From Hyphomicrobiales bacterium (GTDB lineage Bacteria; Pseudomonadota; Alphaproteobacteria; Rhizobiales; HXMU1428-3), in assembly GCA_021775425.1 (NCBI GenBank), contig JAJFHX010000022.1, positions 62,001-126,000 on the forward strand: DNA of 64,000 bases, in the 5' to 3' direction. Position 1 is the first letter of the stretch; every line of letters begins with the position of its first letter. Both the position numbers and the translations under genes were made by a program. Positions 1-64,000 of the stretch are shown here, one piece after another. Under the pieces are notes generated by a model. It did no database searches, was not told the origin of the DNA, and saw nothing but the letters and a program-made list of their open reading frames with translations.

Positions 1-1
1 T

Positions 2-250
2 CTGGTGCATTTAAGCTTCCCTCAGTCTGAACCAGAACGCTCACTCTGGCTTAAACGTCATCTTGCCTATGGGTTGTTGAACGGAACAGACCCCGTTCAT
101 GCCGAAAGCGCCATGGAGGCCATGCGCAGCAAATTAACAATCCTCTCCCCAGCAGAAGAAGAGCAGGGTTTAGCAAAAGCAGGCTTTGCCAATACCAGCC
201 TGTTCTATGCCGGATTGAGCATAAAGGGCTGGGTAACTTACGCAGAGTAG
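2..250 (+). CDS. C-terminal end of a SAM-dependent methyltransferase (partial)
   Basis: The reading frame is open from the left edge of the window and stops with TAG, so only about the last 82 residues are present. The ending, with LFYAGLSIKGWVTYA, resembles the C-terminal strand pair of class I SAM-dependent methyltransferases of the CmoA/UbiE-like type, whose proteins often end in LFYA...GWVAYA. The SAM-binding glycine motif lies outside the window and cannot be checked. The GTG at position 5 is not a likely start because the visible part is a domain end. A hairpin follows the stop. The substrate cannot be judged. Confidence 0.6.
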   Translation: MVHLSFPQSEPERSLWLKRHLAYGLLNGTDPVHAESAMEAMRSKLTILSPAEEEQGLAKAGFANTSLFYAGLSIKGWVTYAE

Positions 251-305
251 GCACAATACTGATTGAATTTACCGAATTTGCTGAACGAAGCCATGTAAAC
301 GAAAA

Positions 306-341
306 GAGCCGCCACAAACTTCTACAAGTTCATAACGGCTC
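306..341 (+). terminator. Hairpin after the methyltransferase gene
   Basis: Two nested inverted repeats: GAGCCG (306-311) pairs with CGGCTC (336-341), and inside it AACTT (317-321) pairs with AAGTT (326-330). It lies 55 bases past the stop codon at 250 and before the convergent gene ending at 383. Only a short ATTT follows, so it is a weak Rho-independent terminator at best. Confidence 0.4.
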
Positions 342-382
342 ATTTAGGGAAGAAGACCTATATGGTCATTGGTGAAAAAATA

Positions 383-1285
383 TTAAAATACTTTCTCACA
401 AGCTCTTGAAGGGCAGAGGTAAGTTGTCCCGTGGCCAACAGCACCACCAGCACCCACACTGCCAACACCAATGCCGACAGACAAACCCTTAATCCGGAAT
501 GTGCGCTTGTCATACCAGAGCACAAGGCCAACACCGGAACCAACATCAAAATTGCCAATCGCAGCATAGAGTGCCCCGCCAATATTAATCGGCTGGTCAG
601 TGAAAGCGGAAATGACAAGGTCATTGCCAACACCAACAATCACACCACCGAAATAGGTCTTAGAGACATAAAGCGAAGCCCGGTTGTTCCCCTTAACAGC
701 CTGAGCTGCACCAGTTTCACGGCCATAACCTCCGGCAATCGCCGCCGAAGACTGAATACCAACAGTCATAGTTCTAAAGCCAGCCTTATAAATTGCGTTT
801 TGTAAGGCTTGTTGTTGCAGTTCATGAATGGTGCGCTGAATCTCGAGAGGGTTCTTAGATTTCAAAGCGCGCTTTAACCGGCGGATCGTGCTTTTGTTAT
901 TAACTCGTCTGAGTGTGCTGGCAATTTGCCGAATAAGCGGCTTCAGGCGCTGAGCATGTTGCTTAGCATTTTTAAGCAGCTTGCCTTTCACTGATTTTTT
1001 GCCCTTCACACATTTACCAAGTTTCCATTTCAAACCGGACTTGCAGGATTTTCCCTTTTTAACAACAGGGCAGGCGCGTTGGTTCAACCCACCACACGGG
1101 CGGCAATGCTTTCCAACTTTGGTCAGCCAACTTCGGCATACGGGCCCCTTCTTAAAAATAGGGCACGCTTTTTGATTGAGCCCGCCACATGCGGCATAGG
1201 CCGGGGAAGATGAAAAAGTGGAGGTCGATGCAACCAGCAAAAACATTAAAATCTTTGCCTTGAATATGTTTGAAAATGATCTCAT
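383..1285 (-). CDS. Secreted Cys-rich repeat protein with glycine-rich C-terminus, unknown function
   Basis: A 300-residue protein with a clear signal peptide (about residues 1-31, ending SSSPAYA). Two tandem copies of a roughly 31-residue cysteine motif follow (about 33-63 and 64-95), each starting CGGLNQ and followed by ACP and further Cys, then a very basic stretch rich in Lys and Arg (95-150). The C-terminal half (about 165-300) is Gly/Ala/Val rich and has the look of a small beta-rich domain. The paired Cys suggest disulfides, so a periplasmic or outer-surface location is likely. I do not recognise a named family with confidence. It is divergent from the M15 peptidase gene, with 284 bases between them. 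Confidence 0.75.
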   Translation of the reverse strand: MRSFSNIFKAKILMFLLVASTSTFSSSPAYAACGGLNQKACPIFKKGPVCRSWLTKVGKHCRPCGGLNQRACPVVKKGKSCKSGLKWKLGKCVKGKKSVKGKLLKNAKQHAQRLKPLIRQIASTLRRVNNKSTIRRLKRALKSKNPLEIQRTIHELQQQALQNAIYKAGFRTMTVGIQSSAAIAGGYGRETGAAQAVKGNNRASLYVSKTYFGGVIVGVGNDLVISAFTDQPINIGGALYAAIGNFDVGSGVGLVLWYDKRTFRIKGLSVGIGVGSVGAGGAVGHGTTYLCPSRACEKVF

Positions 1286-1569
1286 AGCTCTGTTCCTTAT
1301 GTAATACGCAGTACAGAACTAGGCGTCAGTTCATGAACAGTAAATGAATGTTTTCCTGTTCTACGAAACATGAACCAGCTTTAATGTTTTGGTGCCTGTC
1401 TGTTCTTAAAGCATTAAAAATATGTAATAAATTTCTATCGGATCGATGTTTGATCAGTGATATGATCATACGAAACACAAGCTGGGTTATGTGCGATTTA
1501 TCATGCTTTGAAAATTTGATGTTGTGATGTGAAATCGTGATCAATGCAGTAATTACAAAAGAGGGATAA

Positions 1570-2355
1570 ATGAGAAAGAGTATTTTCATCGTTGCTGCGC
1601 TGATCTCATTTGCAATGAGCACAAACACAAAAGCGGATGGTCAGTTACCAGCCAAACTCGAAATTCTCAAAAAACATTACGCTGAACACATAACCGCCAT
1701 TGAGGATAATTTTATTATTTTCAAAGACGGTAAAAAAATCAGGATTGACGACGGTATAAAGAAAGACCATCAGCAAAAATTAAAGCAGGCTGATATTGAA
1801 GATATGCTTTCCCAGAATTATCCGGTGGGGAAATGTAACGATGGCAAAATGACGAAAGATAATGACCCCGGCCGTATTAGAAACGATGAATTCTTTCGGC
1901 AGGTTTTCGCAAGCACAAAGTCACAGGCAGAGAAACACCTGAAGACTATTGACTGGTTCGGTGAAAAGCTGAAAGTCACCAGCAACAATAACGCCCACAT
2001 GGCACTGATAAAAGTCAGAGAAGAATTAGCCCGCTACAAAAACCTGAGAAAATACCTCACCCCCTCAGCTGGCACATTTAACTGGAGAAATATCGCCGGC
2101 ACAAAAAGATTAAGCGTACACAGCTTTGCCGCAGCAATTGATATTAACGTGAAATATGCTGCTTATTGGCGCTGGGCAGGTGGAAAGCCAGGTCAGGTAA
2201 AGCCCTTTGGCAATAAAATCCCCAAAAAAATAATTGAAATTTTTGAAAAGCACGGCTTCATTTGGGGCGGCAAATGGTATCATTATGACACCATGCATTT
2301 TGAATACCGACCAGCACTGATCGAAATCGGCAAACAGTTTAAAACAAATTGCTGA
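1570..2355 (+). CDS. Exported M15-family peptidase (D-alanyl-D-alanine carboxypeptidase, VanY-like)
   Basis: A 261-residue protein with an N-terminal signal peptide (about 1-22). The C-terminal third carries the zinc-site pattern of M15 peptidases: HSFAAAIDIN with His184 and Asp191 (the HxxxxxxD arrangement), and a second zinc histidine near residue 243 in DTMHFEYRP, preceded by WGGKWYHYD. M15 enzymes cleave D-Ala-D-Ala or L-Ala-D-Glu bonds in peptidoglycan, so a periplasmic role in wall turnover is expected. The middle part (35-150) is Lys-rich and not recognised. GAGGGA ahead of the ATG supports the start. Exact substrate is unknown. Confidence 0.85.
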   Translation: MRKSIFIVAALISFAMSTNTKADGQLPAKLEILKKHYAEHITAIEDNFIIFKDGKKIRIDDGIKKDHQQKLKQADIEDMLSQNYPVGKCNDGKMTKDNDPGRIRNDEFFRQVFASTKSQAEKHLKTIDWFGEKLKVTSNNNAHMALIKVREELARYKNLRKYLTPSAGTFNWRNIAGTKRLSVHSFAAAIDINVKYAAYWRWAGGKPGQVKPFGNKIPKKIIEIFEKHGFIWGGKWYHYDTMHFEYRPALIEIGKQFKTNC

Positions 2356-2399
2356 AAACAGCATTGCCCGCGGGACTTATTTATTTTAGAAAACCCACC

Positions 2400-3635
2400 T
2401 CAAAAACAACCAAGCACCCGCTCCCGCTTCAATAGAGCTTTTACGGCAGCCCGGTTCTTTTTAGACATCACCCTGTGCGCCTGTTTCGCATTCCTGAAAC
2501 AACCATTATTACTAAAATAATTTATCCCCCGAGGCGTGGAAAAACAGTATTTATGGTTTCGCCAGATCGTGTTTCGCGCAACCCACAGTTTCTCACACGT
2601 GCTTGCCTCACTATCCTGCCCGCGGCTACGCAGATTAGGCGTACTTAATGTCGCCTGTGTTTGTTTCAGTTTACTGATTTTCAGTTCAGCAACGCTGGCA
2701 AAAATTCCGTCAGGATATTTCCCAAGGTAAAATTCAAAATCACTGATTTTGGAAGAATCTTTAACAGTCTCCCACAAAATATGTTCCTGGTTCATGGCAG
2801 GTTTTTTAAAAGTCTCTATAGCAACTTCTTTGCCATCAGGTAGCAGATAAAAATTACCCCTGACCTGATCATAAAAGGCAGGAAACTGCTTGTGCCTGTC
2901 AGCAGTTGTCAGAGCTAATTGTTCAACTTCAATCTGCAGTCTTTTTGCCATTTGCACATGCGACAGCCCTGGGGTTTTTAACAAAGGCAGTAGTTTACGC
3001 GTAAAAACTGAATTCGGGTTATCGTCTTCATCACTCAAACGATCAAGGGCTTGCTGTCCAAGGCCAGCTGAATACATCACAAACGCATTATGTGGCGGTG
3101 TCGTATGCTGACCAAGGCCAACAGAGCGGCCAATACTGCGCGTCCCCTGTTTTGGAAATGGATTATTACGGCAGGCATCAATGATCAGAATGCTAACCTT
3201 GGCACCTTTCTCCTGCAACAGAGTGATGATTTCGTTTTCTGAAAAAGCCTCTTTTTTTATGGAGTGTTCCTGCCCGGGTTTGATCGCTGGAATATCTGTC
3301 GGTAATAGATAATTCTGCCCTTTAACTGAAATGCCATGGCCGGCAAAGAAAAACAAAACCTCATCGCCCGGCTTCATCACCCGGCCAATTTCGGTAAGTC
3401 CGTCATTGATATGAGAGCGACTGGCATTATTCTTCTGGATAACCTGAAAGCCAAGCTCTTCCACCACAGCCGCAACTGCTTTCGCATCATTAACTGCCTT
3501 TAACAGCGGATCAACATTGATATACGCATCATTGCCAATCACCAGAGCCAGTCTTTTAGCCCACGCATCTGAACCGGAAATGCTCGCAAAGCAAATGGTA
3601 AAGAAAAAAATGGCCAGGGATTTCCTGAAAAACAT
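2400..3635 (-). CDS. Exported caspase-like (metacaspase, peptidase C14) protein
   Basis: A 411-residue protein with a signal peptide (about 1-26, ...SGSDAWA). The domain begins with KRLALVIGNDAY, typical of bacterial caspase-like proteins. The catalytic dyad is visible: His100 in FFFAGHG and Cys155 in IIDACRNNPF. The C-terminal 150 residues contain several Cys and a region ending in basic residues; they lack a recognised domain. The upstream in-frame GTG encodes the ribosome site (GTGGAGTTAACC), so the ATG at 3635 is preferred. Family members cleave after Arg/Lys or act in stress and effector systems; the substrate here is unknown. It converges with the M15 peptidase gene. Confidence 0.88.
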   Translation of the reverse strand: MFFRKSLAIFFFTICFASISGSDAWAKRLALVIGNDAYINVDPLLKAVNDAKAVAAVVEELGFQVIQKNNASRSHINDGLTEIGRVMKPGDEVLFFFAGHGISVKGQNYLLPTDIPAIKPGQEHSIKKEAFSENEIITLLQEKGAKVSILIIDACRNNPFPKQGTRSIGRSVGLGQHTTPPHNAFVMYSAGLGQQALDRLSDEDDNPNSVFTRKLLPLLKTPGLSHVQMAKRLQIEVEQLALTTADRHKQFPAFYDQVRGNFYLLPDGKEVAIETFKKPAMNQEHILWETVKDSSKISDFEFYLGKYPDGIFASVAELKISKLKQTQATLSTPNLRSRGQDSEASTCEKLWVARNTIWRNHKYCFSTPRGINYFSNNGCFRNAKQAHRVMSKKNRAAVKALLKRERVLGCF

Positions 3636-3844
3636 GGTTAACTCCACTTACGCTATAATTATGAAATATATAAACAAAAACGAGAGGTTAGGTAAACAAA
3701 CGTTTTGTTAAACATCTGCAATGATTAATGGAATTGAAGATGAGCAAAATCGTTCGCGCTAACTTAACGTCTGTGTCTGTTAAGTCTTTTAAAGCAATCG
3801 CTTTAATATTTTGTAATCCTGCAACTCCGCCAGAACGGCATCGC

Positions 3845-4306
3845 TCAAAGCATATTCACAGCATAACCAGACCATGGCCTGACAGTTCTTAATACAAGAC
3901 TTGAATGGATTTTCGTAACACCCGGCAACTGGGCAATACAATCCCGGTGGATGCGTTCATAATCAGCCGTGCTTTTCGCCGCGACCTTTAAAATATAGTC
4001 AGATTGCCCAGTCATCAGATGACATTCTAAAATTTCAGGAACACGTGAAATGGCAGCCTCAAACTCGGTCATGATGGCCTGGCTTTGTGATGAAAGGCTG
4101 ACCTCAACAAAAAACTCAATTAAATAACCAATTTTTTTGCCATTCACCCGGGCAACATAACCTTCTAAGACACCGCTCTCCTCAAGCAGCTTGATCCTCC
4201 TGTGACAAGCAGAAGGTGAAAGAGCCACTTTTTCAGCCAGATCAGCAATCGGTTGCCGGCAATCTTCCTGTAAAGCGACTAAGATACGACGGTCCACCTG
4301 ATCCAT
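3845..4306 (-). CDS. Lrp/AsnC-family regulator, probable regulator of ald
   Basis: A 153-residue protein of the usual Lrp length. An N-terminal winged HTH (about 1-60; begins MDQVDRRILVALQ, with the recognition segment around LSPSACHRRIKLLEESG) is followed by the RAM ligand-binding domain (about 70-145; ECHLMTGQSDYILKVAA is typical). It is divergent from alanine dehydrogenase, the classic arrangement for an AldR/Lrp-type activator responding to alanine. The intergenic space holds nested inverted repeats that fit an Lrp operator. The role in ald control is inferred from context. Confidence 0.92.
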   Translation of the reverse strand: MDQVDRRILVALQEDCRQPIADLAEKVALSPSACHRRIKLLEESGVLEGYVARVNGKKIGYLIEFFVEVSLSSQSQAIMTEFEAAISRVPEILECHLMTGQSDYILKVAAKSTADYERIHRDCIAQLPGVTKIHSSLVLRTVRPWSGYAVNML

Positions 4307-4360
4307 GAACTAAGCTCCATTCTGAAAATCGCCTGAATCTTAGAATAATTTACAGATAAT

Positions 4361-4406
4361 GTGAAATTTAACTGCAAAATATGGAACATTTCCATCGAGA
4401 TTTCAC
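4361..4406. promoter_or_regulatory. Nested inverted repeats between lrp and ald (candidate Lrp operator)
   Basis: An outer repeat, GTGAAATTT (4361-4369) against AGATTTCAC (4398-4406), matches at 8 of 9 positions. It encloses an exact inner repeat, ATGGAA (4381-4386) against TTCCAT (4390-4395). The element sits between the two divergent start codons, 38 bases before ald. Lrp-family proteins bind multiple degenerate palindromes, so this is the likely binding region. Function is inferred. Confidence 0.6.
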
Positions 4407-4444
4407 TTATAAGCACACACCCAATAAATTAATGGAGAGATAAA

Positions 4445-5617
4445 GTGCTGATAGGCGTTCCAAAGGAAATCAAAAACCATGAATATCGCGTCGGGCTGAC
4501 ACCTGAAAGTGTAGCCGAAGTCGTTCAAAATGGTCATGAAGTGATTGTGCAGGAAAATGCCGGTATTGGCATTGGTGCTGATGACGAAGCATATAGGGCA
4601 GTCGGCGCAGAAATTTTAACGACTGCGGAAGAGATTTTTGCCAAAGCTGAAATGATCGTCAAGGTCAAAGAACCCCAGCCGGAAGAAAGAAAACTGCTAC
4701 GACCCCGTCAGATCCTCTTTACCTATCTCCATCTCGCTCCAGACCCTGAACAAACCAGAGACCTGATTGAATCTGGCGCAACCTGCATTGCCTATGAAAC
4801 CGTGACCAACAGTCAGGGGGAGCTGCCATTGTTAAAACCAATGAGCCAGGTCGCCGGGCGTCTTTCCATTCAGGCGGGGGCAACAGCCCTTGAAAAAGCC
4901 CATGGTGGCCTTGGCGTCTTACTCGGCGGTGTGCCGGGTGTAGAGCCAGCAAAAGTCGTGATCATTGGCGGCGGTGTGGTTGGGTTCAATGCCGCTCAAA
5001 TGGCTGTCGGCATGCAGGCTGATGTAACTATACTTGATCGAGACACGGCAAGGTTAGAACAGCTTTCCAACCATTTTGGTGCGGCAGCAATAGTCCTCTA
5101 CTCTTCAAAAGCAATACTGGAAAGTAAGGTCGCAACTGCTGATCTTGTTATTGGCGCTGTGCTCATCCCCGGAACTGAAGCGCCAAAAATCGTCACCAGA
5201 GAAATGCTTTCCACTATGAAACAGGGTTCTGTTCTGGTTGATGTCGCGATTGATCAGGGTGGCTGTTTTGAAACGTCGAAACCAACAACCCATGATAACC
5301 CAACATATATTGTCGATGGTATCGTTCATTATTGCGTTGCCAACATGCCAGGCAGTGTCGCCAGAACATCAACATATGCCTTAAATAATGTGACATTGAA
5401 ACACGTTCTGGCCATTGCCAATAAAGGGTGTAAGCAGGCTCTTCTTGATGATCCTCATCTTAAAAACGGATTAAATATCTGCCGCGGCAAAGTCACCTGC
5501 GCACCAGTAGCCTATGGTCAGGGCTATACCCATATGCCAGCCGAACTGGCCATCTCTGCCAAAGCCGGGTCATCAGGTAAGAAATCGGATCTATCAGAAG
5601 AGATCATGCTTTCTTAG
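4445..5617 (+). CDS. ald: Alanine dehydrogenase
   Basis: A 390-residue protein starting at GTG with GGAGAG 6 bases upstream; the start sequence [19 protein letters not shown] is the family signature. The substrate-side domain forms residues 1-130 and the last third; the Rossmann NAD site is near residues 173-200 ([13 protein letters not shown], then the acidic residue in ILDRD). It reversibly deaminates L-alanine to pyruvate and ammonia with NAD. It is slightly longer than the usual 360-375 residues, with a polar tail. The divergent Lrp gene and the strong terminator behind it make this a single-gene unit for alanine use. Confidence 0.96.
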
Positions 5618-5659
5618 ATAAAAAGCATCAGATCTTTTATATAGAAATGAACTACAATA

Positions 5660-5697
5660 CCTCCGGAATATTGAGACTGATATTCCGGAGGTTTTTT
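5660..5697 (+). terminator. Rho-independent terminator of ald
   Basis: A perfect 11-base stem, CCTCCGGAATA (5660-5670) with TATTCCGGAGG (5681-5691), a 10-base loop, and six T (5692-5697). Textbook form. It stops transcripts of ald before the convergent DM13 gene. Confidence 0.93.
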
Positions 5698-5707
5698 GAT
5701 TTGCTGG

Positions 5708-6175
5708 CTATTTGTATTTCGCCGCCGTTATAAACTCGCCAAACGCCTCACACCAGACAAGCACAGTAGTATATTGGTTGATGTCAATCTCGGGAGGGAT
5801 ATCAACCAGAAACCCGTCAAACGTTTTGACGGGGCCAACGAGTTGCGCTGTGTCTTTTTGTTTTAAAAACTGCGCTTCGTCTTCAGCAAATTCTTTCAGC
5901 AGATAAACCCTGTAATCAGGCCCAGGTGCAAGCTTACCTTCATGCACAATTTTGCGCGGTGTTAAACTGACAGGACCTTCCCCCCAGTGAAGAAAGTCAT
6001 TGCCTTTCAGCCCGCGATTGAACTCAGTTTTAAATATAGCCGCCCCGGCAGTTTGTGCCAGCATGGCTTTGTCAGGCCCGGGCGGGGCGGTAAGGATAGG
6101 CAGCAGATAAATCCCCAAAGCAAAGCCAGCTGCCAGCATAAATAAATGGCTGCCTGTAAAAAATAACCAACGCAT
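5708..6175 (-). CDS. Membrane-anchored DM13-domain protein
   Basis: A 155-residue protein with one N-terminal membrane segment (about 4-28) acting as signal anchor, then a DM13-like domain (about 50-152). The domain shows GEGPVSLTPRKIVHEG, the ...FDGFLVDIPPEIDINQYTTVLVWCEAFGEF run, and the single conserved cysteine in VWCEAF. DM13 domains are proposed to take part in electron transfer or cell-surface redox chemistry. The ATG at 6175 is preceded by GGGGAG at 7 bases and is preferred over the in-frame TTG at 6190, which contains that ribosome site. It lies alone between ald and the mocR gene. Confidence 0.85.
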   Translation of the reverse strand: MRWLFFTGSHLFMLAAGFALGIYLLPILTAPPGPDKAMLAQTAGAAIFKTEFNRGLKGNDFLHWGEGPVSLTPRKIVHEGKLAPGPDYRVYLLKEFAEDEAQFLKQKDTAQLVGPVKTFDGFLVDIPPEIDINQYTTVLVWCEAFGEFITAAKYK

Positions 6176-6259
6176 CACTGATCTCCCCAATCGAACGATA
6201 TATCAAATGTGATCATCTGCAGTTTAATATATTTATAGACAGGAACAAAATTATTTTAG

Positions 6260-7675
6260 TCACCCCTTAGCACTTCTTTCCATCGTCTGTTCCAGAACAG
6301 AGAGAACAACAGGCCCCTGCATTTGCGCCGCATTAAATCTCATATAGCCATGCGCCGTCTGTGAAAGGCTGAACGCATTACCTGGCGCCAGTACAACACC
6401 CTCTTTAATGGCAAGCCGGGCAACATCGCCAGCGTCAAGCCCTCCTGGTAATTTACACCAGAGGAACATACCGGCGCTAGGTTCAATCCACGGCGTCAGT
6501 CCGAGTGATTTAAGCATACCGGTTGCTTTTTCCATTTGAATGGAAAGCTCGTTACGAAGTGTGCTTGCGTGTCTGCGATAAGCACCATCTTTCAGTAACT
6601 GCAAAACAAGTTCAGAAGAAAAAGCACCGCCCCCAAATGATGTCGCCAGTTTCAGGTCGACGATTTCTTCTATCCAGTCTTGCCGTGCGGCAATAAACCC
6701 ACACCGAACAGAAGCCGAAAGTGTTTTTGAAAAACTGCCAATGTGTAAAACCCGCTCAAGCCCGTCAAACGCGGCAAGGCGCGGCGCAGGCTCATGTTCA
6801 AAATCAGCAAATATATCATCCTCGATAATCAGCATGTCATATTGCTCGGCAAGTTTTAACACACGGTGAGCAACAGCAGGAGAAAGCGTTGCCCCGGTCG
6901 GGTTATGCAAAGCAGAATTGGTGATATAAAGCCGGGGGTTATGCTGTTTCAACACCTGCTCAAATTGCTCGATATCAGGCCCTGTTCTGGTATAGGGAAC
7001 ACTGACAACATTGACACGGTGCGCCCTCAACAGGGCGTGGAAATTAAAATAACAGGGGTCATCAAGAAGCACAGTCTCTTCCGGCTCGATAAGAAAACGG
7101 CACAACAGATCAATCGCTTGTGTGCCCGATGAGGTCAGCAGGATTTGTTGTGATGAAGCTTCAATCCCCCGGTCTGCAAGGCGGCGGGATAACAATTCGC
7201 GCAATGCGGGCAAACCATGCGGCGTGCTATAATCAATCAGGTTAGCTTTACCAGCTCTGGCAAGTGATCGGAGCGCTTTTTGTATCTCAGCTTCCGGCAT
7301 TAAGGACGATGGCAGCCAGCCGCATCCCGGTTTTAACAATTCAGGACCGGCCAAAAGAGATTGCCGCGTCATCCAGATCGGGTCGACTTCCCGCTCAAGC
7401 TGTGGGCCGGTTTCGGCAAGTGAAAATGGCGGCATATGTCCGGCCACATAAAAACCAGAACCCCGACGGGATATGATTAGCCCTTCCGCAACCAGTCGCT
7501 CATAGGCTTCGACCACCGTTGATTTAGAAACCTGCATGCGCTTCGCCAGATCACGAATGGAAGGCAGTTTTGCCCCCGGCCCCGTCTGGCGTGACGAAAT
7601 CAGTTTGCCAATAGAGGACATCACCTGTTCAACCAGTGGAATATCAGCGTCTCTGTCTATTTCATGAATGTTCAT
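6260..7675 (-). CDS. MocR/PdxR-type regulator (GntR HTH plus aminotransferase domain)
   Basis: A 471-residue protein, the normal MocR length. Residues 12-78 form a GntR winged helix (LPSIRDLAKRMQVSKSTVV, then GLIISRRGSGFYV). Residues 110-465 form a fold-type I aminotransferase domain with the PLP lysine K317 in GSFSKTLSASVR and the NPTG motif near 258. Such proteins use PLP, sometimes with an amino compound, to switch DNA binding. It is divergent from an EamA-type exporter with 131 bases between them, a common pairing in which MocR controls the transporter. The effector is unknown. Confidence 0.94.
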   Translation of the reverse strand: MNIHEIDRDADIPLVEQVMSSIGKLISSRQTGPGAKLPSIRDLAKRMQVSKSTVVEAYERLVAEGLIISRRGSGFYVAGHMPPFSLAETGPQLEREVDPIWMTRQSLLAGPELLKPGCGWLPSSLMPEAEIQKALRSLARAGKANLIDYSTPHGLPALRELLSRRLADRGIEASSQQILLTSSGTQAIDLLCRFLIEPEETVLLDDPCYFNFHALLRAHRVNVVSVPYTRTGPDIEQFEQVLKQHNPRLYITNSALHNPTGATLSPAVAHRVLKLAEQYDMLIIEDDIFADFEHEPAPRLAAFDGLERVLHIGSFSKTLSASVRCGFIAARQDWIEEIVDLKLATSFGGGAFSSELVLQLLKDGAYRRHASTLRNELSIQMEKATGMLKSLGLTPWIEPSAGMFLWCKLPGGLDAGDVARLAIKEGVVLAPGNAFSLSQTAHGYMRFNAAQMQGPVVLSVLEQTMERSAKG

Positions 7676-7806
7676 CTGTACTGCTCAATGCACCATTACA
7701 GTCATTAAGAATTGTACTGGAGTGTATCTTGAAAAACAAGCGCAACAATTTAGTCTCATCCATTCAATAGTTTTGAAAATATCTATGAAAAGCGAAAGGA
7801 TGGTCA

Positions 7807-8739
7807 ATGGATAAGGTCAGCAAAGGATGGATATACGGGTTTATCGGTGTTGCTATTTTTAGCGCCTCTCTGCCGGCCACGCGCATAGCCGTGGCAGATT
7901 TCTCCCCGCTGTTTCTGACCAATGCGCGGGCGGCGATTGCCGGGCTGCTGGCGCTGGGTCTGTTGATCGTTTTGCCTCAGCCACGGCCAGATAAAAGTGA
8001 TCTCAAATCTTTGCTCATCGTCGCCATTGGCGTCGTTGTCGGCTTCCCATTGTTAACAGCACTGGCTCTGCAGCACATCACATCAGCGCATTCCATTGTC
8101 TTTATTGGCTTGTTACCCCTCACCACTGCCATCTTCGGTGTGCTTCGGGGGGATGACAACCCCCGCCTGTTATTCTGGTTGTTTTCGATTGTCGGCGGTA
8201 TTCTGGTCGCAGGCTATGCCCTGACACAAGACCACACAGCGAACTGGACCGGTGATCTGTTGATGTTCGCAGCCATCATTGTCTGTGGCTGGGGCTATGC
8301 AGAAGGGGGCAAACTATCAAGAAAACTTGGCGGCTGGCAGGTGATATCCTGGGCTCTGGTTCTCTCTCTCCCTTTAATGGCCCCGCTGACATTTTTCACC
8401 ATGCCAGAAAATTTTGTCGGCGTTAGTCTCAACGCATGGCTGGCCCTGGCTTATGTTTCACTGTTCAGTATGTTGATCGGCTTTGTCTTCTGGTACCGGG
8501 GGCTGGCAGAAGGCGGCATCACAAGCGTCAGCCAGCTCCAGTTGCTGCAACCTTTCATGGGCTTTGTTCTGGCAGCGACCTTACTAGGCGAAGAAATAAG
8601 CTGGTCAATGGCGGCAGTAAGCCTTGCTGTTGTGGCGTGCGTTGCCAGCGCAAGGAAAGTTTCAGGGGTGAAGCCTCCACCCACAGAAACAAAAGCATCC
8701 AGCGCAGCTGTTCACTCAGTCAATCAGCAGAGTCTATGA
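7807..8739 (+). CDS. EamA/DMT-family transporter
   Basis: A 310-residue protein with about ten hydrophobic segments in two EamA halves (about 5-140 and 150-285), the usual drug/metabolite transporter layout. FSASLPATRIAV near the start and the QLLQPFMGFVLAATLLGEEIS segment in the last third fit the family, with a polar tail. Transporters of this type export amino acids, metabolites or purines. The divergent MocR regulator suggests a PLP-linked or amino acid-like substrate. GAAAGG precedes the ATG at 7807. Confidence 0.92.
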   Translation: MDKVSKGWIYGFIGVAIFSASLPATRIAVADFSPLFLTNARAAIAGLLALGLLIVLPQPRPDKSDLKSLLIVAIGVVVGFPLLTALALQHITSAHSIVFIGLLPLTTAIFGVLRGDDNPRLLFWLFSIVGGILVAGYALTQDHTANWTGDLLMFAAIIVCGWGYAEGGKLSRKLGGWQVISWALVLSLPLMAPLTFFTMPENFVGVSLNAWLALAYVSLFSMLIGFVFWYRGLAEGGITSVSQLQLLQPFMGFVLAATLLGEEISWSMAAVSLAVVACVASARKVSGVKPPPTETKASSAAVHSVNQQSL

Positions 8740-8811
8740 TGCGAGACGCAGAAATAAAATGCGCCGCTTTAGCACATCACGAATTGTTTAACTGATAGTT
8801 TGAGCATGCAA

Positions 8812-8840
8812 TTGACAAAATAGGATGATTGACCTAATTA
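8812..8840 (+). promoter_or_regulatory. Candidate promoter of tetR-yciI
   Basis: A consensus -35 box TTGACA (8812-8817) is followed after 17 bases by TAATTA (8835-8840), a weak -10. The -10 and the likely start site lie inside the palindrome at 8821-8856, so a bound repressor would block it. Assigned by eye. Confidence 0.5.
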
Positions 8841-8856
8841 TAGGTCAATCGTCCTA
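8821..8856. promoter_or_regulatory. Palindromic operator ahead of tetR
   Basis: TAGGATGATTGACCTA (8821-8836) and TAGGTCAATCGTCCTA (8841-8856) are reverse complements except for one base, separated by ATTA. Such a long palindrome directly upstream of a TetR-family gene and over its promoter is the expected autoregulatory site; the length would fit two dimers. Confidence 0.85.
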
Positions 8857-8898
8857 ATGCGAGCGGTTCGTCAATTGTGAATATGTTTGGAGACCAGA

Positions 8899-9477
8899 TT
8901 GAGCGCAGGCAAAACGAGAAACGAAATCATCAAAGCTGCAGATCAGCTGATCTACCTCAATGGCTATGAACATACATCATTCGCTACCATTGCAAATGTC
9001 GTCAAAATCTCCCGGGGCAACTTTTATTACCATTTCAAAACCAAAGACCAGATATTGAACGCTGTCATAGAGCAACGCAAAACTAACACCAGGTCCATGA
9101 TCAGGCAGTGGGAGCAGCAGCACACAAAACCGGCTGAGCGGATAAAATGTTATATAAAAATCATCCTGCAGAACTGGCCAAAGATAAAACAACACGGCTG
9201 CCCGGTTGGTACTCTATGCAATGAAATGACAAAGCTCAGCCACCCATCTCAAAAACAGGCAAGAGGGATTTTCACAATATTCCGCAAATGGTTGCGTGAT
9301 CAGTTTCGTTTGCTTGGTCATGAAGAACAGGCCGATCAACTGGCCATGCATGTTCTTTCATGGAGCCAAGGCGTTGCAACCATGGCCAGCACATTCAAAG
9401 CTCAGCAATTTGCCGAAAACGAAGTCGATCAAATGTGCCGCTGGCTGGATGAATTAACTACAGGAAAAAGCATTTAA
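8899..9477 (+). CDS. TetR/AcrR-family transcriptional repressor
   Basis: About 192 residues, the normal TetR size. The N-terminal HTH (about 5-50) is clear: NEIIKAADQLIYLNGYEHTS, then IANVVKISRGNFYYHFKTKD. The C-terminal ligand domain contains GCPVGTLCNEM, like the TetR_C branch found with small redox or detoxification genes. TTG at 8899 is preferred because GGAGA lies 5 bases before it; the in-frame TTG at 8887 overlaps that site. It forms an operon with the YciI-like gene 16 bases downstream, and probably represses both through the palindrome at 8821-8856. Confidence 0.92.
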   Translation: MSAGKTRNEIIKAADQLIYLNGYEHTSFATIANVVKISRGNFYYHFKTKDQILNAVIEQRKTNTRSMIRQWEQQHTKPAERIKCYIKIILQNWPKIKQHGCPVGTLCNEMTKLSHPSQKQARGIFTIFRKWLRDQFRLLGHEEQADQLAMHVLSWSQGVATMASTFKAQQFAENEVDQMCRWLDELTTGKSI

Positions 9478-9493
9478 ACCGAGGAAGAAGTAT

Positions 9494-9790
9494 ATGTTCG
9501 TAATTTTCTTGAAATTCTCTGAAAACAAAACCCGGGCGAGCGATTACATGCAGGCCCATAAAGACTGGATCAAAGCTGGTTTTGATGCGGGTGTGTTTCT
9601 GCTGGTAGGTAATTTGCAACCCGCGAAAGGTGGCGCAATCCTCGCGCATAACTCATCTCTTGCTGAAATCGAAAACCGCGTGAACGAAGATCCCTTCGTA
9701 AAAGAAAATATCGTCACAGCAGAAATATCAGAAATCACACCCTCAAAAACGGATAGCCGTATTGAGTTTCTGACACAATCTCATTCATGA
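9494..9790 (+). CDS. YciI-like (YCII domain) small protein
   Basis: A 98-residue protein covering one ferredoxin-like YCII domain. AHKDWIKAGFDAGVFLLVGNLQP and the NEDPFVKENI motif near residues 63-74 are typical; the DPF segment is the most conserved part. YciI-like proteins are small dimeric enzymes or ligand-binding proteins, some acting as dehalogenase-like hydrolases. GAGGAAG precedes the ATG, and the gene is co-transcribed with tetR, so it is probably induced by the TetR ligand. Chemistry unknown. Confidence 0.88.
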   Translation: MFVIFLKFSENKTRASDYMQAHKDWIKAGFDAGVFLLVGNLQPAKGGAILAHNSSLAEIENRVNEDPFVKENIVTAEISEITPSKTDSRIEFLTQSHS

Positions 9791-9800
9791 AAATAAAAAT

Positions 9801-9846
9801 CTCTATTCTTCAGCCAGCAGTTCATTAAACTGGCTAAAGAATAGAG
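9801..9846 (-). terminator. Terminator of the phosphonate transport operon
   Basis: A long stem: CTCTATTCTT (9801-9810) with AAGAATAGAG (9837-9846), and AGCCAG (9812-9817) with CTGGCT (9830-9835), one mispair between. Read on the minus strand it is followed by a T-rich run (ATTTTTATTTT), so it suits the operon ending at 9949. It may also act on yciI from the other side. Confidence 0.8.
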
Positions 9847-9894
9847 TGTCGGGAGTTTGGCAGAGAAACTCAGTTTTGTTATTTTGTCACTATG

Positions 9895-9958
9895 ACTTCA
9901 CTTATGTTACTTCGCTTATGTTATTTCACTAATGTTACGACGCTTATGCTATTTCGCC
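9895..9958. repeat. 14-bp tandem repeat at the 3' end of phnE
   Basis: Four consecutive 14-base units with the form AYTTCRCTTATGTT begin at 9895, 9909, 9923 and 9937, with a partial fifth unit from 9951. Units 1 and 2 differ by one base; units 3 and 4 are more diverged. The array runs into the stop codon of the last permease gene (9949-9951), so it is almost all outside the coding sequence. Confidence 0.85.
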
Positions 9959-10809
9959 TTGGAAACATAATTGCGTGCCCAGGCTGAAATAAATTCTGAA
10001 ATGATAACCAGTATCAGAATGGAGAGTAGAATGGCAGCAGTGCGGTGCGTTTCAATTTGCATAACATTGCGTTTCAGATACCAGCCCATACCGCCAGCAC
10101 CAACAAAGCCAACCACAGTCGCCGCCCTGAAAGCAACATCCCAAGTGTAAATAGCTATCCCGGTGAGGGCCACACGAACCTGAGGCACAACACCATAAAC
10201 AAACACCTGCAAATGGTTGCCGCCCATCGCCCTGATGGCTTCAACTTCACCCATGTGAATGGCTTCAATTTCTTCGGCAAATAACTTACCAGCAAACCCG
10301 ACAGAAAACATCGTCAGTGCCAGTACACCCGGCAACATCCCAAACCCTAAAATGGTGACAAATAATATCGCCCAGATCATTTCATGAACGGATCTGAATA
10401 ACATCGTCACCACACGGGCAACAGGGTAAAGATATCTGCGTGATGGGCTGACATTATAAGCCGCAAACCATCCGAGAAAAATAGAGATTAAAATCCCGAA
10501 CAGCGCACCAAGATAGGCCATTTGAATGGTTTCAATAATCGAGCCGATATAATCAGCATCTTTGATATATTCAATATCAGGCGGGTAATATCTGTTCGCA
10601 AGCAAATCACCCAGCCGGCCAAAAATACCAAACAGTCGAGATAAATCCACATTCAGATAATGAAGTGAGTAGATAATAAACAGAACAACACCGAGTGTTA
10701 TTCCATATTTATATAAGCTTTGTGGATATTTAAACCGGCTCCATTCACGTTTCGTGGCATCACTTTTACCAGACATTTGATGCAATTGAGACATACTAAG
10801 TTCCTTCAT
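9949..10809 (-). CDS. phnE: Phosphonate ABC transporter permease (second PhnE)
   Basis: A 286-residue inner-membrane protein with about six hydrophobic segments. The EAIRAMGGNHLQVFVYGVVPQV stretch (about 190-215) contains the EAA loop that contacts PhnC. PhnE family features include RSVHEMIWAILFV and GFVGAGGMGWYL. The start ATG overlaps the stop of the upstream permease by one base (TAATG), so translation is coupled. It is the last gene of the alcohol dehydrogenase-phnDCEE operon; a second ATG at residue 6 is possible. Confidence 0.93.
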   Translation of the reverse strand: MKELSMSQLHQMSGKSDATKREWSRFKYPQSLYKYGITLGVVLFIIYSLHYLNVDLSRLFGIFGRLGDLLANRYYPPDIEYIKDADYIGSIIETIQMAYLGALFGILISIFLGWFAAYNVSPSRRYLYPVARVVTMLFRSVHEMIWAILFVTILGFGMLPGVLALTMFSVGFAGKLFAEEIEAIHMGEVEAIRAMGGNHLQVFVYGVVPQVRVALTGIAIYTWDVAFRAATVVGFVGAGGMGWYLKRNVMQIETHRTAAILLSILILVIISEFISAWARNYVSKAK

Positions 10810-11642
10810 TATATCAATGCCTTCCGTGAATAGTGAGAGGTGATTTCACCAACCAGAACCAAGCAGAAAATCGCCAGGATAACTGTCGTCACACCAGGGT
10901 AGTTAAAGGTGTGCATCTGCCTGAAAAACACCAGACCAAGTCCGCCAGCGCCAACAAGGCCAAGCACAGCAGATCTTCTGATATTGATTTCCCATTCAAA
11001 AATAACGATGCCCAATATCACTGGCATAACCTGAGGCAAGATTGCATAAAGCATCACTTGAAAATTGTTACCACCCATCGCCCGGATAGCCTCAACAGGC
11101 TTCCTGTCAATATTTTCGACCGCTTCAGCAGACATTTTTGCAATAAACCCAAGTGAGCGCGCGGCAATCGCCAAAATGCCGGCAAACGCCCCAAGCCCGA
11201 CAGCAGAAACAAAAATCAGCGCCCAGACAATTTCATGAATAGAGCGGCTGAGTGTCATCGCAATCCGCGCCAATGGGTAGGTAACAGGTTTAAAAGGTGT
11301 CACATTCAGTGCTCCAAACCAGATAGCCGGAATGCAGATCACAAGGCCGAGCAAAGTTCCGATACAGGCGATCATAAAAGTTTCAATGGTCGGGCCAAGC
11401 AGATCGGGGATAAGGCCAAAATCAATGCCGATAAATTGAGAAACGGATTTTAAAATTTCAGAAAAAGTACCAATACGCTCCCAGTCAGTGTCGTCGATGA
11501 TCGTCGCTTTAATGCTCCAGCCAATTAAAACCAGCGCCAGAATATAAAAAGCAAGATGCCAGCGGTGTTTGCGGGTTCTGTTACGAACAATATCCTCAAG
11601 CTTTAAGGGGGCTGCTTTGCTATCAATTGCCTCAACAGTCAT
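10809..11642 (-). CDS. phnE: Phosphonate ABC transporter permease (first PhnE)
   Basis: A 277-residue permease with about six membrane segments and the EAA loop EAIRAMGGNNFQVMLYAILP. It resembles its neighbour downstream (RSIHEIVWALIFV against RSVHEMIWAILFV; GLVGAGGLG against GFVGAGGMG), so the pair arose by duplication and probably forms the heterodimeric channel. The ATG at 11642 shares one base with the phnC stop (TGATG); an in-frame TTG at 11645 also exists. It moves phosphonate delivered by PhnD across the inner membrane. Confidence 0.93.
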   Translation of the reverse strand: MTVEAIDSKAAPLKLEDIVRNRTRKHRWHLAFYILALVLIGWSIKATIIDDTDWERIGTFSEILKSVSQFIGIDFGLIPDLLGPTIETFMIACIGTLLGLVICIPAIWFGALNVTPFKPVTYPLARIAMTLSRSIHEIVWALIFVSAVGLGAFAGILAIAARSLGFIAKMSAEAVENIDRKPVEAIRAMGGNNFQVMLYAILPQVMPVILGIVIFEWEINIRRSAVLGLVGAGGLGLVFFRQMHTFNYPGVTTVILAIFCLVLVGEITSHYSRKALI

Positions 11643-12394
11643 CAAAGCACCTCCATTGAGTAAATCTCTTCAAGGTTGGCCTGAGCAAGAGTTTCAGTTG
11701 GTCCGTCAAACATTTTATAGCCATCCTGCAAACCAATAATCTTATTGCAGGTTTCTTTCGCTAGCTGCACATCATGAATATTACAGAGCACCGGAACTTT
11801 AAGCTCGGTTGCAATATCTTTAATAAGCTCCATAACTTCTCTCGAAATTTTCGGGTCCAGCGCTGATGTTGGCTCGTCAAGCAGCAGTAATGTTGGCTCC
11901 TGCATCAGCGCGCGAGCAATGCCAACACGTTGCCGTTGCCCGCCAGAAAGTTCATCGGCCCGTTTGTCAACATGGTCCTGCAACCCAACGCGCTCCAGCA
12001 GCATCAGAGCATTCTGAATATCTTTATCGCTGAAAATACGCAGCACACTCCTTAGTGTGCCGACATAACCAAGCCGCCCGGAAAGCACATTATCCATCAC
12101 TGACATCCGATTGATCAGATTAAATTCCTGAAAAATCATGCCGATATGACGGCGCAGGTGCCGCAGTTCTTTGTTGTTTAATTTTAAGACATCAACACCG
12201 TTTAGTTTTATGGAGCCGGAAGAAGGTTCAAGCAAACGGTTGATGCAACGAATGAGTGTCGACTTACCAGCGCCACTCGGGCCGATGATGGCAAAGAAAT
12301 CATCATTCTCAACTTCAAAGCTGATGCCTTTTAAAATTTCAGGACCGGAAGAGCTATAGCTTGCTTTAAGGTCACGTACTTCAAGAATTGCCAT
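11642..12394 (-). CDS. phnC: Phosphonate ABC transporter ATP-binding protein
   Basis: A 250-residue ABC ATPase. Walker A is GPSGAGKST (about 38-46), the Q-loop is in GMIFQEFNLINRMSVMDNVL, the signature is LSGGQRQRVGIARAL and Walker B is LLLLDEPTSALD. The spacing and FQEFNLI...NVLSGRLGY are typical of PhnC. It lies between phnD and the two phnE genes, and its stop overlaps the next start. A hairpin sits between phnD and this gene. Confidence 0.95.
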   Translation of the reverse strand: MAILEVRDLKASYSSSGPEILKGISFEVENDDFFAIIGPSGAGKSTLIRCINRLLEPSSGSIKLNGVDVLKLNNKELRHLRRHIGMIFQEFNLINRMSVMDNVLSGRLGYVGTLRSVLRIFSDKDIQNALMLLERVGLQDHVDKRADELSGGQRQRVGIARALMQEPTLLLLDEPTSALDPKISREVMELIKDIATELKVPVLCNIHDVQLAKETCNKIIGLQDGYKMFDGPTETLAQANLEEIYSMEVL

Positions 12395-12458
12395 TTAAGT
12401 ATCCTCAGAAATTACAGGTAAAACTGGATTGAGTGCAAAACTCAGATCAGATATTTGG

Positions 12459-12489
12459 TTGCATGCAGGCATAATCAGCCTGCATGCAA
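12459..12489 (-). promoter_or_regulatory. Intercistronic hairpin between phnD and phnC
   Basis: A perfect 12-base stem, TTGCATGCAGGC (12459-12470) with GCCTGCATGCAA (12478-12489), and a 7-base loop. It follows the phnD stop and has no T run on the minus strand, so it is more likely an mRNA-stabilising or attenuating element than a full terminator. It would raise phnD message over phnCEE. Confidence 0.75.
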
Positions 12490-12508
12490 AATGGGGAGGA
12501 TAAGATCG

Positions 12509-13459
12509 CTATTTTTTCTTACGTGCGTCTTTTGCTTTTTTGAGGTCACGAATGACATCATAGTCAGCTGAAGTCATGGCAACAAATCTGTTAGACTTCA
12601 CATTAGCAAGAAATCCCTTGGCAGTTGGATCTTTATCCAGACCAAGAAATGTTTCCCTGACCTTCGCCTTGATGTCATCACATAATGGTTGACGATAGAC
12701 AAAAGGGTCTTGTGGAATGGCAGGTGATGACCAGATCACGTTAAAATCTTCCATTTTAACATCACCCTTTGCAACAACATTGTCAAATCTGTGCGAAGCC
12801 ACAAATGCCACATCAACTTTGCCCTGATGGACAGCAACAGTTGAAAGTTCATGAGAGCCTGTGTAAACGGATTTTTTGAAATATTTATCAAAATCCATAC
12901 CTATAACTTTCGCGAACACAACCCTTGGCACCAGATTGCCTGATGTGCTGCCCGGGTCAGTCAGGCCAACAATTTTGCCTTTAATGTCCTTAATTTCTTT
13001 AAAGCCGGAACCTTTCTTGGAAATCAAAACCCCTTTATATCCTGGGCCTTCTTCCTGCAGGTGTCCGGGTTTTTTTGCGTATGTGGCAAACACTTCAATG
13101 TTCTTGTCTTTACTATTGGCAATCACATATGAGTACGGCCCAAGAACCGCAACATCAACAAATTTGGAAAGCATCCCTTCCACAACAGAAGCATAAGAAG
13201 TCGGCATGAAAAATTCTATTTTTTTGCCCGTCAGTTTCGCCATTCTGTCAGTAATGGGTTTATAAAGCTGTAACTCCGCAACGCTTTCTTCAGTTGGAAT
13301 AATGGCAAAGGTCAGGCTGTCGGGGTTCTCGCATTTTCCAGCAGCCATAGCATTTGTTGAAGTGATCAGGCCCAGCCCCATTGTTAAGGCAACGCCCAGG
13401 CTAAGTTTCGACAGCTTGGCCGAAAACAGGTTTCTAATTCCGTTTTGTAGTTTCTTCAT
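12509..13459 (-). CDS. phnD: Phosphonate ABC transporter substrate-binding protein
   Basis: A 316-residue periplasmic protein with a signal peptide (about 1-40, long and basic n-region, ...STNAMAAGKC). Family features include LTFAIIPTEES, FMPTSYASVVEGM, VDVAVLGPYSYV and LTDPGSTSGNLVPR, the last forming part of the phosphonate-binding loop. The ATG at 13459 has GGAAGGAG at 7 bases; the in-frame TTG further out overlaps that site. It is placed directly behind the alcohol dehydrogenase gene. The ligand could be 2-hydroxyethylphosphonate, 2-aminoethylphosphonate or phosphonoacetate; the sequence does not decide. Confidence 0.94.
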   Translation of the reverse strand: MKKLQNGIRNLFSAKLSKLSLGVALTMGLGLITSTNAMAAGKCENPDSLTFAIIPTEESVAELQLYKPITDRMAKLTGKKIEFFMPTSYASVVEGMLSKFVDVAVLGPYSYVIANSKDKNIEVFATYAKKPGHLQEEGPGYKGVLISKKGSGFKEIKDIKGKIVGLTDPGSTSGNLVPRVVFAKVIGMDFDKYFKKSVYTGSHELSTVAVHQGKVDVAFVASHRFDNVVAKGDVKMEDFNVIWSSPAIPQDPFVYRQPLCDDIKAKVRETFLGLDKDPTAKGFLANVKSNRFVAMTSADYDVIRDLKKAKDARKKK

Positions 13460-13530
13460 AAAGTAACTCCTTCCCAAAAGTATCTACTAATATTGAACCA
13501 CTTCTTGCGTTGGTTTTTAAAATTGATTGT

Positions 13531-14697
13531 TTAAATTGTTAAAGTCTCCAGAACGCGTTTTTGCGAACCGATAAAATTCTTCCCCCTTTCACCGGCGAGT
13601 GCAGAGGTCAATAACTCAGTCCACTCTTCCTGTTGCACACCATAATTTGCCGCCCTGGTTGAAACCCCAAGGTCATTCAGAAACTGATCAAGCTTGCGCG
13701 AGCCAGCGCCAAGGTCGTCACCAAAAATGCGTTTTAGATTCTTATCGCAGGTCTCATTTTCACCAATTACACTGGCCATGATCATGGGCAGACTGAACGA
13801 ACAGGCCAGCCCATGAACCACATTATATTTCAGGGTGATCGGGTAAGAGACAGAATGCGCCAGCGCCGTCTTGGTATTTGAAAAAGCAAGGCCGGCAAAA
13901 AGGCTTGCCATAGCAACGCGTGTTCTAAGCTCAATATTTTTTAAGTCATTCACGAGTAATGGCAGATTAGCCATCATTTCAGTCGCAGCAAAAACAGCAT
14001 GATTAGCAGAAACCGCATTGCCATTATGGTTCCAGATGCTTTCCAGAGAATGGGAGAGCGCATCAAGCGCCGTTGTTATTGTCAGGTCTTTCGGCAGGCC
14101 GATGGTCAGCTCAGGGTCAATCACAGCATGTTCAGGGTATAAACAGGGCCGTGCAAGTGAATATTTTTTCTGTGATTGCACATCCCATACGGTCGCCCAG
14201 TGTGTAACTTCACTGCCGGTTCCAGCAGTCGTCGGCACCGCAATAATCGGATAGTTCGCCAGTTGGTCTTCATCCTGTCCGGTTTCCAGATAATGCTGAA
14301 CCGCACCAAAACCATTTTTAGAAGAAGCAAGAACCTTGGCTGTGTCAATAACCGAGCCACCTCCTAATGCCACGATCACTGTGTCTTCAGTCGCTAGGTT
14401 AGAAAAAGTTTCGGCTGATTTTCTTAAAGGTACAAAATCCGGGTTAGGTGAGACGTCATTGATAATCGATTGCGGGGCACCTGCTATATCAACCAACTGA
14501 GCCGTTAGCTGGTCAAAATAGGGCTCGTTATATGTCACAAGACAATAAGGACGATCACCAATAATTTCGGGCAGAGTGCAAATTGATCCGTTGCCGAATT
14601 TTATTTTAACCGGATTATCAAATTTCCACACGAAAAGTCTCCCAGGTCTGAAATCCGGAAATCTGCTCCCGTATAACAGGGGAACTTCCCAGAACAT
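13531..14697 (-). CDS. Iron-containing alcohol dehydrogenase of the phosphonate locus
   Basis: A 388-residue group III alcohol dehydrogenase. The nucleotide motif GGGSVIDTAK (112-121) and PTTAGTGSEVT (155-165) are clear, and the metal ligands fall at Asp212, His216 (LDALSHSLES), His281 and His295 (YNVVHG). Family members PhpC/DhpG reduce phosphonoacetaldehyde to 2-hydroxyethylphosphonate in biosynthesis. Here it is the first gene of an uptake operon and faces PhnY/PhnA, so the reverse oxidation is the likely role. The first 22 residues precede the usual N-terminus, and a later start such as GTG at codon 23 is possible. The specific substrate is inferred. Confidence 0.9.
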   Translation of the reverse strand: MFWEVPLLYGSRFPDFRPGRLFVWKFDNPVKIKFGNGSICTLPEIIGDRPYCLVTYNEPYFDQLTAQLVDIAGAPQSIINDVSPNPDFVPLRKSAETFSNLATEDTVIVALGGGSVIDTAKVLASSKNGFGAVQHYLETGQDEDQLANYPIIAVPTTAGTGSEVTHWATVWDVQSQKKYSLARPCLYPEHAVIDPELTIGLPKDLTITTALDALSHSLESIWNHNGNAVSANHAVFAATEMMANLPLLVNDLKNIELRTRVAMASLFAGLAFSNTKTALAHSVSYPITLKYNVVHGLACSFSLPMIMASVIGENETCDKNLKRIFGDDLGAGSRKLDQFLNDLGVSTRAANYGVQQEEWTELLTSALAGERGKNFIGSQKRVLETLTI

Positions 14698-14776
14698 TTG
14701 TTGATTGACTAACAGTACTCACACCGCTTACCATCTGACAAATGCATAAAAAGAATGGTTTCTATTGGTTAAATAA

Positions 14777-15658
14777 ATGATTTATTCACATCTAAGATCT
14801 TTCCACGCCGTCGCATCAAAAGGCGGCTTCACCGCTGCAGCCAATGCAATCAACGTTGGTCAACCAACAATCTCCACCCAGATCAAGGCACTCGAAGATA
14901 CCTATGGCGTCAACTTGTTTCACCGTCAGGGCCGCGTTGTACAACTGACAGATTGTGGTGAAGCGCTGTTTAAAATCAGCCAGAGAATATTCAGCCTTGA
15001 AGACGAGGCCAAAGAACTGTTGAGCAGTTACAATGGTTTATTGGCGGGTAATCTAAAGCTCGGTGCGGTCGGGCCATATCATGCAACACCAATGCTGGCA
15101 CGGTTCCACAAGCTCTACCCGCAAATAAAACTCTCCGTGAATATGGGGAACTCAATGAAGATGGTTGAGCGTGTTCTTGATTATACGGTTGATGTCGCAG
15201 TGCTGGCCCATGTGGCGGAAAACCCGATGATTTATGCAGTCCCTTTCAGCCGCCACCCTGTGGCCGTTTTTGTCAGCAAAGCCCACCCTTTCGCAAAACG
15301 AAAAAAGATAAAAATTAAAGAACTTGAGGGAGAAAAATTTATCCTCAGGGAAAAAGGGTCCACCACCAGACTTGCTTTTGAAAGCGCCCTTGAAGAAAAA
15401 GCAGTGACGATAGACCCCGTGCTTGAAATGGGTAGCCGTGAAGCCGTGTGGTCGGCAGTTGAACAGGGCTTGGGTATGAGCTTTGTGTCTGACATTGAAT
15501 TTTCACCACACCCCAATCTGCAACTGATCGAAATTACGGATGCCGAAATTTTTACCACAGCCCATGTGGCCTGCCTCTATGAGCGCCGAGAAGCAAAAAT
15601 CATCAAAACATTTTTCGAAATTGCCGAAACCATCAAGCAGGAAAATAACAAAGCTTAA
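14777..15658 (+). CDS. LysR-family regulator of the phosphonate locus
   Basis: A 293-residue LysR protein. The HTH occupies about residues 3-62 (LRSFHAVASKGGFTAAANAI, QPTISTQIKALE). The effector domain follows (about 88-290). It is divergent from the alcohol dehydrogenase-phnDCEE operon (79 bases between starts) and upstream of phnA-phnY, the normal place for an activator of both units. LysR regulators are commonly linked to PhnA/PhnY genes. The inducer, probably a phosphonate intermediate, is inferred. Confidence 0.92.
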   Translation: MIYSHLRSFHAVASKGGFTAAANAINVGQPTISTQIKALEDTYGVNLFHRQGRVVQLTDCGEALFKISQRIFSLEDEAKELLSSYNGLLAGNLKLGAVGPYHATPMLARFHKLYPQIKLSVNMGNSMKMVERVLDYTVDVAVLAHVAENPMIYAVPFSRHPVAVFVSKAHPFAKRKKIKIKELEGEKFILREKGSTTRLAFESALEEKAVTIDPVLEMGSREAVWSAVEQGLGMSFVSDIEFSPHPNLQLIEITDAEIFTTAHVACLYERREAKIIKTFFEIAETIKQENNKA

Positions 15659-15918
15659 TGACGTCACCCTGAAAAATAAGACCCCATGGTTCGCGGCAAA
15701 CATTTCCATTCATTTCATCAATAAAAACGATACAATATATGAATTTGATCAATATTTGTATTTGCCTGAGGATAGCGCCAAAGAGTTATGCCCTCTTAAT
15801 AATGGCGAGGGGATCGCTCAAAATCAAAAAAACCGCAGCGCCACAGGCAATGAATTGCGATATGTCATCAAGCGGTTTTGTCACTGCGCCTCTATGTTGA
15901 CTATTCAAAGGAACAAAA

Positions 15919-17163
15919 ATGACAAGCCTCACCAATGTGAATGTGAATGATCGAATTTATCCAACTCCGAAAACAGCAGCAATTGCCATTTGTCTTGATG
16001 GCTGCGAGCCGGCCTATCTGGATGAAGCAATCGCGTCCGGTTTAATGCCTAATCTGGAGCGCATAAGAAAAACAGGAACCGTGGCATTTGCTCAAAGCGT
16101 CATTCCCTCTTTCACAAATCCGAATAACCTGTCTATAGCAACAGGCCGCCCACCTGCGGTGCATGGAATTTGCGGCAATTATCTGTTCGACCCCGAAACA
16201 GGTGAGGAGGTCATGATGAATGATGTCCGCTTTTTAAGAGCGCCAACTATTTTTAGTAAATTCCATGAATCAGGGGCGAAAGTGGCTGTTGTGACAGCAA
16301 AAGACAAACTGCGCGCTCTACTTGGTGCCGGGCTGACATTTGATGACGAAAGAGCGATCTGCTTCTCGGCTGAACGCTCAGATATTACCACAAAAGCTGA
16401 ACACGGTATTGACAATGCAAGTCAATGGCTTGGTATGGAAGTGCCGGAAGTTTATTCCGCTGAATTATCAGAATTCGTCTTTGCCGCCGGCGTGAAACTG
16501 TTAAAAGAATGGCAGCCAGATGTGATGTATCTGACAACAACAGATTACGTCCAGCATAAATACGCGCCGGGCGTTAAAGAGGCCAACGATTTCTACGAAA
16601 TGTTTGACGTATATCTCGGCCAGCTGGATGAACTGGGAGCAGCCATCGTCATCACAGGTGACCATGGCATGAAACCAAAGCACCATGCAGATGGCTCACC
16701 AAACGTGATTTATATTCAGGATACTCTCGATAGTTGGCTCGGCGAAGCCGCCGCAAGAGTGATCCTTCCGATCACAGACCCATATGTAGTTCACCATGGT
16801 GCGCTGGGTTCATTCGCAACCGTATATTTGCCAAATGATGCTGATAGAGCTGACATCATCACCCGCCTGAAACAAATCGACGGCATAGAAGTTGTATTGG
16901 GCCGGGAAGAGGCATGTGAAAAGTTTGGCCTGCCAGCTGATCGCATTGGCGATGTCGTCCTGACATCAGGTGAAAATGTAACCATCGGCACATCAGAACA
17001 CCGTCACGACCTGAAAGCATTAAACGAACCTTTAAGATCCCATGGCGGTCTTCATGAGCAAACGGTACCCTTCATCATCAATCGCCAGCTAAATATTGAA
17101 AGCGCAAATGAGCTACGTAATTTTGATGCTTTCTATTATGCAACGAAAGCAGCGGCACTTTAA
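15919..17163 (+). CDS. phnA: Phosphonoacetate hydrolase
   Basis: A 414-residue member of the alkaline phosphatase superfamily. Metal ligand Asp27 lies in ICLDGCEPAYL; Thr66 in SFTNPNNLS is at the nucleophile position known for PhnA; later metal residues lie in TTDYVQHKYAP and TGDHGMKPKHH, and HGGLHEQTVPF near the end. The enzyme splits phosphonoacetate into acetate and phosphate with two zinc ions. The alternative family (nucleotide pyrophosphatase/phosphodiesterase) is less likely given the phnY neighbour 50 bases downstream. AAAGGAAC precedes the ATG. Confidence 0.93.
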   Translation: MTSLTNVNVNDRIYPTPKTAAIAICLDGCEPAYLDEAIASGLMPNLERIRKTGTVAFAQSVIPSFTNPNNLSIATGRPPAVHGICGNYLFDPETGEEVMMNDVRFLRAPTIFSKFHESGAKVAVVTAKDKLRALLGAGLTFDDERAICFSAERSDITTKAEHGIDNASQWLGMEVPEVYSAELSEFVFAAGVKLLKEWQPDVMYLTTTDYVQHKYAPGVKEANDFYEMFDVYLGQLDELGAAIVITGDHGMKPKHHADGSPNVIYIQDTLDSWLGEAAARVILPITDPYVVHHGALGSFATVYLPNDADRADIITRLKQIDGIEVVLGREEACEKFGLPADRIGDVVLTSGENVTIGTSEHRHDLKALNEPLRSHGGLHEQTVPFIINRQLNIESANELRNFDAFYYATKAAAL

Positions 17164-17213
17164 GTGAACGGCAAACAGATAAAGAACGCAGATAAAAAAC
17201 ACAGGTAAAAACA

Positions 17214-18665
17214 ATGAATAAAAATCCAATTCCGATGCGAAATGAGCAAATGCGTATAGCGGGACGCAAAGTAAGTGCTGATGCTGTAATTGATGTTCAC
17301 TACCCTTACACAAATGAGGTAATAGGCACAGTGCCGGCGGGGCAAGCCGAACACGCACGCGAAGCATTTGAAATTGCTGCAAATTACACGCCAACATTAA
17401 CCCGTTATGAGCGCCAGCAAATTCTTCTCAACACCGCAAAAATAATTAATGACCGCAAACAGGAACTCGCTCCCATCATCACCGCAGAACTAGGCATTTC
17501 TTTAAATGACAGCCTTTATGAATGTGGCCGCGCTTATGATGTTTATACCCTCGCAGCACAGATGTGCATTATAGATGATGGTGAAATTTTCTCCTGTGAT
17601 CTGACCCCTCACGGCAAAAACAGAAAAATTTTCACAACGAGAGAACCTTTAAGATCAATTTCAGCCATCACCCCCTTTAATCATCCGTTGAATATGGTGT
17701 CTCACAAAATTGCGCCGGCCATCGCGACCAACAATTGCATTGTTGTCAAACCAACAGAGCTTACCCCGTTGACAGCCATCTGGCTGGCTGATGTCATTTA
17801 TGAAGCAGGCCTGCCACCTGAGATGCTCAGTGTAGTCACAGGCTGGCCACTGGATATCGGCGAAGAAATGATCACAAATCCGAATATCGATCTTGTCACC
17901 TTCACGGGCGGTGTCCCGGTTGGTAAAATGATTGCAGCCAAAGCTGTATATAAACGCCAGGTGCTTGAGCTTGGCGGAAATGATCCTCTCATCATCTGCA
18001 ATGATTTATCAGATGAGGACTTGGCGAAAGCCGCAGATCTGGCCGTGGCCGGGGCTACCAAAAATTCAGGCCAGCGGTGCACCGCTGTCAAACGCATACT
18101 CTGCCAGCAGGATGTAGCCGATAAATTTTCCGAACTGGTGCTGGAGCGGGCTAAACTGATTAAGTTCGGCGACCCGATGGACCCGGAAACGGATCTGGGA
18201 ACAGTCGTTAATGAAAAAGCAGCTGCGCTTTTTGAAGAACGTGTCATGAAGGCAGAAGCCGAAGGTGCAAAGATACTTTATAACCCAGGCCGCAAGGGAG
18301 CATTGCTGCCACCAATTGTGGTTGATCATGTAAATCATGAAAGCGAGCTGGTGATGGAAGAAACCTTTGGTCCGGTCATCCCCATCATAAGGGTGTCAAA
18401 TGATGATGATGAAGTCATCAGGCTTTCAAATTCAACCGCCTTCGGTCTTTCATCGGGTGTTTGTACCAATGATTACCACCGCATGCAGAAATATATCAAA
18501 GGTCTGATCGTCGGCACAGTGAACATCTGGGAAGTCCCCGGATACAGGATCGAAATGTCACCGTTCGGTGGCATTAAAGATAGCGGCAATGGCTATAAAG
18601 AAGGTGTCATTGAAGCCATGAAAAGCTTCACCAATGTAAAAACCTTTTCACTCCCCTGGAGTTAG
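17214..18665 (+). CDS. phnY: Phosphonoacetaldehyde dehydrogenase
   Basis: A 483-residue aldehyde dehydrogenase. The general base Glu252 is in LELGGNDP and the catalytic cysteine Cys289 in [11 protein letters not shown]; the NAD-binding glycine motif is FTGGVPVG (about 230-237). It oxidises phosphonoacetaldehyde to phosphonoacetate, which PhnA then hydrolyses. The RCTAVKR form and the phnA neighbour separate it from succinate-semialdehyde or lactaldehyde dehydrogenases, which are the closest alternatives. Same strand and 50 bases after phnA, so one operon is likely. Confidence 0.93.
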
Positions 18666-18683
18666 GCCAGACACACAGATTTC

Positions 18684-18706
18684 CTGGCCAGTCTTAAATT
18701 GGCCAG
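18684..18706 (+). terminator. Hairpin after phnY
   Basis: CTGGCCA (18684-18690) pairs with TGGCCAG (18700-18706) over a 9-base loop, 19 bases past the phnY stop. An A/T-rich run without a clean T tract follows. It may be a weak terminator or an mRNA 3' stabiliser. Confidence 0.4.
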
Positions 18707-18876
18707 AAAATATTTAAAGCTTAAAGGCTCAGAACCAGCACATTTACAAGAATAAAGGAAAATCAAATCACACCTGAAAACGCAGTGAGCCATAAATACA
18801 AAAACATCTCACCTGTCTTATATCGCAACCTGAACAGTCTTTAAGAAGATAAATAATTGTTAGGGAGGATCCAACC

Positions 18877-20520
18877 TTGTCTGCAACAGCAGTGCTATTT
18901 CACCTCATAGGAGCAGTCTGTCTGCTGTTATGGGGGCTTCGAATGGTGCAAACAGGTATCAGCAGGGGGTATGGTGTTCAGTTAAGACAGGTCATTAAGA
19001 AAAATACCGGCAATCGCTTCAGCGCTTTCGGCGCAGGCCTCGCGGTTACCATTCTGGTGCAATCCAGCACAGCCACAGCGCTCATAACATCTTCCTTTGC
19101 GCGCAATGGCTTCATCACACTCACTGCCGCCATCGCTGTGATGTTGGGGGCAGATGTCGGCACAACTCTGGTGGCTCAGGTGCTCTCATTAGATTTAAGC
19201 ATTCTGCCCTTTTTGCTAATGATCACCGGCTTCATTGTTTATAAAGTTTCAGATGTCCTGCATATCCGCCAGCTCGGCCGCGTCGCCATCGGCATCAGTC
19301 TGATGCTGTTTGCTCTCAGCTTTATCAGACAATCCGTCGAACCTTTAAAACAATCCGAAATCCTGGCCAGCCTTTTCGCCTCGCTGGAAACAGAACCAAT
19401 CCTTGCTATACTGGTCGCAGCACTTCTAGCCTGGATCATGCATTCAAGTCTCGCAGCCATCCTGCTGATCTCTTCACTGGTAACGGCAGGCACCATCACT
19501 TTAAATCTCGGTATGGTATTATTATTAGGCGCCAACATTGGCGGCACTATCCCGGCCGTCATCGCCACCCTCGGCAGTGGCATATTAGCGCGAAGAATTA
19601 CAATCGGAAATTGCGCTATGAAAATATTTGGCGTGCTCTGTTGCCTTCCGTTTATAGATCAACTGACATCCCTCCTCTCCGGGTTGAGCGCTTCAGAGCA
19701 ACGCATAATCATTGATTTTCACACACTATTTAATTTGTGTCTGGGGCTGTTGTTTTTGCCCCTGGTCCCGCTGGTTAAAAATCTGCTGGAACGTTTTTTG
19801 GTCAGTGACGAAGAAGAGGAAAAAGCAGTCCAGACAAAATTTCTTGATCAGTCAATCATCAATACACCCGCCCTTGCTCTTAATAATGCCTCACGCGAAG
19901 TGCTGGAAATGATCCGTCATGTAGAAGAGATGCTAGAAGGCGTGATGGTTGTGCTGGTTGATAATGACTTAGATAAGATCGAAAAACTAAGTGATATCGA
20001 CGACACCGTTGATGAACTTTATGAGCAGATTAAATTCTATGTCATCAGTGTTTCCAGAGAAGAGATGAGTTCAAAAGAATCCAACCGCGCTGCTGAAATA
20101 TTATTATTCACCACCAATCTCGAACATATCGGCGATATTGTTGAAAACATCCTCACCATTGCTCGCAAAAGAGCGATTGAACACCTGGCATTTTCAGAGC
20201 AGGGGCTTGCTGAAATTGAAACGCTTCATAAAGCCGTGACAGCGAACCTTGATCTGGCAACAAGTGTCTTTATGTCAGGTGAAATAAAAATCGCCAGAGA
20301 GATGCTGAAGCAAAAAATAGAAATAAACAAACTGCAGGGCACACTCACGCAAAACCATCTTGACCGTTTACGCAAAGGCCAGCCAGACAGCATTGCAACA
20401 AGCGCTCTTCATCTTGATATCTTGCGGGATCTGCGCCGTATTCACTCGCACATCACAGCCGTTGCCTATCCGGTATTGGATAATGCCGGTGAATTGCGCA
20501 AAACAAGACTGAAAAAATAA
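18877..20520 (+). CDS. Na/Pi cotransporter family protein with PhoU-like C-terminus
   Basis: A 547-residue protein. The N-terminal 310 residues carry about eight to ten membrane segments with two QSST-type repeats (VQSSTATALITSSF near 60 and the second half HSSLAAILLISSL near 185), the NptA/YjbB signature. The C-terminal 230 residues are helical and PhoU-like. Start is TTG with GGGAGG at 8 bases. NptA-type proteins import phosphate with sodium; E. coli YjbB lowers cell phosphate by export. Here the phosphate released by PhnA may be the cargo. It lies 211 bases after phnY and may have its own promoter. Confidence 0.9.
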   Translation: MSATAVLFHLIGAVCLLLWGLRMVQTGISRGYGVQLRQVIKKNTGNRFSAFGAGLAVTILVQSSTATALITSSFARNGFITLTAAIAVMLGADVGTTLVAQVLSLDLSILPFLLMITGFIVYKVSDVLHIRQLGRVAIGISLMLFALSFIRQSVEPLKQSEILASLFASLETEPILAILVAALLAWIMHSSLAAILLISSLVTAGTITLNLGMVLLLGANIGGTIPAVIATLGSGILARRITIGNCAMKIFGVLCCLPFIDQLTSLLSGLSASEQRIIIDFHTLFNLCLGLLFLPLVPLVKNLLERFLVSDEEEEKAVQTKFLDQSIINTPALALNNASREVLEMIRHVEEMLEGVMVVLVDNDLDKIEKLSDIDDTVDELYEQIKFYVISVSREEMSSKESNRAAEILLFTTNLEHIGDIVENILTIARKRAIEHLAFSEQGLAEIETLHKAVTANLDLATSVFMSGEIKIAREMLKQKIEINKLQGTLTQNHLDRLRKGQPDSIATSALHLDILRDLRRIHSHITAVAYPVLDNAGELRKTRLKK

Positions 20521-20601
20521 GTAAGCAGAACGCAGCAGAGTTTCTTTTCGGAGATTTTTAGATTAGTCTCAAATCTGAGCGAGAATTGCCCGGAGTAGAG
20601 A

Positions 20602-21030
20602 ATGAGAAATCGAGTATGTGCCTGTCTGATCATATCTTTGCTATTGGCTGCCTGCAGCGGAGGGCAAGACAATTCTCAATTGGGTGCGATTACAGGCAAT
20701 GTCGAAAAATACCAGCCCTATGAGCTGACTGCTGATCAAACAAGCCTCTATCAAAAGGGCCTGAAAGAAATCCTCCCCACAACCGGGCCAGTTAAATTTA
20801 ACGCGGTGAAAACGATCAAATTCAGCAATCAGCCAGGCTTGCATATATGTGGATTCGTCGCATTTAAAGCAACATCAGGTGAGCAGACTGAACAACCTTT
20901 TTATGTTGAGCTGAGAATAGAGCAGGATGATGGGGCCAGTAAAACCATCATTCACCGCGGCCAAATCGGCTCGGACCCGGCAAAATTATCAAAGGTGAAT
21001 TTTGTCTGCCGTCATCATCAATCAGTATGA
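20602..21030 (+). CDS. Putative lipoprotein, unknown function
   Basis: A 142-residue protein with a lipoprotein signal: short basic start, hydrophobic core and lipobox LLAAC (Cys18), followed by Ser/Gly. The mature part has no motif I recognise; it includes two further Cys (one in GLHICGFVAF, one in the VCRHHQSV end) that could form a disulfide. It follows the Na/Pi transporter gene by 81 bases on the same strand, but nothing else ties it to phosphate. Probably an inner- or outer-membrane anchored periplasmic protein. Confidence 0.7.
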   Translation: MRNRVCACLIISLLLAACSGGQDNSQLGAITGNVEKYQPYELTADQTSLYQKGLKEILPTTGPVKFNAVKTIKFSNQPGLHICGFVAFKATSGEQTEQPFYVELRIEQDDGASKTIIHRGQIGSDPAKLSKVNFVCRHHQSV

Positions 21031-21118
21031 GTGTACGGCGTCTGAACAAAGCGAGGTGGACGGGCAATCCGGCCCCCCCAGCTGTCAATCTCAAAAAACA
21101 ATATTCTGAATTTTTACA

Positions 21119-21168
21119 ATTGAGCTTACATCCAGAGCAGGCTATGTTATTGCTACGTTACTAACATA
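21119..21168 (+). promoter_or_regulatory. Candidate promoter and regulator site of the panB-like operon
   Basis: TTGAGC (21119-21124) and TATGTT (21143-21148) are 18 bases apart and could be -35 and -10. TATGTTA (21143-21149) and TAACATA (21162-21168) form an inverted repeat. TTACTAACAT (21158-21167) recurs in reverse orientation at the dctP promoter (22977-22986), which suggests a shared regulator such as the GntR protein encoded in this operon. By-eye assignment. Confidence 0.4.
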
Positions 21169-21199
21169 TAAATAATATATCAGAATATGGAACAGCAGC

Positions 21200-22093
21200 A
21201 TGGCCGCCAGTGATTTACAAACAAAAACAAAAGCCCCCCGCAAAAAAAGATCAATACAGGAAATCAGAAATTCAAAAACCTCTGGCGAGAAAATGGTCTA
21301 TGTTTCCGTCCCCGATTATACCTCAGCCCAATGGGTCGAAGACGCCGGTGTTGATGTCGCGGTGGTTGGTGACAGCCTGGCAATGATTGCCCACGGCCAT
21401 CCCAACACGATCCCTGCAACAATGGATATGATGGAACTCCATGCCATGGCGATCAGAAGAGGGGCACCAAACACCTTTGTCCTTGGTTGCATGCCGTATC
21501 AGAGCTATAATTCAGAACAAGCCGCATTGAAAAACGCAACTCGTTTCATGCAAAACGCCGGAACAGACGCCGTCAAACCCCAGGGCGGAAAGTCACAGGC
21601 GCATATTTTAAAGGCTTTGATTGATGCCGGCATCCCCACCGCTTCACACATCGGGTTGACACCCCACACAGTGGCGATGTTTGGCGGGTTTAAAATTCAG
21701 GGTAAAACCGCTGAAACCGCTTTTAAAATTCTTGAGGATGCACTGGCAATACAGGATGCTGGGTGTTTTATGCTTGAGTTTGAAGCGGTGCCGGGCAAAA
21801 TAGCGGCCATAATATCTGACCAGTTGGAGATACCAACCATCGGCATTGGCGCCGGAGTTGGCACAGACGGTCAAATTCTGTTATGTCATGATCTGCTCGG
21901 CCTGTTTTCGGATTTTAAGCCTAAATTTACCAAACGCTATGCAAATTTAAGAGACGCGGCGGTTGAAGGGATCGAAAATTATATTAAAGAAGTAAAATCG
22001 GGTCATTTCCCTGATGATCAATACACCTATGGCGTGAACGATAGTGAATTGGAAAAGTTCTCAACTATGGTAGAAAAACGCAAACAACTCTAA
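21200..22093 (+). CDS. PanB-like protein (ketopantoate hydroxymethyltransferase family) with altered metal ligands
   Basis: A 297-residue TIM-barrel protein clearly of the PanB family: VDVAVVGDSLAM, GIPTASHIGLTPHTV, IPTIGIGAGVGTDGQ and the HDLLGLF ending. Comparing with E. coli PanB, Asp45 is kept (Asp58) and the catalytic Glu181 is kept (Glu195), but Asp84 is replaced by Cys97 (LGCMPYQSY) and Glu114 by Gln128 (VKPQGG). It also has a basic N-terminal extension of about 28 residues. It is followed by a GntR-FCD regulator and a TRAP transporter rather than panC. A catabolic lyase or transferase role is more likely than pantothenate synthesis; the reaction is unknown. Confidence 0.85.
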   Translation: MAASDLQTKTKAPRKKRSIQEIRNSKTSGEKMVYVSVPDYTSAQWVEDAGVDVAVVGDSLAMIAHGHPNTIPATMDMMELHAMAIRRGAPNTFVLGCMPYQSYNSEQAALKNATRFMQNAGTDAVKPQGGKSQAHILKALIDAGIPTASHIGLTPHTVAMFGGFKIQGKTAETAFKILEDALAIQDAGCFMLEFEAVPGKIAAIISDQLEIPTIGIGAGVGTDGQILLCHDLLGLFSDFKPKFTKRYANLRDAAVEGIENYIKEVKSGHFPDDQYTYGVNDSELEKFSTMVEKRKQL

Positions 22094-22100
22094 CTAATCT

Positions 22101-22790
22101 ATGAAAAGCATAACCATGGACAAGGACGCGACATTGGAATTTACACCAAGAACAACCCTGACAGACAAGGCATATACCAGGCTGGAAGAACTCATCGTGA
22201 CATTGCAGATCATGCCAGGTGAAGTTTTGTCTGAAGCAGAGGTTGCAAGCCAGTTAAACATTGGCCGCACCCCCATCCGTGAAGCACTATATCGCCTGTC
22301 ACATGAAGGGCTGGTCCGCATCATGGCAAGGCGCGGCTATCTGGTCACGGAAGTCAACGCACAAAAGCAGTTAAAATTACTGGAAGTGCGCCGCGCACTG
22401 GAGTTGATCCTCTCAAAATCCTGCGCCAAAAAAGGCACACCCGCCGAGCGTGAGGTCTTCCTTCAGATTGCCGAAGGCATGAATGAGGCTGCTAAAAACA
22501 GTGATGAACTGGCATTTATGCGTCTTGATAATCAGTTCAATCTGCATCTGACCAAAGCTTCCCGCAACGAATATGCCAGCCGCGCCATGGAGCTGCTGCA
22601 TGGATTATCCCGTCGATTCTGGTTTATGCATTTTAAGGAGGTTGGTGACCTCCCGCTTTGTGCCCGCCTTCACGCAGATCAGGCCAGAGCCATCTCAGAA
22701 GGTGATGAAGAAAAAGCGGTCAAAGCAACCAATGCTCTGATTGACTATACTGAAAATTTCACCATTCAAACTATTAATCCAAATAGTTAG
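22101..22790 (+). CDS. GntR-family regulator, FadR/FCD subfamily
   Basis: A 229-residue protein: winged HTH in about residues 15-85 (ELIVTLQIMPGEVLSEAEVA, IGRTPIREALYRLSHEGLV) followed by an all-helical FCD ligand domain (about 95-220) with the metal-binding pattern D...H (DNQFNLHL) and later His in HADQARAI. FCD regulators typically bind organic acids and repress their own catabolic genes. It starts 7 bases after the panB-like stop (an ATG at 22116 is also possible), so it is co-transcribed and probably controls this and the TRAP operon. Confidence 0.92.
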   Translation: MKSITMDKDATLEFTPRTTLTDKAYTRLEELIVTLQIMPGEVLSEAEVASQLNIGRTPIREALYRLSHEGLVRIMARRGYLVTEVNAQKQLKLLEVRRALELILSKSCAKKGTPAEREVFLQIAEGMNEAAKNSDELAFMRLDNQFNLHLTKASRNEYASRAMELLHGLSRRFWFMHFKEVGDLPLCARLHADQARAISEGDEEKAVKATNALIDYTENFTIQTINPNS

Positions 22791-22834
22791 CTCATCAACT
22801 TCTGAGACTTAAGTTGAATAGGCTAAGACATCCC

Positions 22835-22873
22835 GGCGGTTCATACAGCAATATTGAGAGCTGTTGAGCCGCC
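22835..22873 (+). terminator. Two-part hairpin after gntR
   Basis: GGCGGTTCA (22835-22843) pairs with TGAGCCGCC (22865-22873) with one G-T pair, and the inner ACAGC (22845-22849) pairs with GCTGT (22860-22864). It is 44 bases past the gntR stop. Only a short TTTT occurs a few bases later, so termination strength is uncertain. The rest of the 391-base gap (22791-23181) holds the dctP promoter and AT-rich sequence. Confidence 0.5.
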
Positions 22874-22958
22874 ATAGTTTTGTGCGCCCGTCCCACTGAA
22901 ATAATGAGCTAAAAATCATAAAAAAACAGCAGGAATAACCATTACTGATTTTGTTTTC

Positions 22959-22986
22959 TTGACAGCACCTCATAAAATGTTAGTAA
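22959..22986 (+). promoter_or_regulatory. Promoter of dctPQM with a possible regulator site
   Basis: A consensus -35 box TTGACA (22959-22964) is followed after 16 bases by TAGTAA (22981-22986). ATGTTAGTAA (22977-22986) covers the -10 and is the reverse complement of TTACTAACAT in front of the panB-like gene. A repressor at this place would block the promoter. The leader to dctP is about 190 bases, AT-rich and without other signals seen. Confidence 0.55.
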
Positions 22987-23181
22987 TATATCAATAGAAG
23001 ATCATAAGTTTATCTGGCTTTGATATATGATGATAAACTGATAAAAAATAAGTACTTCTATTCATAAGCTCAAATAAAAACAGGGCAATACAATTGATTA
23101 ATCGTTTCTAACAATAATCATAACAAAAACTTAAGTATTCTAGCAGAAGTGATCTAATAAAAACCATTTTGGGAGGACGAA

Positions 23182-24243
23182 ATGAACCATATAACAACTG
23201 TTAAGTCATTTAGCTGCGGGGCCGTGCTTGCTCTGTCTATGCTGGCTGGCAACATAGCATCTGCTGCCGAACATAACTGGAAAATGGCAACCAGTTGGGG
23301 TGGTGGTCCATTAATGGAAATTGGCGCCAAAGCATTTGCAACACGCGTGAATGAACTGACAGACGGCCGTGTTGAAATTAAAGTCTTCCCAAGCGGCACC
23401 TTAAGCAAAGGGCTTGAAGTTCGCTCAGCCGTTGCCAAAAATGTCGCTCAGGTCGGTCACACATGGATGGGCTATGACTGGGGTAAAGACAAAACTGTTG
23501 TGTTGCTGGGTGGGTTTGCTGGCAGCATGGATTCAGAGCGCATGCTCCACTGGATTTATGAAGGCGGCGGGTTAAAACTCTGGCGCGATTTTAATGAAGA
23601 TAAATTCGGTCTGGTTTCTTTTCCTTGCTTCACAAGAACAGCCGAAGCCTTTCTCCACTCACGCAAGCCCATCAAATCGCTTGATGATTTAAAAGGTTTA
23701 AAATTCAGAACCGCAGGCGCTTGGCTTGAAATCTCAAAAAGTCTGGGTGCAGCACCCGTGACCATGCCCGGCGGTGAGGTTTACACCTCACTTGAACGCG
23801 GCGCGATTGATGCAACAGAGTGGGGCACACTTTATGAAAACAAAACAACAGGTTTCCATAAAATCGCGAAATATGTGATCATTCCCGGCATTCACCAGCC
23901 TTCAGCACCGTTTGAAATGGTGATCAACAAAGATGCATTCGCAAAACTTTCCGACGCAGATAAAAAAGCTGTTGAACTGGCAGCCAAGCTCGTTACCCTT
24001 GAAAGCTGGATGCGTGTTGGCCAGGAAGATGCCAAAGCACTGCAATTCTATAAAGAGCAGGGCAATGAAATTATTGAACTGGATGCGGCCGTGCAGCGTC
24101 AGGCCAAAGATCTTGCGATTGAGTGGGCTCAAAAAGAAGCCAAACAAAATCCATGGTTCGATAAAATTCTGAAAAGCCAGCTTGAGTTTGAAAAACTCTG
24201 GCAGGACGCTTCAAAATACCGGAATGTGAAATATAACGACTAG
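23182..24243 (+). CDS. dctP: TRAP transporter solute-binding protein (DctP family)
   Basis: A 353-residue periplasmic protein with a signal peptide (about 1-28, ...NIASAAEHNW). The family layout is clear: WKMATSWGGGPLMEIG, VNELTDGRVEIKVFPSG, LKGLKFRTAGAWLEI with the ligand-binding arginine Arg176 in KFRTAG, and ERGAIDATEW. The MATSW...ATEW form resembles the TakP/alpha-keto acid-binding branch, suggesting a 2-oxo or 2-hydroxy acid ligand, which is an inference. GGGAGGA precedes the ATG. It leads the dctPQM-phyH operon. Confidence 0.93.
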   Translation: MNHITTVKSFSCGAVLALSMLAGNIASAAEHNWKMATSWGGGPLMEIGAKAFATRVNELTDGRVEIKVFPSGTLSKGLEVRSAVAKNVAQVGHTWMGYDWGKDKTVVLLGGFAGSMDSERMLHWIYEGGGLKLWRDFNEDKFGLVSFPCFTRTAEAFLHSRKPIKSLDDLKGLKFRTAGAWLEISKSLGAAPVTMPGGEVYTSLERGAIDATEWGTLYENKTTGFHKIAKYVIIPGIHQPSAPFEMVINKDAFAKLSDADKKAVELAAKLVTLESWMRVGQEDAKALQFYKEQGNEIIELDAAVQRQAKDLAIEWAQKEAKQNPWFDKILKSQLEFEKLWQDASKYRNVKYND

Positions 24244-24264
24244 TTCACAATCTCTATCCCTAAC

Positions 24265-24299
24265 AAAGCTGGCAGTCAGGCGGACTTTCTGCCAGCTTT
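24265..24299 (+). promoter_or_regulatory. Intercistronic hairpin between dctP and dctQ
   Basis: A perfect 11-base stem, AAAGCTGGCAG (24265-24275) with CTGCCAGCTTT (24289-24299), and a 13-base loop, starting 22 bases after the dctP stop. Only a short T run ends the stem. It fits partial termination or 3' protection giving excess dctP message over the membrane genes. Confidence 0.75.
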
Positions 24300-24338
24300 A
24301 ATAATCAATAATAAAATCTTTGTTGCAAGGCCGTCAAA

Positions 24339-24872
24339 ATGCCGAAATGGATCCTCTTTATCGAACGTATCTCTGGTATAAGCGGCGTGATCATCGCCTG
24401 GCTGGTTTTACCTCTCATCATCGCAACCGTTTATGAAGTGTTCGCCAGATATGTGCTGAACGCGCCAACCATCTGGTCCTATGAGCTGGGCTATATGGCC
24501 ATGGGCGCTCACTTCATCATCGGCGCGGCCTATGCCCTTCGCGAAAAAGCGCACATTAGAATTGATGTGCTTTATAGCCAGTTTCCAACCAGAACACGCG
24601 CCATGCTGGATGTGCTTGGTTACCTCCTTTTGTTTTTCCCTGTCATCATCTGGTTGCAGTTCGGCTTGTGGGAATATTGGGTCGAGGCATATCAAAGTGG
24701 TGAAGGATCCGGCCAGTCGGCATGGAACCCACCAATCTGGCCGTTCAGGCTGTGTTTCTTTACAGGGTTCTTCCTGTTGTTATTGCAAGGTTTCGCCCAG
24801 TTTTCAAAATCAGTCATGGCCGTTGCAGGCGCTGACTGGGCCATCAAAGAATTAGAAAAACAGGGAGAATAA
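24339..24872 (+). CDS. dctQ: TRAP transporter small permease (DctQ family)
   Basis: A 177-residue membrane protein with four hydrophobic segments (about 8-40, 45-70, 88-108, 125-152). The EVFARYVLNAPTIWSYELG run and the GAAYALREKAHIRIDVLYS segment are the DctQ signature. It stabilises the large subunit in sodium-driven uptake. Its stop is 2 bases before the dctM start, so the pair is translated together. Confidence 0.92.
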   Translation: MPKWILFIERISGISGVIIAWLVLPLIIATVYEVFARYVLNAPTIWSYELGYMAMGAHFIIGAAYALREKAHIRIDVLYSQFPTRTRAMLDVLGYLLLFFPVIIWLQFGLWEYWVEAYQSGEGSGQSAWNPPIWPFRLCFFTGFFLLLLQGFAQFSKSVMAVAGADWAIKELEKQGE

Positions 24873-24874
24873 TA

Positions 24875-26197
24875 ATGGAAGAATACCTCGCCCTGATCAT
24901 GTTCCCGGCGCTTATGTTTGCTTTGTTTCTGGGATTTCACGTTGCGTTTGCGATGATGGGAGTTGCTCTGGTTTTTGGCTATATTACCTTTGGTGATGCT
25001 GTCATTTTCCAGTTCGTTCAGAAAATTGACGAAACAGCATCTAACTTTGTTCTCGCTGCCGTGCCGCTTTTCGTCTTTATGGGTGCCATGCTAGAACGTT
25101 CAGGCATCGCCGAAAAACTGTTCGAAGCCATCCACTTATGGACAAGGCGCTTGCCCGGCGGTCTGGCTATTGGCACAGTTTTAATGTGCGTAGTCTTTGC
25201 TGCTTCCAGCGGCGTCATTGGTGCAACAGAAACGGTTGTCGGCCTGCTCGCAATCCCCGTTATGATGAAATATGCCTATGAGAAAGGTCTGATATCCGGC
25301 ACCATTTGCGCCGGCGGCTCTCTGGGCACCATCATCCCGCCTTCTGTTGTGGTTGTTGTGCTTGGTCCCATAGCAGACGTCTCTGTTGGTGATCTGTTTA
25401 TCGGCATGCTCATACCCGGCCTGTTGCTGGCCAATCTTTACATCGGTTATATTCTGGCCCGATGCGTGCTTAACCCAACCGCAGGTCCACGTATCCCGCC
25501 ATCACCGGATGACCCGACACTGGCTGAAAAAATTAAAGTAACAGCCTTCGCACTCCTGCCACCAATCATTATGATCTTTGCCGTGCTTGGCTCTATCATG
25601 CTTGGACTCGCAGCCCCAACCGAAGCGGCAGCTTTGGGTGCGGCAGGCTCATTGCTGTTGTCGATGATTTACAGAAAATTCAGCATTTCAATTCTAAATG
25701 AGGCTTTATTAAAAACACTTAAAGTCACCTGCATGATCATACTAATCCTGCTGGGCGGCAATATGTTTGCCGGTGTTTTCATTGCCTCAGGCGGTGTGAC
25801 ATTAACAGAAAACATCATCTCAGGTGCGAATTTAACACCCTGGACAACATTGCTGTTATTCCTCACCATAACCTTCATCGCCGGTTTTTTCCTTGATTGG
25901 ATTTCGGTTTTGTTGATCTTCATTCCGGTGTTCATGCCGATCGTCAGAACAATGGGGTTCGAACCGGTCTGGTTCTGTGTCCTGTTCCTGATCATGATTC
26001 AAACCAGCTATCTGACCCCGCCACTGGCGCCGGCAATCTTCTATCTAAGGGGCATTTCCCCTCCGGAAATAACATTAAAGCATATGTATAAAGGTGTTGT
26101 TCCCTTCATCCTGCTACAGATCCTGTGTCTTGCGATTGTCGCCGCCTTCCCGGAACTGGTGCTGTGGTTACCGTCACAAGTATTGGGTTTCAATTAG
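24875..26197 (+). CDS. dctM: TRAP transporter large permease (DctM family)
   Basis: A 440-residue protein with about 12 membrane segments, the standard DctM size. Recognisable parts: FVLAAVPLFVFMGAMLERSG near the start, GGSLGTIIPPSVVVV around residue 145, APTEAAALGAAGSL near 250, and the end with LTPPLAPAIFYLRGI. It forms the transport channel that accepts substrate from DctP. The small and large permeases are separate genes here, unlike the fused TRAP protein at 44.3 kb. Confidence 0.94.
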   Translation: MEEYLALIMFPALMFALFLGFHVAFAMMGVALVFGYITFGDAVIFQFVQKIDETASNFVLAAVPLFVFMGAMLERSGIAEKLFEAIHLWTRRLPGGLAIGTVLMCVVFAASSGVIGATETVVGLLAIPVMMKYAYEKGLISGTICAGGSLGTIIPPSVVVVVLGPIADVSVGDLFIGMLIPGLLLANLYIGYILARCVLNPTAGPRIPPSPDDPTLAEKIKVTAFALLPPIIMIFAVLGSIMLGLAAPTEAAALGAAGSLLLSMIYRKFSISILNEALLKTLKVTCMIILILLGGNMFAGVFIASGGVTLTENIISGANLTPWTTLLLFLTITFIAGFFLDWISVLLIFIPVFMPIVRTMGFEPVWFCVLFLIMIQTSYLTPPLAPAIFYLRGISPPEITLKHMYKGVVPFILLQILCLAIVAAFPELVLWLPSQVLGFN

Positions 26198-26227
26198 AAG
26201 CAGAGTGAACAAAAATTCAAGAATATA

Positions 26228-26260
26228 CCCGAAACCAGATGTCTGACATTTGGTTTCGGG
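26228..26260 (+). promoter_or_regulatory. Long hairpin between dctM and the phyH-type gene
   Basis: CCCGAAACCAGATGTC (26228-26243) and GACATTTGGTTTCGGG (26245-26260) are reverse complements except for one position. It lies 31 bases after dctM and ends 23 bases before the next start, with no T run. It may protect or separate the downstream message, or be a protein-binding palindrome. Confidence 0.6.
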
Positions 26261-26282
26261 GAAGACAAAAGGAGATGGAATT

Positions 26283-27176
26283 ATGAGCCCGGAAGAAGTT
26301 TTATCAATCAGACCCTTGTTGCTGACCAGCCGGCAAAGAGAAGATTATTTCGCCAACGGCTATCTCCTGTTGGAAAATCTAGTCTCCAAAGAAGAGCTTG
26401 AAACATTAAACGCAGTCACAGCCGAGATGGTCGAGCAAAGCCGGGACATTACCAAATCAGATCAGAAATGGGATATCGAACCCGGCCACACCAGAGAAAA
26501 CCCCATGCTGCGCCGCCTTGCCAGCCCAAATGATCATCATGAAGCTTATTGGAACTACGCCTCAAACTCTAAACTAACCGACGCGATAACAGATCTGGTT
26601 GGCCCTGATGTGAAATTCCACCACTCAAAATTAAATTTCAAATGGTCAGGCGGTGGTGAAGAGGTCAAATGGCATCAAGATATTTCCTTCTGGCCGCATA
26701 CAAATTACAGCCCCTTAACAGCAGGCACTTATCTGCAGGATTGCGGCAGTGAGCAAGGACCACTAGGTGTCATTAAAGGCAGTCACCTTGGGCCTCTATA
26801 TAACCAATATGATGAAAACGGCACCTGGACCGGTGCGCTGAATAGTCAGGATTCAGACAGCCTTGATGAAAGCAAAATCGTCTACCTTGAAGGACCTGCC
26901 GGTTCGGTCACGATCCATAATTGCCGCACCGTTCACGGCTCTCCGGCCAATCTTTCGCCAAATCCAAGACCGCTTCTGTTAAATGTCTATTCATCAGCTG
27001 ATGCCTACACCTACACACCAAATCCGCTTTATTCAAAATATGACCAGCACATCGTGCGTGGTAAAAAGGCCCAGTGGGCCGTGCATGATAGCCGCCCATG
27101 TCAGGTGCCGCCAGACTGGTCAGCCGGGTATAGTTCAATCTTTGCTTTGCAGCAGCAAGAACAACAGGCAAAATAA
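26283..27176 (+). CDS. Phytanoyl-CoA dioxygenase (PhyH) family protein
   Basis: A 297-residue Fe(II)/2-oxoglutarate oxygenase. The iron triad is visible: His131 and Asp133 in KWHQDISFWP, and the distal His218 in IHNCRTVHGSP; Arg228 in NPRPLLLN is the likely 2-oxoglutarate contact. The N-terminus (RQREDYFANGYLLLENLVS) is typical. ATG at 26283 with AAAAGGAG at 8 bases is preferred over the in-frame codon at 26250. Family members hydroxylate acyl-CoAs, ectoine or other acids; its place behind a TRAP transporter suggests the imported acid or a product is the substrate. Confidence 0.9.
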   Translation: MSPEEVLSIRPLLLTSRQREDYFANGYLLLENLVSKEELETLNAVTAEMVEQSRDITKSDQKWDIEPGHTRENPMLRRLASPNDHHEAYWNYASNSKLTDAITDLVGPDVKFHHSKLNFKWSGGGEEVKWHQDISFWPHTNYSPLTAGTYLQDCGSEQGPLGVIKGSHLGPLYNQYDENGTWTGALNSQDSDSLDESKIVYLEGPAGSVTIHNCRTVHGSPANLSPNPRPLLLNVYSSADAYTYTPNPLYSKYDQHIVRGKKAQWAVHDSRPCQVPPDWSAGYSSIFALQQQEQQAK

Positions 27177-27184
27177 GACAAATA

Positions 27185-27214
27185 AAAAGGCACCAAAAAA
27201 TGTTGGTGCCTTTT
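27185..27214. terminator. Bidirectional terminator after the phyH-type gene
   Basis: A perfect 12-base stem, AAAAGGCACCAA (27185-27196) with TTGGTGCCTTTT (27203-27214), and a 6-base loop. It has T on the exit side for both strands, and lies between the convergent phyH-type gene and the DUF6166 gene. Confidence 0.88.
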
Positions 27215-27318
27215 CAAATCAATTTGCTTCATTCATTCTGCTGTGTGGATTTATCTGACTAAACACCCAATCTCTGATCTTGTGAATGGTTAAGCAGCCG
27301 GTCTGAATTTTTCAACCA

Positions 27319-27606
27319 TCAGTCAGCTAAAATATGGTCGACATCATCGCTATTCATTTCCCACTCATTATGGAAATTTGCCACAGCCCGTTTCATAAAT
27401 TTTTCTTGCGCTGAAGCAGCTTTTTCAACGTCATCAAAATGATCGAGTAAAATAGCAAATGCCAGCTGAGAGGGAGCAGGGCCTTCATAACCCCATTCAA
27501 ACCCGTCACTTGAATAACATTTCGCATCAATACGTGGTTCCAGCTCCTCTTCGTTCACCAGCACCACAATCCCGTCAATTGTCCGGTCTCCTCTATATGT
27601 CTTCAT
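27319..27606 (-). CDS. DUF6166-like small protein
   Basis: A 95-residue soluble acidic protein. MKTYRGDRTIDGIVVLVN at the start and FEWGYEGPAPSQLAFAILLDH in the middle match my memory of DUF6166. Function is unknown. The ATG at 27606 has AAAGAG upstream and is preferred over the Lys-rich in-frame extension to 27639, which would overlap the previous gene. It is the last of four genes in a minus-strand run led by the fatty acid hydroxylase gene. Confidence 0.7.
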   Translation of the reverse strand: MKTYRGDRTIDGIVVLVNEEELEPRIDAKCYSSDGFEWGYEGPAPSQLAFAILLDHFDDVEKAASAQEKFMKRAVANFHNEWEMNSDDVDHILAD

Positions 27607-27610
27607 CTCT

Positions 27611-27829
27611 TTAAGCTTTCTCTTGTTTTTGTTCTTCACGCGCTTTTCGGGTGTCAGCTTTGCTTCGCATCACTTCAGGAAAAATCCACAAGCTAAAGAC
27701 GCTAAACGGGCCAAGAAAGGCGAGGGCCCATTGCGGCCCGGTTTGTCCCACATAGCCCATGTAAAACCAGCCACCAAGGGCCACCAGCGCCACGGCAATT
27801 GAGAGCCCGAGTTTGATATGAAATGGCAT
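27611..27829 (-). CDS. Small membrane protein, two segments
   Basis: A 72-residue protein with two hydrophobic segments (about 6-24 and 34-52) and a charged tail rich in Lys, Glu and Arg. No family recognised. GGAGGAGAA lies upstream of the ATG. It sits 4 bases before the DUF6166 start and follows another membrane protein gene, so it is probably in the same operon. Confidence 0.65.
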   Translation of the reverse strand: MPFHIKLGLSIAVALVALGGWFYMGYVGQTGPQWALAFLGPFSVFSLWIFPEVMRSKADTRKAREEQKQEKA

Positions 27830-27892
27830 CTCTTTATTCTCCTCCCTGAACTCAGGCTGGTCGATTAAAACGAAGGACCAGCCGGATAGATT

Positions 27893-28282
27893 TTAAAATG
27901 ATAATAACCGACCTGAAGCCAGACCAAGCAGAACCAGAGCAATCCCCAGCCCAATCATCATGATCAAAAGACCCGCTTTGCCGTCTCTCCATTTGGATGG
28001 CCAGATATTAAACAGCCCGGGTGCAAACAAAAACGCCAGGCCGCAAACAATAACAACACTCGTCCAGCGCAGCTGAGTAATCCCGAAATGCAGCGCCCCA
28101 GCCAGTAAGCAAAGCAAAAACAGGCAGTTGATGATAAGAAGGCTAAGGCCAACCGGTTTGCAAAACTCCGGCCGTGTTGATAATGGAAAAGCACCGCTAA
28201 GCACATAAAAGCCAAGACTGGTTATAGAGGCAAAGCCGACAAACCAGATAAGCGGTAAAACATTTGGCTCAATCATATCCAT
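27893..28282 (-). CDS. Membrane protein, four segments, unknown function
   Basis: A 129-residue protein that is mostly hydrophobic, with four predicted membrane segments (about 8-28, 43-65, 73-92, 104-125). No catalytic motif is visible. It lies 99 bases after the fatty acid hydroxylase gene on the same strand. The ATG two codons later (28276) is an alternative start. It could assist the neighbouring membrane hydroxylase, but that is only a suggestion from gene order. Confidence 0.65.
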   Translation of the reverse strand: MDMIEPNVLPLIWFVGFASITSLGFYVLSGAFPLSTRPEFCKPVGLSLLIINCLFLLCLLAGALHFGITQLRWTSVVIVCGLAFLFAPGLFNIWPSKWRDGKAGLLIMMIGLGIALVLLGLASGRLLSF

Positions 28283-28381
28283 GCTTAAAAGTCTCTTCTT
28301 TGTTCGTTCTTATTTTCGTTATAGGTGCCGGGAAGACATAAACTGCCTTCCCGGGCGCTTGATCAACTTATCTGCGAGAGT

Positions 28382-29179
28382 TTATTCACCAGCCTCAATG
28401 GCGCCTGGGTCCATTTCCGGGCGGCCCGGTGTGCGCGAGGTTTTGCGCATGTCCTTGCGGATATAACGCGTGTCATAGCCATTAAACAAATGACCAATCA
28501 GACCGCGATCGAGATCAGAGGTGCCAAACAGCCAGTCCATAATAGGGAACGTTAAATTCATGTTCCGCTCCATCATCAAAGACTGATCATGGTGCGCTGT
28601 GTGATGACGGCGGTTGGTGTTTATAAACGGCACATTTCGAACAAACCAGTTATCTTCCACATGACAGCAAAAATGCATAAACTCATAAATCATATAGATA
28701 CAGGTCGTCGTGCAGATAAACAGCCAGCCAGCATTGGCGCTCAGCAGATAGCCAAACACAATCGCACCAGGAATTGAAATCAGCGTAAACGCGGCAAGCG
28801 CATAAGGCGGAAAGAATGTCACCCGGTAATCTCGCTGGTTTGCAAAGCGCATTTCAACTTCAGTAAAAAATTGATGATGCTGTAATGTGTGCCGGTTATA
28901 AACCGCGCGAGCAATCGGGTTATTTGATGGGCGATGCATCACATAACGGTGGATCCACCATTCAAAAAAGTTACAGAACAAAAACACCACTGGCACAAAC
29001 AACCATTCAATTGCTGTGACATTATTCAGATTCGAGCCATAAACATATAGCGCCGTTAAACCGATAATATAAATGATGGCGATGTGTAAAAAACCATTAT
29101 ACCAGCCAGCGACCCGTTGCCTGTAATTGGCTCTGTACTGGCGCTGACGGTCAGACATATTGCTATTTTGTAATTCCAT
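28382..29179 (-). CDS. Fatty acid hydroxylase/sterol desaturase family protein
   Basis: A 265-residue integral membrane protein with the histidine boxes of the superfamily: HRYVMH (about residue 76), HTLQHHQFF (about 96), HFCCHV (about 164) and RRHHTAHH (about 186). These bind a di-iron centre that hydroxylates or desaturates lipids. Four to five membrane segments are visible. The ATG at 29179 has GGGAGG 5 bases before it, so the in-frame upstream codon is rejected. Its promoter carries the 12-base motif shared with the divergent FAD-ilvD promoter. The lipid substrate is unknown. Confidence 0.9.
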   Translation of the reverse strand: MELQNSNMSDRQRQYRANYRQRVAGWYNGFLHIAIIYIIGLTALYVYGSNLNNVTAIEWLFVPVVFLFCNFFEWWIHRYVMHRPSNNPIARAVYNRHTLQHHQFFTEVEMRFANQRDYRVTFFPPYALAAFTLISIPGAIVFGYLLSANAGWLFICTTTCIYMIYEFMHFCCHVEDNWFVRNVPFINTNRRHHTAHHDQSLMMERNMNLTFPIMDWLFGTSDLDRGLIGHLFNGYDTRYIRKDMRKTSRTPGRPEMDPGAIEAGE

Positions 29180-29209
29180 AATAGCCTCCCTAAACATTTC
29201 ATTGTTTTA

Positions 29210-29238
29210 ATAATATACCAGTGATATGTTAGATGCAA
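29210..29238 (-). promoter_or_regulatory. Promoter of the fatty acid hydroxylase operon
   Basis: On the minus strand TTGCAT (29238-29233) and TATTAT (29215-29210) are exactly 17 bases apart. The motif CATCTAACATAT (29235-29224) overlaps the -35 box and spacer and is identical to a stretch of the divergent promoter at 29440-29451. Confidence 0.65.
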
Positions 29239-29435
29239 GTTCAAATCTGATGATTTCCAGAACACCAGCCACACGCCTGTAAAATCAGCAATTTATCAAG
29301 CATGCCAATATGGTTTATTTGCACACCGCGCAAGAGTCTAAGACATTGAAAAAACAATAATAAAGTGCAAAGCAAAGCCTGGTTCAGTTCGTGATCCGGC
29401 CAATAAAAATTGATATATCATTAAAATATAACTAG

Positions 29436-29466
29436 TTGACATCTAACATATTAGATGTCCTAATTT
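29436..29466 (+). promoter_or_regulatory. Promoter and palindromic operator of the FAD oxidoreductase-ilvD operon
   Basis: TTGACA (29436-29441) is a consensus -35 box; TAATTT (29461-29466) or CCTAAT is the -10 candidate. Between them lies a perfect palindrome, GACATCTAA (29438-29446) with TTAGATGTC (29451-29459), 4-base spacer. A repressor bound here would cover the -35 and spacer. The rest of the 340-base gap 29180-29519 shows nothing else beyond the opposite promoter. Confidence 0.7.
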
Positions 29467-29519
29467 AGAAAAACAAACTCAATAAAAATCGCTGAAAATA
29501 TGCGGGAGACACAATCTCA

Positions 29520-30878
29520 ATGGCCTGGAAAGCTGAAAACATTTATAGCCGTAACCACGGCCTGCCCGTGCTGGCAAAACCTGACATTCTTGTCGCTGGT
29601 GGCGGTGCCGCAGGCGTCGCAGCGGCAACAACCGCGGGCAAACATGGTGCTAAAGTTCTGCTGCTGGAACGATATGGTTTTTGTGGTGGCAATGCAGTAG
29701 CAGGCCTTTCAGGCACGTTATGCGGCATGTATCTGGCGAGTGATAATTACAACAGCCCGCCAGAGCAGGTTGTCTATGGCTTTGCCAACACATTCTTTCA
29801 GGCCATGAAACAATGTGACGGTGTCACTGCGCCGCAGCGATACGGTAAAACCTGGACAGTCACCCACGACCCGCACAAATGGCGGGAAACCGCTGAAGCA
29901 TTGCTGTTATCAGAAGATGTCGACATTCTTTATCATAGCCTCATTGTCGGCACCATCCGCGAGGGAAATGAAATTCTGGGCGTAGTCATCGCAGGCAAAA
30001 GTGGCCTTGCCGCCATAGAAGCCAGCATCATCATTGACGCAACCGGTGACGCAGACATCCTTCATCAGGCAGGGCTAGAATATACTGTAGGCGATAATGG
30101 TTTTGTTCAGAACCCAACCATGATCTTCCGCCTCGGCGGTGTTGATATCAAACGCTTTCTCGCCTATTGGGGGCCGGACACAATATGCTCACCTGAAGTG
30201 AGTGAAATGATCATCAGCGCAAAGGAAACCGGAAAATATAACCTCATCAGATCTAAAATCTGGCTGTTTCCAACGCCGCGCCCAAATGAACTGCTTTGTA
30301 ACGCCACCCGCGTCATGGGCCGTGATGGCCGCGATCTGATCGCCGACCGGACAGAAGACCTCTCAGAAGCCGAAATCAGTGGCCGAATGCAGGTCAGGGA
30401 CTATGCCAGGTTCCTTGCAGATTTTATCCCCGGCTGCGAAACCAGCTTTGTCAACGACACGGGCGTTCAGGCCGGCATTCGTCAGTCACGTAGTGCCCTT
30501 GGTGTTGAGCGACTATCGAACGAAGATGTGATGGCTCGGCGCAAACGAGCTGATGGTATCGCCCGCTCGCCCTGGCCAATAGAACTGCACAGCGGCACAA
30601 AACCCAAACTCGAATGGCTGATCAACGATTTCTATGAAATCCCCTACAACGCTCTTGTTCCCAAAACCGGTGAAAACCTGCTCGTGACCGGAAGGTGCTT
30701 TAGCGCAGAACATGAAGCCCTCGCCTCAGCAAGAGTAACGGCGCAGTGTTTTCAATATGGCCAGGCCGCAGCTTTGGCTGCTGTCACCTCCTTTCAAGAA
30801 CAAACCCCATTACGCGCCATCTCTGGAAATGAAGTCAGAGAATTAATGAACAAAGACGGAGCCAGACTTGATGACTGA
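29520..30878 (+). CDS. FAD-dependent oxidoreductase (FAD_oxidored family)
   Basis: A 452-residue flavoprotein. The N-terminal dinucleotide site is DILVAGGGAAGVAAA (about 22-36) followed by the acidic LLLERYGFCGG; the second FAD segment is IIDATGDADIL (about 175-185) and the C-terminal NLLVTGRCFSAEHEALASAR closes the FAD fold. This matches the FAD-dependent oxidoreductases often found in catabolic clusters, whose substrates are mostly unknown. GGGAG precedes the ATG. It overlaps the dehydratase gene by 8 bases, so the two are translationally coupled. Confidence 0.88.
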   Translation: MAWKAENIYSRNHGLPVLAKPDILVAGGGAAGVAAATTAGKHGAKVLLLERYGFCGGNAVAGLSGTLCGMYLASDNYNSPPEQVVYGFANTFFQAMKQCDGVTAPQRYGKTWTVTHDPHKWRETAEALLLSEDVDILYHSLIVGTIREGNEILGVVIAGKSGLAAIEASIIIDATGDADILHQAGLEYTVGDNGFVQNPTMIFRLGGVDIKRFLAYWGPDTICSPEVSEMIISAKETGKYNLIRSKIWLFPTPRPNELLCNATRVMGRDGRDLIADRTEDLSEAEISGRMQVRDYARFLADFIPGCETSFVNDTGVQAGIRQSRSALGVERLSNEDVMARRKRADGIARSPWPIELHSGTKPKLEWLINDFYEIPYNALVPKTGENLLVTGRCFSAEHEALASARVTAQCFQYGQAAALAAVTSFQEQTPLRAISGNEVRELMNKDGARLDD

Positions 30879-32571
30879 TAATAACAACAATAACCGGCGC
30901 AGCAATTTTGAACCAGGCACCACCAGATGGGCCGTCCAACGCGCTCAGTGGATCGCAATGGGCCTAAAGGAAGAAGATTTTACCAAACCAAAAATTGCCG
31001 TTGTGAACACATCTAGCAAACTTTCCGTCTGCTACCAGCATCTTGATAAATTCGCCAAAATCACCACTGAGGCGATCGAAGCGGCTGGTGCACTTGCCTT
31101 TGAAATCAGAACCGCTGCCTCATCAGATTTTATCACCAGCGCTGGCCGTGAAGGCCGGTATCTGATGCCGACAAGAGATTTGATGTCTTTCGATGTTGAA
31201 GTTCAGGTCGAAGGTGCCGTACTGGATGGTATGATCTTGCTATCCTCTTGTGACAAAACAACCCCCGCCCATCTGATGGCGGCCGCCCGCCAGAACATCC
31301 CTTCCATCATCGTTTCCTGCGGTTATCAACTGGGTGGAAGTTGTGGTAGCAAAATGGTCGATATAGAAACTCTATACAATGCGGTCGGCACCTATAAATC
31401 CGGTGAAATAAACCTCGATCAGCTAACCGAAATGAGCCGTCATGCCATCAAAGGTCCGGGCGTATGTGCCGGTCTTGCAACTGCCAATTCCATGCACGTG
31501 CTGGCTGAAGCGCTGGGCATGTCCTTGCCCGGCAATGCCCCGATCAGAGCTGACTCTGAACGTCTGGTTGAAGTTTGCAAACTTGCAGGTGGTCGCATTG
31601 TTGAAATGGTGAACGAAAACCTCACCCCAAGAGAAATTCTAAACGCAGCCGCATGCAGAAATGCGCTAAGTGTCGCTGTTGCGCTGGGGGCATCTGTCAA
31701 CACAGTCCGTCACCTCACAGCGATTGCCCTTGAAGCCGAGCTGGATTTTGACATCCTGAGCGAACTCGAAGCCATCGCAGATAAAATACCCCTCGTTGCA
31801 GAGGTCCGCCCTAATGGGGAAACCCGCATCGAGCAACTCGAAGAAGCTGGCGGCTGCCGTGCCGTTATGAAAGTGCTGAGCAAACGCCTTGACCTGACAG
31901 CCCGCTCAGTCAGCGGCCAAACGCTGGAAGAAATATTAGATCAAACACCTGCCCCGACATCAGATGTAATCAAAACCCTTGAAAACCCATGTTCGAATGA
32001 TCCGGGCCTTGCCATCATAAAGGGCACGCTAGCCCCGGAAGGCGCGGTCGTTAAAATTGCAGCCATTCCAAAAGACATTAGAGAATTTAAAGGCAAAGCC
32101 CGTGTCTTTGAAAAAGAAGCCGACGCCATAGAGCGCCTGAACAGCAACCATCCGGATTGCCTTAAAAAAGGTGACGTCGCCGTACTGCGTATGATGGGGC
32201 CAAAAGGTGGCCCGGGCACAGTATTCGCTGCCAGCTTCATGGCAGCATTACAAGGCACAAGCCTTGGCCGTGAAGTCGCCGTTGTAACAGATGGTGAGCT
32301 TTCTGGCCTCAATAGCGGCATCACCATTGGCCAGGTCATGCCTGAAGCCGCCGAAGGTGGCCCCTTGGCTTATGTTGAAGATGGCGATCAAATCAGCATT
32401 GATATCAACAAGCGCACCATTGATCTCCTTGTGAGTGAAGAAATAATGAAAGATCGAATGGCCAGCAAACAACTGAACCTGCCGGAAGCTCCAGCAGGCT
32501 GGCTCTCCGTTTACCGCGCCACAGTCGGCCCCTTAAAAAGAGGAGCCGTTGTTGGTGATGGCATTAAATAG
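30871..32571 (+). CDS. IlvD/Edd-family dehydratase
   Basis: A 566-residue protein of normal IlvD length. The three cluster cysteines are present: Cys54 (SVCYQHL), Cys127 (SSCDKTTPAH) and Cys199 (GPGVCAGLATANSM), followed by AEALGMSLPGNAP. CDKTTPA, rather than CDKxxPG, is closer to the sugar-acid dehydratase branch (arabonate, xylonate) than to the biosynthetic dihydroxy-acid dehydratase. It removes water from a 2,3-dihydroxy acid to give a 2-oxo acid. ATG at 30871 lies inside the previous gene's end. The pathway substrate is not known. Confidence 0.9.
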   Translation: MTDNNNNNRRSNFEPGTTRWAVQRAQWIAMGLKEEDFTKPKIAVVNTSSKLSVCYQHLDKFAKITTEAIEAAGALAFEIRTAASSDFITSAGREGRYLMPTRDLMSFDVEVQVEGAVLDGMILLSSCDKTTPAHLMAAARQNIPSIIVSCGYQLGGSCGSKMVDIETLYNAVGTYKSGEINLDQLTEMSRHAIKGPGVCAGLATANSMHVLAEALGMSLPGNAPIRADSERLVEVCKLAGGRIVEMVNENLTPREILNAAACRNALSVAVALGASVNTVRHLTAIALEAELDFDILSELEAIADKIPLVAEVRPNGETRIEQLEEAGGCRAVMKVLSKRLDLTARSVSGQTLEEILDQTPAPTSDVIKTLENPCSNDPGLAIIKGTLAPEGAVVKIAAIPKDIREFKGKARVFEKEADAIERLNSNHPDCLKKGDVAVLRMMGPKGGPGTVFAASFMAALQGTSLGREVAVVTDGELSGLNSGITIGQVMPEAAEGGPLAYVEDGDQISIDINKRTIDLLVSEEIMKDRMASKQLNLPEAPAGWLSVYRATVGPLKRGAVVGDGIK

Positions 32572-32610
32572 CAGCGGGCATTCAATTGAGAGCTGCTAAA
32601 GAGAGTGAGA

Positions 32611-33171
32611 TTAAAACCCGGTCCAGAGCTCATAATTACCAACAACCATATTGCCATTCACGGCCAGAGCGCGGCAGGGTGCAAATTCAGTAAGCTGAAC
32701 CTGAAGGATAGAAACACCATAGCCGTTTAAAACTTCAGCCGAAGCCTCTGTTAGCTTTTCATTAAAGGCATAACGATCAGCCTGAATTTCGGCAAGTTCC
32801 GTTGAAGAAACCACAGCCAGTATTTGCCCTTGTGAGCGCTCAATCACATCTGATGCGAGATCAGCAATCTGCGAAACCGCCGCAACCACATCATCGACAT
32901 AATACGTCACCATCGCGCCTACAAAAACCGTCTGGTGATCAGACGTCATGACAATCTTGGTTTGAATTTTCTGCGTTTGCCGCACTGTCACCATCAGCTT
33001 ATAGGTCGTTGCCACCGGCCAGTACCAATGCAGACCAGGCTTCCATTCTTTCACCCTGTGGCCATGCACAAAAGCCACTCCGCCATGGGTTGCTGGCACA
33101 ATCACAAGCCAGGGCACCAACCTGAGAAGCGTCTGAAATATTTCACCAATCCAACCAAATGCTCTGTCCAT
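32611..33171 (-). CDS. Short SPFH/Band 7 domain protein
   Basis: A 186-residue protein with a hydrophobic N-terminal stretch (about 10-35) and an SPFH-like core: PGLHWYWPVATTYKLMVTVRQT, MTSDHQTVFVGAMVTYYVDD, and the helical DVIERSQGQILAVVSSTEL segment. Stomatin and prohibitin-type proteins are usually 250-320 residues and have a long coiled coil; that part is missing, and the protein ends after GVSILQVQLTEFAPC plus about 20 residues. It may organise membrane microdomains. It converges with the dehydratase gene and follows the glycan operon by 73 bases. Confidence 0.82.
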   Translation of the reverse strand: MDRAFGWIGEIFQTLLRLVPWLVIVPATHGGVAFVHGHRVKEWKPGLHWYWPVATTYKLMVTVRQTQKIQTKIVMTSDHQTVFVGAMVTYYVDDVVAAVSQIADLASDVIERSQGQILAVVSSTELAEIQADRYAFNEKLTEASAEVLNGYGVSILQVQLTEFAPCRALAVNGNMVVGNYELWTGF

Positions 33172-33244
33172 GAGAGACCTTCCAAATGTTAAAAAATTCT
33201 ATTAATTCAGTTGTTCAAATCGTTTTAGTGAAAAACAAGGGTGA

Positions 33245-34654
33245 CTAATCAATCACCGTCCCAGCCATGTCAGTTGAGATAATCGCAACGCCATATCCGT
33301 CAAGCTCGAAATACCCATCAAACGGCGCGCGAACCACCCGCTCGCCTGTGCCGTTGTCCACTTTGATCATATCAGTGCAAGCCTGCAGCGCCTCATCCCA
33401 GTCTTCGATATAGATCGTTTCTTTAAGCCGGGAAGTGTTCACAAATACGCCGCTGATGCGTCCATTTTCGCCATAAGCAATCAAACCGTCAACAGTCGGC
33501 TTCTCTTGCCGGTGCGCAAAAAAGCAAACTTCATCACCATAGCGCACATGCTGCACAAATATCTGTTTAATCAGCGCCGCAACTGTTGGCTCACCCTGAA
33601 TAGACAACAACCCATAAGCATCACCGTGCCCAATTGCCGTCCAGCGCATTTCAAGTTCCGCCCCGCCGCGGATCAGATGAATGAGAGCAGAAGCATAAAA
33701 CGCCCCGCCAAGTAAATTCTGGTTCACACCAAGGGTGTAATAATGCTCATGATGAGCAATGGTGTTTAACTCACCGCAGACATTCAGAATATCCCGGTTT
33801 TGTAACAAGCGGGCGACACCTCTTGCCCGGGCTTCATAACTTGGCGTTTGCGCCATCAGCAAATCTTCAAGCATCTCCCCATTTGGCGGGTCAGGAGCGC
33901 CCCACATTTCAAGGTCAAGCGTTTCACTCGGCACAGCCGGTCGCCAGTCCCCATAACGGTGCCAGGATACAAAACCGATTAAATCATTATCAACATAAGA
34001 AACAAGCCTGACAATCCAGTCCATCCAGTAAGACCGATGCGTACCATCAATCGCCGGCCCGCCAATCATCGCTTTGGCGCCGTTAAGGTGTGGCCTGAGT
34101 ACTTCATGAATGGAAAGCGCAACTTCCTCATAAATACGTTGATACATTTCATAGGTCAGATCACCACCGATTATCAGATTATTCGGCTCATTCCACACAC
34201 ACCAGTACCAGTCCTTGACAACATCACCGCCCCATTGCTCAACACAACCCCAGACAACCTCCCGGCAACGAGCCGCAAATATTTTGATGTGATGATCATT
34301 GTCATAGGGCGGCGGAAATTTAGCAAAGGTCAGCATCGGCTTCGCTCCCGCATCAAGCACACCCTGAATATAAGCAACAAACCCCGGCCAGTCTTTAAGC
34401 GGATGAGGCACCGGCTGGTCAAATACAAATATTCGAATAACGGCAGTATCCATCAAACGAATGCGGCGCGTTAATTCATCTCTGTAATTTCCGGTTGAAA
34501 GATGCCACCACCCGTCAATCTCATTGAACCCATAGCGCAACTGCATGTGCTTGCCTCCATGCCGCAACGCCTTACTCTTTAACAGAGAAGCACTGTCAGT
34601 CCGGGCAACACCGGCACCGCTTTGTTGCTTGGTTATGGGAACATGATTGGTCAC
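33245..34654 (-). CDS. Cytoplasmic GH39-like glycoside hydrolase
   Basis: A 469-residue TIM-barrel protein. Glu156 in WCVWNEPNN is the expected acid/base and Glu295 in VCGELNT the expected nucleophile of clan GH-A, and the spacing fits GH39 (beta-xylosidase and alpha-L-iduronidase). No signal peptide is seen, so it acts in the cytoplasm or without export. It starts at GTG 34654, 11 bases after the last glycosyltransferase gene, with GAGGAG further upstream; an internal ATG at residue 37 (MQLRYGFNEIDGWW) may be the real start. Sharing an operon with glycosyltransferases suggests it trims a glycan made by them. Confidence 0.72.
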   Translation of the reverse strand: MTNHVPITKQQSGAGVARTDSASLLKSKALRHGGKHMQLRYGFNEIDGWWHLSTGNYRDELTRRIRLMDTAVIRIFVFDQPVPHPLKDWPGFVAYIQGVLDAGAKPMLTFAKFPPPYDNDHHIKIFAARCREVVWGCVEQWGGDVVKDWYWCVWNEPNNLIIGGDLTYEMYQRIYEEVALSIHEVLRPHLNGAKAMIGGPAIDGTHRSYWMDWIVRLVSYVDNDLIGFVSWHRYGDWRPAVPSETLDLEMWGAPDPPNGEMLEDLLMAQTPSYEARARGVARLLQNRDILNVCGELNTIAHHEHYYTLGVNQNLLGGAFYASALIHLIRGGAELEMRWTAIGHGDAYGLLSIQGEPTVAALIKQIFVQHVRYGDEVCFFAHRQEKPTVDGLIAYGENGRISGVFVNTSRLKETIYIEDWDEALQACTDMIKVDNGTGERVVRAPFDGYFELDGYGVAIISTDMAGTVID

Positions 34655-34665
34655 GGTTAATTCTG

Positions 34666-35718
34666 TTACTCCTCAATAATCTCGATTAATCTGGCAAGGC
34701 GCACTTCAGGCGTATGCAGCTTTGCAAATTCTTTGCGAATGCCATGCACAATATCAGCATAATAGTCTGGCCGCTCAAGCACATCCTCAATGGTCGAAGA
34801 CGCTTTGTCTCCGCTAAGCACAAGCTCCAGGGCCGCATCCCCAAAAACATCTTTCACATATTGCCTGTCGAGTAAAAACAGCGGAATCGTCCCCCCGGCA
34901 ATGGTCTCAAACGTCCGGCAGGTCACCATGTGAAGATGCTCAAACAAAGGGCGGTATATAACCGGGTTAAAAACACCTCGTTCCATGGTTTCAATCACCT
35001 TGGCAAATGGAACTGGTGGTAATGCCTCTACATCAAGCCGTTTCAAATAATCCCGGTCGACATAATAATTATCTTTAATCTCCTCCCATTCCGTCCATTC
35101 AAGCGGTGCATCCCAGCCTTCACCAACAAGACCGATCCGCCCCGCTTTGTGGCGAACTGGCTCAAGCGCGTGCAAAACCTGCGACATGCCATGCCAGCGA
35201 AACTTAGTATGCCCGACATAAATCATGCTGTAATCTTTAGCGCTGAAGTCAAACGGTGTTTCCCATGTTTTGTCATAAATATGAAAAAAGAAAGACTTCA
35301 CATTGGGCCGTAACGGACGCGGTGTCGGCTGGTAAATTTTGGAGGTAAGGCTGTCACAAAATTCAATCCAGTCCCGGCTTTCCTTTTCAGTTTTGTGGTT
35401 ATAATCGCCAGCATATTCAAGCGGGTCATTGTAACAACCGTCACAATCAATCACCACCCGGCGCTCAGGCGGAACAGCTTCAAGCAACCGCACCCAGTCA
35501 ACCCGGTCGCCGAATTGCAACTGTGTTGTCCACTCAACCACAAAAACAATCGCATCGGCGCCGTTCAAATCCTGTGAATAATCAAGCGCAAATGTCGGGT
35601 TCGCCGGTCCGTAAATAATGACCTCATGACCCATCGTTTCCGCAGCGCGCGCATATCCCTTAAGGTCAAGCATGCTGCCGGCATTTTCATAGCCCCAGTA
35701 AACGAAAACGATTTTCAT
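34666..35718 (-). CDS. Glycosyltransferase, CgeB-like (paralog 1 of 3)
   Basis: A 350-residue GT-B-type protein. The N-terminal half starts MKIVFVYWGYENAGSM and includes VVIDCDGCYNDPLEY; the C-terminal half has YRPLFEHLHMVTCRTFETIA, then GGTIPLFLLDR, which resembles the donor-binding region of Glyco_trans_1_2 family proteins (R.FE..A.G pattern). It matches the two genes upstream in size and motif order, so all three come from duplication. No membrane segment. Donor and acceptor are unknown. It is separated from paralog 2 by 131 bases. Confidence 0.72.
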   Translation of the reverse strand: MKIVFVYWGYENAGSMLDLKGYARAAETMGHEVIIYGPANPTFALDYSQDLNGADAIVFVVEWTTQLQFGDRVDWVRLLEAVPPERRVVIDCDGCYNDPLEYAGDYNHKTEKESRDWIEFCDSLTSKIYQPTPRPLRPNVKSFFFHIYDKTWETPFDFSAKDYSMIYVGHTKFRWHGMSQVLHALEPVRHKAGRIGLVGEGWDAPLEWTEWEEIKDNYYVDRDYLKRLDVEALPPVPFAKVIETMERGVFNPVIYRPLFEHLHMVTCRTFETIAGGTIPLFLLDRQYVKDVFGDAALELVLSGDKASSTIEDVLERPDYYADIVHGIRKEFAKLHTPEVRLARLIEIIEE

Positions 35719-35849
35719 GGCATTTCCTCAACACAATTGCAGCAATAAAAGAATATAAAATATAATATTCAGTAGCTTATCTCTTATTCATTCCCGTTAC
35801 GGTTAAATCGCCAAAACATCAGCTCCCCCTCAAGAGAGGAAGTCATAGC

Positions 35850-36974
35850 TTAACTTTCCAGCAGGCTGACAAGTTCCTCCAGGCGATGGTCATATGAGTG
35901 ATGCGCCCGAAGGTGCTGTCGAACGTCACTCACAAGCGAAGCATAATAATCAGGTCGTTTAAGCGCATCTCGAATTTTGTCCGCTATTTCATCCCTGTCA
36001 CCTTGCAGGACAAGCGCCTTCCCCGCCGGGCCGTAAACGTCCACTGCATGTGCCTCATCCAGCATCAGCAGGGGTATGGTATCCGCATAGAAAATTTCAA
36101 AATATTTCAGGGTAAGATGGCGCAGATGATGCAGCACAGGTCGCTGTGTAAATATATTGATCCGGGCGGCACTCATGGTGGCAACCACTTCATTATACAT
36201 TACCGCAGTTGAAACATCGATATCGAGTTTCTGAAGCCATTGAGGATCAGAGCGGAACGCTTCCTCAGGCCCGGCTTCTGGTCCCTCTGCCGGTGGCGCA
36301 TCCCACCACAAACCTATAAACGCAATCGCTTCAAGGTCGGATCGCATGACCTCTATCGCCGGCAGCACTTGCTCTGAAATCTGCTGCCACCGCCACCAGT
36401 TATGGCCAATATGCAGAATGTCCCATTTCTTTTGAAGGCTTTGCCCTTTAGAAGAGAATGCGGCTTGCTCCATTTCAAGCGTCGGGTCATATCCATAAAA
36501 AGCGAGCGCCTTCTCTCGCCTGTGATCAATCTTCAACCCGGTCTCTTCAGTCTCAACAGCAAAATTGTTCAACTTCATCATTGGCTTGGCAATTTTGTCT
36601 GAAAGCGCGTGATAAAACTCAATCCACTCATCATGCTCGCCAACACTGTTGTGATTGCGATCATACCCATCCAGATAAACAACCGGGTTATACATCCCAT
36701 CCATATCAAGAATGAGCCTGTCGTTGCGGGAAAAGCGATTGAGTAAAGCAACTTCCTGCAAAGGGTTGACCCTGTAAAGTTCGGATTCAAACAAATAAAC
36801 CACTTTGTCAAACTGTTCGATCCGGGTGGAGAAATCGAGATCCGGTAAATAGTCTAAAGGCGGACCGTAAAGCGCGACCCTGTGCCCGAACGACTGCGCC
36901 ACGCGCATATAGTCCGCCACAGCATGGGTATTCCCGGCATTGCCCCGATGTTTCATCACAAACAGGATATTCAT
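35850..36974 (-). CDS. Glycosyltransferase, CgeB-like (paralog 2 of 3)
   Basis: A 374-residue protein with the same plan as its neighbours: an N-terminal half with LILDMDGMYNPVVYLDGYDRN and a C-terminal half with QRPVLHHLRHLTLKYFEIFY, then ADTIPLLMLDEAHA. The segment DILHIGHNWWRWQQ matches MIYVGHTKFRWHG in paralog 1 and MYVGSNWQRWHQ in paralog 3. Start ATG shares one base with the stop of paralog 3 (TGATG). Here the usual R.FE arginine position is Lys-Tyr (KYFE), which may alter donor binding. Confidence 0.72.
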   Translation of the reverse strand: MNILFVMKHRGNAGNTHAVADYMRVAQSFGHRVALYGPPLDYLPDLDFSTRIEQFDKVVYLFESELYRVNPLQEVALLNRFSRNDRLILDMDGMYNPVVYLDGYDRNHNSVGEHDEWIEFYHALSDKIAKPMMKLNNFAVETEETGLKIDHRREKALAFYGYDPTLEMEQAAFSSKGQSLQKKWDILHIGHNWWRWQQISEQVLPAIEVMRSDLEAIAFIGLWWDAPPAEGPEAGPEEAFRSDPQWLQKLDIDVSTAVMYNEVVATMSAARINIFTQRPVLHHLRHLTLKYFEIFYADTIPLLMLDEAHAVDVYGPAGKALVLQGDRDEIADKIRDALKRPDYYASLVSDVRQHLRAHHSYDHRLEELVSLLES

Positions 36975-38104
36975 CAGTTCACTCCGGAAATTTTCATGCC
37001 GTTATAAAGCGCTTCAAGCTCCTTAAATCTCTGAGTGTACGAATGGGTTTGTGCGAGGTGTTTTCGTGTTTTTAAAACTGCATCCCAGTATTTCACCGGG
37101 TTTTCAAATGCGTCAGCTAAATGATCAGCCAGCTTGTCATATGTGGTCACAAGCGGCAGCGCATCAGAACCATAAATCTTTTTTACAAAGTCTTCTTCGA
37201 GCATCAGCACCGGGAGCGTGTCAGCATAAAAAGTCTCAAAACTGCGCCCGGTGACAAATCCCAGTTTTTCAAATAATGGCCGGTGCAAAACCGGAGCAAA
37301 CAGACTATACCCCTGAAGGGCGGCAACTTCGTCATAACGCACGCCGTCATAATACCCAACACCTTCAGCCTCAAGAAACTCAAGGTCGGTATCAACGCCC
37401 ATGATCCCCTTTTCAACCGCCCAGTCTGGCCGCCAGCCCCAGTCCCAGCCAAAAAGCGCAGGGGGGCCGATTTTTTCTTTTAAAGGGCTGTAGACTTCAA
37501 GTAACTGGCGAACCTGATGCCAGCGTTGCCAGTTGCTGCCAACATACATCACCCCATAAGGTTTTGCTTCAAGCCCGTTGTCCCCATCAACTTCGCGCCA
37601 CGAAGCTGCCGCTTCTTCAGCCGTTTCATAATTTTTAACAATCGCCGTTTCATTAAACCCATGAAACAAAAAAGAGTGCACGTCCTCGCGAAGTGGATTT
37701 AGGCCGGGCTGTAAAATCTGTGGGGAAATCGCCTTAATCGCCTCTTCCCATTCCCAGCCTAAATGTCCGTCAAATTTTTCAAGGTGATTAAAATCATGCT
37801 CAATCAATATGGTGTCATTATATTTGCCCCAAAGGTCAATCACCATGCGTTTTTCTGGCGGCACGCCATCAAGCAGCTTAGCAAGCCCAGGCATATCCGG
37901 AATGTCCGTTGGCACCTGGATAATAAAAAATGCCAGATCAACATCAGAGAACTCAGATGAGAAAGGGAGCGATGGCAACTCCTCGTGCGCCTCACCATAG
38001 ATAGAGATTTCATGGCCAAGCGCCTCGCCTGCCCGGATGAATTTTTCCACGCTGGAAACGGACCGTGTCCATGGGTCAACAGAAGTGACAATCAGCAATT
38101 TCAA
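36974..38104 (-). CDS. Glycosyltransferase, CgeB-like (paralog 3 of 3)
   Basis: A 376-residue protein, again GT-B-like: MVIDLWGKYNDTILIEHDFN in the first half and HRPLFEKLGFVTGRSFETFY, then ADTLPVLMLEEDF, in the second. Starts at TTG 38104, overlapping the stop of the epimerase gene (TTGA), so it depends on translation of that gene. It is the first of the three transferases in the operon SDR-GT-GT-GT-GH39. Likely adds a sugar supplied by the SDR enzymes nearby; the sugar is not known. Confidence 0.72.
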   Translation of the reverse strand: MKLLIVTSVDPWTRSVSSVEKFIRAGEALGHEISIYGEAHEELPSLPFSSEFSDVDLAFFIIQVPTDIPDMPGLAKLLDGVPPEKRMVIDLWGKYNDTILIEHDFNHLEKFDGHLGWEWEEAIKAISPQILQPGLNPLREDVHSFLFHGFNETAIVKNYETAEEAAASWREVDGDNGLEAKPYGVMYVGSNWQRWHQVRQLLEVYSPLKEKIGPPALFGWDWGWRPDWAVEKGIMGVDTDLEFLEAEGVGYYDGVRYDEVAALQGYSLFAPVLHRPLFEKLGFVTGRSFETFYADTLPVLMLEEDFVKKIYGSDALPLVTTYDKLADHLADAFENPVKYWDAVLKTRKHLAQTHSYTQRFKELEALYNGMKISGVN

Positions 38105-39099
38105 GAGACATCTCCTTTAGCAAGCGCTTCTGTTTCTCTGGCATAAACTTCACGAGCCTTAATGATAGTCTGCTTCAACCCCTCCGCAAAACTTGTTCGC
38201 GGTTCCCAGTTAAGAACGGCTTTGGCAAATTGAATATCAGCCTGAACTGAGCGTTGTTCTCCAGGCCGGTTCGGGGCATAGTCAATTTGATACTCACCAG
38301 CCTCCTGCCCGGGACCATAACCAAAAGCAGTTGTCACATGCGAAGCCAGCTGGTTAATCGAAAGCGAACGCCCGCTGCCAAGGTTGATAATTTTTCCAGC
38401 CGCTTCTTTTGATGTGAGCGCCAGCGCCCAGGCTTCGACAATATCACCAATATAGACAAAGTCTCTTGTCTGTTCCCCATCGCCAAAAATCATCAGCGGT
38501 TCACCGCGCAAAATCTTGCCGCTAAAAATTCCAAGCACACCCTGATAAGGATTATCAAGCGCTTGCCCCGGGCCAAACACACTGAACATCCGCAAAGATG
38601 TCACATCAAACTGAAACCCAATGTCAGGCCGCTCAGCCGTTGAATGGACATAGCGCTCCGCCGCGTGCTTGGTAATGCCATAATAAGAATCAGGTTTGCA
38701 GGGTTCGCTTTCAGGAGTAGGGACATTGCTGGTGTCACCATAAGCTGTCATTGAGCTGGCGTAGAGCAGGCGCGGCACTTTATATTTCACGCAAAGCTGC
38801 ACGATATTGAGTGTGCCCTCAACATTTGTCCGAAGATCAGCAACTGGATTGCTGAAAGCGCGGATGATGGAAACCTGCCCGGCTAGGTGGCAGACAGCAT
38901 CAATGCCATCTTTAAATACAGGTTCAACTTCATCAGGCTTCAATACGTCGGCATGAACATAAGAGGCCCCAGAAGGTACATTATCACGTGAGCCATTATA
39001 TTCATTATCAACCACAATGACCTGATGCCCGTCAGCCAGAAGTTTGCGGCTTAAATGCGTACCAATAAACCCGGCACCACCCGTAATCAGAACTTTCAT
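38101..39099 (-). CDS. NAD-dependent nucleotide-sugar epimerase/dehydratase (SDR)
   Basis: A 332-residue extended SDR. GGAGFIG (7-13) binds NAD; the catalytic Tyr140 and Lys144 are in YYGITK; the sugar-binding half has NPYQGVLGIFSGKILRGEP and FGDGEQTRDFVYIGD. It is of the UDP-glucose 4-epimerase type but the exact activity cannot be told. It is the first gene of the glycan operon on the minus strand, and its stop overlaps the first transferase. It diverges from the second epimerase gene across a 500-base gap. Confidence 0.88.
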   Translation of the reverse strand: MKVLITGGAGFIGTHLSRKLLADGHQVIVVDNEYNGSRDNVPSGASYVHADVLKPDEVEPVFKDGIDAVCHLAGQVSIIRAFSNPVADLRTNVEGTLNIVQLCVKYKVPRLLYASSMTAYGDTSNVPTPESEPCKPDSYYGITKHAAERYVHSTAERPDIGFQFDVTSLRMFSVFGPGQALDNPYQGVLGIFSGKILRGEPLMIFGDGEQTRDFVYIGDIVEAWALALTSKEAAGKIINLGSGRSLSINQLASHVTTAFGYGPGQEAGEYQIDYAPNRPGEQRSVQADIQFAKAVLNWEPRTSFAEGLKQTIIKAREVYARETEALAKGDVS

Positions 39100-39599
39100 G
39101 AAATTTCATCCCTCACAATTCAACCTTAAGTGCCAATAGCCTGAGAGCAATCTGTCAGTTTCCCTAACTCAATCGCCTTTCAAATTTGTGACACGGAAAT
39201 CATTTCACGTACACAACAATAATCTAAAATCAAAGCTCAAAGCGCTTTAAATTGAACAATGTAAATAAACACACACCAATCACTAGTTTGATACGAACCA
39301 ATAAACAGCAATCCGTCGCTGTTTTTTGCATTGAAAAAAGAAAAAAATGAAACACCAGAATAGCGTCAGAAAATTGTGACATGATTGCGCAAAAATGCGG
39401 AATAAATCACCGAAATGACACTATTTTTCTACCCAACCATATTTTTAATATGTCATACTCCACGCTGACTTTTCGCAACTTTCTGTGTGGTCAGAATGGC
39501 CAGTAGAATGTGTCATGAAAGCGGTGTTCTCCGGGGCATGAATTCGATATTTTTTCACGAATTCAGATCATGACCAGCTAAGACCTTGGAGAATATAAA
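39100..39599. promoter_or_regulatory. 500-base divergent promoter region of the glycan genes
   Basis: AT-rich, no credible gene. Six TGTCA/TGACA pentamers occur (39153, 39189, 39377, 39416, 39451 and 39511), four of them as GTGACA or GTGTCA forms, which could be regulator half-sites. An exact inverted repeat TGAATTCG (39539-39546) with CGAATTCA (39558-39565) lies 34 bases before the start of the epimerase gene at 39600, in its probable leader. TTGGAGAA precedes that start. Confidence 0.5.
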
Positions 39600-40634
39600 A
39601 TGCGTTCAAAGCGAGTGCTTGTTACAGGTGGCGCAGGGTTCATCGGCTGCAACACAGCCCGTCATTTTGCAGAGCGGAACTGGCACGTCAGTGTGCTTGA
39701 TGACCTCTCAAGAGAAGGCACCGATAAAAACCTAGAATGGCTGGGGCAAAACACCACGTTCGATTTCGAAAAAACAGACATCCGCGATCAGCGAGCAGTT
39801 GAAAGCGTCTTTAAAGATAAGGAGTTTGACGCTGTCATTCATCTGGCTGCGCAAGTCGCTGTGACAACCTCAGTCACTGACCCAAGAACGGATTTCTCCA
39901 TCAATGCTCTTGGTACATTCAACCTGCTTGAAGCCGTGCGTCGCCATTGTCCGGAAGCCGTCTTTCTCTTTGCCTCAACCAATAAAGTATACGGTAAAAT
40001 TGAAAGTGCAACATATGACCTGATGGGCAAGCAATATGCCTACACCAATCGCCCGCACGGCATAAACGAGCAGGAACCCCTTGACTTCCTCTCACCCTAT
40101 GGTTGCTCAAAAGGTGCTGCCGACCAGTACACACTCGACTATGCCAGAATCTACGGCATCCCGGCAGCTGCCTTCCGGCAGTCCTGCATCTATGGGCTTC
40201 GCCAGTTTGGGGTTGAAGATCAGGGGTGGCTTGCATGGTTTGCCATCGCCTCAATTCTTGGCAAAGACATAACAATTTTCGGAGATGGCAAACAGGTTCG
40301 TGACGTCCTCCATGCAAGTGATCTGGTGCGCGCATATGAAGCCGCCATTCTCAACCCGGACAAAATAAAAGGTCAGGCATTTAATGTCGGCGGCGGGCCG
40401 GCAAACATGCTCTCCCTGCTCGAGCTGATTGAGAAACTGGAAACAAGACAGGGAAAGAAAATAGACCTCAAATGGGATGACTGGCGCCCCGGTGATCAGC
40501 GGGTCTATGTCAGTGATATTCGCAAACTTGAAACAACGCTGGATTGGAAACCGGAAATTTCAGTCGATGAAGGCGTTGACCAGTTGCTCGAATGGGTCGA
40601 GCAAAATCGTGACATGTTTGCCGGAATAGGCTGA
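39600..40634 (+). CDS. CDP-paratose/CDP-tyvelose 2-epimerase-like SDR
   Basis: A 344-residue extended SDR. GGAGFIGCNTA (10-20) binds NAD. FASTNKVYGK (about 124-133) and SPYGCSKGAADQYTLDY with Tyr167 and Lys171 are characteristic of CDP-tyvelose 2-epimerase (RfbE-type) rather than GalE; RQSCIYGLRQFGVEDQGW also fits. The enzyme inverts C2 of a CDP-dideoxyhexose, but members also act on other nucleotide sugars. No CDP-glucose dehydratase is nearby, so its real sugar may differ. It is followed after 286 bases by the UDP-glucuronate decarboxylase gene; that gap shows nothing clear. Confidence 0.82.
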   Translation: MRSKRVLVTGGAGFIGCNTARHFAERNWHVSVLDDLSREGTDKNLEWLGQNTTFDFEKTDIRDQRAVESVFKDKEFDAVIHLAAQVAVTTSVTDPRTDFSINALGTFNLLEAVRRHCPEAVFLFASTNKVYGKIESATYDLMGKQYAYTNRPHGINEQEPLDFLSPYGCSKGAADQYTLDYARIYGIPAAAFRQSCIYGLRQFGVEDQGWLAWFAIASILGKDITIFGDGKQVRDVLHASDLVRAYEAAILNPDKIKGQAFNVGGGPANMLSLLELIEKLETRQGKKIDLKWDDWRPGDQRVYVSDIRKLETTLDWKPEISVDEGVDQLLEWVEQNRDMFAGIG

Positions 40635-40920
40635 TGATACTGAGAGGCACCGGGGCGGGATCATTCATGGCCCGTTCATTGCAAACCAGCAATAGCGACG
40701 CCTTATAGAAAGATTTTTAAGTGAGAGCTGTGAGCAATAACACAGCGCAAATAAACAGAGCAGGTTAAAAAAGAGAGAACAGTTTTATTGAGTGAGTGAC
40801 AACATTTTTAAGGCTCAAAATTACAAGCCGGAGCAAAATTTAAAATTCCGAAACGGATTTGAATGAGTGGCAACGTATCAATGAGCTAAAGACAAATGGT
40901 TGAGGCCGTAAGGAGGCAGT

Positions 40921-41934
40921 ATGCTTAAGTCTAAATCCATCCTTGTTACCGGGGGTGCCGGATTTCTCGGCTCTCATTTGTGCAGTCGTTTATTAGCAGA
41001 TGGCCATCAGGTTCTCAGCCTTGATAATTATTACACCGGCCAGCATAAAAACATTGCAAAACTGCTCAGTAACCCAAACTTCAAGTCAGTAAATCACGAC
41101 ATCTCAGAACCTTTTTTTGAAAAAGTAGATGAGATTTACAATCTTGCCTGTCCGGCTTCGCCAGTTCACTACCAGAAAGATCGCATCCAGACCATGAAAA
41201 CAAGTGTCATTGGCGCGATGAATCTGCTCAACCTGGCCAGGAAACACAATTGCCGTATTTTTCAGGCCTCTACCTCAGAAATCTATGGCGACCCGGAACA
41301 GCACCCGCAACAGGAAAAATATTGGGGCAATGTCAACCCGATCGGCCCGCGCGCCTGCTATGATGAAGGCAAGCGCTGTGCCGAAACCTTATTCTTCGAC
41401 TATCAGCGCCAGTTCGATCTTGAGATAAAAGTCGCCCGCATCTTTAATACATACGGCCCGAACATGCACCCGGATGATGGGCGCGTTGTCTCTAATTTTA
41501 TCGTTCAGGCCCTGAAAGGCGAGCCCATCACCATTTATGGCGACGGCACCCAGACCCGCTCATTCTGTTATGTCGATGATTTGGTTGAAGGTTTCATCCG
41601 CTTGATGAATTCAGCAAAAGACATCACTGGCCCCATCAACCTTGGCAACCCGGCTGAGTTCACTGTGCGCGACCTCGCCACCAAAGTGATAGAGATGACA
41701 GGCTCAAAATCTAAAATAATCTATCTTGATCTGCCAACCGATGACCCAACCCGTCGCCGCCCCGATATCAGCAGAGCGAAAGCAGAGCTAGGCTGGCAGC
41801 CGGTTGTGCCGCTGGAAATGGGCCTGCAAATGACCATAGATTATTTTGAAAAAGAATTGTCAGTCGCCGCAAAAGCGGTCATGTCAAAACCTCATCAGGC
41901 AGACATCACCCCGGTCATCACGGTTCATAACTAG
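40921..41934 (+). CDS. UDP-glucuronate decarboxylase (UDP-xylose synthase)
   Basis: A 337-residue extended [13 protein letters not shown] (11-20), [12 protein letters not shown], and the catalytic ACYDEGKR with Tyr147 and Lys151 are the UXS signature, as are NTYGPNM and SFCYVDDL. It converts UDP-glucuronate to UDP-xylose with tightly bound NAD. AAGGAGG sits ahead of the ATG. UDP-xylose supply fits the GH39-like hydrolase (a xylosidase family) of the opposite operon, so a xylose-containing glycan is a reasonable guess. The C-terminal 20 residues are variable. Confidence 0.92.
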
Positions 41935-42005
41935 CCAATGACTGTCACGCACATTGTACTTCAGGAGAGAATAATCTGCAGTGACAGTTCATGAAGGGTA
42001 TCATC

Positions 42006-42833
42006 ATGGGTGAGCACCAGAACCCATCTGAAGATCTGCAAAATTTACGAGCAGACTATCTAGACCTGATTGAGAACAGCCTCATTGGCCGCCTCAATCA
42101 GGATCCGGCCATGTATAGTGATGAGGATAGTGATGAGGATAGTGACAATGATAGCACTGACGAAGAACCCTCATTAACAGAAACAGGGCGTTACCGTGAA
42201 ACTTACCGCGCCAGAGGATGGGACTGGCCCTTAACAGCCCCTTCAATGATTGGCCACGCCCGCATGACCAACCTGCGACGCGAATGTGAGCGCGTATTAA
42301 GCGAAAACATCGCTGGTGATTTTCTCGAAGCTGGTGTCTGGCGCGGCGGTGCCTGCATCATGATGCGCGCAGTGTTAAACGCATATCAGATCAAAGACAG
42401 AAAAGTGTTTGCGGCAGATAGTTTTGCCGGCACACCCCCACCTGATCAATCCATTGAAGCGGACGCATCCGCCGAATTTCACACCTTTGAGGATTTCGTT
42501 GTCCCGCTGGAAGAAGTAAAAGCCAATTTTAAAAGATACGGCCTGCTTGATAACCAGGTCGTCTTCTTAAAAGGCCCGTTTCAGCAGACCTTGCCGGAAG
42601 CGCCGGTCACACAACTGGCTTTGCTCCGTCTGGATGGAGATACCTGGCAAAGTTCTATGGAAACCCTCACCAGCCTTTATGATAAACTCAACGTTGGCGG
42701 CACACTCATTGTTGATGATTACAATCTGTTTGAAAGCCAGCAACAAGCCGTCGATCAGTACCGGGAAACTCATAATATTACAGATAAAATCATCCCGATA
42801 GATGATTGGGGCGTATATTGGATAAAAACCTGA
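42006..42833 (+). CDS. TylF/MycF-like O-methyltransferase
   Basis: A 275-residue protein. After an acidic low-complexity stretch (about residues 35-58) comes the TylF-type domain: RECERVLSENIAGDFLEAGVWRGG binds SAM, KVFAADSFAGTPPPD is typical, and VDDYNLFESQQQAVDQYRE carries the metal-binding Asp pair. The family methylates sugar hydroxyls of macrolides and also glycans. ATG at 42006 with AGGG at 8 bases is preferred over ATG 41991, which lacks a ribosome site at the right distance. It follows UXS by 71 bases and probably methylates the sugar. Confidence 0.87.
   Translation: MGEHQNPSEDLQNLRADYLDLIENSLIGRLNQDPAMYSDEDSDEDSDNDSTDEEPSLTETGRYRETYRARGWDWPLTAPSMIGHARMTNLRRECERVLSENIAGDFLEAGVWRGGACIMMRAVLNAYQIKDRKVFAADSFAGTPPPDQSIEADASAEFHTFEDFVVPLEEVKANFKRYGLLDNQVVFLKGPFQQTLPEAPVTQLALLRLDGDTWQSSMETLTSLYDKLNVGGTLIVDDYNLFESQQQAVDQYRETHNITDKIIPIDDWGVYWIKT
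42117..42164 (+). repeat. In-frame 12-bp tandem repeat coding for Ser-Asp-Glu-Asp
   Basis: Two exact copies of AGTGATGAGGAT (42117-42128, 42129-42140), then AGTGACAATGAT (42141-42152) and a further diverged unit to 42164. Each adds four acidic residues to the N-terminal part of the TylF-like protein, so the protein length may vary between strains without frame loss. Confidence 0.85.
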
Positions 42834-43170
42834 ACCTGAGAGGCTAACATCTGTCGAGCAAACAATCATAACTGTCAGAAAACCAAAATGCTTAGATTTT
42901 ATTTCAGATAGAGGTAGAACTTCTGGTTATTCCAGTAGCTTAGTTCCTGCCTCATGATTGTCGCGAACAAAAAAACATAAGGAAAATGCCTGATTTCATG
43001 CGAACAACTGCCTGAATCACAGCAGTTGCCCATCATCTATGCAAATTTCCGCAGGCAACGTGCCTCCATTTTGCGGATTTAGTCATAGCAACTCTCCTCC
43101 CAATTCATTAAACTACGCCAGACCTCGCATTCGTTGATAAACGAGGGCAAATAATAATTGGGAGAAAATC
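42834..43170. other. Intergenic region ahead of the TAXI transporter
   Basis: 337 bases without a credible gene. A 7-base inverted repeat CAACTGC (43005-43011) with GCAGTTG (43022-43028) and CCTCG/CGAGG around 43131-43154 are the only structures seen. GGGAGAAA lies just before the TAXI start. No clear -35/-10 pair was found. Confidence 0.4.
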
Positions 43171-44169
43171 ATGTTTAAATTAAAGACACTGATTGCAGGT
43201 GCAATCGTGGTCGCTTCGGTGACAGGCGCCAATGCTGAAAGCAAAGATTATGTGCTGAACACAGCTTCAACAGGTGGTACCTATCACCCGGTTGGAACGG
43301 CCATTTCAACACTGACAAAAGTGAAGCTTTTACCAAAACAAAAATTCAGCCTAACCGCTGTTAACTCAGCCGGTTCAGGCGCGAACGTTCAGGCACTTGG
43401 TGCAGGCACAGCTGATTTTGCAATTCTGCAAGGTCTTTATGGCTCATATGCCTCATCTGGCACTGGCCCGATTTCAGAGCCACAGAAAAACCTTCGCTCA
43501 GTTACCATGCTTTGGCAAAATGTTGAGCAGTTTGTGGTTGCAAACAGCAAAAAGAAATCCGGCACTGTTGAAGATCTGAAAGCGCTGAAAGGCTCTTCAG
43601 TTGGCATGGGCAAACAAAACTCAGGCACACTCGGCTCAAACCGCGTTCTATTAAAAGGTCTTGGCCTTGATATGGACAAAGACTTCAAGCTTGTCCACGC
43701 TGGATACGGCCCAACAGCTGATGCTCTGGCAAATGGTCAGATCGTAGCCGCCGGCATCCCTTCAGGCCCGCCTACAGGCGCGATTACCAAACTAATGGCA
43801 GCCAACGCTGATAAGTTCACTGTTCTTGATGTAACAGCAGACCAGCTAAAAGCTATGGACGGTGGCCGCAATCTCTGGGTGCCTTTTAAAATCGCTGCGG
43901 GCACATACCCCAATCAGAAGAAAGACATCAACACAATCGCTCAGCCAAACTTTTTGGCCGTGAATGCAAGTGTGAACGAAGATCATGTCTATCAGCTGAC
44001 AAAAACCATGTATGAAAACCTGAACTTCTTAACAGCCATCCACAAGGCAACCAAAGCTATGGCCATTGAAAAAGCCATGGCTGGTCTGCCGGTGCCTCTG
44101 CACCCGGGTGCTGCAAAATATTATAAAGAAGTCGGGCTTAAAATCCCTGCGCATCTTATTGCAAAATAA
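43171..44169 (+). CDS. TAXI-family TRAP solute-binding protein
   Basis: A 332-residue periplasmic protein with a signal peptide (about 1-22, ...VTGANA). The core starts YVLNTASTGGTYHPVGTAI, the standard TAXI opening, followed by AVNSAGSGANVQALGAGTADFAI and LRSVTMLW. TAXI proteins pair with fused TRAP permeases; known ligands include glutamate-like and other dicarboxylic compounds, but most are unknown. The fused permease gene follows, with a hairpin between. Confidence 0.93.
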   Translation: MFKLKTLIAGAIVVASVTGANAESKDYVLNTASTGGTYHPVGTAISTLTKVKLLPKQKFSLTAVNSAGSGANVQALGAGTADFAILQGLYGSYASSGTGPISEPQKNLRSVTMLWQNVEQFVVANSKKKSGTVEDLKALKGSSVGMGKQNSGTLGSNRVLLKGLGLDMDKDFKLVHAGYGPTADALANGQIVAAGIPSGPPTGAITKLMAANADKFTVLDVTADQLKAMDGGRNLWVPFKIAAGTYPNQKKDINTIAQPNFLAVNASVNEDHVYQLTKTMYENLNFLTAIHKATKAMAIEKAMAGLPVPLHPGAAKYYKEVGLKIPAHLIAK

Positions 44170-44194
44170 CAAGTAACAACCCAATCAGCTGTTT

Positions 44195-44222
44195 TTGGGG
44201 TGGAGTTTATGCTCCGCCCCAA
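44195..44222 (+). promoter_or_regulatory. Intercistronic hairpin between the TAXI gene and its permease
   Basis: TTGGGGTGGAG (44195-44205) pairs with CTCCGCCCCAA (44212-44222) with one G-T pair, 6-base loop, 25 bases after the stop. A short TCAT rather than a T run follows. Same placing as the hairpins after phnD and dctP. Confidence 0.7.
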
Positions 44223-44307
44223 TCATCGCTTTTATAATCATCTCTCAAAGGCCGCATGAAGAATGGCCAGCAAAGATGATGGGCTGCAAAGATCAAGGGG
44301 AAGACCA

Positions 44308-46527
44308 ATGGCAGAGACCACCACTGCGCCAGACACACCGCCAGAGGTAGAAATTGCCGCACCTCGCCGTAATAACTGGCTTGATCTCAACAGTGTTGGC
44401 CGATCACCCCTGCGCTGGTTCATCGCCATTTTCGCCATCTGTTTCGGCATATGGCACATCCTCACAAACATCTACCTGACAGAACCCGGCATGTGGCAAA
44501 ACGCGATCCATTTCGCAGGCTTCGCTTTTCTCGCCGCCGTGATTTATAGCCCGTTTGGGAATTATGCCGATAAAAACTGGGCCATCGCCATTGATGTGAT
44601 TTACGGGCTCACCGTTGCCGCTGCAACGGTCTGGGTCGCCGCAAATGAAACCGGCCTTTATAACAGAACCCTTGCAGTTACAGGTCAGTCCTGGCAGTTT
44701 AATCCAATAGACTGGATCGCTGGCGCGGTACTTATTTTCGCAGCCCTTGATCTTTCCCGCCGCGTCTCCGGCTGGGTCATTCCAATTCTTATCATTGTTT
44801 CCTTGTCATATATTCTGTTTCTGGGTGAATATCTGCCGGGTGTCTTCCGAGCAGCAAGCTTGCCACTGAATGATGTCCTGTTTCGAACACTTTATAATGA
44901 CGAAGGCATGTTTGGCATTCTGGCCAGAATATCCTCAACCAACATCACTTTGTTTATGATCTTCGGCGGCTTTCTGGTCGCTTCAGGGGCAAGTGATTTT
45001 GTCATTGAAATATCAAAACTAGTCGCGGGCCGCATCCGTGGAGGTGCTGCATTTGTTGCGGTGCTTTCTTCTGCACTAACAGGCACCATCAGTGGCTCAG
45101 CGATTGCGAATACAGCTTCTACCGGCGTCATCACCATACCGTTAATGAAGTCAAACGGTTTCCGTGCCTCGTTCGCCGCCGGTGTTGAAGCCGCCGCCTC
45201 AACAGGCGGCCAGCTCATGCCGCCGATCATGGGTGCGGGCGCTTTTGTCATGGCAAGCTATACTTCCATTCCCTATTCAACCATCGTCGCGGTCTCGATT
45301 GTCCCTGCATTTTTATATTTTCTCTCAGTTGCGTTTATCGTCCGCATCGAAGCAATGAAATACAGCGTAGGTGATGATATCAGCCTGAAGGTCGATTACG
45401 GCAAACTGATTTCAGGTGGCACCACCTTCGTCATCCCCCTCACCATCATGATTTATCTGCTGATGACAGGGGTCACCCCAAGTTATGCCGCCTCCTGGTC
45501 CATTGCCTCACTGGTTGTGATTTCCTGGCTCAATACAATTGTTTCAAAGTTTATAAAAGGCAGCAATTTTAATCCGCTTTTCATGGGGCCAAAACGCATT
45601 TCAGAAGCCTTCATGAATGGCATCAAAGCCTCCATCCTTACTGGTATCCTATTGGTTTCAATCGGTATTATGAACAATGCCATTGTCACCAGCGGCATCG
45701 GCAACGGCTTTTCACTGATGATCGCCCAGTGGTCGCAAGGCTCGATCCTCGTTGCCATCGCCCTGATCGGTCTGGCCTCTCTCGTGCTTGGTATGGGGCT
45801 GCCAGTTACAGCCGCTTACATCATCCTTGCCATTTTATGCGCCCCGGCGCTGGCGGGCATTTTGTCGGATACCATCGTCGTTGAAAAGCTGATGAAAGGA
45901 CTGACAGACCCGGCCCAGTCATCCCTCTTCCTGCTGGTGGATAGCCCCCATGCAGCCAAGGTCACCCTGGGCATGGCACGTGAAGAAGCACTGGAGCTAT
46001 TAGCCGCCATGCCGTTTGAGCTGATCATCACTGTCCGCCCCTTACTGGTCGACCCGACAGTCCAGGTCACATTCCTGCTGACAGCCCATCTGATCATTTT
46101 CTGGCTCAGTCAGGATAGCAACGTCACCCCGCCGGTTTGTCTTGCCGCATTCACCGCCGCAGGCATCGCCGGGTCGCGGCCTATGGCAACAGGCTTCCAG
46201 GCCTGGAAAATCGCCAAGGGGCTTTATATTGTGCCGATCATGTTTGCCTACACACCTCTCATTAGCGGCAGTTTCTTTGAGGTCTTGCAAATCGGTATCT
46301 TTGCCCTGTTTGGGATTTATGCCATCAACGCAATAATTCAGTATTACGCGGAAGGCCCGTTAGCTCTCTGGCATTTACCATTGTTGGGGCTGGGTATGGT
46401 CGGCACGTTCTGGCCACTTAACTGGACGGCAAATCTCGGCGGCGCGGTGTTGGTCATTGGTGTCGTCATCATGTCAAGAAGGGGCCGTGCGGGCAGCACA
46501 CCTCTGGCCCTGAAAGCGGCTGACTAG
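44308..46527 (+). CDS. Fused TRAP transporter permease (DctQM, 4TM/12TM type)
   Basis: A 739-residue membrane protein with about 16-18 hydrophobic segments: a DctQ-like part in roughly the first 180 residues followed by the DctM part. Segments such as FMIFGGFLVASGASDFVIE, SGSAIANTASTGVITIPLMK, GGQLMPPIMGAGAFVMASY and LGMGLPVTAAYIILAIL are typical of the fused form used with TAXI proteins. ATG 44308 has AAGGGG at 7 bases; an in-frame ATG at 44263 would add 15 polar residues. It moves the TAXI ligand with sodium or protons. Confidence 0.93.
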   Translation: MAETTTAPDTPPEVEIAAPRRNNWLDLNSVGRSPLRWFIAIFAICFGIWHILTNIYLTEPGMWQNAIHFAGFAFLAAVIYSPFGNYADKNWAIAIDVIYGLTVAAATVWVAANETGLYNRTLAVTGQSWQFNPIDWIAGAVLIFAALDLSRRVSGWVIPILIIVSLSYILFLGEYLPGVFRAASLPLNDVLFRTLYNDEGMFGILARISSTNITLFMIFGGFLVASGASDFVIEISKLVAGRIRGGAAFVAVLSSALTGTISGSAIANTASTGVITIPLMKSNGFRASFAAGVEAAASTGGQLMPPIMGAGAFVMASYTSIPYSTIVAVSIVPAFLYFLSVAFIVRIEAMKYSVGDDISLKVDYGKLISGGTTFVIPLTIMIYLLMTGVTPSYAASWSIASLVVISWLNTIVSKFIKGSNFNPLFMGPKRISEAFMNGIKASILTGILLVSIGIMNNAIVTSGIGNGFSLMIAQWSQGSILVAIALIGLASLVLGMGLPVTAAYIILAILCAPALAGILSDTIVVEKLMKGLTDPAQSSLFLLVDSPHAAKVTLGMAREEALELLAAMPFELIITVRPLLVDPTVQVTFLLTAHLIIFWLSQDSNVTPPVCLAAFTAAGIAGSRPMATGFQAWKIAKGLYIVPIMFAYTPLISGSFFEVLQIGIFALFGIYAINAIIQYYAEGPLALWHLPLLGLGMVGTFWPLNWTANLGGAVLVIGVVIMSRRGRAGSTPLALKAAD

Positions 46528-46593
46528 TAAAAAAGCTGATGATAGCTATATTGAGAACTGAGCATGAGTTGAACCATCATAGGGCGAACTGAA

Positions 46594-47268
46594 ATGACCT
46601 CAGAAACGACAACAGCTGTCAATCTCAATCTGGATTTTTCAAAATCCGTCATTGTCGAAGCCGCTAATATGGAGTGGTCTCCCTCGCCATTAAAAGGCGT
46701 TGTCCGCCGCCGGCTGGAACGCGAAGATGCAGAGCAGGGGCATGCCACCTCAATCGTGCGCTATGATCCCGGCTCCTCGTTCAAAAGTCACACCCATGGT
46801 GGCGGCGAAGAGTATTTCGTGCTGGAAGGTACTTTTTCTGATCAGTCCGGTGATTATGGTGCGGGTTCTTATGTCCGCAACCCGCCAGGCAGCAGCCACG
46901 CGCCCCATAGCGAAAACGGTTGCACAATTTTCGTCAAACTCTGCCAGATGCAAAGTGAAGGCGAACCGCAGGTCAACATTGATACCAAAACCACCGAATG
47001 GCAACAATCCCCCTTAAAAGGTCAGCAATATATGCCATTATTTGAGAATGACCGTGAAACAGTGCAACTCATCAAACTGACGGCCGGTGCAGACCTCAAA
47101 TTCATAAGAGAGGAAACCATCAGGGAGATTTTGATCCTTGAAGGTGAAGTTACTTATAAGGGGAATGATTTTGGCCCCCAAAGTTGGTTTCGCTTCGCCA
47201 GAAACGAGGAAGCAAAATTCACCGCAGCTAAAAATACGACACTCTGGCTGAAATCATACGCCAGGTGA
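46594..47268 (+). CDS. Double cupin protein (ChrR-like cupin domain)
   Basis: A 224-residue soluble protein made of two cupin halves (about 25-115 and 135-222). The first holds the metal-site pattern HTHGGGEEYFVLEG (two His, one Glu) and later His in SSHAPHSENG. The second half resembles it but lacks the His pair (FIREETIREILILEG). This fits the ChrR-like cupin family without the zinc-binding anti-sigma part. It follows the TAXI-TRAP permease by 66 bases, so it may act on the imported compound or serve as a sensor. Activity unknown. Confidence 0.8.
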   Translation: MTSETTTAVNLNLDFSKSVIVEAANMEWSPSPLKGVVRRRLEREDAEQGHATSIVRYDPGSSFKSHTHGGGEEYFVLEGTFSDQSGDYGAGSYVRNPPGSSHAPHSENGCTIFVKLCQMQSEGEPQVNIDTKTTEWQQSPLKGQQYMPLFENDRETVQLIKLTAGADLKFIREETIREILILEGEVTYKGNDFGPQSWFRFARNEEAKFTAAKNTTLWLKSYAR

Positions 47269-47873
47269 CATTACCAGAGATAAAACATTGAAGTGACAGG
47301 TAAATTTTCTTTAAAGTGAGTGAGTAGCATAACCCTCATTTTTGCTGAACGCGGCACCAAAGCAAATAATTCCTTCCCCGGTAACAGTGAACAAACCGGT
47401 GCAAAGAACTTCAATCGCGAAAAAACTCACAACCATGACTCAAATTACAAATGAGAAAACGCCAAAATTTCGGATTTTCAAAGTGGACAATTTGTCCACT
47501 TTACTTCTGACGAAGTGGACAATTTGGCGACTGTGAATCATTCTCAATTTGTATTAGACTAAAGGCAGAGATAATGAAGACTGCTTTCGATCAGAGGCAA
47601 AAGACTGGCCATCACTAACATAAAAGAGCCAGCATCTCTGATCAACGGACGAAATGCGAATGCCTAAAATTATGGGGAACATTCTTTCGAATGCACTCAG
47701 TTTGAATTCAGTCAGAATATTGAAGAAATTCAATCTGATTATGAAATAACTGGCGTAATTTAAAGAGTGTCCCTCATTGCGAGTTTGTATGACAGGTGAG
47801 CAAAAAAACTGGCTAAGTAAATCGTCCGGATAAGCACTGAAAAAAAGTGTGATATCAGGGGAGGATATAACAA
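47269..47873. other. 600-base gene-free region ahead of the formate dehydrogenase locus
   Basis: No convincing reading frame. It contains the palindromic repeat element at 47480-47538, which has a near-copy at 62842-62894. AT-rich sequence follows; TTGACA-like promoter boxes for torD were not found by eye. GGGGAGG at 47858-47864 is the torD ribosome site. Confidence 0.5.
47480..47538. repeat. Palindromic repeat element, left copy
   Basis: AAAGTGGACA (47480-47489) and TGTCCACTTT (47493-47502) form a perfect palindrome. TGTCCACT (47493-47500) also pairs with AGTGGACA (47514-47521) over 13 bases. Then comes TTTGGCGACTGTGAAT. The same arrangement with the same 13-base spacing occurs at 62849-62894 in the same orientation. 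Could be a regulator site or the remnant end of a mobile element. Confidence 0.75.
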
Positions 47874-48479
47874 TTGGCCGATAAGAGCCTTCTAAAAAAA
47901 GACCAGGTGTCTGAAGTCGATCAATTAAGGGTAAACGTCTATCGTTTACTTGGCCGTGCGCTGTCTGCGCCCGCGGACGAGGCTTTCCTTGAAATATTAA
48001 AAAATATCAATGGCGATGAATCTGAGCTTGGCGCCGCTTTTACAGAAGTCGCGCTCGCCGCAGAGCAAACCACCCTGAAAAGCCTTAAAGAAGAATATCA
48101 GGATTTGTTTGTCGGGCTGGGGCGCGGTGAGCTGCTGCCATTCTGCTCATATTATCTGACCGGCTTTCTCAATGAAAAACCACTGGCACGCCTGCGCAAT
48201 GACATGGTCCCGCTTGGTATAGAGCGCAACCCCGAAAGCGTTGAGCCGGAAGACCACGCCGGTGCGCTGATGGACATGATGGCCGGGCTTATTGATGGTG
48301 GATTTGGCACCATGCAGCCAATTGAGGTTCAGAAAGAATTTTTCGAAAAACATATCAACAACTGGATGCCCCACTTTTTTAAAGATCTGCAAAAAGCAGA
48401 AGGTGCAACCGTGTTCAGACCCATCGGCAAGGTGGGTGAATTGTTTTTGGAAATTGAGGACGACGCCTTTGCAATGTAA
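47874..48479 (+). CDS. TorD/DmsD-family maturation chaperone
   Basis: A 201-residue all-helical protein. LRVNVYRLLGRALSAPAD at the start, EEYQDLFVGLGRGELLPFCSYYLTGFL and PEDHAGALMDMMAGLI are typical of TorD-family chaperones, which bind the Tat signal and assist molybdenum cofactor loading of the catalytic subunit. Starts at TTG 47874 with GGGGAGG at 9 bases. It is the first gene of the formate dehydrogenase operon, so its client is FdhA and perhaps the small Tat-signal protein. Confidence 0.92.
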   Translation: MADKSLLKKDQVSEVDQLRVNVYRLLGRALSAPADEAFLEILKNINGDESELGAAFTEVALAAEQTTLKSLKEEYQDLFVGLGRGELLPFCSYYLTGFLNEKPLARLRNDMVPLGIERNPESVEPEDHAGALMDMMAGLIDGGFGTMQPIEVQKEFFEKHINNWMPHFFKDLQKAEGATVFRPIGKVGELFLEIEDDAFAM

Positions 48480-48617
48480 GGCGCAGTAATGTGCACTTAA
48501 AAATTTCGGCCAGCTATAAAGCCGGAACTGCAAAGCAAATACTTGGGTCATCAGGCAAAGCTACCCGGCCTGATAGCAATCCCAAGGGGAGAACTGGGTA
48601 GCACAAAAGGAGTGAAT

Positions 48618-48821
48618 ATGACTGAAAAGCTTGAAAACGTAAAAGCTGATCGTCGTGGCTTCCTGAAAATCGCCGGTATCGGTGCTGTCGCCAGTGGCGC
48701 AGCTTTGGTCACTGGAAAAGAAGCATCAGCCTCAGTTGGCGGAGTGGATCCAAAAACAGGTGATGCTGGCTATCAGGAAACTGAACACGTGAAGACGTTT
48801 TATAAATCAGCCCGTTTCTAA
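48618..48821 (+). CDS. Small Tat-signal protein of formate dehydrogenase regions
   Basis: A 67-residue protein that is mostly a twin-arginine signal: DRRGFLKIAGIGAVASGAAL (about 11-30), with a short polar tail ending FYKSARF. Such small Tat-target proteins are a regular companion of alphaproteobacterial formate dehydrogenase genes (the formate dehydrogenase region TAT target family). AAGGAG lies before ATG 48618; an upstream in-frame extension to 48543 has no ribosome site. Role unknown; it may help export or assembly of FdhAB. Confidence 0.88.
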   Translation: MTEKLENVKADRRGFLKIAGIGAVASGAALVTGKEASASVGGVDPKTGDAGYQETEHVKTFYKSARF

Positions 48822-48889
48822 CGCACTGATTTTTTTGAGTTAAATACAAAATTAAAAATAAAGCTGTATTCAATTTAACGGAGAAGATA

Positions 48890-51808
48890 ATGCTCAGGAA
48901 AAAGACAAATGGGGTAGCGAAAGGCTCCCGGCTGTCATCTGTGCTTTCTGATTTTAAGGGAACCGTCGTAGACCGCCGGACCTTCCTTAAACGTTCCGGC
49001 CTGACTTTAGGCGGAGCCGCAGCTATTTCAACACTTAGTGGTGGAATGGTCAGAAAAGCAAAAGCAGCAGGTGCGAAAGCTACCGGTAATATCGAAATTA
49101 AAAAATCAGTTTGTACACACTGCTCAGTCGGCTGTACTGTACTGGCTGAAGTTTCAAATGGCGTCTGGATTGGTCAGGAACCTGGCTATGACAGCCCGTT
49201 TAACCTTGGCGCGCACTGCGCAAAAGGCGCCTCAGTACGTGAGCACGCTCACGGTGAACGCCGCCTGAAATATCCAATGAAACTGGTTGGCGGAAAATGG
49301 GAACGCATGTCCTGGGATAATGCCATCAATGAAATTGGTGACACGATGCTCAAGGTTCGGGAAAGTTCCGGCCCTGATTCAGTCTATTGGCTGGGTTCAG
49401 CAAAACACTCAAATGAGCAATCATATCTGGTGCGCAAGTTTGCTGCCTATTGGGGCACAAACAACGTTGACCATCAGGCTCGTATTTGTCACTCAACCAC
49501 AGTGGCAGGTGTTGCTAACACCTGGGGCTATGGTGCGATGACCAACTCCTACAATGATATTCATAAATCAAAAGCAATCTTCCTGATTGGTAGTAACCCA
49601 GCTGAAGCGCACCCCGTTTCATTGCTGCACCTCTTAAAATCAAAAGAAGAAAATAACGCACCGTTGATCGTCTGCGATCCCCGCTTCACACGGACAGCAG
49701 CCCATGCGGATGAATATGTACGTTTCAGACCAGGCACAGACGTCGCCTTGATCTGGGGCATTCTTCACCACATTTTTGAAAATGGCTGGGAAGATAAAGA
49801 ATACATTAAGCAACGTGTTTACGGCATGGACGAAATCCGTGAAGAAGTTGCGAAATGGACACCTGAAGTCGTTGAAAATGTAACTGGCACACCAGGCTCT
49901 CAGCTGAAACGTGTGGCAAGAACATTGGCTGATAATCGCCCCGGCACCCTTATCTGGTGCATGGGTGGCACCCAGCACTCAAACGGTAACAACAACACCC
50001 GTGCTTATTGCATTCTGCAACTGGCGCTGGGCAATATCGGCAAATCTGGCGGCGGAGCAAACATCTTCCGTGGTCACGATAATGTGCAGGGCGCAACTGA
50101 CCTCGGCGTTCTGGCAAACACATTGCCGGGTTACTATGGTCTGAAAGCAGGCTCATGGGCTCACTGGGCCAGAGTTTGGGAAGAAGATCTTGATTGGTTA
50201 AAAGGCCGTTTTGACACCATGAAAGGCAAAGACGGTAAGGACAAGAAAATGATGAACGAAACGGGTATTCCCGTCTCTCGTTGGATCGATGGTGTCCTTG
50301 AAGCCAAAGAAAATATCCTACAGCCGGATAATACCAAAGTGATGGTATTCTGGGGCCACGCGCCTAACTCGCAAACTCGTTTGCCGGAAATGCGCAAAGC
50401 CATGGGCAAATTGGATATGCTTGTCATCATTGACCCATATCCGACCATGTCAGCTGTTCTACAAGACCGCCAGGATGGTGTTTATCTCCTCCCGGCAGCC
50501 ACGCAGTTTGAAACTTATGGTTCTGTAACCGCTTCAAACAGATCACTTCAATGGCGCGAAAAAGTCATGGAACCTCTGTTTGAATCTCTGCCAGACCACA
50601 CTATTGCTTACAAACTGGCGAAAAAACTCGGCTTTGCTGAGCAATTGTTCCGTAACATCAAGGTCAATGGTGATGAGCCATTGGTTGAAGATCTTACCCG
50701 TGAGTTCAATCGCGGCATGTGGACTGTTGGCTACACAGGTCAGTCACCTGAACGGCTGAAATTGCACATGGCAAACCAGCACACCTTTGACCGGACAACA
50801 TTGCGCGCCAAAGGCGGCCCGGCTGATGGTGATACTTACGGTCTTCCTTGGCCTTGCTGGGGTACGGCTGAAATGAAGCACCCTGGAACACATGTGCTTT
50901 ATGATCCGTCATTACCGGTTGCTGAAGGTGGTCTCTGCTTCCGTGCCAGATATGGTGTGGAGAGAAATGGTGTCAACCTTCTGGCCGAAGGGTCTTACCC
51001 TGTTGGTTCAGAAATCAAGGATGGCTACCCGGAGTTCACTGTCGGCATGCTAAGGAAACTTGGCTGGCTCGGTGATCTGACTGCAGAAGAACTGGCATCA
51101 ATCCAAAAAGTTGCCGGCTCTGCTGAAGACGAAAAAATGGATAAGGTCAATTGGAAAACAGACCTCTCCGGTGGCATTCAGCGTGTGGCTATCAAACATG
51201 GTTGCGCGCCGTTCGGTAATGCGAAAGCCCGTACTGTTGTATGGACCTTCCCTGATCCGGTGCCAATTCACCGTGAACCACTTTATACAAACCGTCGGGA
51301 TCTTGTGGATAGCTATGCTACCTACGAAGACAAAACATTCTGGCGTCTTCCAACTGCCTATAAGTCAATTCAGGAGAAAGACTATTCAAAAGACTTTCCA
51401 ATGATTATGACATCGGGCCGTTTGGTTGAATATGAAGGTGGCGGCGATGAAACACGGTCCAACCCGTGGCTGGCTGAACTCCAGCAGGATATGTTCGTCG
51501 AAATCAATCCACGTGATGCCAACAATTTAGGTATTCGCGATAAGGATGTGGTTTGGCTTCACAGTCCGTCTGGCGCCAAGATCAAGATCATGGCTATGAT
51601 TACTGAACGTGTGGGTAAAGGCGTTGTCTTTACACCATTCCACTTTGGTGGTCACTTCCAGGGTGAAGATCTTCGTTCCAAATATCCAAAAGGGGCTGAC
51701 CCTGTCGTGCTTGGTGAGGCGTGTAACACCGCTCAAACCTATGGCTACGATAGTGTAACCCAGATGCAAGAAACCAAAGCTACGCTCTGCCGTATTGAGC
51801 GTGCGTAA
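48890..51808 (+). CDS. fdhA: Formate dehydrogenase catalytic subunit, Tat-exported, Cys form
   Basis: A 972-residue molybdopterin oxidoreductase. A Tat signal (DRRTFLKRSG, about 28-37) directs it to the periplasm. The [4Fe-4S] ligands are Cys75, Cys78, Cys82 and Cys110. Cys200 in ARICHSTTVAG is the metal ligand, where E. coli FdnG has selenocysteine, so no UGA decoding is needed. VDRRTFLK and SNPAEAHPV, GHDNVQGATDLG follow the family. The C-terminal cofactor cap (TSGRLVEYEGGGDETRSNPW) is intact. It oxidises formate to CO2 and passes electrons to FdhB. Confidence 0.96.
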   Translation: MLRKKTNGVAKGSRLSSVLSDFKGTVVDRRTFLKRSGLTLGGAAAISTLSGGMVRKAKAAGAKATGNIEIKKSVCTHCSVGCTVLAEVSNGVWIGQEPGYDSPFNLGAHCAKGASVREHAHGERRLKYPMKLVGGKWERMSWDNAINEIGDTMLKVRESSGPDSVYWLGSAKHSNEQSYLVRKFAAYWGTNNVDHQARICHSTTVAGVANTWGYGAMTNSYNDIHKSKAIFLIGSNPAEAHPVSLLHLLKSKEENNAPLIVCDPRFTRTAAHADEYVRFRPGTDVALIWGILHHIFENGWEDKEYIKQRVYGMDEIREEVAKWTPEVVENVTGTPGSQLKRVARTLADNRPGTLIWCMGGTQHSNGNNNTRAYCILQLALGNIGKSGGGANIFRGHDNVQGATDLGVLANTLPGYYGLKAGSWAHWARVWEEDLDWLKGRFDTMKGKDGKDKKMMNETGIPVSRWIDGVLEAKENILQPDNTKVMVFWGHAPNSQTRLPEMRKAMGKLDMLVIIDPYPTMSAVLQDRQDGVYLLPAATQFETYGSVTASNRSLQWREKVMEPLFESLPDHTIAYKLAKKLGFAEQLFRNIKVNGDEPLVEDLTREFNRGMWTVGYTGQSPERLKLHMANQHTFDRTTLRAKGGPADGDTYGLPWPCWGTAEMKHPGTHVLYDPSLPVAEGGLCFRARYGVERNGVNLLAEGSYPVGSEIKDGYPEFTVGMLRKLGWLGDLTAEELASIQKVAGSAEDEKMDKVNWKTDLSGGIQRVAIKHGCAPFGNAKARTVVWTFPDPVPIHREPLYTNRRDLVDSYATYEDKTFWRLPTAYKSIQEKDYSKDFPMIMTSGRLVEYEGGGDETRSNPWLAELQQDMFVEINPRDANNLGIRDKDVVWLHSPSGAKIKIMAMITERVGKGVVFTPFHFGGHFQGEDLRSKYPKGADPVVLGEACNTAQTYGYDSVTQMQETKATLCRIERA

Positions 51809-51826
51809 GCAAAGGAGGAATATATA

Positions 51827-52423
51827 ATGGCTAGAATGAAATTCCTTTGTGATGCAGAACGTTGCATTGAATGTAATGCATGTGTGACAGCTTGTAAGAA
51901 CGAGCACGAGGTGCCGTGGGGTGTGAACCGCCGTAGAGTGGTGACCATCAATGACGGTAAACCAGGTGAGCGTTCTGTCTCTGTTGCCTGTATGCACTGC
52001 TCAGATGCACCTTGTATGGCAGTATGTCCGGTGGATTGTTTCTATCAGACTTCTGACGGTGTTGTGCTTCACTCAAAGGACTTGTGCATTGGTTGTGGTT
52101 ATTGTTTCTATGCGTGCCCGTTTGGTGCGCCGCAATATCCGCAAGCATCCAATTTTGGTTCTCGTGGCAAAATGGACAAATGTACCTTCTGTGCCGGTGG
52201 CCCGGAAGAAGACATGTCTTCAGCTGAGTTCCAGAAATATGGTCGTAACCGTCTGGCAGAAGGCAAATTGCCACTCTGTGCTGAAATGTGCTCAACCAAA
52301 GCGCTTTTGGCTGGTGATGGTGATACAGTCTCTTCAATCTATCGCGAACGTGTCGTTGCCCGTGGCTTCGGCTCTGGCGCGTGGGGTTGGGGCACTGCCT
52401 ATGATCGCAAAACCGGTGGTTAA
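51827..52423 (+). CDS. fdhB: Formate dehydrogenase iron-sulfur subunit
   Basis: A 198-residue ferredoxin-like subunit with four Cys groups for [4Fe-4S] clusters: CDAERCIECNACVTACKNEHEV split as CIECNAC (about 15-20), CMHCSDAPCMAVCPVDC (about 55-71), CIGCGYCFYACPFG (about 89-102) and CTFC with a late CAEMC pair. AGGAGGAA precedes the ATG, 18 bases after fdhA. It wires electrons from FdhA to the cytochrome b subunit. No C-terminal membrane helix is present, unlike E. coli FdnH, so it relies on FdhC for membrane contact. Confidence 0.95.
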   Translation: MARMKFLCDAERCIECNACVTACKNEHEVPWGVNRRRVVTINDGKPGERSVSVACMHCSDAPCMAVCPVDCFYQTSDGVVLHSKDLCIGCGYCFYACPFGAPQYPQASNFGSRGKMDKCTFCAGGPEEDMSSAEFQKYGRNRLAEGKLPLCAEMCSTKALLAGDGDTVSSIYRERVVARGFGSGAWGWGTAYDRKTGG

Positions 52424-52446
52424 TCAATAACCGGTTCAAAAATAAG

Positions 52447-52478
52447 CAGGGGGTGGCAATCACCACCCCCTGTTATTT
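52447..52478 (+). terminator. Strong hairpin between fdhB and fdhC
   Basis: A perfect 10-base stem, CAGGGGGTGG (52447-52456) with CCACCCCCTG (52463-52472), 6-base loop, then TTATTTCT. The stem extends through AATAA/TTATT with one bulge. It should end or strongly reduce transcripts 24 bases after fdhB, so fdhC may be read at a lower level or from its own promoter in the following 230 bases. Confidence 0.82.
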
Positions 52479-52725
52479 CTTGCTGTGAGAAAACTTTTTA
52501 AAAAAGAAACAAGAAAATTCAAAAGATACAAGTAGGCATAAAGCTCATTGAGCTTTGGCAGAAATCTGTCAGATGTCTCTAACGGTCATATTTGAAGCAT
52601 GTTTCTCTTTAATGAGGTTCCGTCAATTCGGGGTCAGTCATCAAGAGGAAAGCATGCAAAACAAAGATCTGGCGGCGCGAAGCAAATTTGGGAAGCAACG
52701 CGAAACCGCTGGTACGGAGAAGAAA

Positions 52726-53919
52726 ATGCGCAGTTCAAACACGAAAGTAGCCACCCTGTCATTTGAAAATCGGGAAAAAAGCTTGCTGGCTTTATTTTCG
52801 GTCTTTGCCTGCATGGTCGCACTTATCTTGTCGCTTACCAGCCAGGCTTATGGACAAAGCTCTGTTCGCCCACCAGCCTCTGCTGTTGAAAATAACGTAC
52901 CTGAAGCAAAAGACGGTAAAGTCCCTGGCAATACTTTGGGGATTAATTCAGATTCTGATACCTGGCGCGCAATCCGCCACGGTGTCACTGGCAATGTTTC
53001 AATTGTGGATAAAAAAGCCGGCATTCTTGTTCAGTCAGATGGTGAAAATTTCCGTCTCCTCAGAAACGGACCGCTTTTCAGTTATCTCGGCCTTTTGATG
53101 CTCGCAACCCTGATCCTGCTTTCGATCTTCTTTGCCATTCGCGGCAGAATCCGTGTTGAAAGTGGCATATCGGGCCGCAAAATTCTGCGCTTTAACACTG
53201 TCGAGCGCATGGGTCACTGGCTCATGGCTGTTTCATTTATCATTCTTGGCATAAGCGGTCTAAACGTCACTTTTGGCAAAGCGGTGATCATGCCGATTAT
53301 TGGCAAAGAAGCATTTGGTCCCATGTCTGCCTTCCTGAAAATCACACACAACTATGTTGCTTTCGCATTCATGCTCGGGCTGGCAATCGCCTTTCTCTGC
53401 TGGGTTGTACATAATCTTCCAAGCAGGCACGACATTAACTGGATTCTGAAAGGCGGCGGCCTTTTTACAAAAGGCTCCCATCCGCCCGCAAAAAAATTCA
53501 ATGCCGGTCAAAAAATCATTTTCTGGTCAGTTATGCTCGGCGGACTATCACTCTGTTTTTCAGGCTGGGCGCTGTTGTTCCCGTTTGAATATAATTTCTT
53601 TAGCAGCACATTTAGCATGCTGTCCGCGATAGGCATCAACGTTCCGGCCCTCATTGGCCTGGGTGATCCACCATATACTGTCATTCAGGAGCAACAATAC
53701 AACGCCATCTGGCATGCGATTGTTGCTGTGTTGATGATCTGTCTGATCTTTGCTCACATCTACATCGGCTCTATCGGGATGGAAGGAGCCTATGACGCCA
53801 TGGGTTCAGGTGAAGTCGATGAAAACTGGGCAAAAGAGCACCACTCACTTTGGGTGGAGGAAGTGAAAGACCAACAGGCCTCAGACGGGGAACGCACCAA
53901 CATTCAACCCGCTGAATAA
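52726..53919 (+). CDS. fdhC: Formate dehydrogenase cytochrome b556 (gamma) subunit
   Basis: About 397 residues. A signal peptide-like segment (about 20-45, ...LTSQAYGQS) is followed by a periplasmic stretch, then four to five membrane segments with heme histidines in NTVERMGHWLMAVSF, KITHNYVAFAFM, WHAIVAVLMICLIFAHIYIG. This is the FdnI/FdhC type with an extra exported N-terminal region as in alphaproteobacteria. ATG 52726 has CGGAGA at 5 bases; an in-frame ATG at 52654 with AGAGGAA is also possible and would lengthen the n-region. It passes electrons to quinone. Confidence 0.92.
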   Translation: MRSSNTKVATLSFENREKSLLALFSVFACMVALILSLTSQAYGQSSVRPPASAVENNVPEAKDGKVPGNTLGINSDSDTWRAIRHGVTGNVSIVDKKAGILVQSDGENFRLLRNGPLFSYLGLLMLATLILLSIFFAIRGRIRVESGISGRKILRFNTVERMGHWLMAVSFIILGISGLNVTFGKAVIMPIIGKEAFGPMSAFLKITHNYVAFAFMLGLAIAFLCWVVHNLPSRHDINWILKGGGLFTKGSHPPAKKFNAGQKIIFWSVMLGGLSLCFSGWALLFPFEYNFFSSTFSMLSAIGINVPALIGLGDPPYTVIQEQQYNAIWHAIVAVLMICLIFAHIYIGSIGMEGAYDAMGSGEVDENWAKEHHSLWVEEVKDQQASDGERTNIQPAE

Positions 53920-53927
53920 TCATCTGA

Positions 53928-53951
53928 GCCAGTCAATTAAACAATTGCTGG
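53928..53951 (+). terminator. Hairpin after fdhC
   Basis: GCCAG (53928-53932) with CTGGC (53947-53951), and inside CAATT with AATTG around an AAAC loop, one bulged T. No strong T run follows. Weak candidate for a terminator or spacer between fdhC and the WD40-cytochrome gene. Confidence 0.35.
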
Positions 53952-53992
53952 CCTTCACTCTTTAAACCCTCATCGGTTGAACAGAGAAAGGT

Positions 53993-55477
53993 ATGCTTAG
54001 GAGAAGAGTTGTGTACGGTTATTCAATTCCTGTACTAAGACCGTTTTCACGGTTGGGGAAACTTAGGCCCGTTTTTGGGGGGCGTTTATTTCACGCAGCA
54101 TCAGTTGTTGTGGTGCTTATTCTGTCTGCCACATCATATCTGATCGGGGAAAGCTCCGCCCAAACGGCACAACCCCGCAAGAACCTGCCTGAAATGCTCA
54201 AAGGACATGGCGGGCCGGTCAAATCAATTCGTCTTGATGAAACCAGAAAACGTGCCCTAAGCTCTTCTTTTGATTATTCGATCATTCTCTGGCAACTGGA
54301 AGGTAAAGACGGAAAAATCATTCACCGGATGATCGGTCATAACGCCGCCGTCAATGACGTCGCTTTCATACCGGATAAAACCGGTGAAAAAGACAGAGCC
54401 GTCTCCGTTTCAGACGATGGCAGCCTCGGTATCTGGGATCTGAAAACCGGCAAGCTGATCAAAATGATCGAAGATACTCCAGACAAAGTAATTGATGTTG
54501 AAGTCTCTGGTGATGGAAAGTTTGCCGCCACCGCAAGATGGGATGGCACCGCCCGAATTTATGATCTGGAAACAAACCAGCAAATCCATAAATTTGAAGG
54601 TCATCGCGGTTATGTCAATGCAGTCGCCTTTTCAAAAGACAGTAAGATGCTTTTCACAGCATCTTATGACGGTGACATCCGTGCCTGGCATATCGGAACG
54701 CCACCGAAAGGTAGCCCAATACAGCAAGGTAGTATCATCCACTCGCATGGCTGGGGTTTAAATGTACTTGCGCTTATGCCGGATGGCGAGCGGTTGTTGT
54801 TCGGCTCCCTCAATGGTGTGGTCGGCTTACTTAACGTCAAAAAGAGAGAAGTCAAAGAAGTGGGCTCGTTTCAGCATCCGGTTCTCTCGCTGGCAGTAAA
54901 TCAAACCTCATCATGGTTCGCCACCGGTACCGGAGATGGTCACATACGCATTTTCGATAATAAAAACCTGAAACTGATTGAGGATTATAAAGATTTTTAC
55001 GGGCCCGTCTGGGGCCTCAGTTTTTCAGAAAACGGCAAACGGATTTACCGTGCCGGGCTGGATGATTTTATCGGCCATTGGCAGGTGCAGCCGAGAAAAG
55101 GTTTTGAAAAAACTCAAAGCAAATTCCCAAGACGCTTTCAGGTGAAAAAATCAGATGATCCCGGCGCCATTGAATTCAGGCGCAAATGCTCCGTCTGCCA
55201 CACGCTGATCCCTGATGATAAAAACCGCGCTGGTCCAACTTTGTACAAATTATTCGGCCGAAAAGCTGGCACAGTGAAAGGGTATACCTATTCCAAAGCG
55301 CTGCTTGAAAGTGAACTGATTTGGAACGCAGAAACTATTGGCCGCCTGTTTGATGAAGGACCAGACATCGTCACCCCCGGCACCAAAATGCCTATTCAGA
55401 GATTAAAAAGTGTTGAGCGCAGAGATGCCCTCATCAGTTATTTGAAAAAAGCAACTGAACCAGAAACAGAAAACTAA
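53993..55477 (+). CDS. WD40 beta-propeller fused to cytochrome c, exported
   Basis: A 494-residue protein with a basic N-terminus and one hydrophobic segment (about 33-52) ending SSAQTA. Residues about 65-370 hold seven WD40-like blades (repeats ending in ...SIILWQLEG, LGIWDLKTG, ARIYDLETN, IRAWHIG, IRIFDNKN, IGHWQVQP). Residues 390-490 are a class I cytochrome c domain: heme site CSVCH (399-403) and axial Met466 in TPGTKMPIQ. GTG 54011, with AGGAGA before it, is an alternative start. In the formate dehydrogenase operon it may accept or donate electrons in the periplasm; the propeller may dock a partner. Role inferred. Confidence 0.85.
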   Translation: MLRRRVVYGYSIPVLRPFSRLGKLRPVFGGRLFHAASVVVVLILSATSYLIGESSAQTAQPRKNLPEMLKGHGGPVKSIRLDETRKRALSSSFDYSIILWQLEGKDGKIIHRMIGHNAAVNDVAFIPDKTGEKDRAVSVSDDGSLGIWDLKTGKLIKMIEDTPDKVIDVEVSGDGKFAATARWDGTARIYDLETNQQIHKFEGHRGYVNAVAFSKDSKMLFTASYDGDIRAWHIGTPPKGSPIQQGSIIHSHGWGLNVLALMPDGERLLFGSLNGVVGLLNVKKREVKEVGSFQHPVLSLAVNQTSSWFATGTGDGHIRIFDNKNLKLIEDYKDFYGPVWGLSFSENGKRIYRAGLDDFIGHWQVQPRKGFEKTQSKFPRRFQVKKSDDPGAIEFRRKCSVCHTLIPDDKNRAGPTLYKLFGRKAGTVKGYTYSKALLESELIWNAETIGRLFDEGPDIVTPGTKMPIQRLKSVERRDALISYLKKATEPETEN

Positions 55478-55544
55478 CAATCAGGTTTGGTGCTGAACCA
55501 ATAAATGCAATAATATAAATTATATCCCCTTGAGAGGAAACAAA

Positions 55545-55670
55545 ATGAAAGCATTTTTACTAAGTCTTGTCGTATTGCTGGTTGTCACAATTGGTAGCGG
55601 TTATGTACTCAATGGGCTCTTTTCATCGAGTGCGCAAGAAACTTTCACATCAACATCTACACGTCTGTGA
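55545..55670 (+). CDS. 41-residue membrane peptide
   Basis: An ATG preceded by GAGAGGAA at 5 bases opens a 41-codon frame: about 26 hydrophobic residues (MKAFLLSLVVLLVVTIGSGY...) then a short Ser/Thr-rich tail ending TSTRL. Its TGA overlaps the start of the HtrA-like gene (TGATG), which is typical of translational coupling. No family recognised. It is likely a single-pass membrane protein, or a signal peptide followed by a very short product. Confidence 0.65.
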   Translation: MKAFLLSLVVLLVVTIGSGYVLNGLFSSSAQETFTSTSTRL

Positions 55671-56713
55671 TGTTGCGAACGTTCCATTTGTATCAGCTTC
55701 AAATGCGACCCAAAATTATCACTAAGTATTTAGCCGCCGGAATGATCACTTTCTGGCTGGCTGCTTCATGCCTGCTATCAGCAACTTTGCAGGCAAAAAC
55801 TCGGCCAGAAACTTGGCCTGAAACCTGGCCAGAAACTTGGATTACCCAGTTCCTTAAAAACAATCAGGCATCAATTGTCACCGTCTTGCCGCAAACTGGC
55901 AGAGCTGAAAGAAACTTAGCCGAACCAGAAGGCACCGGCGTTATTGTCCAACCTGGCAATCTGGTGCTCACAGCTAACCATGTTCTGGGTGCAGCCAACC
56001 GTATTTTGCTGCGTAAAACCGATGGCTCAGTTATCGAAGCGAAAATATTTTTAAGAGATCAGTCAACAGACCTGGCCTTGCTGGAAATTAACGAAACAAT
56101 CAAAGCGATCGAATTTGAAGAGGGCGCACAGATAGGGGAGAACGTCTGCGCTTATGGCAATGCCTTTGGCCTAGGAATGAGTCTCTCATGTGGCATTGTC
56201 TCAGCAACTGACAAACGTGGCATAGGCTTTAATCGGGTTGAAGATTTTGTCCAAACCGATGCAGCGATAAATCCGGGTATGTCAGGCGCGCCTTTATTTA
56301 AAGAAAACGGCAAGCTCGCCGGCCTTGTCACTGCTATTTTCACCAAGAAATCAGATGGCAATCTGGGAGTTAATTTTGCCTCATCAACCAGATTGATCAA
56401 AGCATTCCTTGAAGACGCAAAAGACGGTGTCTTAAAACCGGTCAGAGCAGGAATGATCATGCGACCAGCCCCTTTTAAAGGTGAAACCGGCAGAGCTGGC
56501 GGTCTTGTTATGCGTGTTATGGATAATAGTGCTGAGAAAATCGCCGGCATTCAGCAAGGTGACCTCGTCATCAAAGCTGGCGATTTGGATGTGCGCAGCC
56601 AGGCAGATTATCTGGCCGCCATCGCTCTGAGCCAAAAAGAGAAAACTCTTGATCTCACATTGGTGAGAGGCAAGAACATACAAGTAATTACAATTAAACA
56701 GATTAACCCTTAA
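55670..56713 (+). CDS. HtrA-like serine protease with PDZ domain
   Basis: A 347-residue protein. A hydrophobic N-terminal segment (about 21-42) exports it. The trypsin-like triad is present: His104 in TANHVLG, Asp134 in QSTDLALLEI, Ser205 in NPGMSGAPLF. A PDZ domain follows (about 255-345; IAGIQQGDLVIKAGDLDV). A PETW motif is repeated three times in residues 46-57, coded by three 12-base units (55805-55840). It is shorter than DegP and has a single PDZ, as in S1C proteins. It starts on the stop of the 41-residue peptide gene and may do quality control of exported Fdh components. Confidence 0.9.
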   Translation: MLRTFHLYQLQMRPKIITKYLAAGMITFWLAASCLLSATLQAKTRPETWPETWPETWITQFLKNNQASIVTVLPQTGRAERNLAEPEGTGVIVQPGNLVLTANHVLGAANRILLRKTDGSVIEAKIFLRDQSTDLALLEINETIKAIEFEEGAQIGENVCAYGNAFGLGMSLSCGIVSATDKRGIGFNRVEDFVQTDAAINPGMSGAPLFKENGKLAGLVTAIFTKKSDGNLGVNFASSTRLIKAFLEDAKDGVLKPVRAGMIMRPAPFKGETGRAGGLVMRVMDNSAEKIAGIQQGDLVIKAGDLDVRSQADYLAAIALSQKEKTLDLTLVRGKNIQVITIKQINP

Positions 56714-56733
56714 TTGAAAATGGATACGAGAAA

Positions 56734-56925
56734 ATGAGCGAAGAAGATTTCAACATGTCACTGAGAAAATTCCTAAAACAGGTCGGTGTCACATCACAAA
56801 AAGAACTGGAAGAGTTGGTGCGTTCAGAAACCGGCAAGTCAGGCAGCATAAAAGTCAAAATGGTGCTGACAGCAGAAGGCACATCACTCAATCATGTTGT
56901 CGAAGGCAATATCGAGCGTCCATAA
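56734..56925 (+). CDS. DUF6494-like small protein
   Basis: A 63-residue soluble protein: FNMSLRKFLKQVGVTSQKELE then a charged middle and KVKMVLTAEGTSLNHVVEG. This matches DUF6494, a small family found next to formate dehydrogenase genes in alphaproteobacteria. Function unknown. It lies 20 bases after the HtrA-like gene and 18 bases before the lipoate ligase-like gene, in one operon. Confidence 0.8.
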   Translation: MSEEDFNMSLRKFLKQVGVTSQKELEELVRSETGKSGSIKVKMVLTAEGTSLNHVVEGNIERP

Positions 56926-56943
56926 AATACAAAGAAGAATATT

Positions 56944-57720
56944 ATGACTATGATACTCCCGGCACCAGAATTCCCCCCCCTGCTTCAGGGGCATATGTTC
57001 AGCGAAGGTGAAGACCTGATTTCTGAAATCATGAAAGGGGCTGAAAAAGGCATCCTGAGTGCAGGTGATCTTCTCTGGTCAACCTCAACTGATCGTGCTG
57101 AATGTGCCATTGTTCTTGAACCTGAAGTTATTGCAAATAAAGCTTTAGCTATGGTCCCTCTTGCTATGGTTGCTGTTGCTGACAGTCTTGGCGCAATCGC
57201 GCCGCCAAATCTCGCCGTGACATTTGGCTGGCCTGAAAATATCTACGCCAACGGGGCCATGGTCGGCAGAGTAAACATGAAATTTCCTGATTATGCAAAA
57301 GCTGATCAGGTGCCGAAATTTGCCATACTCTCATTGCAAATCAACATATCAGAAAGCACTGATCAAACTGACCAGCAGCTGATGGAGCCGGGCGAAAATT
57401 TATCATCCACGGTTCTATATGAAGAAGGTTGTGGCGATCTTGACAGAACTCAGATCATTGAAAGCTGGTCACGTCATTTTTTAACCTGGATAGATACCTG
57501 GGAACAGGAAGGCTTTAAACCTGTGCATGAAAACTGGTTATTCCGTGCCAAAGACCGGAACGAACAGGTTAGCTTAAAAGTTGGTGAAACAACCCATCAG
57601 GGCATGCTCATCGGACTTGATGAAGATGGCGGCATGTTATTGAAAAAAGAAGAAGGGGTTGCACTTATTCCTTTGTCGGATTTCTGGTTCTATGATCAAA
57701 AAACCGGAGCCGGTCAATGA
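56944..57720 (+). CDS. Biotin/lipoate protein ligase-like protein (DUF4444 type)
   Basis: A 258-residue protein. Residues 5-180 resemble the BPL/LPL catalytic fold: FPPLLQGHMFSEGEDLI, GAGDLLWS-like AGDLLWSTSTDRAECAIVLEPEV and AIAPPNLAVTFGWPENIYANGAMVG. The C-terminal part (about 185-255) is the DUF4444-like domain, with MLIGLDEDGGMLLKKEEG. Canonical ligases have an Arg-rich adenylation loop which I cannot see clearly, so enzymatic activity is uncertain. It is a common member of formate dehydrogenase clusters; its stop overlaps the next start (ATGA). Confidence 0.82.
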   Translation: MTMILPAPEFPPLLQGHMFSEGEDLISEIMKGAEKGILSAGDLLWSTSTDRAECAIVLEPEVIANKALAMVPLAMVAVADSLGAIAPPNLAVTFGWPENIYANGAMVGRVNMKFPDYAKADQVPKFAILSLQINISESTDQTDQQLMEPGENLSSTVLYEEGCGDLDRTQIIESWSRHFLTWIDTWEQEGFKPVHENWLFRAKDRNEQVSLKVGETTHQGMLIGLDEDGGMLLKKEEGVALIPLSDFWFYDQKTGAGQ

Positions 57721-58760
57721 GTGATACAGCCACAACACCAGCCAGAAAAATAATCTGGAAGTCATCCGGACTCCATCTGACAGAAAAAAACAAAGATGGT
57801 TGGCTCATGGTCACGCCCGATTTGCTGCGGGCATATTTCACCCGGCCGGAAATTCACCCGGTAGATGAATCCTGCGAAACGGAACACATGCTGTTCGAAC
57901 GGCTCATGGAAACCCCGGAAGCAGAAATTACTGCTGATGAACTGAGCCGCATCAAAGATGAAGATGCAAGAGAAAACTATCAGGTCATTCTCCGTTTCAG
58001 AGACCACCTTGTTGAGAACAAAACTCTGGAGAAAGCCTATCTCGCACTATTTACTTCAGAAACACCACCGGTCATCCCACCAGTATTTATTGGCCATATC
58101 GTTCATCTCATCCTGTCCAACATGCTATCAAAAGAGCGGGATCCGTTTATCCTCAGGGCAGCTGAAATATTTTTTCGCGAACAAAAAGTCACCACCGATG
58201 ACGGCCAGATCATGTTCGCCGATGCAGAAGTTGTCGAACTTTATTCAGAGACCGGCGGCTTAGGAGGCCTTGGTAGCCTTCTGGCTGAATCAGGCACAAA
58301 AATGCAGCAGGTCTCGCTCGATGTCCTGACCAGAGAAAATGCAGAGCAATATTGGGACCGGGCTGACCAGTTCAATTTCGCGATTGATTACCGCTTTACT
58401 GAACCTGGCCCAGATGCCCTCGCGCGCGTTTTGGAAAAATGGGTTGATCATCTGCTTGGTGTCTCGGTTCGCATCCAGGCAATGCAGTCTATTTCGGATG
58501 AAAAATGGTCCTGGCATATCGGGCTGGATAGCGCCTCAACCAAAATTTTAAATGATCTTTACAACGGAACTCCGGTTGAAGAAGAAACCATTGCCAATAT
58601 AGCCGGTCTCTTTCGGCTCGAGTTCAGAAACAAAAGTGATGTCATGTCACCACTTCGTGGCAAAGCCGTTTACCTTGGTCTTGCCATGTCAAATGATAAG
58701 ACCATTAACATGAAACCACAAAATATTCTGGTTAACCTGCCTGTCAGGGAGCCAAATTAG
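57717..58760 (+). CDS. DUF6352-like protein
   Basis: A 347-residue soluble protein with no membrane segment. Early motif IWKSSGLHLTEKNKDGWLMVTPDLLRAYFTRPEIHPVDESC, seen in parts as KSSGLHL, GWLMVTPDLLRAYFTRPE and EIHPVDES, matches DUF6352; later parts have NYQVILRFRDHLVENKTLEKA and WSWHIGLDSASTKILNDLY. Function unknown; family genes travel with formate dehydrogenase operons. It is translationally coupled to the ligase-like gene by a 4-base overlap and ends the long plus-strand run, 144 bases before a small membrane protein gene. Confidence 0.82.
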   Translation: MSDTATTPARKIIWKSSGLHLTEKNKDGWLMVTPDLLRAYFTRPEIHPVDESCETEHMLFERLMETPEAEITADELSRIKDEDARENYQVILRFRDHLVENKTLEKAYLALFTSETPPVIPPVFIGHIVHLILSNMLSKERDPFILRAAEIFFREQKVTTDDGQIMFADAEVVELYSETGGLGGLGSLLAESGTKMQQVSLDVLTRENAEQYWDRADQFNFAIDYRFTEPGPDALARVLEKWVDHLLGVSVRIQAMQSISDEKWSWHIGLDSASTKILNDLYNGTPVEEETIANIAGLFRLEFRNKSDVMSPLRGKAVYLGLAMSNDKTINMKPQNILVNLPVREPN

Positions 58761-58904
58761 AATTTTATAAAAACACAGAAAACGTCTAAAATATCAGCAA
58801 AGGCCCCGCAATTTTAAGTCGTCACAGCTTTATTATTAAGGGCCAAAATCAAACAGAGCTATAGACCAAATAGCCAACAAACAGAGTAAAGAAAAGGGTT
58901 CAAA

Positions 58905-59219
58905 ATGTCTGGTTCAATATTACATTCAAACATCTCACGAATTGTTGCTGCCGTGTTGGCAGTTCTTCTCATCGTCTTTGGCTGGATTCAATTCTGCAGC
59001 ACATCCTCTCCGACCAGAACAACTGATAGCAGCACACTTTCAGCCAAGCAGCTTGCCAACTTAGGCCTGAGCAACAAGGACGATAAGTGTAACAAAGAAC
59101 GTTCAGCCGAAATTGACCAGATGATCAAAGACGGTTTCATAAAGCAGGAAGCGGCAGCCAAAGCAAAGCAGGATGCTTATAACTTATGCATATCAAGACG
59201 CGACATTAATTTACGCTGA
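58905..59219 (+). CDS. Small single-pass membrane protein
   Basis: A 104-residue protein with one N-terminal hydrophobic segment (about 10-30, RIVAAVLAVLLIVFGWIQF) and a polar, likely periplasmic part with two Cys (CNKER and YNLCIS) that could form a disulfide. No family recognised. AAAAGGG lies upstream of the ATG. It is the last plus-strand gene before the convergent ferredoxin-type gene. Confidence 0.7.
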   Translation: MSGSILHSNISRIVAAVLAVLLIVFGWIQFCSTSSPTRTTDSSTLSAKQLANLGLSNKDDKCNKERSAEIDQMIKDGFIKQEAAAKAKQDAYNLCISRRDINLR

Positions 59220-59305
59220 TTGGTAATTATGTTTCTCCGGCAGCCTGGGTGAAAATATCTCACTTAGTAGATCTGGCTCAGTAGAATTGACTTGGAAGCC
59301 CTGAC

Positions 59306-61345
59306 TTAACTGTCTTTCTTTAAGAAGTCATCGACAGTCAGGCCTTCTCTTTCTGCCACAATATAATCATCCGTTGTGCGAGGGACAGGCCTTTGTGCAA
59401 TTGCAAAAGGGTCACCCCCGCCAGCGGCCAGAGTTTCCAAACGGCAAGTATCACACATCTGAATAAGTTTTGCGCTGTCATCCGTCTGATACATCCGGTG
59501 GATACCGGCAAGTTTTTCGCTAATCCGTTCAATGGTTGACCGTGCCGCAAATCCATTGCCGCATTTAATGCATTCAAACGGCTCTTCCTCATTCAGAGTG
59601 ATCGGTTGCATCGCCCCAGGTGTCAGATTTAATTGTGATGTAAGAGTGATCGCCCCTTCCGGGCAGGTCACCCGGCAAATACCGCACTGCACACAGGCCG
59701 CCTCAACAAATCTCAGCTCAGGTTTATCAGGGTTATCCCGCAACGCATCGGCCGGGCAGGCTGAAACACAGGCGAGGCACAACGTGCATTTGTCTGTGTC
59801 TACATTTATGGCACCATAAGGTGCTGTGTCATTTAAGGGAATGATTTCAATCGAAGATGAAGACGCTTCGGCAACCGCACCAATCACTGTCCGCGCCACC
59901 TCCCGTTTATTGCCAAGAGGTAAAAATTCTTTGGTGGCAACAGATTTGAGCGCCGCATCAGACCAGAGTTGGTCTTGAACAATATCCGGATCAGCTTCAA
60001 GTATGAGCGAAATACGCTCCCCGTCAATTCCAAGTCCGGTCAAAATAGCATGGCTGAGCTCAATTTCATTTTGTACAGCAGCATACTCTTCTGCATTGCG
60101 CGGGTCACCTAGTATAATTATTTGAGAAAAACCGGCAGCCAGCGCAGCCATCATCGCATCATGCCCAACACCAGATGTTGCGTGCATTTCAAGCGGGATA
60201 ACATCAGCTGGCAACCCATCACCATACCGCGCCATAACAGTGATCAATTCCATTCCGTGTTCGCTATCAATAAATAACAACCGGGGTGCTTTGCCACCGG
60301 CAGCCAGAAAACTGCGGGCAAGGGTTTGAATTTCAGAGATGTGATCAGCCCGCTCAGGATATTGATAATAAACAGCACCCGTCGGACAATGCGCCGCACA
60401 ATTGCCGCATCCGCCGCAAATATCAACATTCACTTCAACAATGTCACCATTCGGCGTGATAGCCCCAGCCGGGCAATTATCGATACATTTAGAACAACCT
60501 GTTTTTTGTGAACGAGAATGCGCGCAGATCTCAGAATTATACCCGACATATAACGGCTTCTCAAACTCTCCCACCATGTCAGTCGCATCAAAAATGGCCC
60601 GCATAACCTGAGCCGGGTCTCCAGCATCCGGTTTAAAATATCCATCCCGACCCTGATGACGGGGAAACAAAGGCGCATCATTAGAAAGGTCAAAAATAAC
60701 ACTGCATTGAGATTTAGCCCCATCCCGCGCCATGGTAAATTCAAGTTCAGATTTAGAAGAAGGTATCATCGGCGCATAACCATCCGTTACCACTTCAAAA
60801 GCACCAAAACTGCCTGAAACTTTTTTCACCTTGCCTCTGAACACAGGAAACTCCAGAACACTCGGCAGGATAATATCTTCATCATTGGTCAGCAGCAGTG
60901 AAACAGAAAGATCTTTATTAAGTAGCTTTGCTGCATCAAAAGCCTCTTGCCCCTCACCAATCACCAGACACAATCCATCACTTAAAATCGCTTTGCTGCG
61001 CAATGGTTTTTGCTGGAGTTGCGCCTGGGCTAACAGCGCTGCCATTTTCGGTGCAGTTTTTTTGCCATCTTTACTCCACCCGGCCTTCTCGCGAATATTG
61101 AAAAAATAGGGGGCCGGTTTTTCAGCTTCCTCAGCAATTTCAGAAAACAGAATTTGTTCCTGAGTACAACCAACACAAACAGGAACATCACCAAGAGCAG
61201 CTTCAAAATTTTCAATGCCGGTGCGGCAAAGATTATCATGAACAAAGAGCGCCTCCCCTCCAATCGCTTTGCCAATTGCCTCACCATCTACCACCATAGA
61301 TTTTTCGCAATTGCAGATTAAAGTTTTTGTCTTCACGGGTGCCAT
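59306..61345 (-). CDS. Multi-cluster 4Fe-4S protein of the formate dehydrogenase locus
   Basis: A 679-residue soluble iron-sulfur protein. The N-terminus has Cys groups CNCEKS and CVGCTQEQ. Two ferredoxin cluster pairs follow: CSKCIDNCPAGAI and CGGCGNCAAHCPTGA (about 296-330), then CTLCLACVSACPADA and CVQCGICRVTCPEGA (about 520-570), plus CIKCGNGF and CDTC near the end. The middle part (about 350-470) looks like an MvhD/HdrA-associated region. It could pass electrons between Fdh and another partner in the cytoplasm. It is divergent from DUF3305-DUF3306 and convergent with the Fdh operon. Confidence 0.85.
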   Translation of the reverse strand: MAPVKTKTLICNCEKSMVVDGEAIGKAIGGEALFVHDNLCRTGIENFEAALGDVPVCVGCTQEQILFSEIAEEAEKPAPYFFNIREKAGWSKDGKKTAPKMAALLAQAQLQQKPLRSKAILSDGLCLVIGEGQEAFDAAKLLNKDLSVSLLLTNDEDIILPSVLEFPVFRGKVKKVSGSFGAFEVVTDGYAPMIPSSKSELEFTMARDGAKSQCSVIFDLSNDAPLFPRHQGRDGYFKPDAGDPAQVMRAIFDATDMVGEFEKPLYVGYNSEICAHSRSQKTGCSKCIDNCPAGAITPNGDIVEVNVDICGGCGNCAAHCPTGAVYYQYPERADHISEIQTLARSFLAAGGKAPRLLFIDSEHGMELITVMARYGDGLPADVIPLEMHATSGVGHDAMMAALAAGFSQIIILGDPRNAEEYAAVQNEIELSHAILTGLGIDGERISLILEADPDIVQDQLWSDAALKSVATKEFLPLGNKREVARTVIGAVAEASSSSIEIIPLNDTAPYGAINVDTDKCTLCLACVSACPADALRDNPDKPELRFVEAACVQCGICRVTCPEGAITLTSQLNLTPGAMQPITLNEEEPFECIKCGNGFAARSTIERISEKLAGIHRMYQTDDSAKLIQMCDTCRLETLAAGGGDPFAIAQRPVPRTTDDYIVAEREGLTVDDFLKKDS

Positions 61346-61442
61346 AAACTGTTCCTATTGCTTGCTCATAACTTAGAAATCATCTAAAAATAGAAGACTA
61401 TAATATTCGCCTTTAGGCAAGGGTAAAGAGGAAGAAAATTTC

Positions 61443-62042
61443 GTGTCACGTGAATTAAGAATAGATGTTGGCGTGATTGCTGAAAAACGCAAGGCCCGCT
61501 CTGAATGGGCTGACGATTATTGGGTGCCAACGGCCATTATTGAAGGTCATGTTCATCATAAACCTGGTGAGATGATGCGCCAGACAGAAACCGGCACAAT
61601 GTACTTCATGGGCTTTTCGGAAATTTACTGTCACGCCAAAGAAGCCGAAGCTTATGTCCATAATTTTGAAAGTGAGATCCCGGCAATTTTTATCATTTTA
61701 AGACCAGATGATGATGATGAACACCCTTTGCCATGGTATGTCCACTCGGTAACTGTCTCCCCTTATGAAGCACAGGATTTCGCAGATTCGTCTGAAGAGA
61801 TTATAGAGCGCGTCGCCATGCCAATGACGATTGCATCAGCACTGATGGAGTTCACAGATCAGCATCATGAAGATGTTCCGTTTAAAAAAAGAAAGCGTGA
61901 GAATTTCAAAGAAGAAAAATTAATTTTCGGCAAAGAGCCGGTTTTTACCAGAACCAAAACCGAAAACAGCAACAATGCGACACAAAGATTAAGCGCAAGA
62001 CAAACATCTGGCGCAAAAAAGAATGGTAAAGTAAATGACTGA
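61443..62042 (+). CDS. DUF3305-domain protein
   Basis: A 199-residue protein. IDVGVIAEKRKARSEWADDYWVPTAIIEG, visible as VIAEKRKARSEWADDYW, then YHV-like CHAKEAEAYVHNFES and PPLYVHSVTVSPYEAQDF (here PWYVHSVTVSPYEAQ), fit DUF3305. The last 55 residues are basic and disordered. Start is GTG with GAGGAAG upstream. DUF3305 and DUF3306 genes accompany formate dehydrogenase operons; function unknown. Its end overlaps the next start by 8 bases. Confidence 0.85.
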   Translation: MSRELRIDVGVIAEKRKARSEWADDYWVPTAIIEGHVHHKPGEMMRQTETGTMYFMGFSEIYCHAKEAEAYVHNFESEIPAIFIILRPDDDDEHPLPWYVHSVTVSPYEAQDFADSSEEIIERVAMPMTIASALMEFTDQHHEDVPFKKRKRENFKEEKLIFGKEPVFTRTKTENSNNATQRLSARQTSGAKKNGKVND

Positions 62043-62820
62043 AAAACAAGAAGAAAAAAGCTTCTTTGACCGTTGGTCATATCGCAAGGCCATGACAGAA
62101 GAAGCAAAAACAAAAGAGCTTAAAGAAGCAGCACTAGAACAACAGAATGCACTGGACCCGCAGATAGATAATGCGGAAGTCAGACTGCAAGATGAAAGTG
62201 CTGAACTGCGACAAACCGGTATGCAGCCTGTCTCACCTGAAGAAGCCGAAGAGATGGAGCAAAATCATGAAGCGGCTAAGGCGGTTGATCTTGAAACTCT
62301 GAACTATAATTCAGACTATCAGGTGTTCTTTAAAAAAGGTGTTCCAGAGCATTTAAAAAACATGGCCATGCGCAAACTCTGGATCAGCAACCCGGTGCTG
62401 GCAAATGTTGACGGACTCAATGAATATGATGAAAATTTTGCAGACCCGGCGCTGAATACTTTTAAATCAATCTGGGATGTTGGCAAAGGTTACCTGACAG
62501 ATGAAGACAAGCACACACCTGTCAAAGAGGCCGTCTCATCACTGGCTGATCCCGAAGAAGAGGGGGCTGATCAGTCAACTGAACAGGACCAGGATGAAAG
62601 CGAAATTTCAACTGAGAATGATCTTGAAGATGAGCAAAATGAAGAAGCTTCAGAGCACATCGAAACAGCACAAAACGCCCCCTCAGATGAGCAGAAAAAC
62701 CAATCCGAATTTGCAGAATTAAGTGGCAATGAAGACCTCGAACCAGCCGTTTTTGCTGAAGAAGAAGAACCACAAAATAAACGGGTTTCAATGCGCAGTC
62801 GGCTGTTTGAAAATGAATAA
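62035..62820 (+). CDS. DUF3306-domain protein
   Basis: A 261-residue acidic protein. FFDRWSYRKAM near the start and NYNSDYQVFFKKGVPEHLKN, then MRKLWISNPVLANVDGLNEY, are the DUF3306 core (about 85-140). The C-terminal 100 residues are very rich in Glu, Asp and Gln, likely unstructured. It is coupled to the DUF3305 gene. Together they form the distal part of the formate dehydrogenase locus. Confidence 0.87.
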   Translation: MTEKQEEKSFFDRWSYRKAMTEEAKTKELKEAALEQQNALDPQIDNAEVRLQDESAELRQTGMQPVSPEEAEEMEQNHEAAKAVDLETLNYNSDYQVFFKKGVPEHLKNMAMRKLWISNPVLANVDGLNEYDENFADPALNTFKSIWDVGKGYLTDEDKHTPVKEAVSSLADPEEEGADQSTEQDQDESEISTENDLEDEQNEEASEHIETAQNAPSDEQKNQSEFAELSGNEDLEPAVFAEEEEPQNKRVSMRSRLFENE

Positions 62821-62841
62821 CCTCAATGCTCAAAAAAACTA

Positions 62842-62894
62842 GACAAATTGTCCACTATTTCAACCGATAAGTGGACATTTTGGCGACTGTAATT
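62842..62894. repeat. Palindromic repeat element, right copy
   Basis: TGTCCACT (62849-62856) and AGTGGACA (62870-62877) are separated by 13 bases, followed by TTTTGGCGACTGTAATT. This repeats the arrangement at 47493-47538 in the same orientation, including the conserved TTGGCGACTGT tail. GACAAATTGTCC (62842-62853) precedes it in the place of the left copy's palindrome. It sits 63 bases before the mrp start. Confidence 0.75.
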
Positions 62895-62956
62895 TGCATA
62901 AGGCATCGCCTATGATGCCAAAAAATAAAATAACGCTGCCGAAGAGAATATCTTTT

Positions 62957-64000
62957 ATGAACATACCAACCAACGAACAGCTCCTTGAACAATTGAAGAA
63001 TGTCAAAGGGCCTGATCTGGAAAGCAATATTGTCGATCTTGGCATCGTCTCAGACATCCATTATGCAGATGGCAAAGTTTCTTTTTCACTTTCTGTCCCG
63101 GCAGAAAGAGCAGAAAAACTAGAACCCATGCGCGCAGCTGCCGAAAAAACAATCATGGAAGTCGAGGGTGTTGAAAAAGCACTTGTAGTTTTAACCGCCG
63201 AGTCAAACTCAAAATCAGCTGGCGCAACCCCAACAGGCGGTTCAATGCCCGGCAGTGGGGCAGACACACAGGTCAGGCCAGCCCCCGATGCCAAAGAAAT
63301 GGGCGCGGTTCCTCCGCCAATGGCAGGCAAAGCTGGCGGCTCAGCCCCGGCACCCGAAAAAGCCGGCCTCCCTAAAGGAATCAAATCAATCATTGCCGTC
63401 GCATCAGGCAAAGGCGGTGTCGGCAAATCAACCACTTCAGTTAATCTGGCGCTTGCCATGCAGGCCAAAGGAAAAAAGGTCGGTATTCTTGACGCTGATA
63501 TTTACGGCCCTTCATTACCGCGTCTATTAGGCATCGCCGGGCGGCCACAACAAGTCTCCGGCAGCATCATCAAACCGCTTGAAGGCTTTGGCATCAAAGT
63601 AATCTCCATGGGCTTTCTGGTCGATGAGGAAACCCCGATGATCTGGCGTGGGCCTATGGTGATTTCAGCCATCACTCAAATGTTGCGTCAGGTAGAATGG
63701 GGGGAAATTGACATTCTGGTTGTAGACATGCCCCCGGGTACTGGTGATGTCCAGCTAACAATGGCCCAGCAGGTGCCGCTGGCAGGCGCTGTGATTGTAT
63801 CAACCCCGCAGGATCTTGCCCTGATAGACGCCAGAAAAGGGCTGAACATGTTCCGTCAGGTTGATGTGCCTTTGCTTGGCATTATTGAAAATATGAGTTA
63901 TTTCATCTGTGATAAATGCGGTGAAAAACATGAAATTTTCGGCCATGGTGGCGCAAGAGACGAAGCTGAGCGCATTGGTGTGCCCTATTTAGGCGGTGTT
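62957..64000 (+). CDS. Mrp/ApbC-type Fe-S carrier ATPase (partial, runs off the window)
   Basis: 348 codons are visible with no stop. The N-terminal MIP18-like domain (about 1-85) and a Pro/Gly-rich linker (about 88-140) are followed by the P-loop ATPase: deviant Walker A GKGGVGKSTT (151-160), DADIYGPSLPRLLG, VVDMPPGTGDVQLT and the metal-binding pair in FICDKCGEKHEIFG. Mrp proteins hold and hand over [4Fe-4S] clusters. Its position next to a large Fe-S enzyme locus is fitting, but the gene is a general housekeeping type. Confidence 0.93.
   Translation, partial: MNIPTNEQLLEQLKNVKGPDLESNIVDLGIVSDIHYADGKVSFSLSVPAERAEKLEPMRAAAEKTIMEVEGVEKALVVLTAESNSKSAGATPTGGSMPGSGADTQVRPAPDAKEMGAVPPPMAGKAGGSAPAPEKAGLPKGIKSIIAVASGKGGVGKSTTSVNLALAMQAKGKKVGILDADIYGPSLPRLLGIAGRPQQVSGSIIKPLEGFGIKVISMGFLVDEETPMIWRGPMVISAITQMLRQVEWGEIDILVVDMPPGTGDVQLTMAQQVPLAGAVIVSTPQDLALIDARKGLNMFRQVDVPLLGIIENMSYFICDKCGEKHEIFGHGGARDEAERIGVPYLGGV

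Follow-up and report, generated by a model that had tools for sequence, protein, structure and literature searches.

What does an enzyme of the PanB family do when two of the three acidic residues that hold its metal are missing and when its gene stands among genes for regulation and uptake? The question is posed by a gene in a 64,000-nucleotide stretch of DNA from a Hyphomicrobiales bacterium, here called the window (Table 1). E. coli PanB binds Mg2+ through Asp45, Asp84 and Glu114. The 297-residue product of the window gene matches PF02548 with 317.7 bits and passes the cut-offs of both PRK00311 and TIGR00222, the NCBIfam panB equivalog (281.7 bits, where 207.55 suffice). Alignment with E. 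coli PanB, in the 1m3u row as well as in multiple alignments, places Cys97 at Asp84 and Gln128 at Glu114, precisely as a sequence-only reading of this DNA had claimed, and the same reading was right that the equivalents of Asp45 and Glu181 are kept; the full list of retained residues is D58 (D45), S59 (S46), K126 (K112), H150 (H136) and E195 (E181). That reading missed two further and equally fixed changes, Gln142 to His156 and Val179 to Glu193, as well as the common clade and the wider gene set described below. Glu193 shares a strand with the catalytic Glu195, which comes two residues later, so that Glu193 probably faces the barrel.

Table 1. The PanB-like gene of the window and the genes that follow it
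Feature	Position	Strand	Basis or remark
PanB-like protein, Cys97/Gln128 type, 297 aa	21200..22093	+	ORF list, family matches, alignments, fold match
GntR/FCD transcriptional regulator	22101..22790	+	7 bases past PanB-like gene; family at 75/81 loci
TRAP solute receptor DctP	23182..24243	+	best solved match TakP (2hzk, 2-oxo acids)
TRAP small permease DctQ	24339..24872	+	
TRAP large permease DctM	24875..26197	+	
PhyH-type dioxygenase	26250..27176	+	ORF as listed; true start probably an internal ATG
DUF6166 protein	27319..27639	-	recurrent neighbour
Small hydrophobic protein ("mem45")	27893..28282	-	8/81 loci; hydrophobic by eye
Fatty acid hydroxylase / sterol desaturase superfamily, PF04116	28382..29197	-	most recurrent enzyme neighbour
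FAD-dependent oxidoreductase, PF12831	29520..30878	+	at 7/80 other loci
IlvD/EDD-type dehydratase	30868..32571	+	ORF overlaps FAD gene; 0/80 other loci at E 1e-15

The structure prediction that had been proposed as a check yields the PanB fold, the comparison being made at the level of the fold. In searches with the AlphaFold2 model (mean pLDDT 82.7, pTM 0.83; residue 156 falls in a low-confidence stretch), six PanB entries come out on top at Z 27.0-33.9, with 1m3u at Z 32.8 over 246 residues, and the next family follows only from Z 16.9 down. Among these next matches are structures of methylisocitrate lyase, PEP mutase and oxaloacetate decarboxylase; the PEP mutase/isocitrate lyase superfamily scores Z 15-17, which is the range of other barrels such as tryptophan synthase (15.7).

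Could the unusual residues be a peculiarity of a single gene? One scan of genome contigs returned 179 relatives, and the best 80 of these, at 74-82% identity and with record titles from alpha-, beta- and gammaproteobacteria, were kept. All 80 carry both Cys and Gln along with the other five residues, so the pattern is more than chance: in the window protein and in each of the 80, the acidic metal-site set consists of the retained Asp45 with Cys at 84 and Gln at 114, and the equivalents of Lys112, His136 and Glu181 are present. The residues were counted in 158 aligned rows from which near-identical copies had first been removed. At E. coli positions 84/87/114/142/179 the pattern is C-Y-Q-H-E in 80/80 clade rows and [S/A]-Y-Q-H-E in the three rows of a sister clade (3/3). 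Among 67 canonical rows, which have D84 and E114 by definition so that the other positions alone are independent, F87 is found in 66, Q142 in 66 and V, I or L at 179 in all 67, and neither His at 142 nor Glu at 179 occurs (0/67); the other 8 of the 158 rows are remote. A few rows that are canonical in other respects have F87Y too, so the diagnostic positions are 142 and 179. The clade keeps 38 and loses 13 of the 54 positions at which at least 95% of canonical rows agree. The position of Val214 is Leu in 79 of the 80 clade rows, and replacement of Val214 alters substrate use of E. coli KPHMT (PMC7610986, in excerpt).

A tree built without the five signature columns (a quick method with SH-aLRT support; 61 rows comprising 22 of 80 clade, 3 of 3 sister, 28 of 67 canonical and 8 of 8 remote sequences) joins the Cys/Gln rows in one clade with support 100 and unites them with the Ser/Ala sister clade at 89, below the 95 mark. 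Canonical PanB stands apart with support 95, the 28 canonical rows being on the other side from the window protein; the outgroup is weakly placed on long branches, and the root is accordingly weak. The clade consists of PanB paralogues that are spread among proteobacteria. At one locus, L005, a Cys/Gln and an Ala/Gln PanB-like gene (6664-7545 and 13215-14078) are found together with two PhyH genes, and further PanB paralogues with the ten-position patterns DTDYKEHMME and DVHFKEHSIE are encoded at L211 7532-8398 (G515) and L212 8603-9547 (G505), respectively. On plasmid pMNOD02 of Methylobacterium nodulans (L083 9944-10855), a relative with 75.7% identity, by which it would be of the Cys/Gln type, is annotated panB and is adjoined upstream by a sterol desaturase family gene and a DUF6166 gene.

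Does the cysteine, then, betray a different chemistry? Cysteines serve as acid or base in the branch of the wider superfamily that contains isocitrate lyase, and one could envisage a non-aldol enzyme (a lyase, hydrolase, decarboxylase or tautomerase) that acts on a 2-oxo acid with Cys97 in that capacity. The invariance of Cys in the best 80 of the 179 relatives, and the place of methylisocitrate lyase, PEP mutase and oxaloacetate decarboxylase next after PanB among the structure matches, speak for such an enzyme. However, the sister clade, which shares the Gln, His and Glu of the clade, has Ser or Ala at the Cys97 position in 7/7 genomes, so that Cys97 is not essential to the whole group and its candidacy as the catalytic residue of that group is weakened; moreover, the lyase-type families remain far below PanB (Z no higher than 16.9 versus 27.0-33.9). 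We consider this alternative unlikely.

Another explanation is that the gene is what the family models call it, namely, a working ketopantoate hydroxymethyltransferase, a second panB with an altered metal site that adjoins uptake genes by chance or because this arrangement helps pantothenate supply in certain conditions. The equivalog cut-off passed by the window protein is counter-evidence to a catabolic reading, and the PRK00311 cut-off and the retention of K112, H136, E181 and D45 count on the same side. The pantothenate genes of the bacteria that carry the clade gene bear on this issue. Twenty carriers were compared: the window genome, 12 genomes reached through picked loci (mostly isolates or complete records), and 4 and 3 genomes from two genome samples, with G550 left out as a copy of G504, given the equal length of their contigs. 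Canonical PanB and PanC are also present in 14 of the 20. In the window genome, a second PanB with D84 and E114 is encoded on contig C48 and panC on contig C40, so the sequence-only reading was correct that the PanB-like gene adjoins gntR and TRAP genes and not panC. Three other carriers (two genomes of Stella, and G732, a single contig) yielded neither PanC nor canonical PanB, which shows that the clade gene is kept where the pantothenate pathway was not found. The last three, G087, G723 and G064 (drafts that are 90%, 96% and 68% complete), possess PanC and no other PanB of the canonical type was found in them; these genomes are evidence against a non-pantothenate reading and keep the PanB reading alive. 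The gene content of G651, a 78% complete draft of the sister type from the genus of G087 and G723, is similar: PanC is present, no canonical PanB was found, and a second, partial gene has Glu at 179, as in the Cys/Gln clade.

Taken together, the 14 carriers with canonical PanB and PanC and the three with neither make pantothenate synthesis unlikely as the main job, and we are highly confident that the main job is a different one. Also against a second working panB are the neighbourhoods of 20 canonical panB loci, which have few genes in common with those of the clade, and the absence of the clade gene from all seven other genomes of the window's genus that were searched (0/7); this explanation appears quite improbable to us. 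The non-pantothenate role proposed from the sequence alone is made likely by a clade and neighbours of its own and by the canonical genes of the carriers, and is called into question by the 3 of 20 carriers that have PanC without another PanB.

Within the class, to which both the window genome and G550 belong, the identities of the matches are split. In 142 genomes, 72-100% identity is reached by 5 full-length matches and a single fragment, two further matches are at 45%, and the rest are at 42% or less. A query with the sister clade against 385 genomes of the class (E 1e-70) found members in 14, nine with the Cys type and seven with the Ser/Ala type, two of them having both. Stella, an alphaproteobacterium, is among the carriers. 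In the tree, the window sequence groups with five betaproteobacterial sequences (support 96), and this grouping, along with the absence from the seven genus relatives, suggests that the clade gene has spread by lateral transfer.

If not pantothenate synthesis, then what? The neighbouring genes offer clues. Genes at the 81 loci (the 80 relatives and the window) were called mechanically, as long open reading frames assigned by profiles made from clusters of the same loci, so that spurious antisense frames exist, the profile counts differ slightly from those obtained by clustering, and the window was scanned over all of its 64 kb. By profile, GntR is found at 75 loci, PF04116 at 56, TRAP DctM at 37, DUF6166 at 36, PhyH at 29, LIV-type permeases at 15, a corrinoid fusion protein at 10, separate corrinoid proteins at 10, UroD at 9, the FAD enzyme at 8, a thiol dioxygenase-like cupin at 8, and MFS, methylfolate:corrinoid methyltransferase and PanE-type genes at 7 each. 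For comparison with a control, 36 of the 80 clade loci, each of at least 16,000 bases, were set against 20 canonical panB loci of similar length (one of 11,000 bases), 13 of which come from carrier genomes; the clade loci are related to each other, so Fisher values overstate significance. Four families stand out: GntR (35/36 versus 2/20), PF04116 (31/36 versus 0/20), DUF6166 (20/36 versus 0/20) and TRAP (14/36 versus 0/20). The excess of PhyH is weak (11/36 versus 1/20, Fisher 0.04), and not clearly above the control are a second PhyH type (5/36 versus 1/20), the LIV-type permease (9/36 versus 1/20), the LIV-type ATPase (12/36 versus 5/20), the corrinoid fusion protein (6/36 versus 0/20), other corrinoid-type genes (4-5/36 versus 0/20) and the FAD enzyme (4/36 versus 0/20). 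MFS genes, which were not scored in the control, are present at 6/36 clade loci. As to whether the Cys/Gln sequences form a clade that is always linked to TRAP genes, the 22 sampled rows do form a single clade, but TRAP is present at only 14 of the 36 loci whose flanks are complete. With LIV ATPases counted, 29/36 loci encode one or more of the three types of transporter and 7/36 encode none, and a constant core accompanied by changing transporters would fit the uptake of an external compound. Given that the excess of PhyH is weak, that LIV and corrinoid genes are not clearly above the control and that TRAP reaches only 14/36, a single pathway is not proven by these neighbourhoods.

Several of these genes stand together in a small genome: in G656, a single contig of 1.32 Mb, the PanB-like gene, GntR, TRAP, PhyH, the PF04116 hydroxylase and the FAD enzyme form one cluster, which is followed by a GcvT-type folate-binding FAD enzyme. 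The loci of the sister clade are different. PhyH is next door at L111; homologues of methylfolate:corrinoid methyltransferase are encoded within the same 16 kb at L228 and L229; GntR, the second type of PhyH and TRAP are found at L233; L231 has just an ABC ATPase, and L230 has none of the neighbours; the PF04116 gene was found at none (0/5) of the five loci L228-L231 and L233.

Several candidate components of the gene set were considered and dropped. A strict alternation of PhyH with the corrinoid fusion protein is contradicted by L010 and L064, which carry both, and the thiol dioxygenase-like gene, nearest to the 3-mercaptopropionate dioxygenase type, is present at too few loci (8/81) to be the basis of a reading. 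The IlvD-type dehydratase of the window, perhaps a part of the gene set, was set aside as the source of a 4-hydroxy-2-oxo acid because none of the 80 other loci, many of them with short flanks, has a match. A phosphonate-related function was likewise discarded: ahead of the PanB-like gene, at 13531-20520, the window has a phosphonate-use set in the order Fe-alcohol dehydrogenase PsrA (minus strand), LysR-type regulator (by eye), phosphonoacetate hydrolase, phosphonoacetaldehyde dehydrogenase and Na/Pi cotransporter, of which the hydrolase and the phosphate transporter are matched at 0/80 other loci and the dehydrogenase at one, distantly (E 1e-15). Farther along the window, at 43171-47268, a receptor and a fused permease make up a second TRAP system, which is of the TAXI type; a ChrR-like cupin protein comes after it. 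As for the corrinoid genes, the N-terminal half of the fusion protein of L082 has no family match and looks URO-D-like by eye. A protein of about 230 residues with ferredoxin-like cysteine spacing (by eye) is encoded at L027 3395-4114 and also at L009, L013, L014, L020 and L067; it has no Pfam, NCBIfam or PDB match, appears at several loci with corrinoid methyltransferase genes, and is perhaps a corrinoid reductase.

What might be imported? The solved structure nearest to the window DctP is 2hzk (TakP; E 3.5e-39), then comes 2zzv (E 7.2e-38; the lactate receptor TTHA0766); 7e9y, which bears the name of that receptor, has E 4.1e-31. TakP binds pyruvate through Arg177, Tyr100 and a cation held by Gln156, Glu214, Trp215 and Glu240 (PMC1839085, in the portion available). 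The window receptor has Tyr98, Arg176, Glu213 and Trp214 at the positions of Tyr100, Arg177, Glu214 and Trp215, each of which recurs in 95% or more of 35 receptors from clade loci; unlike TakP, it has Glu155 and Gln239 at Gln156 and Glu240 (by hand count on the alignment), that is, two of the six cation or ligand residues differ. Judging by the match to TakP and by the conserved TakP-type residues, the imported compound is likely to be a small 2-oxo or 2-hydroxy acid; a PanB active site would accept such an acid as well. To this extent, the sequence-only reading made a fair guess in suggesting a 2-oxo acid.

We propose that the clade comprises PanB paralogues that left pantothenate synthesis for a GntR-linked set of uptake and oxidation genes, in which they would cleave or form the C-C bond adjacent to a 2-oxo function. 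We hold this hypothesis with moderate confidence, belief and doubt being about equal. In the window, TRAP would import the small 2-oxo or 2-hydroxy acid; the PhyH, sterol-desaturase-type hydroxylase and FAD enzymes, if they belong to one pathway, would oxidize or demethylate it; the PanB-like enzyme would then make or, more likely, break the C-C bond adjoining the 2-oxo group; and a one-carbon unit would pass to or from folate. The kept residues speak for the same enolate chemistry by the 2-oxo group, and the changed ones for a different handling of the metal, which probably is lost, weakened or held differently, the acids at 84 and 114 being gone and Glu at 179 and His at 142 gained. The uptake genes make cleavage appear likelier than synthesis. 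Folate is the presumed acceptor in view of the corrinoid and folate genes encoded at a minority of the loci, among them corrinoid proteins or methylfolate:corrinoid methyltransferases. The opposite direction deserves consideration: one-carbon units released by a dioxygenase or a corrinoid methyltransferase might be added to the imported 2-oxo acid, in which case the gene set would assimilate and not break down. Neighbours of the demethylation type (PhyH, corrinoid methyltransferases) could supply formaldehyde or folate-bound carbon, and a PanE-type reductase gene follows the PanB-like gene at 6/81 loci (by clustering), but that gene is limited to these few loci, there is no widely recurring biosynthetic partner, and the transporters and the GntR regulator point to the use of an external compound; assimilation appears quite unlikely.

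The hypothesis of a paralogue recruited for cleavage can be taken further, into a version that we deem speculative and, as a whole, improbable. The PanB-derived enzyme would lack the classical Mg2+ site, the charge having shifted from 84 and 114 to the new Glu at 179, accompanied by the new His at 142, and would complete a demethylation route of which no description was found. The route would start from an imported 2-oxo or 2-hydroxy acid that bears an O- or S-methyl group. A dioxygenase, or a corrinoid methyltransferase in certain bacteria, would remove this methyl group; the hydroxymethyl 2-oxo acid so uncovered would be split, and a second one-carbon unit would go to folate. Such a route would be kept even in the 1.3-Mb genome of G656 and would have spread by lateral transfer.

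Among the matches listed in a search of the open-licence literature, we recognized nothing on the Cys/Gln clade or its gene set; PMC10041152 and PMC12542648 name panB with TRAP, and both, in the parts available, concern ordinary panB, whereas a folate side activity of canonical PanB (PMC4814558) and general PanB enzymology (PMC7770189) are covered, each in the excerpt at hand. The gene set could be matched to no described pathway, and the enzyme is a changed form of a known PanB kind. There are practical implications. Vitamin B5 pathways may be over-predicted, given that the NCBI equivalog model calls a protein of the clade PanB and that the plasmid-borne relative of M. nodulans is annotated panB; a PanB would be attributed to both Stella genomes and to G732, in which the protein probably is not used as such. 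If the catabolic reading is true, diverse proteobacteria share an uptake-and-breakdown gene set with a testable substrate. Furthermore, nature offers in this clade a test of how an enol-forming TIM barrel that depends on a metal can manage with two acidic residues of its metal site missing.

How does the proposed enzyme compare with known systems? Removal of a methyl group by hydroxylation followed by retro-aldol cleavage is known from alpha-methylserine hydroxymethyltransferase, a pyridoxal phosphate enzyme unrelated to PanB, and the proposed route would share this logic, the methyl group being oxidized and the resulting CH2OH passed to folate. With PanB itself (EC 2.1.2.11; PF02548; PDB 1m3u), the clade shares the whole fold, Asp45, Ser46, Lys112, His136, Glu181 and 38 of 54 conserved positions; it differs in the replacements Asp84 to Cys, Glu114 to Gln, Phe87 to Tyr, Gln142 to His, Val179 to Glu and Val214 to Leu, in its neighbour genes, and in its presence in 3/20 carriers without PanC. 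E. coli KPHMT can act as a reversible class II aldolase on 2-oxo acids, and the aldol or retro-aldol chemistry proposed here would be the same (PMC10127515 and PMC7610986, both in excerpt). In contrast, KPHMT works with a divalent metal, its retro-aldol reaction being stopped with EDTA (PMC10127515, in the same excerpt), whereas the window clade is without two of the acidic residues of the metal site.
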